From: Zingiber officinale
Lineage: Eukaryota; Streptophyta; Magnoliopsida; Zingiberales; Zingiberaceae
DNA: 64,000 bases
Direction: 5' to 3'
NCBI RefSeq assembly: GCF_018446385.1
Contig: NC_055996.1
Location: 128,636,532-128,700,531, forward strand
The position numbers and the translations under genes were made by a program. Within the stretch, counting starts at the first letter, position 1; each line of letters begins with the position of its first letter. This document shows positions 1 to 64,000 of the stretch, in pieces. Under the pieces are notes generated by a model. It worked only from the letters and a program-made list of their open reading frames with translations, ran no database searches and was not told where the DNA came from.

Positions 1-399
1 CAATCAAATCTTGAAAACATGCATTTCTTGCAAAAACCTGCCACAGAAAACTATGCTACTACTTCACTGTGTATGTAACAAGAAGAAGCAACTAATGGAT
101 CGCTAGGTTTCCAACAACTTGAAAAGAAGAATCGGTTTATGCAGTACAAGAGTGGATGCTGTCGTTAGACCCATTGCAAATAGAACCAGAGAAGGAATGT
201 ACTTCAAATAGTCAAAGAACACACCTCAAAGGTGAAATTGAACATTAAGAATGCATGTAAAATCAATATACTTTTGAGAGGAAAGAGTTCTGTGGAGCAT
301 TTATCAATCTAAATTTCCACTGATGGCAACCTCCATGGCTACATGCATTCAATTTGACAACGTATACATTCAAGGAAAAAAAGGTAAGGGAAGTATCAC

Positions 400-2784
400 C
401 TTAGTATCAATATCATCATCCCACTCAACATCGGTCTCTTCCTTAACAAAACTTGAAAAGTCATCCAAACAATTGGATACTTCAGTGCTTGAACTCTGTA
501 GTGTCAAATACATTTTTAGAAATTCACATTCATCTCAACATTAAAATAATTGCAGCAAAATAGTTGATGAGAGAAATAAACTGCAACAAGTGATGATTCT
601 CTAAATTGAATAAGTATCCAACATAAGCTCCATTTTGATACTTTCCTATTAAATTTTTCCCCCCAGAAAATCGGTGCTTATTTCAGTCCTTGTATAGGCT
701 AGTTTTTTTTTATTATTATTATTTATTAGGTTTAGTTAGTTTATTTCTTGGATGCTGTTTTATATCACGAGACGACCAATAAATGTCCTAATTAGGTGAT
801 ATGAGATCCTGACAAATACACACATTAATCGAGAAAGAGAGACCAAAGAAGATTTGGTTAGTAATGATAAAATAACATAAAATTCATTTAAATATAGATG
901 AGGAAATAGTAAGTGATCAAGCTCAATGGTATAGAAGGATCCATATAATCAACCTCCACTTAGTAGGATAAAGACTTAATTGTTGTTGTTGTTGTTGTTA
1001 TAAGATTCATTTTGATATACATATTTGCCTTATCTATGAGAAAATGTAGAGAATTGTAAGATTGCAATGACCACTCACCGACAGTTTGATAAGAACCTCT
1101 AATAACAACTCTGTATCAGCTTCACCTAACATAGATAAATTACAATTGATAAATATGACAGATGAGTGTTGAAAAACAGCATGAAAATGCTTCTTTTTTG
1201 GAACTATTAACATTTATTTATTATCAATATAAACCCACCATTTTCTTGGAAAACTTTGTCAACTAGAGCTGGTGCAAACCCCATGCCGACAAAGTAAGAC
1301 TTCAACTGACTAGAAGATGAGCTTGGAAAGCTTCGCTAGATTAAACAAAGAAAATTAGGTAAGAGGAAAGACACATCAAAAGTTAGTGATAAACTACGGA
1401 TATTTCTCTATGTTTGTAGGAATTCCTTCAACAATAGACATCGAAAATGTTGATCATTAGTTCTAGGCAAAAGATTGTTGTTGAAATACCCCGCAGATAA
1501 GAACACCTTGGGAGAAAGATATCAAGAACAACATGTTAAAATTGCTACACAAAATTAAAAAAAAACAAAAAGATATCCGCACAACCTGACAAGTCCAAAA
1601 ATTTGGAAATTAATATGAAAAATCAAACATTGACAGATAGTTTACCATGCTACCATATTCATCATGGTAGCTCGTTAGGTAATTAGAGTTTTGATTATTG
1701 TTGTAAGTTTACAACTCATGCAAGTCCCAACTATTTGTGGTCGCTAAGTTCCGTTGTATCGGTAAACATGCACCATGATTGAATACTTCTTGCAATAAAA
1801 ACAATATATCAATTTTCAGAAGAATATATCTTCTCAATAGAACATTTCATATCCATCTTAACTATTATGTACTAGGAATCGCAAGGGTTCAAAAGATCCA
1901 TGAAGCTGACCTCAAAAAGTTGGCGCGTACGAAGGATCACACACAGTTTACATTTATAATGTAGTCAGTTTCACAAAAAAAAATTTTAAAGAAAAAACAG
2001 TTTAAATCTTGTAAGCCTTCAAAGGTCATCATATTCTAAGAAAGTGATATGTATGTCCCACAGGTGTTGTGCTCTTACTAGCATATTCTTTTTGTTGTCC
2101 TCTATATCACCATAGACTCCCAGAAATTAGAAAACTACAGCCATCAAAGAAACGGAGATGTGTAATGGTGATAGTCTTTTCATAACGTGGCAAAAAGGGC
2201 TCCATACGGTGATATCTTAATGGCCAAGGATGAACATAAAATCAACGAATGCCAACAAATACAGCCATTAGTTCATCAATTAGAATCACCAATAAAATAA
2301 CTGCTTCTGATTCCTGCTTGCTTTACAATACTTGAAGCTTATTTGTTGATAAAGGTGAAACCTAGAATCTTCAATTAGTGATAAAGAACAAATAATTAAA
2401 GGGCTTGCATCCTGATTTGTTGCCAAATAAATTTCAGGAAGTTGAATTCCTCAATGAGCTCATAGGGGATGTAGGGGGGCGCATGCATGGAATTGTCATA
2501 TAGCTTTTTGTTACTCACACAATGAAAATGTCCTCAGTATAGAGGAACATAAGTTCTCAAATGACACAAAATGGAGAAGCCTCACAGCATATTATTGCAT
2601 GTAATTCCTCACAGCATACAAGGAACTAAAGATGAGAAGCATTGGAAGCAAAAAACATTACCTCATCTCCGGAATCCTGTGCACATCTCGATTTAGAAGC
2701 TGAGGAAGAGACCTGAGTTGTTCTTTGATCCACAATTTCAAGGTCAGATGAACTACCACTGTCTGAGCAATCTTCTATCTTAAC
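400..2784 (-). CDS. Partial DRM-like de novo DNA methyltransferase, N-terminal UBA region
   Basis: I read four coding exons on the minus strand: 2784-2662, 1335-1239, 1125-1079 and 495-400. Each is bounded by AG/GT and the frame is continuous (phases 0, 0, 1, 0). Exon 1 is acidic and serine-rich (DCSDSGSSSDLEIVD). Exons 2 and 3 join into a UBA-like domain (GMGFAPALVDKVFQENG, then TELLLEVLIKL). Exon 4 is acidic again (KEETDVEWDDDID). UBA repeats with acidic W-D-containing spacers are typical of the N-terminal half of plant DRM1/2/3 proteins, which act in RNA-directed DNA methylation in the nucleus. The catalytic domain would lie beyond the left edge, so the identity is an inference from the UBA part only. 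The start codon was not found; it should lie in an exon between 2785 and 3661. An unrelated UBA protein is the main alternative. Confidence 0.6.
900..999 (+). repeat. RTE-type LINE 3' tail fragment
   Basis: This stretch reads like the 3' end of the RTE element at 13374 in the opposite orientation: a conserved run with AAGGATCCATATAATC and CTTAGTAGGATAAAGACTTA, followed by a (TTG)n tail at about 979-998. No RTE coding sequence precedes it, so it is a 5'-truncated copy. It lies in the intron between exons 3 and 4 of the DRM-like gene. Confidence 0.7.
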
Positions 2785-3661
2785 CTATAGAAATTGGATT
2801 GAGGTGAAAAATGAAGTAAACAGTTGGCAGTTATTAACGAGATATTTAGTTTGCTCCCAATCAATACCATTTCTCTTGAAATCTCGTATCAATGAACCTT
2901 CGAGTTTGGCAGGCTCTACCTTTACAGTATATAAATAAATACCCCAAATGCCAATATACTCAATAATCCAAAAATATGGAATAGTTTATAAGTTAGCAGC
3001 CATCAGCAAAAGCAGTGATATTTTCTTGTGAAGCCATCTTAATCTGCCATCTGAAAAAAGTTCGAACATCAGACATGAAATAATCTGCGATAATGCATTG
3101 GAATGGGTAACGAACTCTCCGAGAACAACAGCAACGAACATTTTTGTTGACTTACAACTTACAAAAATTGAATAGAAAAACGCAAGTGTAGTAATGATGT
3201 AGCAGAACAGATGCAAAGCGTCAATACTTCGACATGCATAAGAATCAACATTTTTAGGCAGTAAGAAAGAGGAAATACGCGATAGATAACCATCAACAAT
3301 CATGGAAGCAACATGTCACAATCCACCCAATTTGCAGGGCAAGAAATCAAGCCCGTAACAAACATTTGCATTTTGAAAGGATACCAAGAAAAATACAATA
3401 ACCAAAAAAAAAAAAAATCTAAAACCCTAAAAGATTGCGAACTGAGACAATCCTCGAACGCAAACCAGAAAGCGCAACAAAATCAATTACTAATGAAGCA
3501 AAGTGTAGCTGTACCCGGAAAGCAGGCGTGAAGCTGAGATCATAGTAGATGCGATCCGAGGACTGAGGGAGAGAATCCGACCAAAGAACCTCAAATCGAT
3601 AGCACATCGATCGGAGCGACGCATTGTTTACTGGCAAAGCGGTACATAAAGCCGTGCTCAA
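2785..3661 (-). other. Upstream exon(s)/5' UTR region of the DRM-like gene
   Basis: This stretch should hold the start codon, first intron and 5' leader of the minus-strand gene. The part at about 3530-3661 is less AT-rich than its surroundings and looks like a leader exon; the AT-rich DNA beyond 3661 would then be promoter. I could not choose a start codon or first donor. Short ORFs here on both strands have no recognisable content. Confidence 0.35.
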
Positions 3662-6071
3662 TATCGAGGGTTTACTTCGACGATAATAACCTCCACAATA
3701 CCAAAAAATGACTAGAATTATTAGATTAAATATTTTTAAAATTAAAAAAAATCATATTCGTATTCGTAAAAAAAAGTATGAAATTCAAATTTCATTTATT
3801 TTTTAATTTTAAAATATTTTGATTTTTTGGTTCCACTCCAGTAATCTAGGTAAAACTATCCAAGTGCCTCCCATGTACTATCCTTATTATATTTCTTGTC
3901 TGAATCTTGAATCATAAATAATAATTATAAAGATGAATTTTGAATAAAGAATATATTATTTCTGAAATTATGGTATCTAGTAGGATATTTAGGTATTTCT
4001 AAATTTTTTTTTCTGTAAATAGGAGATGTAATCAAAGATGTTAAAGTTCTAGATTGATCATCGCTTCTCGATTTATTCCGATGGATAGTAAAAAATTTCC
4101 GTAAAATCGAATTAATAATCTCAGGAATAATCAATAAAATTAACTAAATTATTATTTTTAAATAATAGATATATTATAATAATTATGAAATCATATATAA
4201 CGATTATAACATGATTTTAAGTAAGCCAATAATATTTTAACAATTACAATTTTATAGCGACGAAAGTTATACACTACAGATGGAGTGAGACATTCTTTTC
4301 ATTAAAAAAAAATTCAAAATAGAAGGTCATGATTCCAAAAAATAGAGGACTTAACTGTTGCCCTTACTAAATTTATCCCCATATTTATTTTAAACTATTT
4401 AAATAAGCTTTCTTTGTTTGCAGTTTTAACTTTAAACAATATTTTGGCCACATGTCACTGCTAACTTATTTTAATGTTTCATCAGATAATAACATGGCTA
4501 ATATTTCAATAATATTCCGTTCAATTTGCCCATCCAAAATCATATTCAATTTCTCAATAAAATTATCCTATCAAAACTGACGATATTTAAAAAAAAAAGT
4601 TACATTTTTGAGCATTGACATCAATATATTTTGGGGAGGCATCTTGCTCTGGAGATGATTCTTGAAGACATCATGAACAAATTTTTCCAAAGCAATTTTT
4701 ATTAACTCCATTTGATGCTTGAACACCATTTGATCCGGTTTTCATCTGCAATAAGGGAGGGGAAAAAAAGTTAGAATACTCGAAGAATATCATTAGAGTA
4801 CTAATATACGAGTTTAATGGCGTCAGTCGAGCAAATTTAATCTGTGGAATAAATCAAGAGAAAAACTGGTGGAAGCAAGATAAATCTAACTGAGAAACTT
4901 AATTCTGAGGATTTTGATCAAAACGAACAGAATGAATGGCCCCAGCTTTTAAACCATAGACTACTATCCTTGTACAGTTGCTATTGATTCAGCTTGAGAC
5001 CCAATTCTTATCACTCTCTAGTTGGAGCCAATCCATTACTAAAGAAGCTTAGAGTGATCAGAATTTAGATGTTCTATAGAGTAGGCATTTGCATAGATAA
5101 CTGGCTATTAGTTTGGAGAACAAAGAGGCAAATTATTTTCATTAGATTGCATTGCTTAGTCGTATACTTACAGTCTCAAACCTCAAACACTTTGGGCATA
5201 AAAGTTTATCAGGATCCTGATTGCACAACTATTCAGTAAGCAAACCTCACGAGTTAAGCTTCTTAGTCCATTTCATGAACAGTCGCTGAATCATTTGTTA
5301 CACTCTCTGCTAGGTACAGGTATAGTTTCTGAAGAGGCTATGAAACCCACAGCCTAAAGTGAGTCAAAGATGGTAGTCATCTTCTTGTTGGTCCCATTAG
5401 ATTGCTGATTCCTCTGAAGTCCAAGTTTGTTTGCTTATGTAGCTCCCACGCTGCTATACAAGGCCATGACCAAAAAGATAATTCCAACGTGTATAAACAT
5501 AAATCCTTTTGGCACACTCGTAATCAAATGTGATAAATAGAGTCATTTCCTCTTTTTCATGCTAATAACTAACCAGAAACACAAGTTTGTATGATGAAAA
5601 ATAAATAATCAGGCATAGAATTTTGAAGGTCTATTTTGTTGGAAGTCTAGAAACTCACACTTTGTTTGTTGTTTTTGTAGTTGTAAACTGGCTGCTTTAA
5701 ATACCATTTCATGTTTCCATTCCTTGTGTTCTCACTTAACACCAGCAGCAGCTTCATTCTTGAATAAAAATAGTACAGGAGAAACCGGTCTAAGGTGTCC
5801 GAAGAATGAAGGATAACCTGTATGAGTTGTCTTCACCGCATCAGAAACCTGAGAAGAAAGAAACAGGAAGATAAATATATTTGCTAGTTTAATGTAACAG
5901 CTATATCTACTACCACAACTACCAATTACAGACATCATTATATACAGAGTATTTTATCAACTGTAATCAAGGATCAGCAAGAAACATGAGGGATAACAAG
6001 AAAGACTGCAGGCAAAAAAATGATACCTGTACTTGGTATCTTGTGGGAAGTGATCACAAGGAGACTGGAAT
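3662..6071. other. Intergenic DNA and probable 3' UTR of the PPR gene
   Basis: The stretch is AT-rich from 3662 to about 4600 and I see no coding exon. The minus-strand DNA just below the PPR stop (about 5730-6071, and possibly a block ending near 4750 that follows a TTGCAG acceptor-like site) could be a spliced 3' UTR. No repeats or RNA genes were recognised. Confidence 0.3.
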
Positions 6072-8186
6072 TCACCAATAATCCCTGCAAGAACAAAATC
6101 CATCCTGGAAATGGTGGAATCTGTTGGTATCTCTTAAAATGATTGTGCGCCCTGTGATTTTCGCTATCAACTTGATTGCTGAATGGCAATCCCCACATAC
6201 CCGGAGGTTCTTCATAACACGGATTGGCAATCCTTCTGGAATCTTCAGTATTCCAAATGCCACTGCCAGCCTCTCACTGTGGTACCTTAAGTTATGAGCT
6301 TTTTCCTCTTCGTCAACATCATGGAGGGCGAAAGCACCATCTGGGGAGTACCCTGCCGTTTTCATCTCTGCGTCTAAATGCTCCAACTTGTTCATTATAG
6401 CAGCATACTCAGGATCTGCTGAAACATCACCTGAAGTGAACATATGCATTTTCTTGTTGAACTCTATCCAGCTACAACCGGGGGACTTGCTCACATTCCT
6501 TGAGCTCATCACCTTCCTCAAGTCTGCAACATCTTCCCATCTCCCACTTGAAGCATAAATGTTGGATAGCAAAACATAGTGACCGGCATTACCAGGCTCT
6601 AAATGTACAAGCTTCTTGGCAGCAACCTCAGCAATTTCTGCATTCCTGTGCGTCCGACATGCACCTAAAAGAGCACCCCAGACAACAGCATCAGCTTCCA
6701 TCGGCATCTCCTTGATCAGATTCACTGCTTCAATGACACGTCCTGATCGACCAAGCAGATCAATCATGCATGAATAATGCTCAATTCTTAGTTCCACTAA
6801 ATGCTCAGAACTCATGGACTGGAAAATTTCTTGCCCTTCTTTAACCTTTCCTGCATAACTACAAGCCAACAGGACCCCTATGTACGTTATCTCATCTGGC
6901 ACCATGCCCACAACTCTCATATCATCAAATACACTCAAAGCTTTCTCCCCTAGACCATGTTGGGCATATGCAGTGATCATGGAATTCCACATGACAACAT
7001 CCTTTCTGTCAAAGTTATCAAATACTATCTTGGCTTTGTCAAGCTCACCACATTTCACATACATGGTTAGTAAAGCCGAGACAATGAAGACATCTTCACT
7101 AAAATGAGACCTCACTAACGCCGCATGAACCTCCCTTCCCAAGTTAAGAATTGCTAGGCTGGAACAAACAACGAGTACACTAACAATCGAAGCAAAATTT
7201 GGTCGAATCCCATTCATTTGCATGCAACGGAAGTAGGCAAGAGCTTCCACTTGGAGTCCATTTTGTTCGAATATCTTGACAATGGCACTCCATGCCCCAT
7301 CATCACGCTCTACCATCTCATCAAAAACCTTTTTTGCTTCCCTCACCATCCCATGCTGCCCAAACCCAAGAATCATAGCATTGCAGGCGACCACTGATTT
7401 CTCTGGCATCACTTGAAAAAGTGTGGCTGCCTCTTTAACACGGTTAGACTGAGCATATCCAGTGATTATTGCTGTCCAAGTGACGTCATTCCTCTCAGGC
7501 ATTACTTCGAACAGCTTCCGAGCGAGATCGAGCTGAAGGTTCTGGGCATACCCAGAGATCATGGCTGTCCAGGATATGACATTCCTCTTTGGCATGTTGT
7601 CGAACAGCTCCCTGGCGTCAGTGGTGCGACCAACCGTGCAATAACCTGATATCATTGCCGTCCAGGCGACGACGTCCTTCTCTGGCATCTGGTCAAAGAG
7701 CCTCCTAGCGTCGTCGATACGGTCGTCCTGAATGAGACCGCCAAGCATGACGGTCCAAGACACGACACTGCGTTCGGGCATGCAGAGAAAGAGCTCCTCC
7801 GCCTCAGCGACCCGCCCGTGCTGGATGTAACCGCGAACCATGGTGGTCCACGAGACAACGTTGGGGTGGGGGATGGAGTCGAAGAAGGCGCGAGCCTTCG
7901 GGAGGCATCCGCGAGAACGGAGAATACCGGAGAGCATAGCGTTGTACGAGCTGGTGTCCCGCAGGGGCATTCGGTCGAACAGGTGGCGTGCAAGGAGCGG
8001 CTGGTGGTTGAGGAAGTAGGAAGCGATGAGGGAATTGAAGGAAACAACGTCGCGCTCCGGCATAGCGTGGAAGACTTTCTCAGCCTCCTCGATGCGCCCG
8101 AGGCGGCCATAGCGGTGGATGAGGGAGTTAGAACGAAGGATCGCCGGAGTGGCGGTGGCGCGGAGGCGCAGCGGCGGGAACCGCAT
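6072..8186 (-). CDS. DYW-class pentatricopeptide repeat protein, organellar RNA editing factor type
   Basis: Intact intronless ORF of 704 residues. The N-terminus is Arg-rich with few acidic residues (MRFPPLRLRATATP), as in an organellar transit peptide. Tandem PLS-type PPR motifs run from about residue 15 to 480 (repeated 'VVSWTAMISGY' and 'A..LF..MPE' patterns). E/E+ motifs follow, with the PG box (SPGCSWIE) at 568-575. The C-terminus is a full DYW deaminase domain: HSE at 636-638, C664 and C667 of CGDC, and the terminal CSCRDYW. These proteins bind organelle transcripts in a sequence-specific way, and the DYW domain carries out C-to-U editing. Length and order closely resemble the Arabidopsis protein At1g56690, annotated as mitochondrial; orthology is inferred from memory of that family. 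No lesion was seen. The AUG at 8186 is the only plausible start. Confidence 0.93.
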   Translation of the reverse strand: MRFPPLRLRATATPAILRSNSLIHRYGRLGRIEEAEKVFHAMPERDVVSFNSLIASYFLNHQPLLARHLFDRMPLRDTSSYNAMLSGILRSRGCLPKARAFFDSIPHPNVVSWTTMVRGYIQHGRVAEAEELFLCMPERSVVSWTVMLGGLIQDDRIDDARRLFDQMPEKDVVAWTAMISGYCTVGRTTDARELFDNMPKRNVISWTAMISGYAQNLQLDLARKLFEVMPERNDVTWTAIITGYAQSNRVKEAATLFQVMPEKSVVACNAMILGFGQHGMVREAKKVFDEMVERDDGAWSAIVKIFEQNGLQVEALAYFRCMQMNGIRPNFASIVSVLVVCSSLAILNLGREVHAALVRSHFSEDVFIVSALLTMYVKCGELDKAKIVFDNFDRKDVVMWNSMITAYAQHGLGEKALSVFDDMRVVGMVPDEITYIGVLLACSYAGKVKEGQEIFQSMSSEHLVELRIEHYSCMIDLLGRSGRVIEAVNLIKEMPMEADAVVWGALLGACRTHRNAEIAEVAAKKLVHLEPGNAGHYVLLSNIYASSGRWEDVADLRKVMSSRNVSKSPGCSWIEFNKKMHMFTSGDVSADPEYAAIMNKLEHLDAEMKTAGYSPDGAFALHDVDEEEKAHNLRYHSERLAVAFGILKIPEGLPIRVMKNLRVCGDCHSAIKLIAKITGRTIILRDTNRFHHFQDGFCSCRDYW

Positions 8187-8333
8187 GAGTACCGCGTAGA
8201 ATATGAAATTTTCATTCGCAGTTGTAAAATTATATCAAAAAATACAAACTGTTTCTTAACCTAAAGTTTTAAATTAGAAATATGAGAACTTTAAAATTAC
8301 AACAAGGTATTACATTAAAAATCTATTTTCACT

Positions 8334-8935
8334 TGGAGTTGTAAACAAGTCAAGTTGAGTCGAACTTTGAGGTGTTCAAACTTATTTGATAAAGTAATCA
8401 AGCCGAGCCGAACCGAGTTTAAAATGAACCAAGCTTTTGAATGAGTGTTCAAACTTAGCTTGGTTTATTTTTTATGAGTTTGAGCTTGTTTGAAGCTTGA
8501 CTTGAGCTTGGTTTGTTTAGATGTTATCAAGCTCTCAATTCAAGCTTACCTTGAGCTTGGTTTAAGCTTGGCTTGAGCTTGGTTCGAGCTTGATTCGTTT
8601 AGATTTTCTCAAGCTCTCAATTCAAGCTTGTTTGATTGTTTAGAACTTTTAGTTGTTTGATTTGGTATTGAGCTTGATAATTTAAATTTATTTATTTATT
8701 TTATTATTTATTTAACATATTAAAAAGAGTTTTATTAATAAATATGGTTCGTAAATATTGTTCACGAACGTTAACGAGTTGAGCACATATATGTTCAAGC
8801 TTGTTTGTTTAGCTTAACGAGCTGTTCAAACTTATTTGTTTAATTAATCTTATGTATATTGAACGAACATAAACAAGTTCTTATCAAGCCGAACACCAAA
8901 TTTATTCACGAATGCTTGATTTATTTACAACCCTA
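8334..8935. mobile_element. hAT-type MITE, copy 1
   Basis: Non-coding 602-bp element flanked by a perfect 8-bp target duplication TTTTCACT (8326-8333 and 8936-8943). Its ends are short, slightly diverged inverted repeats: TGGAGTTGTAAAC on the left and the complement of TTTACAACCCTA on the right. The interior is full of GAGCTTG/AAGCTTG motifs. It is clearly related along its whole length to the element at 38238. The 8-bp duplication and TAGGG-type ends fit the hAT superfamily. It has no transposase, so it would depend on a source elsewhere. Confidence 0.85.
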
Positions 8936-8943
8936 TTTTCACT

Positions 8944-10630
8944 TATTTGTTTTAACGAATCAATCACTGAAATGCCATGTTTTAAATTAATCAGTAGATT
9001 AAATTTGATAAAATGAAAGGACGGAATTAACCTGGTAATGATGGAGCCGTAAAATATCTTCTTAATTTTTTTAATATAAGAATAAGTTTTAATTTTGATA
9101 AATTAATAAATAATTTTTTTTAATGAACAGTTGATCTAAAAATATTGGATAATTCATGGTTGAATGGTTAACTAAAAAAATAAACAGAACTAACTTCCCA
9201 TGTGTCTAGAACAGATGATGCACCCTCACGGATTTCATTTTCTCAAGGAATAAGTTTTTTCACCTAAAGACCGCTTAGTATCGTGATTTACTTCTCTTCC
9301 GCAAGGAGACAAGCGCTATCACCTTTGCATCACATAGAAACAGATGATGCATTCACTCAACCAACCATAGTCATAATGATATCATTAAAGAGTCTCAAGT
9401 GGGCATTGAAAGCAAAGCGATCCCAGCACATGAGGCAACTGTTTAACCCCTACAGAGCAGATGTGTGTTTGTGCAGGACCAGCAAGCAGAGGTGGGCACC
9501 TCAGGAATTCAATTCAAAGGCATTATGATTGCAAAATCTGTGTTGAGCAGGTGGTTCTGTGGTAGACAAGTGTTAGTGGTTAGCCTAAAGTGTGTAGGAA
9601 GCCGCCCACACATCCAATCACAGCTGTGGCGCTGTGAGGTTCATGCTTGCTTGTTCGCTCCTGGCCCATTTGCCCACCATCATCTCTTCTTCCATTCATG
9701 TCTGGTGTTCATTAATCACCTACAATTTGTCATCATGTTCTAACTTTAGCATATATCTTCAAAAGCCCGGGCTTTGGTGCCGTAGTAGAGTATCTATATA
9801 GTCTCTCAAACATTCATAATTCGATTGCCAATTACTACCCACCGTAAGATATTTTCTTGGAATTACAAAGCTAGAATGTTAGGCTATTGGGTATGAAAAT
9901 TTTTTTGTTAGACTAGATCGATCATTTTCAAAATTAAGCAATCCAAAGAGTTGAATATCTAATGCTTGCTAAAAAACAAAGCGTATATCTTAATAGTAGT
10001 TATCAAATATAATTATTATAATAACTATGGATTGTAGCCCGTCACAAATAAGAGTAATTTTGAAAAGTAGTATGAGTAGAGTTGAGATAGAAAGTTATTT
10101 TAATAATAAATGAAAAAAAAAACTGATAATGAACGTCCACTTTTGCCCTATCTCTTTTGTTTTGTTTGTAGGCATACAATTCCTAGCTCATTTCCATGAT
10201 ACGAACAGAGACCTTGTATAAATGATCTGTCAGAGCCACAGAGGATGTCATCTGTTAAGAGTTCTTCTGCTTAAATTTTAATGTTGACTAAAATTATTAT
10301 AATATATCCTTGAAGCAAAGCATGTGAGCGAGTTGATGAGCATTGTTGTCCTCATGCATGCGCAAACCAATGTCGATTTTGGCCAGATTCATTTCAAGTG
10401 CGAATTAGAACTTGTATAGTTTCTTTGCTTCTTTCCATTAATTTTCTTAGCACATTAGCATGCAAACAAAAGGATTGAAAAGATTCATAATCTTTTATAC
10501 ATCTCCATGGGTCAAGGAAGAATGATATACTCTGCACACACAGAACATACTTAATTAACAAGTCAAACGAAGCAAGCTGATGCCTGCAATTACAAGACAC
10601 ATTTCCACTGATTACAATAAGCACGCATAA
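8944..10630. other. Intergenic, nothing recognised
   Basis: This lies between the MITE and the 3' end of the TAS3 transcript. Short ORFs occur, for example around 9283-9743, but show no family resemblance, splice structure or codon pattern that would support a gene. I see no tRNA, repeat array or transposon end. Confidence 0.4.
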
Positions 10631-10657
10631 GCAATTACACGAGTGTTGGAGATCAAC

Positions 10658-10663
10658 TTTATT
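10658..10663 (-). promoter_or_regulatory. Candidate polyadenylation signal of TAS3
   Basis: AATAAA on the minus strand, about 35 nt downstream of the 3' miR390 site. It is correctly placed to end the precursor near 10635. This is inference from motif and position only. Confidence 0.4.
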
Positions 10664-10696
10664 CTCATGAAAACAAATGAAATACACATGGAAGTG

Positions 10697-10717
10697 CAGC
10701 TCAGGAGGGATAGAGAA
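10697..10717 (-). promoter_or_regulatory. 3' miR390 target site, cleavable
   Basis: Transcript complementary to miR390. The plus strand shows AGCTCAGGAGGGATAG, identical to miR390 positions 2-17, so pairing across positions 10-11 is perfect. Mismatches fall only at positions 1, 18, 20 and 21. The predicted cut lies between 10706 and 10707 and sets the siRNA register. Confidence 0.93.
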
Positions 10718-10811
10718 AAGAGGTGGGCAAGAGGAGGGCGAGAAGGGAGAAATATAGTTCGCATTGACTCACTCATGGGGGAGAGTGAGGCAAGAGAGAT
10801 AAATGGAGAAT

Positions 10812-10832
10812 TGGGTCTTACAAGGTCAAGAA
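10812..10832 (-). ncRNA. tasiARF unit, register D6(+)
   Basis: The transcript begins TTCTTGACCTTGTAAGACCC and differs from the Arabidopsis TAS3 tasiARF only at the last base. It occupies the sixth 21-nt register upstream of the predicted miR390 cut. The expected function is AGO1-dependent silencing of ARF2/3/4-type mRNAs. Confidence 0.93.
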
Positions 10833-10853
10833 AAGGTCTTACAAGGTCAAGAA
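10833..10853 (-). ncRNA. tasiARF unit, register D7(+)
   Basis: The transcript begins TTCTTGACCTTGTAAGACCT and directly abuts the downstream unit, in the seventh register. Tandem tasiARFs are typical of the long type of TAS3 gene. The first 19 nt match its neighbour exactly and the last two differ. Confidence 0.93.
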
Positions 10854-10916
10854 CAATCAACTCAAAAAAATTGGAAAACAAAAAAAAAAAAGGACAAAGG
10901 TGAAGAGGGATGAGAG

Positions 10917-10937
10917 AAGCTCAGCTGAGATAACGCC
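10917..10937 (-). promoter_or_regulatory. 5' miR390 target site, predicted non-cleavable
   Basis: Compared with miR390 in plus-strand sense (AAGCTCAG then AAC-GCC end), the site is mispaired at positions 9 and 10 and has G:U wobbles at 12 and 17; all other positions pair. Mismatch at the slicing position is the known hallmark of the 5' TAS3 site, which binds AGO7-miR390 without being cut. Its lower boundary lies exactly 210 nt (ten registers) from the 3' cleavage point. Confidence 0.9.
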
Positions 10938-10946
10938 AATGCAAAG

Positions 10947-11231
10947 CTAGCGAGAAGCACTTGGTAGAGCAAACACAGGGAAAGAGAAGAGGGCATGAGC
11001 ATGAAAGACAAGCATCCTTTGACCATTGCTCCAGCTTCTTGCCATGTTGGTGATAGCAAACAAAGCTATGGGTACTGCATGCACCTTTACAGGTGTGGAA
11101 GACGGCGGCACCTACACAAAGAACAAGCGTTAACAATAAGAAGGGCAAGAAGAAGCTTGCTTTCTACTTTTCAGTTAAGCTCTTACTGATAAATAGCTAA
11201 AGAACAGATTGCGAGCTGCAGTTTTTTCCAT
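10947..11231 (-). CDS. Short upstream ORF of the TAS3 transcript, probably spliced
   Basis: AUG at 11231 opens 15 codons (MEKTAARNLFFSYLS). A strong donor follows (GTAAGA, 11186), with a 75-nt intron to a TGTGTAG acceptor (11112). The frame continues 54 codons to UAG at 10949-10947, giving 69 residues. Even without splicing, an in-frame AUG at 11045 gives a 32-residue ORF with the same stop. The stop lies 9 nt upstream of the 5' miR390 site. In TAS3 of other plants, an ORF ending just before this site brings ribosomes up to the AGO7-miR390-SGS3 complex and promotes siRNA production. The peptide resembles nothing I know; position, not product, is probably what matters. Splicing is inferred. 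Confidence 0.55.
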
Positions 11232-11431
11232 GCTTCAACTCAGAGAGACCTGAATTAAAGAAGAATCACAAGGAGAAATCTTTGCGCAAATTGAAACTAA
11301 AAAAAACAACTGAGTGGAGATGCAAAGGGATACAGGACTCACATAGGAAGGCAGGTTTATGGTATTAAAAAGGATGAGGAGATAAGGCAGCAACAAAGAG
11401 CAGAGAAGAGCTTTCTGCCTTTTGAGCAATG

Positions 11432-13373
11432 ACTCACATGGAGGAGTTTTGGCATGAATGTTAGGGCTAGAGTTAGGTGTGGATTTGTAGGCTGCCCGGG
11501 GTTAGTCTAGTTTAGATAATTAAGATTTCATATCAAGAAACTATCAAAAATAAAATAACATATTTTTCCTATTCTCTGCCACACGTGTGAGGGAGGGTTC
11601 ATGGAAACTGGTTCGTGTGAGAGGCGAGCTGTGCTGCATGCGTCCCTTTCTGGCTATTCAAACACATCTCGTCTTGGTAAAACATACAATGCAGTGCTGA
11701 TGTTGAAACATGAACACTGAGGAAGTTTTATGCATGCACTCTCAATTCTCAATATAATTTCTCATTGAGGTAGTAAATTTGATACTAAATGCATGGGGAC
11801 TGCTAGCTGAGGCTGATTGGTTTGGCTTGGTTTAAAATCTCTTGGCAATTAATTGCTGCTTCAAACTTAAATCAGTTTACTTGGGAAACATGTAGGTCCT
11901 ATTGCATGATTATACAAAGCTTAAAGCGCCTGCTCTCTTTCTTTGACCACATAATTTAAACAAAGACCAAAAGACCATGCCAAGCACAAGGTGTCGCGGT
12001 TGGTGTGCACCCATAAACAAGAACAGCAACTTAAATTCATCTTATCTGATCTACACAGTCTTTGAGAAGAGAAGACCGACTTGTTTATGACAGGGGGGCT
12101 TGCAACTCCCATGGTGTGCACTAGCTAGCTAGATGTTATTAATTTTGGTGCAGAATCAATATTCGTGATTTTTTTTTCTGATCATTCCATTTGCATTCAG
12201 AGATTAACCACTGAAAACTTGAAACTTTCCAAATGCATGCAGAAACTGGCGTGATGTTTTATTTACTCTGAGCATTTACTGCAAGCCACCACCCAATGAG
12301 CCGTCCATTAAAGCTTACACCGCCAAAGGCAAGCAAACAGCAAAACTGCAAAAGCAAGCCCTCGCAGCCTCGCTCGAGCCATATCATGCATGGCACGGCC
12401 TCAGACAAGTTTAATTAGGTGGTCCGTGCAAGCATTCATGCAAATTTTGGTCTAGTTTTCTCTCCTCCCGAAGATTCTACAAAGGCTTTTGTATGTTTCT
12501 ATTCTAAAGAAATGGCAGTTTGCTGTAATCACGTGAAGGTCGATATCCTCATGCAGGGGCTGAAGGGGACCTTTCATGAGAATTAGGACCAAACTCCTTC
12601 AATGTCCCCTGCTCCTCTTCCTGTACTCTTAGCACGTATAATTAACGCACCCTCCGATTCACTGTAAATTTAAGGCCTTGACTCAGTGGTAGATTCACTG
12701 GATTTAATGGGGTGTTCTGCTACCTCTCTGTTTATTTTTACTCCTCCAGTACCTGATTTCTGAATCAGCAATATTGAGACTGTCCATTGGAGCTCGACTT
12801 GTTGATGGAGTTGTTCGATGGGTTGCTATTTTGCCTGAAAAATGGGCAGATGGTTAAGAGTTTTTGCATGTCTGGTGATGGGAAGAACAGACATTGCTGG
12901 CAGGGATAATGATATCTGAGAATGCCTTTTAGCTGTACCTGCAGTCTGCAGGCCGATTTTGTTTCAGAGGACTGCGAGGAAGTATCTCTCATGCATTCTT
13001 TAATTCGATATTGTAACATTGAGTGAGTGAGTCAGTGAGTGAGTGAGGAGGGAAGGTGCTCTACATGATAAATTTTGAATCATTGCATGCATAATATATA
13101 CCTTGTTGATGCATAGTGAAGGAACAACAACATTAGCCTACTACCTTAACAAATCAAACTAACATACAAGTGGAAGTGATATATTGGGAAGGAATCCTTG
13201 TTCCTTTGTCTTCTAATTTTGCCTACTTCTCCTTGTAGGCTAAATCGTATGGGCTTCACACGTGGATCGGATCACCCCTCACATATAGGGAGACCCAACA
13301 CAACAAATTGCAATATTTTTCCTTTTTCTTTTATTGAAATATAAGGATAGAGGTGGTAGTTGTAGTAAAATTT
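11432..13373. other. Intergenic, including probable TAS3 promoter
   Basis: A 10-bp palindrome CACACGTGTG with a G-box core lies at 11580-11589, upstream of the TAS3 transcript, and is a candidate promoter element. A GAGT-type microsatellite lies at about 13021-13048. Short ORFs such as 12765-13019 (minus) show no recognisable domain. Otherwise I see nothing. Confidence 0.35.
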
Positions 13374-14224
13374 TAAAAATACAATAATAATAACAATCAA
13401 GTCTTATCCCACTAGATGAGATCAGTTATATAGATCCTTTTACGTCATCGAGCTCTATCTCCTATTATCTCATATCTATCCTTAAATAAATTTTATCTTG
13501 TTATATTATTACTAACTAAGTCTTTTTTGATCTTTCTCTTTCTCGTTGATTTATGTGTTTGTCATAGTTTCACATCGTCTAACTGGAGTATTTATTAGTT
13601 ATCTAAGTGTATACGCATATCATCTTAAATGTGTCTCTCGGAGTTTTTGCTCAATAGATACAACTCTTACTTTCTCTCTAATATTCTCATTTCTTATTTT
13701 ATCCATCGATCATTGTATGCCCACATATTCATCTTAACATCCTTATTTCTGCAGCTCTTATCTTTTGCTCTTATGCTTGAGTCATAATTCAACATTTAGC
13801 TCCATATAACATAGCAGGTCTAATCGCGATTTTGTAGAACTTTCCTTTAAATTTTAGAGGTACTATACAATCACGTAAAATACTCGATGCTCTCCTCCAT
13901 TTCAACCATCTTGCTTATATTCTATGTACAATATCTCTCTCAATTCCTCCATCATTTTACAAAAATGATCTTAAATATTTAAAACTCTTGTTTCCGGACA
14001 ACTCATCATCTCCTAACTTAATAATTGTCTCATTACGTCTAATATTGCTAAACTTAAATTCCATATATTATGTCTTTATTCTACTAAGCCTAAAACTTTT
14101 CCCTTCTAGTGTTTCCCATCAAGATTCTAGTTTAGCATTTACTCCTTCAAGTGTCTCATCTATCAAAACAATATCATCTGCAAACAACATGCACCATGGT
14201 ACTATCTGAATGTGTAAAAGTGAG
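13374..14224 (-). pseudogene. RTE-type LINE fragment 1: RT C-terminal part and 3' tail
   Basis: The minus-strand translation gives LFADDIVLIDETLEGVNAKLES, then further reverse-transcriptase C-terminal sequence (GDDELSGNKSFKYLRSF, KGKFYKIAIRPAMLYGAKC), broken by several stop codons. The 3' end carries the RTE signature (AAGGATCTATATAACTGATC, TAGTGGGATAAGACTTGATT) and a (TTATTA)-like tail near 13380-13395. The ADD motif is the RT catalytic core. A possible target duplication TAAAATTT occurs at 13366-13373 and 37190-37197. The upstream part of this gene continues after the solo LTR. Confidence 0.85.
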
Positions 14225-15104
14225 TGTTGGACCCCGTGGGTGTTTTGATGTGATCAACCAAGTTGGTTAGGTCCTACTTTGTATTTGATCCCTGTGTCTA
14301 AGTGTGCAGGAGCTTAGGAGCGCAGGAAGTCGAGCGGAAGATGCAGCTAGCGAGAATGACGACACGGGAAGGGAGTCGACGGGCTCGGTGCGTCCGAAGG
14401 ACGAGAGAGCTGCGGAAGAGTACACCGGTGGACGAGAAGAACGTGCGTGGCGTTCGAGGGACGTTAAGCTAGGGAGGAGGCTGCTCGAGGAGAAGGCCGG
14501 GAATTGGGTTCGGGTGAACCCTATTCCGGTTGGCCGTAATCACCCAAAAGAACGGAGCTTCGAAAGTCAAAGCGAAGGAAACAACGAGCTGGAATTCAAG
14601 CTCACGGCGCCTTGAACAAAGCATGGAGGCGCCTTCATGGGCTCGTTGAAGGCGCCTTCATGACTCATTGAAGGCGCCTTGAGCTGGTCAAATTGACCGT
14701 TTGCGTTTTGGATAAAATTTTATCTGCCTACTCGATGGAGGCGCCTTGGACCTCTGTTGGAGACGCCTTGGACATCCGAGATAGTGGACCTAGGAATTAT
14801 TCAACAACTCAGTATTCAACTCTGCAATTAATTCCTAACAGCTTGTGAGCTTTCTCAGTGTGTAAAAAGACTTATCCGCCTACAGTAAAGGAGACTTTCT
14901 TAGTGCGCGCTTTTCATCGCCTTGGATTAACAACCTTCTTGGTTGTAACCAGGTTAACTCCCGAGTCTCTGGTTTAGTTCTATTTCCTCTTGTTTTATTT
15001 TTATTATAAGTTGCTTTTATTTTGAGTTGAAAAATCCGAGGAGAGTATACTTTATCTTTTTCAGGCAATTCATCCCCCTCTTTGCTGCCTCCGCTGCACC
15101 TACA
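14225..15104. mobile_element. Solo LTR, 880 bp, inserted in the RTE
   Basis: It begins TGTTGGACCC and ends CACCTACA, with TG..CA termini, and is flanked by GTGAG on both sides (14220-14224 and 15105-15109). There is no internal region, so it is what remains after recombination between two LTRs. It carries five or more copies of the GGCGCCTT motif (partly palindromic AAGGCGCCTT) between about 14608 and 14770. The superfamily cannot be assigned without coding sequence. Confidence 0.8.
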
Positions 15105-16270
15105 GTGAGTTCATCCATAATTAGTATAAAAAGATAGGGATTTAGAGTTGATCCTTGATGTAACTCTATCTTTATTGAAAATGTTTCAATTACTCCGTCA
15201 GAAGTCTTTACTTTGGTCGTTACATCCTCGTGCATATCCTTAATTAGTTTAATATATGTTACGCTAATACCTCTCTCTTCAAGAATTCTCCATATAATTT
15301 TTCTTGTAACTCTATCATAAGCTTTTTCTAAATCAACGAATATCATATATAGATCTTGTTTTTGCTCTCTATATTTTTTTAATTAATTGTCTAAGAAGAT
15401 GTATAACTTCTATTATCGACCTTCCAAGCATGAACCCAAATTAATTTTTGGTCATCGAGGTCTCCTTCCTTAATTTTTTTTGTATTACTTTTTTTTTCAA
15501 ATTTTTATGGTATGACTCATTAGTTTAATACCCCTATAGTCTGTACAATTTTGTATGTCTCTCTTGTTCTTATATAAGGAAACAAGAGTACTTATCCTCC
15601 ATTGATTAAACATTTTTTTCGTTTTCAATATCATGCTAAATAATTTTGTAAGTCATTCAATACCTTGTTTCTCTAGGCACTTCTATACCTCTATCGGAAT
15701 ACCATATGGTCCAACGACTTTTCCATTAGCATCCATTTAAAGCTTGTTCTACTTCTAAAGTTTGAATTTTACGATAAAAAATTAAATTTCCATGCTCATT
15801 TGACTTACTTAAATTACCTAAGTTAAGTTGGTCACCTAAACCTTCATTAAAAAGTTGATAAAAATATCTTTTCCACTGATCTTTTATTTCTCCATCTTTT
15901 ACTAGTACCCTATTATATTCATCTTTAATACATTTTACTTGAATAAGATCTATTGTCTTTTTTTTTTCTATCACTTTAGCTATTATATAATTGTCTCTTT
16001 CCCCTTCTTTTATATCTAATTTTTGTTATAATCATTTAAAGTTTCATTTTTTGCTTCATTCACTATTTTCTTAACTTTTTTCTTGACTATTGTATATTTT
16101 TTAAAGTTTTTTTCATTCTTACAAATATATAATTCCTTATAAGCTATTCATTTTTCCTCCACTTTCTCTTGTACTTTCTCATTCGATCACCAAGATTCTT
16201 TATTTAGTTGTGCATGTCCCTTTGACTCATCGAGTACACTCTTAGCCACTATTTTCAACTTTGATATCAT
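15105..16270 (-). pseudogene. RTE-type LINE fragment 2: RT N-terminal part and linker
   Basis: ORF at 15346-15017 encodes RT blocks IFVDLEKAYDRVTRKIIW and HQGSTLNPYLFILIMDELT, the last ending at the solo-LTR insertion. Upstream (15974-15726) the endonuclease-RT linker KDQWKRYFYQLFNEG is recognisable. Frames are broken between the blocks. The RTE class is judged from the LHQGS..PYLF and DLEKAYDRV signatures typical of plant RTE elements. Confidence 0.85.
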
Positions 16271-18945
16271 TGTTAGAGTGTATACTAAAAGTCTAGCTTT
16301 TGGTATAAACATTTATCTAGAAATAAGAATCACATTGGTCAAATAACTACATTTATGATAAAAGTAGTTGTTCAATTAATTTATATTGTAGATAACATGG
16401 TGTGTGGTGTCACACACAGAAGATCATGTTATCAGTACCTTATAAATTATAAACAGTAGCTCACGACCAAAATGGAAAGGAACAAACCATTAGAAGGTCG
16501 TAGTGTAATTAGGTATCTGTTTATCTTGACTGTATAATTACACTAGTACACTTAGAGTGTATTGAGTAGGACCATTTGAGGTCGTTTCTTTTATACTGAT
16601 TTTATAAAGAAACAAAGACCTCGGTTATTATGGAAGTATGTACTCTTAATCCTAATATAATAACAAGCACATATATTTGATATTTATTTCTTTAATTTAT
16701 CAATGGGTGAGATTTAGTTCGATGAATCAATAAGCCCGATAAGTTGGGAAATGATATCACTTATAGTGTGTGTTGTTGATTATAGAAGGAAACTGTGTCC
16801 TAGTAATCTAGGTTGAGAATGTCCCCAAGAGGAGCTCATAAGGATTGTCATGTTAAACCCTGCAGGTGGACTTAGTCCGACATGACGATGAAGTTGAGTG
16901 GTACTACTCTTGGAGCTAGATATTAATTAAGTAAGTTGTCAGTAACTTACTTAATTAGTGGACATTTGTTATCTTAAACACAGGGAGACTAACACACTCA
17001 TAATAAGAAGGAGCCCAAAATGTAATTTGGGATTGGTGCGGTAGTTCAATAATAGTTCTCTAGTGGAATGAATTATTATTGATAAAATTAAGTTGTGTGT
17101 TCGGGGCGAACACGGGATGCTTAATTTTATCGGGAGACCAAAACCAATTCCTCCTCTCGGTCCCTATCGTAGCCTCTAGTATATAGAGATTTATACCCAC
17201 CGCATACCCACCTTCTTACCCATCCAAAGGGGCCGGCCAAGCTAGCTTGAAACCCAAGCTAGGGCCGGCCAAGACCAAGTGGATGAGTTAAGTTGGTGGC
17301 CGGCCAAAGCTTGGGTCCCAAGCTTAGGTGGCCACTAGAATATTAAAAAGGATTTTATTAAAATGATTTCTTATGTGGATATCATGTTTTAAAGAGAGTT
17401 TAAAATTAAAATTTCCTTTTATAGCTTTCTACAAAAGATTAAGAGAAGAGATTAATCTCTTTCCTTATTTGTAGTTTAAAAGGATGGTTTTAATTTTTGG
17501 TAAAAACTTTCCTTATTTGTAAATCATCTACATGTTTAAAAGAGAGTTTAAAATTTGAAATCTTTCCTTATTTGTTGATTAAAGGAGGATTTTAAATTTT
17601 AAGAAAACTTTCCTTTTTAAATCATGTTCATGATTTAAAGAAAGTTTAAAATTAAATATTCTCTTTTATAAGTTTCTACAAGAGATTAAGAAAAGATTTG
17701 ATATCTTTCCTTATTTGTAGATTAAAAGAGATTTTAATTTTTAGAGATAACTTTCTTTTTATCCACATGTTTAAAAGAAAGATTTTAATTTATTAAATTT
17801 CCTTTTTATAAACCAATCATGAAGGGATAAAAATTATTGAGAAATTTTTATAAATTTCCGGAAGCAAATAAGGAAGTTTTAATTGATGTTTAAAATTTTA
17901 TTTGCTTGGAAATTCTATGGTGTGGCCGGCCAAATAAATTGGAGAAGGAAAATTATTTTTGATTAAATAATTTTTTCCTTTTCATGGCAAAAGAATTAAG
18001 GAAGTTTTTATTAAATTTTCCTTATTTGCCAAGACCAAGGATTATAAAAGAGGGGGTAGAGGAGGCTTCAAGGCTAACGAATCTATTCTATTTTTCTCTC
18101 CCTCTTTTCTTCTTCTTGTGGCCGGCCCTAGCCTTTCTCCTTTCTTCTCTTTTGGTGGCCGAACCATACATCTCTTGGAGCTCTTGTTGGTGGCCGGATC
18201 TAGGAAGGAGAAGAAGAAGAGGAGGAAGCTTCATCTTGAAGATCCCTTGGAGTATTGGTGGTGATCAAGTTCTTCTTCCTTGGAGGTGGTTCTTCTTGTG
18301 GCCGAACCTTGCTTGGAGAAGAAGAAGGTGCATGGTGGTTCTCGTCTCGGAAGATCGTTGCCCACACAACGTCCGAGGTTAGAAGAGGAATACGGTAGAA
18401 GATCAAGAGGTTTTTCTAAAGGTATAACTAGTAATTTTTCTTTCCGCATCATACTAGTTATTTTTGGAAATAATACTAAATACAAGAGGCATACGATTCT
18501 AGTGTTTCGAATTTGTTTTCGATATAGTGTTCTTTTGTTTTTCTTTTCCTTGTGATTTGATTGTTCTTTTTGGTTAACCTAGAGTTATTTTAGGAAATTA
18601 AATATTAGCTTTCATAAAAGGTTTTGTCTAGTCGGTGGTGGTTGCTCCCATATCCAAGAAGGCCATGTGCCTCGCCACGTCAGTACTGGGAACCAATTAT
18701 GGAAATTAATATTTAATGGAATTAATAACTTAAGGTGACTTGGGTCGAACGTGTTAAGTTCCGCAGGAGATCCAAGTCAAAACCTAAAAGAACAAATAGA
18801 TTAAGTTTTGGATCAAACGTGTTAAGTTCCGCAGGCGATCCAAAATTTAATTTAAAAGAACACATGGTAGCTAGGAAAAGGTTCAGACCTTTGTACAAAA
18901 TTTTTGTACAGTGGAACCTCTAGGTTTTCAGAGTAGCAACCAACA
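16271..18945 (+). repeat. Copia LTR 1 (2675 bp)
   Basis: Runs from TGTTAGAGTG to CAACCAACA. GGCCGGCC palindromes cluster at about 17231-17300 and again near 17931. A TATAAAAG box at 18043-18050 would set transcription start near 18075 and give an R-U5 of roughly 870 bp. Purine- and pyrimidine-rich AT tracts of the AAGAAAGTTTAAAATT type recur in U3. Confidence 0.9.
18043..18050 (+). promoter_or_regulatory. TATA box of copia LTR 1
   Basis: TATAAAAG in an otherwise suitable U3/R context. The same box is present at 25173-25180 (LTR 2) and 32314-32321 (LTR 3). Confidence 0.6.
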
Positions 18946-21900
18946 ATTGGTATCAGAGCTAGGGTTTTGCCTCTGTGTATTTGGTATTAGTTTAATTATG
19001 CACATGTCATACATAATTTAGGCAGGTTAATAGTAGGATGTGCTAACTTTGTGGATGCAGGATCCAACTATTATGGCTTATAGTTATTATGTGTGTGATT
19101 GGACCCTTGGACATGTCAAGGGCATTTTATTGTGTGTGCATGATTGTATTATAAAATACGGCAGGCGTATTTAGTTTTATTAGGATTTTATTTTTGATCT
19201 AGATACATGTACATTCCTTTTATGGAATATAGGATCAAAATGTAAATTCTATTTATGTCATGGATCTAATCTTGCAAAGCGTGGAACCTTCGAAGGACCA
19301 GAGGCGCAAGAACTAGGAGCAAGATGGATGCGATGGCGGTGGCCAAATATGGCAGCAGCTTGGGATGACAACACACGGAGGACAACTAGAGATAAAAGCC
19401 ATAATAGTTGAAAATTAGATTTTCTATTTATTGCTTTTATATTGTGCTGTGTGTGCATGTTGGTTTACATATTTAGTAGGCTAGCATAGTTAAAATTCCT
19501 CATTTATAAATAACTAAGTGGGAGAGGGATTTTTAAGTAAATCCCATGGTCTCCATTACTGGTTTGTAAGTGATGCAAACAAGCTTGCGCGTTGGCTCTG
19601 AGTGCCTTCCTCCATAACGGATGAGCTTGTTTATGGATCACTAGAACAGACTTCCATTTTTGGATGACTATAGGAAGTTAATTAAGAGCGTGTGATCTTC
19701 CCCAACGGAAGGGGCATAATCTTATTAATGGACTTAGTGTCAAGTAATGGTATACACTTAGACACATCTAATAGTATCCTCCCCATCGGAGTCACTGCTA
19801 TTATTTGTGTGACCAAATGAAACCAACTATTAATTTGTCATAAAACTATGTTGACAAGATAATAAAATTAAAGGGTTAAAACCCCTCTTACAAATGATTG
19901 ATTTTGTATACGTCCACACTAACGTGGCATACAAAATTAACGGTGTTTGAGATAATTTTATTTGTCATAAAGATACGTTGACAAGATAGTTAATGGGTAA
20001 AACCCTCCTTTTATAAATGTTGAATTTGTATACGTCCACACTAACGTGGCATGCAAAATTCACGGTGTTTGAGGTGTTGGTAAATTTAAATAATATTGTT
20101 TGAGGAATCAATGTTATTTTAAATTCAAAGAATTTTGACCAAATATTTGATCAAAGACAGATCAACTATTAATTTTATTCGTCATAAAGTAAAGTTGACG
20201 AGATAATAAAATTAATGAATAAAATCTCCTCTTCGATTTTGTATACACAAAATTCATGGAGATTTTAAGGAGTTGATCTTGACCAAATGTTTTTGTGATT
20301 CTTAGGATGTTTGTCAATCCCTAGTAGTCATACTATAGAAAAAGACTTAGTAGTCCCAATTGTAATGATTGGAAATAGGACTTGGACATTAAGGTAGACT
20401 GTCTTCTTAGAACTAAGAACAATTTAGGTGTATTTAATTCATTAGTTGAAACATGTCTAGTGGTGTTATCTACCAGAACCTGGAGTGTAGATACAAGATG
20501 TCATTAATCATGTCTGCAATTCATTGCAGGGTTCCAGGAAACCCGACAACTAAATGAAAGGTAAATCACCGTCCACATGGGCACTACTGTAATAGTGGTA
20601 GCTGTTGCAATGGGAGATGTTTATCCTTTGATAAGAATAAAATATGGATTTTAAGTAATTGTCTTTACGTACCAAGTTTAGAAAGAACACGATTTCAGTT
20701 TCTAAACTATTATAAATATTATGTCTATTTTGATAACAAAGTTGTTATCAAGAAAAATAGGAAAGTTATCTATTCCGGTATGATGGTTGACAATTTATAA
20801 TCCAATAACTCCCACGATGCAACAAATGGAAATTAGTAACACATCTTCTAATTTTAAGAGAAAGCAACCTTCGGAAATGAACCAATTATATCTTTGGCAT
20901 CTAAAGCTAGGTTATACTTGAGTAGGATTCATTGGTAGCTGATGAACTTTTGGGTTCATTGGTAGTGGAAATCTTTCCAACCTACGAGTCTTATTTGGAA
21001 GGAAAATAACCAAGAAGCTTTTAAGTCCAAGGGGTATGGAGTCAAAGATATGTTGAAAACGGTTCATTCTGATTTATGTGATCCTATGACTATCCAGACA
21101 AGAGGTAGTATTGAATATTTTGTCCATTTAATAGACAACTATTCAAGATACAAATAAATTTACTTAATGTACCGCAAGACTAAGTACTTTGATTAGTTCA
21201 AAGAGTACAAGGCTGATGCGGAGAAACGTCAAAGTAAAAAGACACTACGGTGAGATCGTAGTGGCAAGTACCTCTTGGGAGAATTTAGGAGTCACTTATC
21301 AAAAGTAGGGATTCAATCCCAACTAACTACACCTGGTACACCCCTACAGAATGGTGTAGAAAAAGGAAGGTATAAAGCTCTTATAGAATAATTAGATCGA
21401 TGATGAGTTATTACCAAATTTGTTTTAAGGATATACACTAGAAACAGAAGTGAACATAATACCTTCTAAAGTCAGAACTCTCTACTCCCATAGAATTTCA
21501 GAATGGGCGTAAGCCTAGTCTGAAGTATATTCGGATTTGGGTGGTCTAGCACATAAGAGACACTGATAAGTTGGGCAAGAGTTCACTTGTTTGTGAGTTA
21601 TCCTAGAGAAACAAAAGTAGGTTTATAGTCTTAAAAAAATCAGAAGGTCATTATCAATGACCGATTTTTAGAATAGGACTATGTAATAAACCACATGCCC
21701 ATAAGTAAATTTGTTCTTAAGGAAATAATAAAGGACATGTCTAATCTAGTACCAACTGTACAAGATGAAATATCACAAGAAACTGCAACACGTATCATAA
21801 AAGATACACAATTACAGATAGTGCCTCTTCGTAGTGGGAGGGTTGTCAAGCAACCTAAGAGATTCATGTTTTAGGAGAGTCTTTGGACTTGATCCCAAAT

Positions 21901-23418
21901 GAACATGAGCCTGATCCCGGACATATGATGAAGCACACCAAGATAAAGATTCAGCATCTTGGCAAAGAGTAATGAATAACAGAATTAGAATATATATATT
22001 CTAATAAAATCTGGAAGCTTGTAGAACCACCAGATGGTGTAAAAGCCTTTGGGTGTAAAAAGGTCTATAATAGGAAAAGAGGGATAGGAAGGTAGAAACT
22101 TTCAAAGCAAGGCTTGATGAAAAGGAAACTTTTCACCGGTAGCCATGTTTAAGTCTATCCGATTCTTTTATCTATTTGGCAAGTGGATGTCAAGACAGTA
22201 TTCCTTAATGGAAGTCTTGAAGATAGCATCCACATAAAGCAAACCAGAAGGGTTCATTATAAAGGGCTAAGAGCATCTTGTGTGAAAGCTCAATCAGTCT
22301 ATGGACTGAGGCAAAGCTTCAAGGTCTTGGAACATCCAGTTTATCAAAGTAATCCAGACCTTTGGATTTATTGAATAAACGGATAAGTCTTGTGTATACA
22401 AATGGTGTGATGGAAACGTGGTGATGTTTCTTGTACTATACGTAGATAACAATTTTGGTAGTTGGAAACAATATCAAAATGTTGTCAGAAGTAAGGGTAT
22501 GGTTGTCCAAATAATTCGATATAAAGGACTTGGGAGAATGTATATATTTTTGTGATCAAAGTAATAAGGGATCGCAAGAAAAATATATATAGATATATCC
22601 CGAGTTTAATATATCGAAAAAATCCTTACTCGTTTTTAGCATGCAAAACTCCTAGAAAGGTTTCTTACCTTTTAAGAATGGAGTGTTTTTATCTAAAGAG
22701 ATGTCTTCGATAACATCAAAGGAGATTGAGGACATGTAGGTAGTTCTTTATGCTTCGGCAGTTAGACAACCTAATGTATGCTATGCACGAGATCAGAAAT
22801 CTGTTTTGCCAAGGGCATAGTTAGCAGATATCAAAGTAACCCTAGACAAGGACATTGGACTGCAGTAAAGCATATAAGTACCTTAGAGGCACTAGAGATT
22901 ATATGCTAGTTTACAAGGCAGTTATTTTGGTCCCTATGGGTTGCATGGATTTTAACTTCCAATCGGATAGGGACAATATTAAGTCAACCTCGGGGTTTTG
23001 TGTTTACTTTAGGAGGTAAAGTCATAACTATGGAAGAGTGATAAGCATAGGTGTTTATCTGGACTCCACCATAGAAGCTTAGTATATGGCAAGCCTCTAA
23101 GGTAGCCATAAAAGCTGAATGACTCAATAACCTCAAGATAGATTTAGAGATGATTTCTGGTTTGTCCAAAGATTATTACAATTTATTGTAATAATGTTGG
23201 TGCAGTAACAAACTCGAAGAAACCATAGGTCTATAAGGCAAGTAAACACAATAGAGCACACAATACGAGAAATCGTATAAACGAGGAGAAGTTGTTGCCG
23301 CCTAGATTGCATCAGATGATAACCTAAGGTCCTTAAGGCAAGAGTTTTTTGAAAGGCATGGGAATCAGATGTATGGCAGCAGATATGGCAGCTTAGTCTT
23401 TTAGTATAAGTGGGAGAT
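18946..23418 (+). pseudogene. Copia internal region 1, decayed gag-pol
   Basis: The primer-binding site TGGTATCAGAGC is at 18948-18959 (initiator tRNA-Met type). GAG-pre-integrase remnant YLWHLKLGYT is near 20890; integrase remnant LTTPGTPLQNGVEKG is near 21320; RT remnant VDVKTVFLNGSLED is at 22183 onward, with the catalytic YVDD replaced by YVDNN near 22440; an RNase H remnant (STSGFCVYF) is near 22990. A polypurine tract AAGTGGGAGA is at 23408-23417. Stops and frameshifts interrupt every domain. It cannot make a working polyprotein. Confidence 0.85.
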
Positions 23419-26077
23419 TGTTAGAGTGTATACTAAAAGTCTAGCTTTTGGTATAAACATTTATCTAGAAATAAGAATCACATTGGTCAAATAACTACAT
23501 TTATGATAAAAGTAGTTGTTCAATTAATTTATATTGTAGATAACATGGTGTGTGGTGTCACACACAGAAGATCATGTTATCAGTACCTTATAAATTATAA
23601 ACAGTAGCTCACGACCAAAATGGAAAGGAACAAACCATTAGAAGGTCGTAGTGTAATTAGGTATCTGTTTATCTTGACTGTATAATTACACTAGTACACT
23701 TAGAGTGTATTGAGTAGGACCATTTGAGGTCGTTTCTTTTATACTGATTTTATAAAGAAACAAAGACCTCGGTTATTATGGAAGTATGTACTCTTAATCC
23801 TAATATAATAACAAGCACATATATTTGATATTTATTTCTTTAATTTATCAATGGGTGAGATTTAGTTCGATGAATCAATAAGCCCGATAAGTTGGGAAAT
23901 GATATCACTTATAGTGTGTGTTGTTGATTATAGAAGGAAACTGTGTCCTAGTAATCTAGGTTGAGAATGTCCCCAAGAGGAGCTCATAAGGATTGTCATG
24001 TTAAACCCTGCAGGTGGACTTAGTCCGACATGACGATGAAGTTGAGTGGTACTACTCTTGGAGCTAGATATTAATTAAGTAAGTTGTCAGTAACTTACTT
24101 AATTAGTGGACATTTGTTATCTTAAACACAGGGAGACTAACACACTCATAATAAGAAGGAGCCCAAATGTAATTTGGGATTGGTGCGATAGTTCAATAAT
24201 AGTTCTCTAGTGGAATGAATTATTATTGATAAAATTAAGTTGTGTGTTCGGCGAACACGGGATGCTTAATTTTATCGGAGACCAAAACCAATTCCTCCTC
24301 TCGGTCCCTATCGTAGCCTCTAGTATATAGAGATTTATACCCACCGATACCACCTTCTTACCCATCCAAAGGGGCGGCCAAGCTAGCTTGAAACCCAAGC
24401 TAGGGCCGCCAAGACCAAGTGGATGAGTTAAGTTGGTGGCCCAAAGCTTGGGTCCCAAGCTTAGGTGGCCGACTAGAATAAAAAGGATTTTTATTAAAAT
24501 GATTTCTTATGTGGATATCATGTTTTAAAGAGAGTTTAAAAATTAAAATTTCCTTTTATAGCTTTCTACAAAGATTAAGAGAAGAGATTAATCTCTTTCC
24601 TTATTTGTAGTTTAAAAGGATGGTTTTAATTTTTGGTAAAACTTTCCTTATTTGTAAATCATCTACATGTTTAAAGAGAGTTTAAAATTTGAAATCTTTC
24701 CTTATTTGTTGATTAAAGGAGGATTTTAAATTTTAAGAAAACTTTCCTTTTAAATCATGTTCATGATTTAAAGAAAGTTTAAAATTAAATATTCTCTTTT
24801 ATAAGTTTCTACAAGAGATTAAGAAAAGATTTGATATCTTTCCTTATTTGTAGATTAAAAGAGATTTTAATTTTAGAGATAACTTTCTTTTATCCACATG
24901 TTTAAAAGAAAGATTTTAATTTATTAAATTTCCTTTTATAAACCAATCATGAAGGGATAAAAATTATTGAGAAATTTTTATAAATTTCCGGAAGCAAATA
25001 AGGAAGTTTTAATTGATGTTTAAAATTTTATTTGCTTGGAAATTCTATGGTGTGGCCGGCCAAATAAATTGGAGAAGGAAAATTATTTTTGATTAAATAA
25101 TTTTTTCCTTTTCATGGCAAAAGAATTAAGGAAGTTTTTATTAAATTTTCCTTATTTGCCAAGACCAAGGATTATAAAAGAGGGGGTAGAGGAGGCTTCA
25201 AGGCTAACGAATCTATTCTATTTTTCTCTCCCTCTTTTCTTCTTCTTGTGGCCGGCCCTAGCCTTTCTCCTTTCTTCTCTTTTGGTGGCCGAACCATACA
25301 TCTCTTGGAGCTCTTGTTGGTGGCCGGATCTAGGAAGGAGAAGAAGAAGAGGAGGAAGCTTCATCTTGAAGATCCCTTGGAGTATTGGTGGTGATCAAGT
25401 TCTTCTTCCTTGGAGGTGGTTCTTCTTGTGGCCGAACCTTGCTTGGAGAAGAAGAAGGTGCATGGTGGTTCTCGTCTCGGAAGATCGTTGCCCACACAAC
25501 GTCCGAGGTTAGAAGAGGAATACGGTAGAAGATCAAGAGGTTTTTCTAAAAGGTATAACTAGTAATTTTTCTTTCCGCATCATACTAGTTATTTTTGGAA
25601 ATAATACTAAATACAAGAGGCATACGATTCTAGTGTTTCGAATTTGTTTTCGATATAGTGTTCTTTTGTTTTTCTTTTCCTTGTGATTTGATTGTTCTTT
25701 TTGGTTAACCTAAAGTTATTTTAGGAAATTAAATATTAGCTTTCCATAAAAGGTTTTGTCTAGTCGGTGGTGGTTGCTCCCATATCCAAGAAGGCCATGT
25801 GCCTCGCCACGTCAGTACTGGGAACCAATTATGGAAATTAATATTTAATGGAATTAATAACTTAAGGTGACTTAGGTCGAACGTGTTAAGTTCCGCAGGA
25901 GATCCAAGTCAAAACCTAAAAGAACAAATAGATTAAGTTTTGGATCAAACGTGTTAAGTTCCGCAGGCGATCCAAAATTTAATTTAAAAGAACACATGGT
26001 AGCTAGGAAAAGGTTCAGACCTTTGTACAAAATTTTTGTACAGTGGAACCTCTAGGTTTTCCGAGTAGCAACCAACA
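23419..26077 (+). repeat. Copia LTR 2, shared middle LTR (2659 bp)
   Basis: It serves as 3' LTR of internal 1 and 5' LTR of internal 2. It is nearly identical to LTRs 1 and 3, but between about 24160 and 24910 it lacks many single bases in runs, and copies of GCCGGCC are shortened (for example GGGGCGGCC for GGGGCCGGCC). The TATA box is at 25173-25180. Confidence 0.9.
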
Positions 26078-29000
26078 ATTGGTATCAGAGCTAGGGTTTT
26101 GCCTCTGTGTATTTGGTATTAGTTTAATTATGCACATGTCATACATAATTTAGGCAGGTTAATAGTAGGATGTGCTAACTTTGTGGATGCAGGATCCAAC
26201 TATTATGGCTTATAGTTATTATGTGTGTGATTGGACCCTGGACATGTCAAGGGCATTTTATTGTGTGTGCATGATTGTATTATAAAATACAGGGTGTATT
26301 TAGTTTTATTAGGATTTTATTTTTGATCTAGATACATGTACATTCCTTTTATGGAATATAGGATCAAAATGTAAAATTCTATTTATGTCATGGATCTAAT
26401 CTTGCAAAGCGTGGAACCTTCTGAGGACCAGAGGCGCGGCGAACTAGGAGCAAGATGGATGCGACAGCTAGACCCGATAGCGGTGGCCAAATATGGCAGT
26501 GACTTGGGATGACAACACACGGAGGACAACTAGAGATAAAAGCCATAATAGTTGAAAATTAGATTTTCTATTTATTGCTTTTATATTGTCTGTGTGCATG
26601 TTGGTTTACATATTTAGTAGGCTAGCATAGTTAAAATTCCTCATTTATAAATAACTAAGTGGGAGAGGATTTTAAGTAAATCCCATGGTCTCCATTACTG
26701 GTTTGTAAGTGATGCAAACAAGCTCGCTCTTTTGTTTCTCGATGTGCCGTCCATGATCATGATCATCTCACAGACTTCCATTTTGGATGACCGAAGTTAT
26801 TAAAGGCGTGTGATCTTCCCCAACGGAAGGGGCATAATCTTATTAATGGACTTAGTGTCAAGTAATGGTATACACTTAGACACATCTAATAGTATCCTCC
26901 CCATCGGACACTGCTATTATTTGTGTGACCAAATGAAACCAACTATTAATTTGTCATAAAACTATGTTGACAAGATAATAAAATTAAAGGGTTAAAACCC
27001 CTCTTACAAATGATTGATTTTGTATACGTCCACACTAACGTGGCATACAAAATTAACGGTGTTTGAGATAATTTTATTTGTCATAAAGATACGTTGACAA
27101 GATAGTTAATGGGTAAAACCCTCCTTTTACAAATGTTGAATTTGTATACGTCCACACTAACGTGGCATGCAAAATTCACGGTGTTTGAGGTGTTGGTAAA
27201 TTTAAATAATATTGTTTGAGGAATCAATGTTATTTTAAATTCAAAGAATTTTGACCAAATATTTGATCAAAGACAGATCAACTATTAATTTTATTCATAA
27301 AGTAAAGTTGACGAGATAATAAAATTAATGAATAAAATCTCCTCTTCGATTTTGTATACACAAAATTCATGGAGATTTTAAGGAGTTGATCTTGACCAAA
27401 TGTTTTGTGATTCTTAGGATGTTTGTCAATCCCTAGTAGTCATACTATAGAAAAGACTTAGTAGTCCCAATTGTAATGATTGGAAATAGGACTTGGACAT
27501 TAAGGTAGACTGTCTTCTTAGAACTAAGAACAATTTAGGTGTATTTAATTCATTAGTTGAAACATGTCTAGTGGTGTTATCTACCAGAACCTGGAGTGTA
27601 GATACAAGATGTCATTAATCATGTCTGCAATTCATTGCAGGGTTCCAGGAAACCCGACAACTAAATGAAAGGTAAATCACCGTCCACATGGGCACTACTG
27701 TAATAGTGGTAACTGTTGCAGTGGGAGATGTTTATCCTTTGATAAGAATAAAATATGGATTTTAAGTAATTGTCTTTACGTACCAAGTTTAGAAAGAACC
27801 TGATTTCAGTTTCTAAACTATTATAAATATTATGTCTATTTTGATAACAAAGTTGTTATCAAGAAAAATAGGAAAGTTATCTATTCTGGTATGATGGTTG
27901 ACAATTTATAATCCAATAAACTCCCACGATGCAACAAATGGAAATTAGTAACACATCTTCTAATTTTAAGAGAAAGCAACCTTCGGAAATGAACCAATTA
28001 TATCTTTGGCATCTAAAGCTAGGTTATACTTGAGTAGGATTCATTGGTAGCTGATGAACTTTTGGGTTCATTGGTAGTGGAAATCTTTCCAACCTACGAG
28101 TCTTATTTGGAAGGAAAATAACCAAGAAGCTTTTAAGTCCAAGGGGTATGGAGTCAAAGATATGTTGAAAACGGTTCATTCTGATTTGTGTGATCCTATG
28201 ACTATCCAGACAAGAGGTAGTATTGAATATTTTGTCCATTTAATAGACAACTATTCAAGATACAAATAAATTTACTTAATGTACCGCAAGACTAAGTACT
28301 TTGATTAGTTCAAAGAGTACAAGGCTGATGCGGAGAAACGTCAAAGTAAAAAGACACTACGGTGAGATCGTAGTGGCAAGTACCTCTTGGGAGAATTTAG
28401 GAGTCACTTATCAAAAGTAGGGATTCAATCCCAACTAACTACACCTGGTACACCCCTACAGAATGGTGTAGAAAAAGGAAGGTATAAAGCTCTTATAGAA
28501 TAATTAGATCGATGATGAGTTATTACCAAATTTGTTTTAAGGATATACACTAGAAACAGAAGTGAACATAATACCTTCTAAAGTCAGAACTCTCTACTCC
28601 CATAGAATTTCAGAATGGGCGTAAGCCTAGTCTAAGTATATTCGGATTTGGGTGGTCTAGCACATAAGAGACACCGATAAGTTGGGCAAGAGTTCACTTG
28701 TTTGTGAGTTATCCTAGAGAAACAAAAGTAGGTTTATAGTCTTAAAAATCAGAAGGTCATTATCAATGACCGATTTTTAGAATAGGACTATGTAATAAAC
28801 CACATGCCCATAAGTAAATTTGTTCTTAAGGAAATAATAAAGGACATGTCTAATCTAGTACCAACTGTACAAGATGAAATATCACAAGAAACTGCAACAC
28901 GTATCATAAAAGATACACAATTACAGATAGTGCCTCTTCGTAGTGGGAGGGTTGTCAAGCAACCTAAGAGATTCATGTTTTAGGAGAGTCTTTGGACTTG

Positions 29001-30542
29001 ATCCCAAATGAACATGAGCCTGATCCCGGACATATGATGAAGCACACCAAGATAAAGATTCAGCATCTTGGCAAAGAGTAATGAATAACAGAATTAGAAT
29101 ATATATATTCTAATAAAATCTGGAAGCTTGTAGAACCACCAGATGGTGTAAAAGCCTTTGGGTGTAAAAAGGTCTATAATAGGAAAAGAGGGATAGACAG
29201 GAAGGTAGAAACTTTCAAAAGCAAGGCTTGATGAAAAAGGAAACTTTTTCACTGGTAGCCATGTTTAAGTCTATCCAGATTCTTTTATCTATTTGGCAAG
29301 TGGATGTCAAGACAGTATTCCTTAATGGAAGTCTTGAAGATAGCATCCACATAAAGCAAACCAGAAGGGTTCATTATAAAGGGCTAAGAGCATCTTGTGT
29401 GAAAGCTCAATCAGTCTATGGACTGAGGCAAAGCTTCAAGGTCTTGGAACATCCAGTTTATCAAAGTAATCCAGACCTTTGGATTTATTGAATAAACGGA
29501 TAAGTCTTGTGTATACAAATGGTGTGATGGAAACGTGGTGATGTTTCTTGTACTATACGTAGATAACGATTTTGGTAGTTGGAAACAATATCAAAATGTT
29601 GTCAGAAGTAAGGGTATGGTTGTCCAAATAATTCGATATAAAGGAATTGGGAGAATGTATATATTTTTGTGATCAAAGTAATAAGGGATCGCAAGAAAAA
29701 TATATAGATATATCCCGAGTTTAATATATCGAAAAAATCCTTACTCGTTTTTAGCATGCAAAACTCCTAGAAAGGTTTCTTACCTTTTAAGAATGGAGTG
29801 TTTTTATCTAAAGAGATGTCTTCGATAACATCAAAGGAGATTGAGGACATGTAGGTAGTTCTTTATGCTTCGGCAGTTAGACAACCTAATGTATGCTATG
29901 CACGAGATCAGAAATCTGTTTTGCCAAGGGCATAGTTAGCAGATATCAAAGTAACCCTAGACAAGGACATTGGACTGCAGTAAAGCATATAAGTACCTTA
30001 GAGGCACTAGAGATTATATGCTAGTTTACAAGGCAGTTATTTTGGTCCCTATGGGTTGCATGGATTTTAACTTCCAATCGGATAGGGACAATATTAAGTC
30101 AACCTCGGGGTTTTGTGTTTACTTTAGGAGGTAAAGTCATAACTATGGAAGAGTGATAAGCATAGGTGTTTATCTGGACTCCACCATAGAAGCTTAGTAT
30201 ATGGCAAGCCTCTAAGGTAGCCATAAAAGCTGAATGACTCAATAACCTCAAGATAGATTTAGAGATGATTTCTGGTTTGTCCAAAGATTATTACAATTTA
30301 TTGTAATAATGTTGGTGCAGTAACAAACTCGAAGAAACCATAAGTCTATAAGGCAAGTAAACACAATAGAGCGCAAGTACCACCCAATACGAGAAATCGT
30401 ATAAACGAGGAGAAGTTGTTGCCGCCTAGATTGCATCAGATGATAACCTAAGGTCCTTAAGGCAAGAGTTTTTTGAAAGACATGGGAATCAGATGTATGG
30501 CAGCAGATATGGCAGCTTAGTCTTTTAGTATAAGTGGGAGAT
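26078..30542 (+). pseudogene. Copia internal region 2, decayed gag-pol
   Basis: Near-copy of internal region 1, with the primer-binding site at 26080-26091 and polypurine tract at 30532-30541. The same domains are broken at the same stop codons, showing that the damage predates the duplication. It differs from copy 1 mainly by small indels and by one replaced patch near 26722-26775. Confidence 0.85.
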
Positions 30543-33218
30543 TGTTAGAGTGTATACTAAAAGTCTAGCTTTTGGTATAAACATTTATCTAGAAATAAGA
30601 ATCACATTGGTCAAATAACTACATTTATGATAAAAGTAGTTGTTCAATTAATTTATATTGTAGATAACATGGTGTGTGGTGTCACACACAGAAGATCATG
30701 TTATCAGTACCTTATAAATTATAAACAGTAGCTCACGACCAAAATGGAAAGGAACAAACCATTAGAAGGTCGTAGTGTAATTAGGTATCTGTTTATCTTG
30801 ACTGTATAATTACACTAGTACACTTAGAGTGTATTGAGTAGGACCATTTGAGGTCGTTTCTTTTATACTGATTTTATAAAGAAACAAAGACCTCGGTTAT
30901 TATGGAAGTATGTACTCTTAATCCTAATATAATAACAAGCACATATATTTGATATTTATTTCTTTAATTTATCAATGGGTGAGATTTAGTTCGATGAATC
31001 AATAAGCCCGATAAGTTGGGAAATGATATCACTTATAGTGTGTGTTGTTGATTATAGAAGGAAACTGTGTCCTAGTAATCTAGGTTGAGAATGTCCCCAA
31101 GAGGAGCTCATAAGGATTGTCATGTTAAACCCTGCAGGTGGACTTAGTCCGACATGACGATGAAGTTGAGTGGTACTACTCTTGGAGCTAGATATTAATT
31201 AAGTAAGTTGTCAGTAACTTACTTAATTAGTGGACATTTGTTATCTTAAACACAGGGAGACTAACACACTCATAATAAGAAGGAGCCCAAAATGTAATTT
31301 GGGATTGGTGCGGTAGTTCAATAATAGTTCTCTAGTGGAATGAATTATTATTGATAAAATTAAGTTGTGTGTTCGGGGCGAACACGGGATGCTTAATTTT
31401 ATCGGGAGACCAAAACCAATTCCTCCTCTCGGTCCCTATCGTAGCCTCTAGTATATAGAGATTTATACCCACCGCATACCCACCTTCTTACCCATCCAAT
31501 GGGGCCGGCCAAGCTAGCTTGAAACCCAAGCTAGGGCCGGCCAAGACCAAGTGGATGAGTTAAGTTGGTGGCCGGCCAAAGCTTGGGTCCCAAGCTTAGG
31601 TGGCCGGCCACTAGAATATTAAAAAGGATTTTTATTAAAATGATTTCTTATGTGGATATCATGTTTTTAAGAGAGTTTAAAATTAAAAATTTCCTTTTAT
31701 AGCTTTCTACAAAAGATTAAGAGAAGAGATTAATCTCTTTCCTTATTTGTAGTTTAAAAGGATGGTTTTAATTTTTGGTAAAAACTTTCCTTATTTGTAA
31801 ATCATCTACATGTTTAAAAGAGAGTTTAAAATTTGAAATCTTTCCTTATTTGTTGATTAAAGGAGGATTTTAAATTTTAAGAAAACTTTCCTTTTAAATC
31901 ATGTTCATGATTTAAAAGAAAGTTTAAAATTAAATATTCTCTTTTATAAGTTTCTACAAGAGATTAAGAAAAGATTTGATATCTTTCCTTATTTGTAGAT
32001 TAAAAGAGATTTTAATTTTTAGAGATAACTTTCTTTTTATCCACATGTTTAAAAGAAAGATTTTAATTTATTAAATTTCCTTTTTATAAACCAATCATGA
32101 AGGGATAAAAATTATTGGAGAAATTTTTATAAATTTTCGGAAGCAAATAAGGAAGTTTTAATTGATGTTTAAAATTTTATTTGCTTGGAAATTCTATGGT
32201 GTGGCCGACCAAATAAATTGGAGAAGGAAAATTATTTTTTAATTTTTCCTTTTCATGGCAAAAGAATTAAGGAAGTTTTTATTAAATTTTCCTTATTTGC
32301 CAAGACCAAGGATTATAAAAGAGGGGGTAGAGGAGGCTTCAAGGCTAACGAATCTATTCTATTTTTCTCTCCCTCTTTTCTTCTTCTTGTGGCCGGCCCT
32401 AGCCTTTCTCCTTTCTTCTCTTTTGGTGGCCGAACCATACATCTCTTGGAGCTCTTGTTGGTGGCCGGATCTAGGAAGGAGAAGAAGAAGAGGAGGAAGC
32501 TTCATCTTGAAGATCCCTTGGAGTATTGGTGGTGATCAAGTTCTTCTTCCTTGGAGGTGGTTCTTCTTGTGGCCGAACCTTGCTTGGAGAAGAAGAAGGT
32601 GCATGGTGGTTCTCGTCTCGGAAGATCGTTGCCCACACAACGTCCGAGGTTAGAAGAGGAATACGGTAGAAGATCAAGAGGTTTTTCTAAAAGGTATAAC
32701 TAGTAATTTTTCTTTCCGCATCATACTAGTTATTTTTGGAAATAATACTAAATACAAGAGGCATACGATTCTAGTGTTTCGAATTTGTTTTCGATATAGT
32801 GTTCTTTTGTTTTTCTTTTCCTTGTGATTTGATTGTTCTTTTTGGTTAACCTAAAGTTATTTTAGGAAATTAAATATTAGCTTTCCATAAAAGGTTTTGT
32901 CTAGTCGGTGGTGGTTGCTCCCATATCCAAGAAGGCCATGTGCCTCGCCACGTCAGTACTGGGAACCAATTATGGAAATTAATATTTAATGGAATTAATA
33001 ACTTAAGGTGACTTGGGTCGAACGTGTTAAGTTCCGCAGGAGATCCAAGTCAAAACCTAAAAGAACAAATAGATTAAGTTTTGGATCAAACGTGTTAAGT
33101 TCCGCAGGCGATCCAAAATTTAATTTAAAAGAACACATGGTAGCTAGGAAAAGGTTCAGACCTTTGTACAAAATTTTTGTACAGTGGAACCTCTAGGTTT
33201 TCCGAGTAGCAACCAACA
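30543..33218 (+). repeat. Copia LTR 3 (2676 bp)
   Basis: Ends CAACCAACA just before the ATCAT duplication. It shares with LTR 1 the full-length GGCCGGCC blocks that LTR 2 lacks. TATA box at 32314-32321. Confidence 0.9.
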
Positions 33219-33640
33219 ATCATATTATCCCATGTCGTATTAGAGTCACCATATATTTTACCTAATGCTTATACTCCTTTTTCCTTAAATATATTTTGTT
33301 TCTCATCCTTTAACTTCCACCACTTAATTATAGGAGTCGTATATATTTTTTTTTTCTATTAATACTATATTTGAAGTGTATATCCAACATTACTAACCTA
33401 TGTTAGGGATGACCTTGTAATCTTTATAAATTTTTTCATCATTTTTCCTAACTATAAGAAAGTTAATTTGTGATTTATTATTCTCACTTTTGAACATGAC
33501 TAAGTTTTTTCTCTTTTTTTTTTAAAATATATTAGCTAATATAAGATCATATATTATTGTAAAATCTAATATAGTTTTCTCTTCCTCATTTCTCATTTCA
33601 AACCCATAACTTCATGTACTCTCTCATATTCCTCATTTTC
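33219..33640 (-). pseudogene. RTE-type LINE fragment 3: endonuclease-RT linker
   Basis: The minus-strand translation gives IFKEKG and LGKIYGDSNTTWDNM, linker residues of plant RTE elements. They join in sense across the copia array to fragment 2 (ISKLKIVAKSVLDESKG side). Stops are present. T-rich runs have expanded in it. Confidence 0.7.
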
Positions 33641-36363
33641 TGTCACGCCCCAGAGGAGTCTCTGTCCGAAGAAATTTCGGCAGCATCTCCCCTGTACGGC
33701 GGACAATATGAAACTTTCTACATATCACATATACATCAGCCACAGGCGGCTGGAATGGTAACAATAAATAAAAATAAACACCACGCAGTTTATAAAGATA
33801 TTCAGCCTCTGGCTGTCACAACCACGCAGTTAATAATAATAATCAATAACAATAGGACTCTGACTCGAAATCCACCCTACTCCACTACACTCGTAAAGCT
33901 CAAATCCAACGAACTCACATCTTCTGCCGTCCAGACAGGCACGTAGTAGAATGAAATCCAATATCATATCAAAAATCCATCAAAAGATATCACTCCATAC
34001 AATATCCATAGGAAAAATCCAAAGACAATACTAAAACAAAGTCTGATATAGAAAAAAGGCCAAATAAAAACAAATAACGAACTAATAAAGAACTAGCTCT
34101 ACGTGCAGATGGGGGTCTTCGGACAGCTTCAACCTGAAAAATATCAACAATGGAGGCGGGTGAGTCCAACACTCGTACAACTGATATGCATAATAAAACA
34201 AATAATGAATAACACTAATCATGCGTACGGTCTCACGAATACGAGAAGGAATAAATGCAATTGAAATGAAATCAGGAGATAAATGTACTAACCGGAATCA
34301 AGGTACAAAGGTAGCAGGTCGTCAAACCGAGAAATCATAATCCCGTATGCATGTCAATCAAATGCATCCATACAAATGCATCATAAGTGCAACAATCACA
34401 ACAATATAATGCAATAAATGCATATGGTGACTGCACTCGGACATCACTGCTCCCGACAGTGATTGAGTGGACGGATCGGAGTACTCCTTCCTCTGTCCCC
34501 AAATCATAAATGGGGAGCTCAATGCTCTCATCTCCTTACACAATGACGGGAGGATATCTCTGCCGGCTACCACGCGGAGTCTCAACAGAGCCAAACAGAG
34601 TCCACCATCTGCCGGCTACCACTGCTACACTAAATGCCAACGAAGCCAAACAGAGCGAACTGGCCACTACCCACGAGCCGACCAACGGAGCTAAACAGAA
34701 CCGCCACACTCCAGCCAGATATACAACTAATCCATGGGTGGTGTGTGCAGTACATGTAACCGGCGATGTGCTCAACCAAAGTGGAGCCGACAATCGCACA
34801 GCATGCAATCATGATGCATGTCACTAAAAACATGACATAGTCCATATAACTAGATACAAGTGTGTACCACTGGAAGAAGTATCAAATAGAAGGTACACCA
34901 ATAAAATAGGGTATCAAATAAACCCTAGATCCAGAACATATCATAGCATGTGGTTGGTTCACTACCTAAAACATATGTGATCAGGTAGATATCATGCAGT
35001 GCAGCATAAATAAACAAACAAACATATAACTAATCATGTAGCGACCAACCGAAACAAACAGATAACACAATTATTGTTATATGTTAAACATATTATCATG
35101 CATATCAAAAGACATAAGTCAAAGTATCCGCCTCCGAAAATAGAAAGGTCCGATCTGACTCCGAGATACTCGTCTCGCGTCAAAGTCCTGTGTCACATAT
35201 AAATAAATATTATTTTATTTAGCTATAATTTACATAAATAGCTAAACAAAATTCCTAAAACTATTTAGGGCAAAACCCTAAACCAAAAACACATAAACAA
35301 AATCAATATACACATGATCGTCTAACTAAACCCTCCAAATTCAGAACAAGATCTACAACAGAACTCAAATACACCTAATCCTCACCCTAATTCACAATCC
35401 AAAAGATTACGGTGAAGGTTGCTTGCTGCTAAAACATTGAACAAGCAATTGTTTGTTGATCCACAGCACACAGAAACTCACGGTAATTCTTCCTTCAACT
35501 CACAACCCTCATTTCTGTGTACTAAATCTACTGTTGCTGATCAACAAACACCACAGCCCCACTTCCTCTCCAATTCCGTGACCTAAATTGGTAGCAAAGA
35601 GAAATTCGAACTAGCTTACCTCCTTTGATCAATTAGGGCACGTGAATTGAACACACGGTCTGGCTCGATCAAACCGACAGAGAGATCGGTGAAGGAGTTG
35701 CTCTGCCGAGGTGCGTCCGTGCAGAGATGGCCGAAGAAGTGAGGAGACACGAGCGGTCAGCAATCGGGCGGCGCCGGCAGTGTACAACAGATGTGAGACT
35801 CGGCGATGTGGCGGAGATACTAGGGCTCGGCGGCGGGCCGGAGCTAGGGCAGAGAGACACCAGTCTGTAGAGGAAGGCGGTCGGGCGGCGGTGACTTGCG
35901 GCGACGGCGCTGGGAACTCCACGGCAAGGCTAGGGCTGAGGATGGATCGCCGGCAATGGCTTGCGCTCGCCGGCGCTTGGGCAGAGCCGGAGGAGAAGAG
36001 AAAAGGCTCGAGTGAGGAGGAAGAAGGACTCGTGCGGCGCCGGTTAGGGCACAGAATCGCACAGAGGAGAATGGCACGCGGCTTCGGCGTGAGTGAAGAA
36101 GGGACGAGGGCGCGGGCGGTTTTCGGGGAGAAGCAAAAATAAGAAAAGAAAATCAGAAAAAAAAAATAAAAAGAAAAAGAATTAGAAAAGGAAAAGAAAA
36201 TAAACTTTTCCTCACATAAATGGGTAGCCTAAACAGGCTTTTTTTCCCGGCCCCGTTCTTGTCCCCGTTACTCACCCATACGAGCTCCGAAAAATTCCCG
36301 AAAAATTTCTAAAAATTCCGGAAAAATCCCTTATTAATATTCGTATATTTTCGGTATTTTATA
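33641..36363 (-). mobile_element. Solo LTR, 2.7 kb, TA..CA ends, inserted in the RTE
   Basis: Flanked by TTTTC at 33636-33640 and 36364-36368. Read on the minus strand it begins TATAAAATACCG and ends GGCGTGACA, a non-canonical TA..CA LTR. It contains diverged direct repeats with GCCGGCTACCAC and AGCCAAACAGAG at about 34560-34700. The ORFs in it look like chance in GC-rich DNA. I suggest a Ty3/gypsy-type LTR from its general look, without coding evidence. The termini are less certain than those of the other elements. Confidence 0.6.
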
Positions 36364-37189
36364 TTTTCACTCCGATATGTTCATTTAGATGACCTCCTAT
36401 TGAAACCATTTCATTTGGCGAAATATTTTATAATATTTCATCTCAGTCATCTCAAAATCTTAATTTGATAGCTTCTTCTAATCCTACTTGCGGTGTATTT
36501 ACACTACTTATGTTCATAGTTTTTTCGCTATTATTATCTTAAGGGTTATAATTCTATCTTATTTTCTAATTATTCCTATAGCTTCATCATTTAACGAACT
36601 CTCTATAATAGTACCCACTTCATTTCTTATTTTACTCTTTCCTATGTATCACAACTTGAAATCTAAGTTCTCTATCACTTTTGCCTCTTCACCTATCTAT
36701 CTTATCTCTTGTACATACAAAATATTAATTATTCTCCTAATTATCGTATCTACTAGTTTCATTGATTTACTAGTGAGGGTTCCTATGTTCCATGTTCTAA
36801 ATCTTAGATTATTAGTTTTTCTATCATATTGTTCTTATCCAACTATGGTGTTAGAACTCTTACCTATTTAACATTACATCCAAGTTCTCCTGGAGATATA
36901 GCGATCCTTGTCGATAAGTTATAGTAAGACATTGCAATGTGAACTCTTGCATATTTAGTACTACACTCAAGTTCTGAAGATGTAGCAACTCTTGCCAAGA
37001 CGTTACAATTAGACACTGCGATGCGTTCCTTATGGGGAACAACCTAGCATTAGCATAATAGTTTAATGGATCCATTCATTAAATATTTGCCATAGTTTTA
37101 ACGTTGGCTGACAACCTAACGCAACCGTCCTCCTTTATCTGGATCTGGGTTTGAGACCAACCATGACTAGTTTGTCATACATAGAGTCA
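36364..37189 (-). pseudogene. RTE-type LINE fragment 4: AP-endonuclease and 5' end
   Basis: The minus-strand translation near 36830-36400 gives FRTWNIGTLTSKSMKLVDT, YVQEIR, then TPQVGLEEAIKL and VSIGGHLNEHIG. These match the order of the apurinic-endonuclease-type domain at the N-terminus of plant RTE proteins (WNIGTLT, LQE, YAPQVG, GDLN/GHV). Several stops are present, and the GDxN Asp is His here. The 5' leader runs to about 37189. Confidence 0.8.
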
Positions 37190-37405
37190 TAAAATTTCAA
37201 GAATAAATAATAATATTATTTTTTGCATGCACGTACAATTAGGTTAAATGAAGAAGATACGAAGTTTAAAGGAAAGTAGCATAAATCAAAGTAGTTTAAA
37301 TTAGGCTCTCTATTTTAATTTCATGCACCACCACTGAGTAACAATAAAGCCTAACTAATTTCCCAGGCAAGGCACTCAAGTAGCTCCCAAGTACCAATAA
37401 TTCTA

Positions 37406-37690
37406 AGGTTCGGATCTTCTATCCCAATATCTCTCTGTCCCCTTGTCCCAGTAGCTAAACGACAGCCAAAAAATTTAAAACCTCTCCTTGTTTTAAGTGA
37501 AATTTTAAAATTTTTTCCTCCCTCCTAGAACAACTTCGACACTCCATCAGCTTTCTTCCCAGTTTGGATCTCCTCCCTTTGTTGACTTCTCTTCCCCTCC
37601 CTTTGTCGACTCCAGTAGCTCCTACTTCGTTGACTCCAACTTCCGACTCCAGTTCCAGAATCTCATTGGTACCCTTAAAGGATGATTTCA
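37406..37690 (+). repeat. Left terminal inverted repeat of the MULE
   Basis: Shares with the right end, in inverted order, GGATCTTCT, CAATATCTCT, ATGTCCCC-like, CCTAGAACAACTTC, CTCCATC, GTCGACTCCAG and GTTGACTC blocks. Divergence indicates an old insertion. Confidence 0.8.
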
Positions 37691-37895
37691 CTCAACAATG
37701 ATAAGGTTAATGTTGTCGAATGTTGCATTGTTTTTATGGTTTGCTTGTTGTACGACAAAACTATGATAGGAAATGGTTATGGATTTAGATTTTCAAAATG
37801 TCATGTTTTTCATATGAGTTTGTTGGGTTTTTAGTTATTTGTTGCAATCAAGAATTCACACTTCTTGTTTTTTTTTCAAGATCAAAGTAATTATC

Positions 37896-40800
37896 ATGGA
37901 GGATGAATCTATGAGTTTATTGTCGGTTGAATTTTGAAGCAAATGAAGACTGTTGGAATTTTGAAGCAAACAAAGATCGTTGGGATGATGAAGGTAATAG
38001 GAATCATATTGAGACTATATTGAACTTTATATAGCTTGAATTTAGTATAGTTTGATTGAATATTTGCATTGTTGATTGGATTTTTTACATTGTTTGATTG
38101 ATTTTAAAGGTTTGAACAATGAAAAAGATATGAAGAATTCTCACTCATCTATCACAGAAGAATGGATGTAAAAAATGAGTATGGAATTTAAGATAGAAGA
38201 TGATGCCTATGAATTATATTTGAAATATGCTAAACAATAGGGTTGTAAATGAGTCGAGCCGAACCGAGCTTTGGGGTGTTCAAGCTTATTTGATAAGGTA
38301 GTCGAGCTAAGTCGAGCCGAGCTTAAAATGAACCAAGCCTTTGAAATGATTATTCAAGCTTGGATTGATTTATTTTTTATGGGCTTGAGTTTGTTTGAAA
38401 CTTGGCTTGAGTTTGGTTCGTTTAGATGTTATCGAGCTCTCAATTCAAACTTGGCTTGAGCTTGGTTTGAGCTTATTTCGTTTAAATGTTATCGAACTCT
38501 CAATTCAACCTTGTTTAATTGTTAAAACTTTTAGTTGTTTGATTGATTATTGAGCTTGATAATTCAAACTTATTTATTTATTTTATTATATTTTATTATT
38601 TATTTAGCATATTGATAAGAGTTTTATTAATGAATATGATTCATAAACATTGTTCACAAACGTTGTTCATGAATATTATTTACGAACGTTAACGAGATGA
38701 ACACATATGTGTTCAAGTTTGTTTGTTTAGTTTAATGAATTGTTCAAGCTTGTTTGTTTAATTGATCTTATATATATTGAACGAACATAAACAAACTCTT
38801 ACAAAATCGAACACCAAGCTTGTTGACGAACGTTTGGTTCATTTATAGCCCTACTGAACAAGTTGAATTTGGAATAAAACTAAAAACCACAATGATAAAT
38901 CAGGTAGATTAGTTGATAGGATTTTTTGTTATACTATGCAAGGTAAAAGGGAAAAGGACAAATGAGATATTTGTGTGAAATTAAGTTGTCCTGAAACAAG
39001 GTTTGGTTGTGAGGCTAAAATGAAGGTCAGTTATCGAAAAAATGGCAATTTTAGTGTGTGCAATTTGTTAAAAAACATAACCATTATCTTTCAAGTTCAA
39101 ACAAAACTCACCTCTACACATGTCATAGAAATATATCTTCTTCTATAACGATATAGATTGAGATGACATGTGATGTGAGAATCCCCCCAAAAGCATCTTA
39201 TGATCTTATGGTGAGACAAGTTGGTGGGAAGGAGAATTTAAATTTTATTTCTGAAGATTACAAAAACTACTTGTGATCCAAAAGAACAAGAAATATGAGA
39301 GTTGGGGATGCAGGAGGTGCATTGGAATATTTATAGAAAATACAGTCGATGATCCTATTTTTTTAATGCTATTCAAGTTTATGACGATGATTTGATAACT
39401 AATATTTTTTACTCTGAAGCTAAGATGAGAGTTGATTATGATAATTTTATAGATGTTATTTGCTTTGACACAACCTACAAGAAAAACAATGAATGTCATC
39501 CAATTGTGTTGTTTGTAGGTGTTAATCATCATAAGCAATCCATAATTTTTGGTGCAACTTTATTATATGATGAAATCCCTTAAACATTTAAGTGGTTGTT
39601 TAATACATTTACCAGATCTGTGTGAGAAAAAATAAACAACTATTCTTAAAGATTAAGATGTAGTAATGACAAAGGCTTTAACTTCCAGATGACTTGAAAC
39701 ACATTATTGTTTATGTATTTGGCACATTTATCAGAATGCCGCAATACATTTGAGTGAAGTTTTTTTCTCAATTCAAGGAGTTTACTAAAAAATTTGCCTC
39801 ATTATATATAATTTTGATAGAGAGGGAGATTTTATTTCAGCTTGGAATATGATGTTGATCAAGTATGCACTTGAAGACAATGATTGATTGAGACGTTTGT
39901 TTGCATAAAGGAAAAATGAGCTTTAGTATATGGACCACAAATATTTTGTGTGGATATGATTACAACCCAAAGAAGTGAGAGCATGAATAGTACGCCACTT
40001 ATCAACACAAGCTTTTAGACTTTTTCAATCACTTCCAAAGATTGATTGATGATCGTCAATATAAGGAGTTAAAAGCTTATTTTAGATCAAATTCAAGTGT
40101 TCCATGTTTATTGTATCCAATTGAAATTTTAAAGCATGCAAATTGCATTTATACTCCTGAGGCATACAAGTGTTTTGAACAAGAGTGATACAAATCTCAT
40201 TATTCTAGTGTAGAAATTTGTGAGGATGTTGAATTACATATAAAATATAAAGTTACTTCTCACAAAAAGAGTTATCATCATATAGTTACACTTGATTTAT
40301 CATGTGAAAAAATTATGTAGCTGTAGCGATAGAAAATATGAATTTGCTGAGATTTTATGTTCTCATAATTTGAAAATATTTACGATGAAAAATATCATGA
40401 AGATCCTAAGTGAGTATATATTGAAATGGTGGACACGAAAAGTAAAAGATGGATACGTTGGCGTTAATGATTCAATTGCAAACAAATGTAGTTTGGATCC
40501 AAAATACTTCACAATATATAATATAAAGAATTGTGTGGGTTGTATGTTTAATTGGTTACCAAGGTGAGGAGAGGGAAGACACTTACAAGTTTGTTAAAGA
40601 TGGTTTGTTGAGTATGTTTAAAATGGTGGATGAGAGGTTACAAGTTAATGAACCAACTGTCCGACACTCAACGATGAGTCAAGAAGCTGGTCAATTAGTC
40701 CAATATCTATATGGCATAACAAGGCTTTTGAATGAATGAGAGTTCGAAATTGGCGAAGGAAACTCTCTTGGAGTCAAAGGAATTAAAACGAAGAAGAAAA

Positions 40801-40910
40801 TAGTTTCAGGTAAGAAGTTGCAAGGTGACTTAGATAAGATTTCAAGGAAAAAGAAAGCAGTGAGGAAAATCAACAAAACTTCAACAATTGTTAAGGTTTC
40901 GTCCTTACTA
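37896..40910 (+). pseudogene. Broken FAR1/FHY3-like MULE transposase
   Basis: It begins MEDESMSLLSVEF at 37896. A FAR1 DNA-binding domain is split by the MITE: SMEFKIEDDAYELYLKYAKQ ends at 38237, then VEFGIK and ETRFGCEAKMKVSYRKNG follow at 38862-39060. A transposase core follows with DYDNFIDVICFDTTYKKN and LFVGVNHHKQSIIFG (39430-39570), then WHIYQN- and AWNMML-like remnants. A SWIM zinc finger CSCSDRKYEFAEILCSH lies at about 40316-40370. Stops (for example YDEIP*) and frameshifts make it non-functional. The family includes both MULE transposases and the domesticated light-signalling factors FAR1/FHY3. Here the inverted ends show it is the transposon form. Confidence 0.85.
38238..38853. mobile_element. 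hAT-type MITE, copy 2, inside the transposase gene
   Basis: A 616-bp relative of the element at 8334, with ends TAGGGTTGTAAAT and ATTTATAGCCCTA and an 8-bp duplication CTAAACAA / CTGAACAA (38230-38237, 38854-38861; 7 of 8). It interrupts the FAR1 DNA-binding exon. Confidence 0.85.
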
Positions 40911-41088
40911 AAGTGTTGTATATTTGAATTTATTTTTTGTGGTTAGATTTGAAAAAGCATATAGAATTAAATCATTCAATTTTTTTGTATAACATAGTAT
41001 AGAAGATCATTATGAAAGTACGACCAACATGGCCAATGTAGAATGTCAACAGATAATCAATCAAGTTAAGGACTATTTTAATATGTTA

Positions 41089-41814
41089 TGATCCTGTCCG
41101 AATCGCTGAACCAAGGGACACTGGGCACGCGGCACGCTCCCAATCGTTGGAGTGAACTTCCGGCTAGTCGAACGAAGCTCCGGCGATCCTGCACAAAAGT
41201 CTAGCCGGGAAGGGTTCCCGGCGACGACCCTCCGACGCTCAAGTCAGGTAAGTGGTGGAGAAAGTGGCTGCCAAATTTGTATTATGCGTACCTTCGGCGA
41301 AGTAATAGCCTCTTTATATAGGATGGAGAAGGAACTGATGCACGTCTACCGAGGCGCGTACGTGTCAGCAGCCCATACCATGGTATGCACTTGTCAGAGA
41401 GCTTACCTGACACCATGCTGCCACAGTCGAGCATGTTCTTTGATGTGACGGCAGGACCACCCGTTGTCAGACTAGAAGTATGGCATAGCCATACGACTTG
41501 ACGGCTGTCAGCAGATATCCCCGTCTTTTACCCACCGTCTGACTGGGGTGCCCGGCCCGCCGAGCGGGCGATGAACGTCGTCCGGACGAGCTTGATTCTT
41601 TGCGCCGTCCGGGCGGCACTTCCTTCCGCTCGGTCCTTACGCACTGTTTTATTTGAGCGTCGGAACCCTGGTCCCTACCAGGGTGCCTTTTACTATCAGA
41701 TTTCCCTTTCTTCTGAGTCCGGTCGGCTTGCCCTTTTCCGGCGAACCACTAGATCCTTTGACCTACCCTCAGCGTTGACTCCTTATGGGATTCCGGATTT
41801 TTACTACCGGATCA
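41089..41814 (-). repeat. 3' LTR of the Tat element (726 bp)
   Basis: Plus-strand ends are TGATCCTGTCC and TACCGGATCA. It carries one fewer GCGGCAC unit near 41128 than the other LTR. Confidence 0.93.
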
Positions 41815-42470
41815 CTTGCCTTCCTATCGAGTCTAGTCGAAGGAGGCAATGTCCGACTGACTGGACCGCCGATCTGTCGAACAATGATCATTGCCTTAGG
41901 CCGCTCGGCCATGCATAAGGATGCTCCTCCGAGCGGCGATATCTGTCCGTTCGGCGATACTTTGTCCGTGCCTTGTATTTTCTTGGAATCGATGTCCGTT
42001 GTTCTCCCACACTACCCATCACGTGCTCTGCGCACGGTAAGAGGAGCTCATTAAATGCGGCTAGTAACCGGCTGACACGTGGCGACCGTGCATTTGTCAG
42101 AGTATGGCGGTTGCGTCACTTCCGATGGGACAGCCGCCGTTTGAAACGGACGATCCGATGACAACCTCGATATCGACGACCTGGATCGGACGGTGGAGAT
42201 CGTTTCCGGGCGGCGATATAAGACCCTTGACTCCGTTTCCGCCGCATTTCGTCTTCTTCGTTTCCAGATTCCTGTCACTCCTCCCTTCGCCGGCGACTTC
42301 GTGCTCAGATTTTCCGACGATCGCTCGGCAACTTCCGATCATCTCCCGCGTTTGTAAGATCCTTTTTCTCGCTCCAGACGCATTCCTCTTTCTGTTAATC
42401 ATCCTTGTCAGTCGGTTTTCTCCCATCGCTTGAACCATTTTCTTCTATCCTGCATTCTGGCCTTTCGATC

Positions 42471-44644
42471 ATGACCAGTACCTCGCAGTCAACCGGCGGT
42501 GTTCCGGGTCTTTGGTACTCGAACATGGAAAGTCGGTTCGACGAGGAAGACGCCATGCGACTTACTCGAGCATATGACCTACCGACCGACCATGAAATAG
42601 TGTTAGCCACGCCTTCCGATCGGCCTAATGATCCTCCGTCCGGCACTGTTGTCTTCTTTCGTGATCAATTCCTGGCCGGACTACGTTTTCCTCCTCACAA
42701 ATTCTTCTTAGAAGTTTGCAACTATTTCCGCATTCCGCTCGGCCAAGTAGTTCCCAATTCTATTAGATTGCTGAGCGGAGTGGTAGTTTTGTTCAAACTG
42801 AACGGCATTCCCTTAACCCCAAAAATCTTCCACTACTTCTACTATCCCAAGCAAGCCGAGTGGGGCACCTTTGTTTTCCAATCTAGGATAGGCTTCGTCC
42901 TTTTCGATAATATGCCGAGCTCCAACAAACACTGGAAGGAGCATTTTTTCTACATACGCTTTCCCGAGCGGCCCACTTTCCGCACCAAGTGGCAAACGAC
43001 TATGCCTGCGCAACCGGAGCTCGGCAAGTTTAGAGGTGACGCAGACTATCTCCACGCAGCCGAACAGCTAGTCGGTCAGCGCTATCACATTGACAAGATG
43101 CTTCTCCCAGGAGTAATGCATATATTCGGCTTGTCTTCTACACCAGCCGATCTGCCTTGTAGCATGAGTAAGCTTCCCTATCTCCCCCTTTATTTTGTTC
43201 TAACTGATTTATTCTCTGCTTCTGCAGCTGAGGTCATGTGGAAGGCCAGAGCCACCGAGAAGCTCAAACTGAAGGCCGCTCGGATTGAGGCGGTGACGAG
43301 CAAGGAGGCCGCCGAATGGAGTCTTGCTCCGGCTGATCCGGCCGGCGAAGAAGGTGAGGGGACGCCAACGGTCCCAGAAGCCCCGGACGCCCCCGCCCCT
43401 CCTGATGAGGCCATGGGCAATACAGAACCTGCGAGTGAAGCTGAAGTAGAGGGCCATTCGGCCGATGATGTGCCGCTGCGCACTCGGAAACGCCGGCGAC
43501 CGGAATCCGCACCTGCCTCTACACTTGGTGAGCCGCAACCTGAGCAGGGTGTAGATGCGCAGGTGCTGTCCGGAACAGTTTCCGTCGAGAGTACCCCTAC
43601 CCCTCAGGATTCTCCGAGGGCCAGCTTGGAAGTTCCGCCGTCCGGCCCTTCGATGACTCGACGACGTCTCAGGCGTTTAGGCGAGCTACCCACCTCTTCT
43701 GCTGGCGGGCCATCTCAGAGCGGGCCGAGCGGCCAGAATCTACTTAAAACCGTTCTGCGCCTCCCTTCAGAGGCGTACATGGCTGCCGCCGATCGGCCAG
43801 TGTTTCCTGAGCAGATGATCACCCTGACGGGTCCTCTCGCGCAAGCTTGGATAGATGCTCGGAGTCGTATAGCCAAGTTGACTCCCGGGCAGCTCGGCGA
43901 CAGCAACCTTCAATCAGCTACTGGGGTATGGCCCCTCCCCTTCCTTTCTCTCATATTTGAAGTTTTTAACCTGCTCGTGTTTGCTAGCAGAACTGGGTGG
44001 AGCAGATCGCCATTAGCGATCGGTTGGCCGAGCTGGAGGAGGAACTGAAGAAACAAAAAACGGCGGGGGATGCCAGGCAGTCGACGGCCGCTCTGGAGAA
44101 GGCCAAGAAATCGCTAGAAGCCGAGCGAAAACGAGCTGCTGATCTGGCGAGCAAGGTCGTTCGGCTCGAAGCAATGATTAAACAACGAGACAAGGAGATC
44201 CGGACGGTGACCACTCGGAAGCAACAGGCCATCAACGATATGGACCACATGAAGGTGGAGATCCGGGGGATGGAGCAACGCATCAAGGACCTCGACGCTC
44301 TGCTGGCCACCGAAAAAGAGAGCCGCTCGGCTGATCTCCAAAGATTCGATGGGGACTTGAAGGATCTCCAAGCTGCTAGCGACGCTGCCCACCCCGCGCT
44401 CAAAGAATATCAAGAGGGGGAGTCGGCCCGCTCGGACGAAGTGAGGAAGGCGTTCCTCCGCTCAGAAGACTTCGGAGAGAAGTTTACCGACAAGATATCC
44501 CTCACGTTCGAGGAGGCCATTAAGGCGGCGGTGGGCTATCTGAAGACCAAAGGTCATCTGCCTACCGAGCTGACCATCCCCGACGAGGACCTGGCGAGCG
44601 TGATGGACAACATCCCCGACGCTCTTTTTGATTTTGATGTGTGA
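42471..44644 (+). CDS. Antisense ORF of the Tat element ('putative gypsy type transposon' protein)
   Basis: Plus-strand gene lying between the integrase end and the 3' LTR, opposite to gag-pol. AUG at 42471 (MTSTSQSTGGVPGLWYS). Two short introns: 43168-43227 (60 nt, GTAAGC..CTGCAG, in frame so possibly optional) and 43926-43990 (65 nt, GTATGG..TAGCAG). Exons total 682 residues. Residues about 60-160 match the plant domain filed as putative gypsy-type transposon (FFRDQFLAGLRFP, NYFRIPLGQVVPNSIRLL, FYYPKQ). A Ser/Pro/Ala-rich region with an RTRKRRRP basic stretch follows, then a long coiled coil (LAELEEELKKQK onward). A TATA-like TATAAG is at 42217. Such antisense ORFs are known in Tat/Retand elements; their role is not established. 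No lesion was seen. Confidence 0.85.
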
Positions 44645-44937
44645 GGAGCGTTTCTGTTTAACTTCTTTTTGAATTCCCGCCGTTCGGCCCCGATTATCTG
44701 TGTAATGACCTTTTCGGCTTGCATATTAGACAATCTTCGGTTCCTTACTATTTTAGCGAGAAATTTTTCCCTCGTCCCAACTTTTAAGTGTTTCTTAAAA
44801 CTCTTCCGCTCGGCACCATTGATGGCGCTCGTTCACTTGTTCGCCTTTTTTAATTCTGATTAACCGTCTATTACTTCGCGCCTCGCCTCAAAGGGGTTTT
44901 TGCTGGATTTTCGCCTGGCTTCCCGCTCGGACATTTA
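44645..44937 (+). other. Spacer after the antisense ORF
   Basis: GC-rich retroelement DNA between the antisense stop codon and the tandem array. No domain was recognised. Confidence 0.4.
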
Positions 44938-45540
44938 TAGACGCCGGCTCGTCTCTCGATATTTATCGTCGGAGCTCGACGGCGCGGTTTTTATAGCCGG
45001 TCGGCGCGGCTCTCGATTTTTAACGACGGGGCTCGTCGACGCGTCCGCTCGGATTAATTATAGACGCCGGCTCGTCTCCCGCGAGATCTCGACGCTGCCC
45101 CTCGGCGCGGTTTTTATAGCCGGTCGGCGCGGCTCTCGATTTTTAACGACGGGGCTCGTCGACGCGTCCGCTCGGATTAATTATAGACGCCGGCTCGTCT
45201 CTCGATATTTATCGTCGGAGCTCGACGGCGCGGTTTTTATAGCCGGTCGGCGCGGCTCTCGATTTTTAACGACGGGGCTCGTCGACGCGTCCGCTCGGAT
45301 TAATTATAGACGCCGGCTCGTCTCTCGATATTTATCGTCGGAGCTCGACGGCGCGGTTTTTATAGCCGGTCGGCGCGGCTCTCGATTTTTAACGACGGGG
45401 CTCGTCGACGCGTCCGCGCGGAATATTTATAGACGCCGGCTCGTCTCTCGATATTTATCGTCGGAGCTCGACGGCGCGGTTTTTATAGCCGGTCGGCGCG
45501 GCTCTCGATTTTTAACGACGGGGCTCGTCGACGCGTCCCA
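44938..45540. repeat. 123-bp tandem repeat array, about 5 copies
   Basis: TAGACGCCGGCTCGTCTC recurs at 44938, 45061, 45184, 45307 and 45430, an exact 123-bp period. Each unit has internal half-repeats built on CTCGA, GGCGCGG and TTTTTA. The second unit has a variant segment (CGCGAGATCTCGACGCTGCC). As 123 is a multiple of 3 it reads as a 214-residue ORF, which I regard as incidental. Confidence 0.93.
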
Positions 45541-46155
45541 GTGAGACTACACACCTGGCCGAACGGCTCAGGCCTTCGTTCCAGGCAATAACCTCCCGCT
45601 ATCACCCTGATCAGCGCAGGGTTTTGGTTTTTCTTTCTGCCACCCTAGTATGCAGCCCGGCCGAATAGCTCGGGGTCTTCAAGTTCGAACGATGCTTATA
45701 TTCTATACGCAGCCCGGCCGAGCGGCCTGGGGTCTTCGAGTCCAAGCTCCCGGCTCGGATATGAACCTTACGGCCGAACGGTGAACCGTTCATCGGAGAA
45801 TGCTCAATGTGTTTTTATCTTTTTGCTTCCTGCATCGCAAGCATATAGGCGACGAAAAAGTATATACATTTATATTTAGCGCACCTGTCACCCAGCGCGG
45901 AGAACGTACTCCCGACCGAACGGCTCATGGTCTATTTCGTCGAGCATTTTGGCTCAGATAATTTACCTCCGTTCGAACGGTACGGGGCCCCCGATTTTCG
46001 AGCGCTTGGCTCGACCCATATACCTCCGGCCAAGCGGCACGGGGCCTTCGTTTTTTGATGATAATGCCTTATTTTCGCTCTTTTGACTTTTCATTTCTGC
46101 ATTTTCAGTAATCAGTCGAAAAATGTACACATGGTGATTCACAGTGATACACCTT
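45541..46155 (-). other. Tat element spacer with degenerate GC-rich motifs
   Basis: Imperfect repeats of CGGCCGAACGGCTC-type sequence occur with 'GGGTCTTCGAG' blocks, for example near 45660, 45715 and 46030. This is untranslated retroelement DNA downstream of the integrase stop. Confidence 0.5.
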
Positions 46156-48171
46156 TCACCCCGCCCGGTAAGGCTGGAGGTGGTTCGCACTCCACGGTTT
46201 ATCTAACTGCCGACCGTCTTCATCCTCCAGATAATACGCGCCCGAGCGGAGCTTTTCGATGATTTTGAAAGGACCTGCCCATGGAGCTTCAAGCTTGCCG
46301 ACGTCACCGACCGGCTTGATCTTCTTCCACACAAGATCGCCGACCTGGAATGATCGGGGAATGACGCGCCGGTTGTAGTTTTGCTTCATCCGCTGACGGT
46401 ATGCCATCAGCCGAACGGACGCCTTCGCCCTCTCCTCTTCTACCAAGTCCAGCTCCATGTTTCTTCGTTCGGCGTTGTCATCATCGTAGCTCTGGATCCG
46501 GGTTGACTCAACTCCAACTTCGACCGGAATGACAGCCTCACCGCCATATACCAAATGGAACGGTGTGACTCCTGTTCCTTCTTTCGGCGTCGTTCGGATG
46601 GCCCACAGGACGCTCGGCACTTCATCTGGCCAACTCCCTCCCAAATGGTCGAGCCGAGCGCGCAGAATACGAAGAATTTCCCGGTTGGCGACTTCAGCTT
46701 GACCGTTGCTCTGAGGATATGCCACGGATGTGAAATGTTGCTCAATGCCGTAGCTCTTGCACCAATCCTCTAACATCTTCCCTGTGAATTGCCGCCCGTT
46801 GTCAGACACTAGTCGGCGAGGGATGCCGAACCGGCAAATGATGCGGATGAATTTTTTAACCATTTGTTCAGTAATCTTTGCGAGCGGCTCGGCCTCCACC
46901 CACTTGGAGAAGTAATCCACCGCCACTAGTAAGAATTTCCTCTGCCCGGTCGCCATCGGAAATGGACCCACAATATCCATTCCCCATTGATCGAACGGAC
47001 ATGAGATGGTTGATGCCTTCATCTCCTCTGCCGGTCGGTGAGAGAAGTTGTGATACTTCTGGCATGAAAGGCAAGTAGATACTATCCGAGCGGCATCTGT
47101 TTGTAAAGTTGGCCAAAAGTATCCGGCTAAGAGGATCTTTTTGGCTAACGAGCGTCCTCCCGGATGACCTCCGCATGATCCTTGATGTACTTCCTGGAGG
47201 ATGTAAGATGAGTCCTCCGAGCTTACACATTTCAGCAGAGGACGCGAGAAAGCTTTCTTGTAAAGCTGATCTCCGATGAGTGTAAATCGACCGGCTCTTC
47301 TTCTGAGGAGCCGGGCTGCATATTCATCGGATGGTGTGGTGCCCGAACTGAGAAATTCTATAATAGGTGTCCTCCAGTCTCTTGGAAATGTGAGGCCTTG
47401 CATCCGGTCGACATGCGCCACCAGCAGCGTTTTTTCAATTGGTTGCTGAATGGCGACCGGTGTTATTGAGCTCGCGAGTTTGGCTAACTCATCGGCCGCC
47501 TGGTTCTCCGTTCGGGGAATCTTCTGAATAAGCACCTCTCGGAAAGTAGCTTTGAGTTTTTCAAAGGCCTCAGCGTATAGCTTAAGCCGAACACAGTTGA
47601 TTTCAAAGGTGCCGGAGAGTTGCTGAGCGGCTAACAGTGAATCCGAATAAAGTGTCACCCGACCGGCCCCCACATGCCGAGCGGCCTGCAATCCGGCTAT
47701 AAGGGCCTCGTACTCGGCTTCATTGTTAGTCGCTTTGTAATCTAGCCGGATGGATAAGTGCATCTTTTCCTCCTGAGGTGAGAGTAGTAATATTCCGATC
47801 CCACTTCCGAGCCGGGTGGAGGATCCATCCACATATATTCTCCACATAGCCTCCGGCTCTGGTCTTTGCACTTCGGTCACAAAATCAGCCAAGGATTGGG
47901 CTTTAATCGCCGAGCGGGGCTGATATTGGATGTCAAATTCACTTAATTCTGTCGTCCACTTGATAAGCCGTCCGGACGCTTCTGGATTCAACAGCACCCT
48001 TCCGAGTGGACTGTTCGTTCGGACAATGATGGTGTGAGCCAAGAAATACGGTCGAAGGCGCCGAGCGGCTAGAACCAAAGCTAAGGCCAACTTCTCGAGC
48101 CCAGTGTAACGAGATTCAGCGTCTTTTAAAATGTGGCTTAGAAAATACACCGGCTGCTCCTCGCCGCACAA
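46156..48171 (-). CDS. Tat pol, distal part: RNase H, second RNase H-like domain, integrase
   Basis: 671-residue ORF in a different frame from the upstream gag-pol ORF, overlapping it by 56 bp. It opens with the end of the RT-linked RNase H (QPVYFLSHILKDAESRY). A second RNase H-like domain follows with acidic residues in VDGSS (D115), NNEAEYEA (E151), SDS (D177) and ADELA (D227). The integrase has H329, H336, C367 and C370 of its zinc-binding part and the DDE residues in GMDIVGP (D399), SDNGRQF (D457) and GQAEVANRE (E493). The integrase C-terminus is complete. Two RNase H domains are a feature of the Tat clade. The break from the upstream ORF looks like one extra or missing base near 48165. 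Confidence 0.9.
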   Translation of the reverse strand: MCGEEQPVYFLSHILKDAESRYTGLEKLALALVLAARRLRPYFLAHTIIVRTNSPLGRVLLNPEASGRLIKWTTELSEFDIQYQPRSAIKAQSLADFVTEVQRPEPEAMWRIYVDGSSTRLGSGIGILLLSPQEEKMHLSIRLDYKATNNEAEYEALIAGLQAARHVGAGRVTLYSDSLLAAQQLSGTFEINCVRLKLYAEAFEKLKATFREVLIQKIPRTENQAADELAKLASSITPVAIQQPIEKTLLVAHVDRMQGLTFPRDWRTPIIEFLSSGTTPSDEYAARLLRRRAGRFTLIGDQLYKKAFSRPLLKCVSSEDSSYILQEVHQGSCGGHPGGRSLAKKILLAGYFWPTLQTDAARIVSTCLSCQKYHNFSHRPAEEMKASTISCPFDQWGMDIVGPFPMATGQRKFLLVAVDYFSKWVEAEPLAKITEQMVKKFIRIICRFGIPRRLVSDNGRQFTGKMLEDWCKSYGIEQHFTSVAYPQSNGQAEVANREILRILRARLDHLGGSWPDEVPSVLWAIRTTPKEGTGVTPFHLVYGGEAVIPVEVGVESTRIQSYDDDNAERRNMELDLVEEERAKASVRLMAYRQRMKQNYNRRVIPRSFQVGDLVWKKIKPVGDVGKLEAPWAGPFKIIEKLRSGAYYLEDEDGRQLDKPWSANHLQPYRAG

Positions 48172-51100
48172 GTGCTGAGCCTACAACATGCTCAGTTGAC
48201 GACAGATACATATACAGTGACTCACCCACGATCGGCTTGGCCAGCACAGGCAGAGAATTTAGATATGTCTTCAACTCTTCAAATGCTTGGTCACACTCTT
48301 CATCCCACTGGAACTTAGTAGCCTTGCGCAGGATCTTGAAGAATGGCAGGCTCCGGTCGGCGGTTCTGGAGATGAATCTGGATAAAGCAATTATCCGACC
48401 GGTCAACCTTTGCACTTCTCTTGTATTTCTTGGGGGCGGCATGTCTTGCAGTGCTTTCACCTTGCTGGGATTTGCTTCGATTCCCCGCTCGGTCACTATA
48501 TACCCCAAGAAACGCCCTCCTTTAGCTCCGAACAGGCACTTCTGGGGATTTAGCTTGACTCCATATTTGCGCAGCGTTCGGAAGGTTTCTTCTATATCCT
48601 TGAAAAGATCGGCCGCTCGGACGGATTTGATAAGAATGTCGTCCACATAAACTTCCAGATTCCGCCCGATTTGCTCCTTGAACACCTTGTTCATCAAGCG
48701 TTGATAGGTGGCCCCGGCATTCTTCAATCCGAACGGCATCACTTTGTAGCAATATGTGCCGTCGGCCGTTACGAAGCTTACTTTTTCTTGATATCCTTGG
48801 TAGGCGTCAAGCATGCAAATTAATTCGCAGCCGGCCGTAGAGTCCACCAGCTGATCTATCCGGGGCAGAGGATAAAAGTCCTTGGGGCATGCTTTGTTTA
48901 GGTCTCGAAAGTCGATGCAGACCCTCCACTTGCCGCCCGGCTTGGAGACCAATACTACGTTGGCCAGCCAGCTCGGGAACTGCACCTCGCGTATGTGGCC
49001 GGCCTTCAGAAGTTTTTCTACTTCCGCTCGGATGATGGCATTTTGTTCGGCACTGAAGTCCCTTTTTCTCTGCTTCACTGGCCGAGCGTCCGGTTGGACA
49101 TGCAACTCATGCTGCGTCAGGCTTGGTGAAATTCCGGGCAACTCATGTGTCGACCAGACAAAGACATCATGATTTCGCTGGAGGCATTGGATCAACTTTT
49201 CCTTCTGCTCTTCCTCCAGATCCGAGGCGATAAAAGTCGTGGCCTCCGGTTGGGTCGGATGGATCTGAACTTCCTCCTTTTCATCATAAATTAAAGCAGG
49301 AGGTTTCTCGGTTATGGCATTTACCTCGATTCGGGGCGCCTTCCGAGCGGAGCAAGCTTCTGCTCGGATCATCTCTATATAACACCGCCGAGCTGCTAGC
49401 TGATCTCCACTCACTTCTCCTACTTTGTCCTCCACGGGGAACTTTATCTTCTGGTGGAAGGTTGAGACAACCGCTCGGAATTCGCCGAGCGCCGGTCGTC
49501 CCAAAATGACGTTGTAGGATGATGGAGAGTCGACCACCACGAAGTTTATTGTCCTGGTCCTCCTGAGCGGCTCCTCTCCCAGTGAGGTGGCTAGCCGGAT
49601 CTGTCCGACCGGCTGAACTTCGTTGCCAGTAAACCCGTAGAGCGGGGTCGTCATGGGCAGCAGCTCAGCTCGATCAATTTGCAGCTGATCGAACGCCTTC
49701 TTGAATATGATGTTGACCGAGCTCCCTGTGTCAACAAATATGCGGTGAATGGTATAATTTGCTACTACCGCTTTAATGAGCAGCGCGTCGTCGTGGGGCA
49801 CTTCTACTCCTTCCAAGTCCTCGGGTCCGAAAGTGATTTTCGGTCCACTTGCCCGCTCTTGGCTACAGCCGACCGCGTGGATCTGCAGCTGTCGGACGCC
49901 CGCCTTTCTGGCTCGATTGGAGTCTCCTCCGGTCGGTCCGCCGGCAATAACGCTGATTTCGCCCCGGGAAGTATTGTTCCGGTTTTCCTCTTCCCGAGCG
50001 GACGGTCGTGACCGTTCTCTGGACGCCCGGCGATTCTCCTGCCTTGGAGATCGGTGCCGCTCGGGTGTCTGCTGATGTCGTCTCTCGGTGCGGGTCCGGT
50101 CCGTTTCATGGGTCCTATGTCTCCTGTCGATGGGAGGAGATCGTCGTTCGGCTTTCCTGGGAACAGGATTGGATACAAAGGGAAGGCTTCGGCAATCCCT
50201 CGTGTTGTGCGTATCCGTCTGATGGAGGGTGCAGAACATAGGGGTCCACCTCTTCTTTGGCTTGGGCCGAGCAGCAGCCACCTCTTGTACGTGGGATCTG
50301 GCATGGGGGGATCGGATTGCATCGGCCCTCGGTCCTCTAGGGGGCTGCTGAGCGGTGTGCTGTTTCCGCTCGGCATGAGTAGATGCCCGCTCGGCTGGAG
50401 CTTCCTTTTTCCGAGCGGCTTGCGCTTCTTCCACATTTATATATTCGTTGGCTCGATGTAGCATGTGATCATAATCTCGGGGCGGCTTTCGGATGAGCGA
50501 CCGGAAGAAGTCCCCATCCGCAAGGCCTTGTGTGAAGGCGTTCATCATCGTCTCCGAAGTAGCCGTTGGGATGTCCATCGCCACTTGGTTGAATCGCTGA
50601 ATGTAAGCTCGAAGCGATTCTCTCGGCTCTTGCTTGATGGCGAACAAGCTGACACTTGTCTTTTGATACCGCCGACTACTGGCGAAGTGGTGGAGGAAGG
50701 CCGTTCGGAATTCCTTGAAGCTCGTGATGGATCCGTCCGGCAACCTCCGGAACCACCGTTGAGCCGATCCCGAGAGAGTGGTAAGAAAGACGCGGCATTT
50801 CACTCCATCGGTGTATTGATGGAGCGTGGCTGTGTTGTCAAACTTACCCAGATGGTCATCCGGGTCCGTTGTTCCATTGTACTCGCCTATCGTCGGAGGC
50901 ACGTAGTGCTTGGGTAGAGGGTCTCGTAGAATAGCCTCCGAGAATTGGCGATTGGTCCGCTCGGGAGATGAATCCGCCCGGTGAGCTTTCCCTTTTCTGT
51001 CATCTCGCCTTGGCATTTCGTCTGAAGAAGAGTCTCTATCTCTCCGAGCTGGTCCGGCTTCAGGGGTGCGAAATAAGGCCCGGTGGAATGCGACGGTGGC

Positions 51101-51268
51101 TGGAGGTGCTTCCGCTCGGCCACCCGACGCAGATGTTGCTTGTTGCTCCGGCCGTTCGGCCGCTGCTTTCTGTTTTTGTTCAACAATTTTGGCGGCCCTT
51201 ATCTCGACCAGAGCGTCGAGTTCTTCCCTAGAAAGCGTCACCGTGTGTTGTCGTCCAGCCTCGTCCAT
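48116..51268 (-). CDS. Tat gag-protease-reverse transcriptase
   Basis: I chose the AUG at 51268 (MDEAGRQHTVTL), because the open frame before it runs into the primer-binding site and LTR. 1050 residues. The gag domain is at about 130-270 from this start. A CxxHx4Hx4C zinc-knuckle-like motif (CTLHQTDTHNTRDC) is at about 346-359. Protease IFVDTGSSVNIIF is at about 510-522, and RT KWRVCIDFRDLNKACPKDFY and EVYVDDILIKS (YVDD at about 874) follow. One RT block is shortened: YQGY runs straight into QEKVSF, lacking about ten residues usually found there. The ORF ends by frameshift within RNase H. It acts in virus-like particles in the cytoplasm when functional; this copy is probably not. Confidence 0.9.
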   Translation of the reverse strand: MDEAGRQHTVTLSREELDALVEIRAAKIVEQKQKAAAERPEQQATSASGGRAEAPPATVAFHRALFRTPEAGPARRDRDSSSDEMPRRDDRKGKAHRADSSPERTNRQFSEAILRDPLPKHYVPPTIGEYNGTTDPDDHLGKFDNTATLHQYTDGVKCRVFLTTLSGSAQRWFRRLPDGSITSFKEFRTAFLHHFASSRRYQKTSVSLFAIKQEPRESLRAYIQRFNQVAMDIPTATSETMMNAFTQGLADGDFFRSLIRKPPRDYDHMLHRANEYINVEEAQAARKKEAPAERASTHAERKQHTAQQPPRGPRADAIRSPHARSHVQEVAAARPKPKKRWTPMFCTLHQTDTHNTRDCRSLPFVSNPVPRKAERRSPPIDRRHRTHETDRTRTERRHQQTPERHRSPRQENRRASRERSRPSAREEENRNNTSRGEISVIAGGPTGGDSNRARKAGVRQLQIHAVGCSQERASGPKITFGPEDLEGVEVPHDDALLIKAVVANYTIHRIFVDTGSSVNIIFKKAFDQLQIDRAELLPMTTPLYGFTGNEVQPVGQIRLATSLGEEPLRRTRTINFVVVDSPSSYNVILGRPALGEFRAVVSTFHQKIKFPVEDKVGEVSGDQLAARRCYIEMIRAEACSARKAPRIEVNAITEKPPALIYDEKEEVQIHPTQPEATTFIASDLEEEQKEKLIQCLQRNHDVFVWSTHELPGISPSLTQHELHVQPDARPVKQRKRDFSAEQNAIIRAEVEKLLKAGHIREVQFPSWLANVVLVSKPGGKWRVCIDFRDLNKACPKDFYPLPRIDQLVDSTAGCELICMLDAYQGYQEKVSFVTADGTYCYKVMPFGLKNAGATYQRLMNKVFKEQIGRNLEVYVDDILIKSVRAADLFKDIEETFRTLRKYGVKLNPQKCLFGAKGGRFLGYIVTERGIEANPSKVKALQDMPPPRNTREVQRLTGRIIALSRFISRTADRSLPFFKILRKATKFQWDEECDQAFEELKTYLNSLPVLAKPIVGESLYMYLSSTEHVVGSALVRRGAAGVFSKPHFKRR

Positions 51269-51298
51269 TGTTTCTGATCGGATGCAGGAGCGTTCCCA

Positions 51299-51310
51299 CA
51301 GACGGCGCCA
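51299..51310 (-). promoter_or_regulatory. Primer-binding site of the Tat element
   Basis: Minus-strand TGGCGCCGTCTG starts four bases after the 5' LTR end. It has the TGG start expected for pairing with a tRNA 3' CCA; I do not assign the tRNA firmly. Confidence 0.65.
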
Positions 51311-51313
51311 ATT

Positions 51314-52046
51314 TGATCCTGTCCGAATCGCTGAACCAAGGGACACTGGGCACGCGGCACGCGGCACGCTCCCAATCGTTGGAGTGAACTTCCGGCTAGT
51401 CGAACGAAGCTCCGGCGATCCTGCACAAAAGTCTAGCCGGGAAGGGTTCCCGGCGACGACCCTCCGACGCTCAAGTCAGGTAAGTGGTGGAGAAAGTGGC
51501 TGCCAAATTTGTATTACGCGTACCTTCGGCGAAGTAATAGCCTCTTTATATAGGATGGAGAAGGAACTGATGCACGTCTACCGAGGCGCGTACGTGTCGG
51601 CAGCCCATACCATGGTATGCACTTGTCAGAGAGCTTACCTGACACCATGCTGCCACAGTCGAGCATGTTCTTTGATGTGACGGCAGGACCACCCGTTGTC
51701 AGACTAGAAGTATGGCATAGCCATACGACTTGACGGCTGTCAGCAGATATCCCCGTCTTTTACCCACTGTCTGACTGGGGTGCCCGGCCCGCCGAGCGGG
51801 CGATGAACGTCGTCCGGACGAGCTTGATTCTTTGCGCCGTCCAGGCGGCACTTCCTTCCGCTCGGTCCTTACGCACTGTTTTATTTGAGCGTCGGAACCC
51901 TGGTCCCTACCAGGGTGCCTTTTACTATCAGATTTCCCTTTCTTCTGAGTCCGGTCGGCTTGCCCTTTTCCGGCGAACCACTGGATCCTTTGACCTACCC
52001 TCAGCGTCGACTCCTTATGGGATTCCGGATTTTTACTACCGGATCA
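51314..52046 (-). repeat. 5' LTR of the Tat element (733 bp)
   Basis: Has three GCGGCAC units where the other LTR has two, which accounts for the 7-bp length difference. Confidence 0.93.
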
Positions 52047-52410
52047 TGTTAAACTAAACTAATTATGTTATCACTATCTAAGACTATATTTTATTGTTTT
52101 AGCCTACAAATCATATGCAAACATTTGGTAGTTGTGTTGAAGGTTTAAGTATGACTGAAACTCAATTTCCATCACTTTTGTCAGCACAACTGTCTCAGGT
52201 TCACTCATGTTTTAATATTCTAAAATTAAATATTTATTAATAAATTAAAGCAACAGTCTCAAGTTCACTTTGATATTGGTTATTTTCAAACAACTGTCTT
52301 AGCTTCAGACTTTCAGGCAATTGTCTCAACTTCAGATAGCAGACCAAGCAAATAACAAGATAAGATGAATATGATGATCACTTGCATTAGATTATAGGGA
52401 GCTTCTTCCA
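52047..52410 (+). pseudogene. Possible C-terminal remnant of the FAR1-like transposase
   Basis: After a TTTTAG acceptor-like site, the plus strand at about 52098-52198 reads TFGSCVEGLSMTETQFPSL and then SAQLSQ before a GT. This may be a late exon of the broken transposase, separated from the rest by the Tat insertion. Evidence is weak and based on position and codon openness. Confidence 0.3.
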
Positions 52411-52566
52411 TTATAATTTTCCTCATGGCTTATATTAGGTTGAATTTCTATTGTGCCAAACTTAAATGAGTGTATATTACTTCCTTTTCTAGTTAAAATT
52501 TTGGCTGATGAATCACAACTATAATCGGTGGACTATAAAGTAATAAGATTAACATGAAGTCTTCAA

Positions 52567-52715
52567 CAATTCATTTTGAATTAAACTTGAATACTCCAAA
52601 AGATCAATTGAAGTAAACCTGAATTCTCCAACAATTCATTTTGAAGTAAACTTGAATATTCCAAAAGATCAATTGAAGTAAACCTGAATTCTCCAACAGT
52701 TCAATTTGAAACTGC
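52567..52715. repeat. 65-bp tandem repeat, about 2.3 copies
   Basis: CAATTCATTTTGAA recurs at 52567 and 52632, and as a variant (CAGTTCAATTTGAA) at 52697. It lies in the non-coding part of the MULE. Confidence 0.75.
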
Positions 52716-54264
52716 CTGAACCATAAGAAATGGTCACCATACTAACCTACAATAATTATGAATAAGTTTACCAACCAGGTTTAAAGCCCTATTGATTATA
52801 CGACTCATAATTGAATAATTGACTATCAACTAGCTAAGGATTTTAAAATTGTTGCTCAAGGTTTTTACATTTTGAATCCGCCTTCAACCCAACAATGCAT
52901 TTTGTATTATCCTGATGTCACCTGAAAAGAAAATACGAATAAAATAGTGTCTTGATTTTACTTTAGTTATAGGTTCAGTGTTGCAAATATGATAAACTTA
53001 TATTCATGAATTCATACCTCCATAAAAGTTCGAGAATCATGCTCTACAAAAATATTGGAGGACTTAAACATGATTCTTTGCCATCAACCATTATTTTACA
53101 AGGAAACTTTAAAGTTTGAACACGAGTTAAGTTCAATCAATGAACATTATCCATTTGCCAACAAATATGATATACTGATTATGAGTAAATCTAGATTACA
53201 AAAATTAAAAATTGAAATAATGTCGAGGATTGAATGCATTAACTGAAATAATGATACAGGACTTTTATCCATCCATTAAAAAAAGTAAATGTCGACATCA
53301 TCCATAATTTCATTTCTTGATCACATTACAACATTAGCACTACTTAACTAGATCAACTAACAAACACATCAAGTATACAAACAAAATAATTAAGCTTACT
53401 ATCACTATTATCTAGACCATGAGCGGTACATTCTAATTTTTCATATTATGTCTACGATAAGCAATGTGTTCTCTTCCTACCCTTAACTCCACTCTTAGCA
53501 ACATCCTAAAATATATATCGCTGTTGTCTTCATTTAATCCAGTATCGAACCTCACCCACTTTAACCACCATATTACTTATATCTATAATATAGTCTTCTT
53601 GGATTTTTGGTTGATCTAGAGATTAGCATCAATGCTCTTAGTCCGCAGTTCCTACATTGTACAGTTTCAAATTTAGTATGGTCAATATTAATGTTACTTG
53701 ATGATGCCATCGAATAGCAATCTAATACTGAAAAAAGTAAAATTTGACAAAATTAAGTTAAACATTAGCAATTTACATAAGTAATGAAAAATTACTCATT
53801 TTTATGAAAAATTTGACAAAATTCACTCAAAGCAGCCCCAACTTGCATAAAATACCTAACTTCACTCAAACAGTACCAATTTGGACAAAGAGAGCATCAT
53901 ACATATATCTATATTTGCAAGAATAATAATACTTAAATTTAACAAAATTTAATTAAAACCAATACCAATTAGGGCAAACAGATGTAGAATAGACATAACC
54001 ACAACCATTCAATAAAAGCCCTAAAAGGTTGCCCCAAAATAATCTCATACTTACTAGTTGTTGCAATGGACCTACGACAATGGTGGATCTCGGAGACGCG
54101 ACGATCGTTGGAGTTGGAGTGATGAAATCTGAATTTAGGGCACCTTGTGTAGGATTCTGGAGTTGGAGTGATGACAGCGAAGGACCACAATGGCGGAGAT
54201 GGCGGAGATACAATTGATCGTCGTTGGAACCAATTAGGTAAATGGAAAGGTCTTCTTTTTGATG
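52716..54264. other. MULE interior, no gene seen
   Basis: AT-rich DNA inside the Mutator-like element. No recognisable exon. ORFs near 53953-54472 are within or next to the inverted end. Confidence 0.4.
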
Positions 54265-54550
54265 GAGCGTCGTCGTTGGGTGAAATAAGCCTTTTAGGGC
54301 ATCTTTGAAATTTGGAACTGGAGTTGACGTAGCAAGAGTCAACGAAACAGGAGTTGCTGGAGTCGACGAAGGGAGAGGATGAGAGAGGAGATTTGAACTG
54401 GGAGGAAAGTCGATGGAGCGTTGAAGTTGTTCTAGGAGAGAGGAAAGAATTAGGAAATTTTACCCAAAACAAGGAGAGCTTTTTTTTCTATTATCATTTA
54501 GCTAGTGGGATAGGGGGACATAGAGATATTGAGACAGAAGATCCGAACTC
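54265..54550 (-). repeat. Right terminal inverted repeat of the MULE
   Basis: Inverted counterpart of 37406-37690, ending GATCCGAACTC before the ATAATTCTA duplication. Confidence 0.8.
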
Positions 54551-54559
54551 ATAATTCTA

Positions 54560-55590
54560 ATCCCATCTATGGTATATTACAAAGTATTTTCTTTCAATGA
54601 GATGAAATATCTAAGACATTTTGGGCAAGAAGTTGCTCGTACTTTCATATATGTCTGATACATCTCCCAGATTAGTTGGATCGAAGGCTCAATAGTTAGA
54701 TAAAAACATAAAGCCTAACCAATTCCTTATCACACACAAAAAGTGCTTACATATTGGTCCTGTTTAACACAAATACATGGAGGTTTGCATGTGAGACAGT
54801 AGGAAGACGATTGTGTCCGTGAAAGATAATAAAAACAGGAGAGAATAAGTTTTTTTTTCAAAAAAATTAACTCATTTTAATTCGATCAAATTGATTTAAC
54901 CTAATTAAAATTGATTTAATTAGTTATAACTGGAGTAAATCAAATCCAAATCTGATTTAGACTAACATACTCCCTTATCTCCTCACATGCTTGATGAATT
55001 TTGTTCGACCCCAATATGATTTTAAATCAACAGTTTCACTTCGTATTTGATGATTTAATTATTTAATTTATTTATTTTATTAAAAAAATCTAATACATAA
55101 CCAAACTTATATACATAATAAAAAAAATCAGAATACATTACGATAACAAGGATAAGATTTACATGGATCTGTCCAGGTTGCAATAAAATCACAGCCATTA
55201 AAATCATGACTATAATTATAAAAAAATAACGTTTCATATCCCTCCTTTCCTACAAGTGTAGATGCAACAAAACTTATATACTTCATGTAAGAGCTGGGAT
55301 ATAGTTCAGGGCACTCCTTATCTAGATTCGTCTATATACATATTATTTTAACACAAATGAAGCTATATGAGTTTCATGTATATGGTCGAAGGTGATAATA
55401 TTCATCCTAGATGATTTCTCTGGTCGTATATAGGCAAGTAAATCACGTGGATCTTCATCAAATAATAGTAGTATATACAAGGGATGAGATAATCTATTAA
55501 ACTTTTACACCTATTGAGAATCGATCCCATACTTATCTACCACTCAATAAACCATTTGCTCCAACCCATAGAGTTCCATGTTGTCTGAAA
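54560..55590. other. Intergenic, nothing recognised
   Basis: AT-rich DNA between the MULE and the SINE. I see no exons, repeats or RNA genes. Confidence 0.4.
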
Positions 55591-55610
55591 ACCATAAAAT
55601 CATGATATTA

Positions 55611-55817
55611 TGGCAAAAGGTGAATACGTTCGTCCCCAACGCTCTCGTTAACCCGTCCCAAAGCCAACACGGAGGAGGTAAATCACGGGCGGCTATTAGC
55701 CTTTGGAATAGTGACTAGCACATAAGGGAGACATTTACCTCGACTTTGTCGAGATTCGAACCCTAGACGTTATTGTGACAACATCTCATGCGCTAACCAC
55801 TAGACTCATCGGAGGGG
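55611..55817 (-). mobile_element. tRNA-related SINE, full length
   Basis: A 207-bp element flanked by a perfect 20-bp duplication ACCATAAAATCATGATATTA (55591-55610, 55818-55837). On the minus strand it has an A-box-like TAGTGGTTAGCGC near the 5' end and a B-box GGTTCGAATCT, the internal RNA polymerase III promoter pair of tRNA-derived SINEs. The 3' end is short and T/G-rich (CCTTTTGCCA) without a long A tail. Long target duplications like this come from LINE-driven insertion. Confidence 0.88.
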
Positions 55818-56174
55818 ACCATAAAATCATGATATTACATTTAGAATTGGAAGTGACATCAAGCTACATATTTACATTTCGTAATATAAATTAAAAATGT
55901 CATTAAGTTTTTTATATTATTAATTATTTATTTTTTATAGGCAATTTTATTTTGAGCAAAAATTAAAAAGATTTTTTTTTTTTATTGAAATCGCTAAAAG
56001 TAAGTTTTTTTTGGTCTATCTCTATAATTTAGAAAGTGTCATTGTGTTTTAGCTATTGTAATAATTAGGGGTTTATAGTTGTATAAGTAAAAATACTTAT
56101 ACTCTGATTAATATTAGTAATTATATTATAGAGGTTATTAAATATAATTGTTATTATGGTGATAAAAAAAATAA

Positions 56175-56260
56175 ATATGTTCGTCCCCAACGCTCCTGTT
56201 AATTCATTTTAGGGTTAACACGGAGGAGATAAATCACGAGCAACTACTAACCTTTGAAAT
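56175..56260 (-). mobile_element. 5'-truncated SINE of the same family
   Basis: Matches the 3' half of the SINE at 55611 (GTTCGTCCCCAACGCTC, AACACGGAGGAG, AAATCACG blocks), but lacks both promoter boxes. It probably arose by incomplete reverse transcription. Confidence 0.75.
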
Positions 56261-57027
56261 TAACATTTCATTTGTAATTAAGATGAATATTATAATATTA
56301 TATCACTTATACTTGATATATTACAAAGATAACTTGTAATATGAATATTTTATTTTTAATAATATTAATCATTATTATATTATTATAATTATGATTATTA
56401 TAATATAAATAATTTATTCATGTCATAACTGCTGTATTGCTACAATGGTTGCAAGTACTTTTTGTATTATTCTAATGACAGGCGGAAAAATTTTATAAGA
56501 TCGAGTCTATTATCTTAGGATTAGTTGAGTTTATTATTTTATACCTCCGGAATTATAGTACAGTGACCAAGTATTTAATTATTTAGGTTGTTATTTAGGT
56601 ATTTATGATTTGATCTTTTAGTTATGATGAATTTATAAGAATTTTTTTCATAGCTCAATAGAGTTATGATGAATTTATAGGAGTTTATTATGATGAATTT
56701 ATTGGATTTTTTTTTTTCATGATAACATTATGAGTATTTTTTAATTTATTTTAGGGGTTAGATAGAAAAATTGTATGAGCTTGAACTGATAGCAGGGCCA
56801 GCTGGATTTAGTGTTACAATTGTGATAATGGATAAAACAATATCGAAAATAAAAATATTTTAAAAACAAAAATGTAAAATGATGAACGGGACGTCCTTTA
56901 AAATTTTGACCTTTACATTATTTTTATTTTTGACACTCGGTCCTTTTTATCGGATTCGTCTCGCAGAAGCAACAGTAGAGTAGCTCGTTCTCATCCCGAT
57001 CCCGCCACCGGATAAGAAGGCGAACGC
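56261..57027. other. Upstream region of the ClpP5 gene
   Basis: AT-rich DNA changing to a GC-richer leader from about 56940. No clear TATA box was identified. The leader probably starts near 56950. Confidence 0.35.
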
Positions 57028-60000
57028 ATGGCGATAGCGGCGGCGACGATGACGATGACGACATCTTCCCCCTCCGCCACCACTTTCCAATCCATCTCCT
57101 CTAGGAACCTGGGCAAGACGCTTCCCCTCCCCTACTCCGCTTTTCCCAAGTACTCCTCTCGATCCAATCTCCCTCCTTGTTTTGAGCTGTTCTTATTTCC
57201 TTGATCTGTTTTTTCTTTTTCCTCTTTCAGGAAGAGATGTAGGCTTATGAGAAGATGGAGCGCTCCTAAGGTTGTATATTGGGATGGGTCCTTGGATACA
57301 GATCGATCTGACAGATGGGGAATTTGGTCTATTAGGTTAATACCATGTTCCCTTTCCTTCTCGAGTTCTTTCTTATGCATGTTGCTTCCACCTCGGAAAA
57401 GCTTGTTCTTTTGGTTGTGATGCAGGGACGATTTGGTGGTTCCGTCGTCGCCTTATTTCCCGGTTATGGCTCGGGGAGGTCAGGGACCGCCGCCCATGAT
57501 GATGGAGAGGTTCCAGAGTGTTATCAGCCAACTCTTCCAGCATGTATGAAGTTAGGGCACCTGATACAGTCAATTTGCTAATTTACTCCCATTTATAATA
57601 TTTCGGCCTTTGTTTTGGGCTGTATGGGAATATAATTAAACGAAACAAGATTTGGTTTCTAGAGAATTATTAGGTGCGGTGGACCCGTGGATGATGACAT
57701 GGCTAATATAATCGTTGCACAACTTCTATACCTAGATGCAGTTGATCCTACGAAGGTACCTATCTGTTTTGTTTTCACTAAATAGATGACGCTGCACCAC
57801 CAGAAAATATTCCACAGGATTCATAACTCTATATCTTGGCAGAAGATAAAAATATCTAAATGGAGCTAGCTATCTATGACTGTCTTCTTGATGTTAATAA
57901 TTATTTATATTTGAGGAGCGCAATTCATAGTGGAAGTTTATCTTCTGTCAAATTCTTCCATCATGTTACTTAGTTTAAAACAAATCAATTACATGAATTT
58001 TTTTAACTGTTTCTGAAATCCATATTTGATGTGGGTCATAGGATATTGTCATGTATGTCAACTCTCCAGGAGGATCAGTTACAGCTGGTAATTCTCCCTT
58101 TGCGTTTAACTTCTTTTGGTTATTATTGTTTGATATAAATTGTGAGAACTTCTATTCTAAAAGGCATTTGACCATACCATTTCTTCCAGGCATGGCCATA
58201 TTTGATACGATGAAGCACATTAGGCCAGATGTTTCTACTGTTTGCGTTGGTCTGGCAGCCAGGTAGCATTGTCTTACTCTGGAAGCTCCTATGAGATAGC
58301 TGTATATGAATCTTTGGTTTCTTTCAATTTTCAGTTTATATCCCTCTTTGGCTGTTCAATATCTTTTGCTAATTACTTTTAAAGCTTGTGATTCTAGTTA
58401 TCATTTGTCACTATTACAACATTTCCTTGCAAGATTTTTTTTTTTTTTTTTCGTTTCAGTATTATGCCAAATTCATATCATGCTGAATAAAACATTCTTC
58501 AATTACCACTGTTGTCCACTATTTCAAATATCTGATTTTCGTTCTAATTTACTTTTGGAGGATAAACTTGCATAAAATAAAACGTTCTTATTATTTGTTA
58601 TTTTATGCATTCATGGAAGCCTTATTTGTCTTTAGATGTTCATGCCTTCTATTTGATGTATTGACAATTTCCATTATCTTTAGTTGTTCTTTTTAGGGTT
58701 TTCTTCAATTGTTCCTTGTGTCGGTGATGTTTTGTTCTATTGTTTTTTATAATATCCCGAACTTATAGGCAGGTCGTTTGATCTTTGTTTGTGCTTATTC
58801 TCAAACCATTGAACGCGTCCTTCATCCTCTAGTGACACTCACCCTATTTTTGAACCTCTCAATATGTATTGATTTTTTTTTTTGTTATGTTAAGCCAACC
58901 CATGAACCTATTGGAAAGTCCCTTAGATTTTGCATATGCTCATCCATATCTTCACTCCCTAATGCTCTTCAGTTTCTTCATGCTCATTCAAATCTTGAGT
59001 CTTTGAGCATGTGCTATCTTTGTTCAAGCTCATCACTTTCTCAAGTTACACGCACGTCCATGCCTATCTGCTTATGCTCAAAATCTAATTCAAAAGGAAA
59101 GTTAAAACCAAACTTGGAACAATATATCCATAAGTCAAAATTGACCAACTGATACTAATCTAAAGAGCACCTCAAAATTATCAAATGAAATTGATAAAGT
59201 TAGGTCCATGCTTTCTTCTGACTTATGTTTTAATGGTTATTGTTTATGATAGCAAAGATATACTTGATGATTCATTTAGATCTTATAGGTTGATTAAATC
59301 TTTATGTATTCATTGTGAAAAGCATATTCCTCATATAATAGATATTATATCAGCATTTGCTCATGACTATGAAATTTTGCATGCTTGACAATTTTGCTTG
59401 GTTCCTTAACCGTAGGTTTTCTAAATTTCGTTAAGAGTTAATTTACAGCAAAGACTTGTGCTTGCTGGAAATTCTAGAATCCAACTCAATAATAAATCCC
59501 TATCCATAAGGGTGGATTTTACATAGATCATCATATTTATCATCTCACTGTTCAAAGGATTGACTTTTGACCTCAATTTCAAAAGCTGATGCTTCTTGAC
59601 ATACATGTAACTTTGACAAGAGAAATCTTTTTCAAACAAGTAGTCTAGTCTTTGTTTTGTGTTATTGCACAACTATAACCTACATGATCCTATTGTGAAA
59701 TAAATCTGTATTCCATGTATGCTTAAAGATCTGGGTGTTGTCATGAATTCAAAACCTTATGCTTGGACCATACATGATTTAACATCTGATTTCATATTTG
59801 GAGAGTTATGAAACTTATATATTTTGCCTAGGTCAATGAGAATGTCATTTAAATTATCACTTTGAGCTGTATCTTAAATGCAATGCATTTTTTATGTACT
59901 GAACTCCTGATTACAAGTGTGCAACTTCACTTGATTTCTAGACTTAGAAAGTTTCCTTGTGCCTTATATAATGGTGGTTACACATGAAACTGTAATGGAA

Positions 60001-61546
60001 CTTGTTTTATTCTGACTTGCACATCAATTACTTTATATCTTCCCAAATTCTTTTCTTTATCATTTTATTCGATTAAATATGCCCTTTACCAATTAAACTG
60101 ATTTCTCATTATCTCTTCAATTTCAACAACAGCATGGGGGCTTTCCTCCTAAGCTCTGGCACAAAGGGTAACTCTTAGTCTCTTAGTTTGTTATATAACC
60201 CAGTAAAACTTTGTAATTTCCTTTTAGTTTTATATTCAGATTAATTTGATTGCAGGGAAAAGATACAGTTTACCAAACTCTAGGATTATGATCCATCAAC
60301 CCATTGGAGGTGCTCAAGGTGTGCAAACTGAAATAGAAATTCAGGTAAAGATATCTTCCTATATTTGTGAATTTAGTAGAGACTATAGATTCTTATCCCA
60401 GTAATGCAAGTTTTATTTTCCCTGCATCGTTTAATTTTGGGAGGAGATGCACTATTAAAATGGGAGAGCATTGCTTCAGTGTAAATAGCTATTCAAATAC
60501 TCATTGGTGATTATTTTCAAATAGCTCCCTGAATTTTGGCCGGGATGGAAAGGCCAACAATGTGCAATGAAGCAATGGTCGTTTTTTAAAATAATGGGAG
60601 AAGAAGGTACATAAAAATAGAAGAGACATAGCATAATAGATAAGCATTATAAAGTTAAATAAGTGAAGAGGAGGCAAAGATTTATGTGATGATGCTGAAT
60701 AAGAAATGAGTGATATAATTATAGTTTTGAAATTGTAGAAAGAAGATATTAAATGTTTTTAAGTGCTTAGTCTCCTCAAATAGAATTTAATGTTCAATTG
60801 AGAAGGAAAAAGATTCAATATAATCTTAGATTAACTTATTCATAATTGATCTTTGGCCAAAAATTTGTATCTATAGAAATGTTAGTAGACAGAATATAAA
60901 TGTGTATGTAGAGCCGAAGAGGTTTGGAATTCAGTTGAGAAATTAATTGGATAGCATGAATGTGGATTGCATTATATTTTAGGATCTTATGATTATTATA
61001 TCATTTTTTTCAAAAATAAAAATAAAAAGGAGCATTTCTTTTACAATTAGTATATAGAACTATAGAAGCAATACAAGGAGAGATTTTAACTAAATATACT
61101 GTATGATGGTGTGAGTTAGCGATTGTAAGATGATGAAGGTTACAAGTTTGCGGCTTTTGAAGTATGATAATGTAAGACTTTTTAAAGCTGAATGGTGTAA
61201 GAGTGTTGACATTGATAGCATTAATATCATGTGGGATTCTGTGTTAAATGAATTAAAATTTAGAAATATATCTAGATTAATACTAGTCAAGAGAGTGTTT
61301 ATGCTGGACTGCAGTAGTTGCTATCTTATGTTGGTTGTGTTTATTTTGCAGGCAAATGAAATATTTCACCACAAGGCTAACTTAGCCAGCTACCTTGCAT
61401 ATCATACCGGCCAAAGCTTGGATAAGATAAACCAAGATACTGATCGGGACTTCTTCATGAGCGCAGAGGAAGCTAAGGATTATGGCATGATTGATGGTGT
61501 GATAACCAATCCTCTCAAAGCCCTGCAACCACTACCAGCCTCTTAA
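57028..61546 (+). CDS. CLPP5: Plastid ATP-dependent Clp protease proteolytic subunit 5 type
   Basis: Nine exons with consensus splice sites and continuous frame: 57028-57149, 57231-57335, 57426-57543, 57663-57755, 58042-58087, 58190-58262, 60133-60167, 60256-60344, 61352-61546; 291 residues. The N-terminus ([20 protein letters not shown]) is Ser/Thr/Ala-rich like a chloroplast transit peptide. The mature part has GIWSIRDDL and [20 protein letters not shown], the conserved stretch typical of ClpP5. The serine-protease triad is S186 (GLAASMG), H211 (MIHQP) and D260 (DTDRD), with the 25- and 49-residue spacing seen in bacterial ClpP. The protein joins the stromal ClpPR tetradecamer and degrades proteins fed by ClpC/D chaperones. 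Exon 6 ends inside the catalytic Ser codon, before an intron of 1.87 kb. Assignment to ClpP5 rather than ClpP3/4 rests on the N-terminal stretch. No lesion was seen. Confidence 0.94.
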
Positions 61547-62610
61547 TGGGTGAAAGACACCTATTTCCATTCCAGATGGAGAAAGGATGGTGCCAAGAAA
61601 AGTTTGCGAGGTCGAGCAGTTCACTCGTTTTCAAAATTCTAGTCACAATACTCAGCATGATTTTAGATACTGAAATGAAAATGTAGATCAGGATTAGTGA
61701 CAAGCTGACATGAGTGATCCGAGTGGAAAAACCGCTTGTTAAACAACACTTGCAGTAGTTCACCTGTAGTTAGTGGCATAATCTGAAATTGGATGATTCC
61801 TAGTGTATAGGGAACGAATAATCTCCCAATAACAGTGATTAATCTTCTATCGATAATTTCTTTTATCTCCATAAGGCTATTAATCTACATACCCGCAATC
61901 CTTTCCATCCTATTGTATGTAACATGAGAAACAAGACTGTCCTACCATTCAATTAATTTATGCCTCCTGCTACACGTTTTAATTTTTTTTTTTGCAAAAG
62001 ACAGGTTGGTTATGCTTATCTTTCTGCTGCTTCTGTAAAAATAATTTTCTTTTTGTCACCAATTAATTGTTATTAATCCGTTCTTTCGCAATCTCTTAAC
62101 TTGGACCAGTTCATGTTCAAAGGATTTATTTTCCCCTGTGAAGAATGCATTCGTTTACCGTTGCTTGGGCGTTGACCGTTTTGTTCTTGCATGACAAAGA
62201 TTTGTAGTGAACACAACTGGTCAACGACGGAATCAATATATAAATGTCGTTTTTTTTATGTAACTGAAACTTTTCATTTTCTCCCTTAGATTTAAAACGA
62301 ATAGGAAAGCCATAAAACAGAAGCTAAAATTAATTGGCAATCAACAATTTCCATACAGTAGAAAGAATTCAATTTCTTTCCCTTAATTCTCACTCAAATT
62401 AGGTCGAATAAAAAAGATATAAAATCTGAAAACAATATCCAAACTGTTGGCATATTTCTGTAACACGAATAAGAATTCATGATAGAGAGCAAACACCTAC
62501 CTCCCACAATGAAAGGGATGTTTTAACATTCAACTTCTCAAGCCCTTAATTTCTACGGCTGGAAGTTAGCAAGCAAAATTCGGACAGAAAAGGATTAAAA
62601 TCCCTGAGAA
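61547..62610. other. 3' UTR of ClpP5 and intergenic DNA
   Basis: The first few hundred bases are probably the ClpP5 3' UTR. No further gene, repeat or RNA was recognised. Confidence 0.35.
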
Positions 62611-62817
62611 TCAAGGAACATGAACGGCTTTGAGAAGCCCCAGGGCATAGCTGAGATGGTAATCATAAACCTCGATAAAAACCGAAAATATATCCTCTTC
62701 CAAAGGATCATCATCCTGTTGGATTTCCGGGGTCAACATATCTTTTGTCGCATGAACGGCTTGGAGAAGGCCCGTACACGCAGAGGATCTCAGAGAAGAT
62801 CTAGCTGAAAAAAACAC
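62611..62817 (-). CDS. Small ORF of unknown function, 68 residues
   Basis: AUG-started ORF divergent from the endosulfine gene. It is acidic in the middle (QQDDDPLEEDIF), and a 7-8 residue motif occurs twice (GLLQAVHA and GLLKAVHV), matching a 44-codon direct repeat in the DNA. The AUG lies just before a TTTTTTTCAG stretch that could instead be a splice acceptor, so this may be one exon or a gene fragment. I do not recognise the family. The repeat staying in frame weakly favours coding origin. Confidence 0.3.
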   Translation of the reverse strand: MFFSARSSLRSSACTGLLQAVHATKDMLTPEIQQDDDPLEEDIFSVFIEVYDYHLSYALGLLKAVHVP

Positions 62818-62850
62818 TGAGCCGAGTTAGATTTGAAGAGGATCGATTGG

Positions 62851-62856
62851 CACGTG
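62851..62856. promoter_or_regulatory. G-box CACGTG upstream of the endosulfine gene
   Basis: CACGTG in the context GGCACGTGAGGC, about 310 bp before the start codon. G-boxes bind bHLH and bZIP factors; a role here is inferred from position. A pyrimidine-rich (CTTC)n leader follows at about 62985-63125. Confidence 0.35.
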
Positions 62857-63164
62857 AGGCTGCATGGTGGTGGGCAAATTTGGCATGATCGCTTCATCAC
62901 ACGCATTGCTGACCCTTGTGTGCCGCCCCTTCTCAATTTAGATTCCCATTCATCTAACCACACTCAACCTCCTGCCGTTCCTCTCTTTCCTTGCTTCCTT
63001 CCTTCCTCTTCTGCCACGCTATATTATGTTGATGATTCCCTCTTCTTCCCTCTGCTTCTTCCTCTTCTGTGTTCCCTCTGTTCTCTTGGCTCAAGGTGCT
63101 CACTCTTCCTTCCTCCTTCCTTCCGTGTTCGCTTGGCTTTGTTTTGCAGAGGAGGAGAGGGGAG

Positions 63165-63912
63165 ATGGCTGCCTGCAATCAAGGGACTATAGCTTCACAA
63201 AGTGAAGAGGTATAATGGTGTTTTCTTTTCCCTCTTGTAGTTCTCTGCCATGTGATGGCTTTGATTTCCCCCCTTTTGATCAATTTTCTTCCGTTTTTCT
63301 TTTCCCTTTCTTATGATCATATTTGGTGAAATATAGGATTGAAGCTTTGTGTTTCACCAGAGGTCCTTGAAAATTTTAAGTTCTTGATCCTGCTTCTTGT
63401 TATCGAATCCCTTACTTTAAAAAAAAAGGCTCTCTTCTTCCAAAATCTTCTTGTTGTGAGGTTTCATTTGATACATTAAACTGACAAGTTTATACTACAT
63501 ATCGTTTTATGTATTGTTTAGGTGCTCTTGGAGAAAAGATATGGAGGTATTGCATCCAAGAAACCATTAATCTCAAAGGCAAGTTTCTTAATTTTTGAAA
63601 TATTATACTTGTATTTTGAATTCCATTAGGCATTAGTGGATGCATAATTTTCAGTAGAAAAGCCTATATCTTTATCTTTAGCGAGTTCATCACCCTCGAC
63701 AAAATATTTTCATAGGCCAATATTTTTTTTGCCATCATCACTTCTAGATTTGGCCTTGTACTTGGACAAAATTCTCTCTATCAGGTTTAGCACAATCCAA
63801 TATTGCTTGAAGTATGTAAGATATTTATCTTACTGATTGCTTATATTTTGGGGGTTGGATGCAGGACCATGAAAGATCTTACTTCGATTCGGCTGACTGG
63901 GTCCTGGGCAAG
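63165..63912 (+). CDS. Endosulfine/ARPP19-family protein, partial
   Basis: Three exons in phase 0: 63165-63209 (MAACNQGTIASQSEE), 63522-63578 (VLLEKRYGGIASKKPLISK) and 63865-63912 (DHERSYFDSADWVLGK). The gene continues beyond the window. The block KKPLISKDHER..FDSADW is the core of the plant endosulfine family; in animals and yeast the matching FDSGDY serine is phosphorylated by Greatwall/Rim15 kinases to inhibit PP2A-B55, and the plant role is less defined. Intron 1 is GT-AG. Intron 2 begins AAAG|GCAAGT, a non-canonical but well-formed GC donor, and ends GATGCAG. The start is the first AUG after a pyrimidine-rich leader. The C-terminus is not visible. Confidence 0.87.
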
Positions 63913-64000
63913 GTGTGTTCTTCTAGATATCTTTAGGCTGAATATTATTTTTCCACAAGAAAAATTTGAAAGCATTTACTTGTGATCAGTCAATCAAATT

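Follow-up and report, generated by a model that had tools for sequence, protein, structure and literature searches.

We aim at identifying what is encoded at positions 10697-10937 of a 64,000-nucleotide stretch of ginger (Zingiber officinale) DNA (C11:128636532-128700531, hereafter the window). An earlier note had read this segment as a TAS3 locus with tandem tasiARFs on the minus strand. Among the listed open reading frames (ORFs) of at least 100 aa, none overlaps it, and the nearest lie at 6072-8264 (a 704-aa PPR ORF and two others overlapping it) and from 14304 onward. Is the segment a TAS3 gene, and if so, of which type and in what state?

Sites, register and identity of the locus

Candidate miR390 sites were scored against the miR390 sequence. 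The two sites in Table 1 are the only ones in the window with a plant-target penalty of 7 or less, and this scoring agreed with the earlier note on the coordinates, on both sites and on the strand. The predicted cut in the 3' site falls between 10707 and 10706 and sets a 21-nt register. Counted from this cut, the two tasiARF units occupy D6 and D7 with no offset, as had been claimed, and the 5' site fills exactly D11. The same 21 nt form the 5' site in both copies of a paralogue on contigs C5 and C6 (L001 and L002). Given its central mismatches at positions 9-10, the 5' site is predicted to be bound and left uncut. A degradome peak had been proposed at 10707, which is off by one: the end is expected at 10706, because the 3' cleavage product would begin there.

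Table 1. Features of the TAS3 locus and its upstream region (window coordinates)
Feature	Sequence	Position	Strand	Remarks
3' miR390 site	TTCTCTATCCCTCCTGAGCTG	10697-10717	minus	miRNA positions 2-17 paired without a break; penalty 4
5' miR390 site	GGCGTTATCTCAGCTGAGCTT	10917-10937	minus	mismatches at miRNA positions 9 and 10; G:U at 12 and 17
tasiARF unit 2 (D6)	TTCTTGACCTTGTAAGACCCA	10812-10832	minus	zero offset; D6 also in the C5/C6 paralogue
tasiARF unit 1 (D7)	TTCTTGACCTTGTAAGACCTT	10833-10853	minus	zero offset; single G:U against most ARF-like exon sites
Short ORF, 32 codons		11045-10947	minus	9 nt lie between its stop and the 5' site downstream; frame and stop retained in the paralogue
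Possible leader intron, 75 nt (GTAAGA...TAG)		11112-11186	minus	proposed by eye; splice dinucleotides common to the paralogue
TAS3 core and 3' flank		10449-11254	minus	conserved with the C6 paralogue, ~82-83% identity
Proximal upstream block		11308-11503	minus	86% conserved; probable promoter or leader
Distal upstream block		12380-12714	minus	89% conserved; probable cis-regulatory element

We then consider how often such an arrangement arises by chance. In 300 first-order Markov windows there were on average 0.01 miR390 sites per 64 kb with a penalty no higher than 5.5, counting both strands, and no pair of sites lay 100-400 nt apart. Likewise, when up to 3 mismatches are allowed, the window has no tasiARF core besides the two units (mean of 0.02 in 100 shuffles). 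A laxer scan with a 15-nt core of the miR390 site, also at up to 3 mismatches, returned 5 matches against 1.48 expected, and 2 of 100 shuffles reached 5, so the 5' site by itself is weak evidence. That indistinctness, when the site is taken alone, is all that speaks for a chance resemblance, a reading which the shuffle and Markov controls and a paralogue sharing the register make vanishingly improbable and which the conservation of that paralogue refutes.

Judged from the sequence, the minus strand almost certainly carries at this locus a TAS3 gene of the canonical two-tasiARF type, with the standard layout of flowering plants. As expected of TAS3, two miR390-complementary sites flank the siRNA region and the tasiARFs lie in the 21-nt register of the 3' cut; as expected of the two-tasiARF type, mismatches fall around miRNA positions 9-11 in the 5' site, a region where the 3' site pairs well. 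The genome itself holds miR390 genes and ARF-type mRNAs to which the tasiARF is complementary, their identity as ARFs being taken from exon fragments below cut-off and from a VLQGQE frame. In the proposed mechanism, AGO7-miR390 would bind the transcript at both sites and cut the 3' site alone; RDR6/SGS3 would turn the 5' fragment into double-stranded RNA; and DCL4 would dice every 21 nt from the cut, releasing D6 and D7 as two tasiARFs that would silence ARF-type mRNAs, tuning auxin-response genes. Ribosomes on the short ORF would probably halt just upstream of the 5' site, leaving the siRNA region bare. We infer transcription, cleavage, phasing and ribosome action alike from the sequence. Ribosome stalling at the TAS3 miR390 site has been the subject of papers of its own.

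A search of Rfam, which may hold no TAS3 model, gave no match at the gathering threshold anywhere in the window. A local hairpin was sought in the upstream conserved block and nothing outstanding was found, as judged from energies only. The distal block is better conserved with the C6 paralogue than the TAS3 core is (89% against 82-83%) and holds a CACGTG motif.

Related TAS3 genes, trigger and targets in ginger

A close relative of the locus is the C5/C6 pair, with 84% identity over positions 7-622 of a 661-nt query. (Two further matches, L003 and L004, are the window's own in the other orientation and have no values in this comparison.) The pair resembles the locus in carrying its tasiARFs at D6 and D7, in the position of the short-ORF stop and in having related neighbouring genes, so the tasiARF register stays the same across duplicated TAS3 genes. 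It differs in that its miR390 sites are 21 nt closer together, its second tasiARF has AAGGCC and its 3' site diverges at the 5' end. A second pair, on C9 and C10 (L035 and L036), likewise has two miR390 sites, an ORF stop 9 nt before the 5' site and an in-register tasiARF; unlike the locus, it has a single tasiARF, placed exactly at D4, and a spacing of 146 nt.

Two observations concern this one-tasiARF pair itself. In the C10 allele (C10:103172500-103176500) the 3' miR390 site is mismatched at miRNA position 7, a mismatch absent from the C9 allele, and the C10 allele may be cut less well. In addition, the 5' sites of both alleles are mismatched at miRNA positions 9-10, whereas published one-tasiARF genes are described as matched at position 10 (PMC3835848).

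The layout is already known, and the locus is a further TAS3 gene of known type. One- and two-tasiARF subfamilies have been described (PMC3835848), and adjacent in-phase tasiARFs between two miR390 sites are the published angiosperm arrangement (PMC3835848, PMC3225373, PMC4124141), as in cassava TAS3a/b, whose tasiARFs are adjacent (PMC4124141). With two-tasiARF angiosperm genes (of the Arabidopsis TAS3a type, and maize tas3a-c) the locus shares two miR390 sites, the 5' one with central mismatches, as well as tasiARFs that stand in tandem and in 21-nt phase with the 3' cut, and a short ORF upstream. The Arabidopsis tasiARFs, however, are 5'D7(+) and 5'D8(+), one register further from the cut than D6/D7 here (PMC3225373). 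Cassava TAS3c is of the one-tasiARF type, like the C9/C10 pair; its tasiARF is at D4+, a count made from the 5' end, and cleavage is reported at both of its sites (PMC4124141). A sentence in PMC3835848 can be read as assigning two tasiARFs to dicots and one to monocots, and its Table 2 gives both types in seed plants; this table, together with the three maize loci tas3a, tas3b and tas3c, which carry two tasiR-ARFs each in a monocot (PMC4263373, Table 1), speaks against the gene being unusual for a monocot. A literature search on TAS3 phasiRNA in Zingiber officinale found no paper in the collection searched, and the main text of one ginger genome paper mentions neither miRNA nor TAS3. For ginger, we add a well-formed TAS3 locus and a compact inventory of TAS3, miR390 and ARF-like targets.

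The trigger is present in the assembly as eight exact copies of the miR390 sequence, forming four allelic pairs, all eight on the 5' arm of hairpins. The search for targets gave 41 matches, 30 of which were given loci; three of the remaining 11 were seen through L001, L002 and L036, and the other eight stand outside the count. Of the 26 loci (L005-L030) with a site resembling a tasiARF complement, 24 fall within open frames that are 278-344 aa long and read VLQGQE, as is typical of ARFs. These 24 sites pair with D7 of the window at penalties of 1.0-2.5 and represent 14 ARF-like genes in seven allelic pairs, five pairs having two sites and two having one. The other two loci, L019 and L030, have frames of only 34 and 36 aa and do not resemble ARFs.

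Neighbouring exon pieces were given to Pfam for three of the seven ARF-like genes, and all three contained ARF_AD or B3 fragments, in every case below the curated cut-offs. The site-bearing exon pieces gave no Pfam family match (0/7), and a PDB sequence search with one ARF piece gave no useful match. Like the two-site ARF-like genes here, maize ARF3 genes have two sites about 200 bp apart (PMC4263373). The same-register paralogues, the miR390 genes and the ARF target sites all back the TAS3 reading of the earlier note.

Site spacing and the upstream short ORF

It had also been argued that the lower edge of the 5' site lies exactly ten registers from the cut. The count stands, at 210 nt; the argument drawn from it is weak, as such a fit is expected about once in 21 by chance and fails in the one-tasiARF genes. 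Moreover, because no cut is expected at the 5' site, its edge has no known role in phasing. The C9/C10 pair, at 146 nt, breaks any general TAS3 rule that this edge falls on a register boundary.

A narrower proposal is that two-tasiARF genes hold the spacing of their miR390 sites at whole 21-nt steps, ten here and nine in the paralogue. Both distances, 210 nt in the window and 189 nt in C5/C6, are multiples of 21, and a MAFFT alignment with the paralogue places a sole gap of exactly 21 nt between the 5' site and the tasiARFs. If true, the AGO7 complex bound at the 5' site would delimit an integral number of Dicer steps. Three points speak against the proposal: the one-tasiARF spacing is one nucleotide short of seven steps, the 21-nt gap sits in a T-rich tract, and BLAST splits that gap into several small ones. 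For these reasons coincidence is the likelier source of the 21-nt spacing, and we regard a maintained whole-step spacing as very improbable.

The short ORF upstream of the 5' site was overlooked by the earlier note. Each of the five TAS3 copies read has an ORF whose stop precedes the 5' miR390 site by exactly 9 nt. The C5 and C6 copies have a 33-codon ORF at the matching place; on C9 and C10 the frame opened by the matching start soon meets a stop, and another ORF, of 12 codons on C9 and 37 on C10, ends 9 nt upstream. Some starts would lead past the kept stop, since a 54-codon ORF in another frame of the window (11026-10862) crosses the 5' site; on C9, a 41-codon ORF ends 13 nt inside it.

Between the window and L001, the sole gap in the short ORF is of 3 nt, and nine of the ten changed codons are nonsynonymous and one synonymous (codons cut by the gap being left out), which rules out a conserved peptide. 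With the stop position kept and the peptide drifting, the comparison points to translation itself, more than to the peptide, as having a role. A short ORF with its stop near the 5' site is a known TAS3 theme. TAS transcripts have been reported to carry short ORFs that are bound by ribosomes and have their boundary at the miRNA site (PMC5207768), and mutations in the TAS2 and TAS3 ORFs to lower tasiRNA levels (PMC6572396); the kept stop position agrees with both reports.

Genome context and other features of the window

The assembly comprises 3,090,333,446 bases in 211 contigs, and matches to miR390, TAS3 and ARF-like genes fall largely in contig pairs (C1/C2, C3/C4 and so on). Size and pairing agree with the phased ginger assembly published at 3.1 Gb with 11 chromosome pairs (PMC8342452); a second has haplotypes of 1.53 and 1.51 Gb (PMC8342499).

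Neighbouring genes suggest that the C11 and C5/C6 TAS3 genes derive from a segmental or whole-genome duplication. A gene with a VARLMGL motif (L064), about 63 kb from the C11 TAS3, matches only two other places, both at 86%: one on C5, about 634 kb from the TAS3 gene there, and one on C6, at a distance of about 77 kb. A second gene (L062), about 15 kb from TAS3 in the opposite direction, gives short matches that lie about 2 kb from the C5 and C6 TAS3 genes; it is the weaker evidence for duplication, because equal or better short matches lie far off on the same contigs.

An allele on C12 was sought by probing a stretch of about 82 kb at six places. It was found neither with probes from window positions 1-5900, 6100-8186, 10600-11260 and 11261-12980 nor with the neighbouring genes at C11:128630548-128631861 and 128710561-128712426; for the probe 1-5900, 40 of 2822 candidates were scored, most of them matching a repeat near window 770-1000. 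Both alleles are present at the remaining TAS3 loci, at the miR390 loci and for the seven ARF-like genes that were read. The stretch C11:128630548-128712426 is either hemizygous or a place where the assembly has collapsed the haplotypes.

Taken with the existence of a close C5/C6 paralogue, the lack of a C12 allele among these probes raises the question of whether the locus is a relic, keeping the TAS3 syntax while silent or nearly so and leaving the work to the C5/C6 copies; in maize, some TAS3 members are weakly expressed or diverging (PMC4263373). The short ORF of the locus, its two tasiARFs and its two miR390 sites are nevertheless all intact, two upstream blocks are conserved, and the second tasiARF retains AAGACC where the paralogue has AAGGCC. 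A relic is therefore unlikely, and we prefer the reading as a canonical TAS3 gene.

The window contains several other features. The uninterrupted 704-aa PPR ORF (6072-8186) includes an E motif and a DYW deaminase domain, and its product is a probable organelle RNA editing factor; no second full-length copy was seen among its 26 matches in the assembly. A direct tandem repeat at 16269-33220 has a unit of about 7.1 kb, about 2.4 copies and 98-99% identity, with an identical 132-aa ORF at 17984, 25114 and 32255. A probable LTR retrotransposon spans 41089-52046, its terminal repeats (41089-41814 and 51314-52046) being 98.2% identical over 733 columns; its minus strand gives gag, RT, RNase H and integrase matches, and an ORF on the plus strand matches Transposase_28. 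Finally, a short tandem repeat of about 123 nt, with 93-95% identity, occupies 44923-45538.
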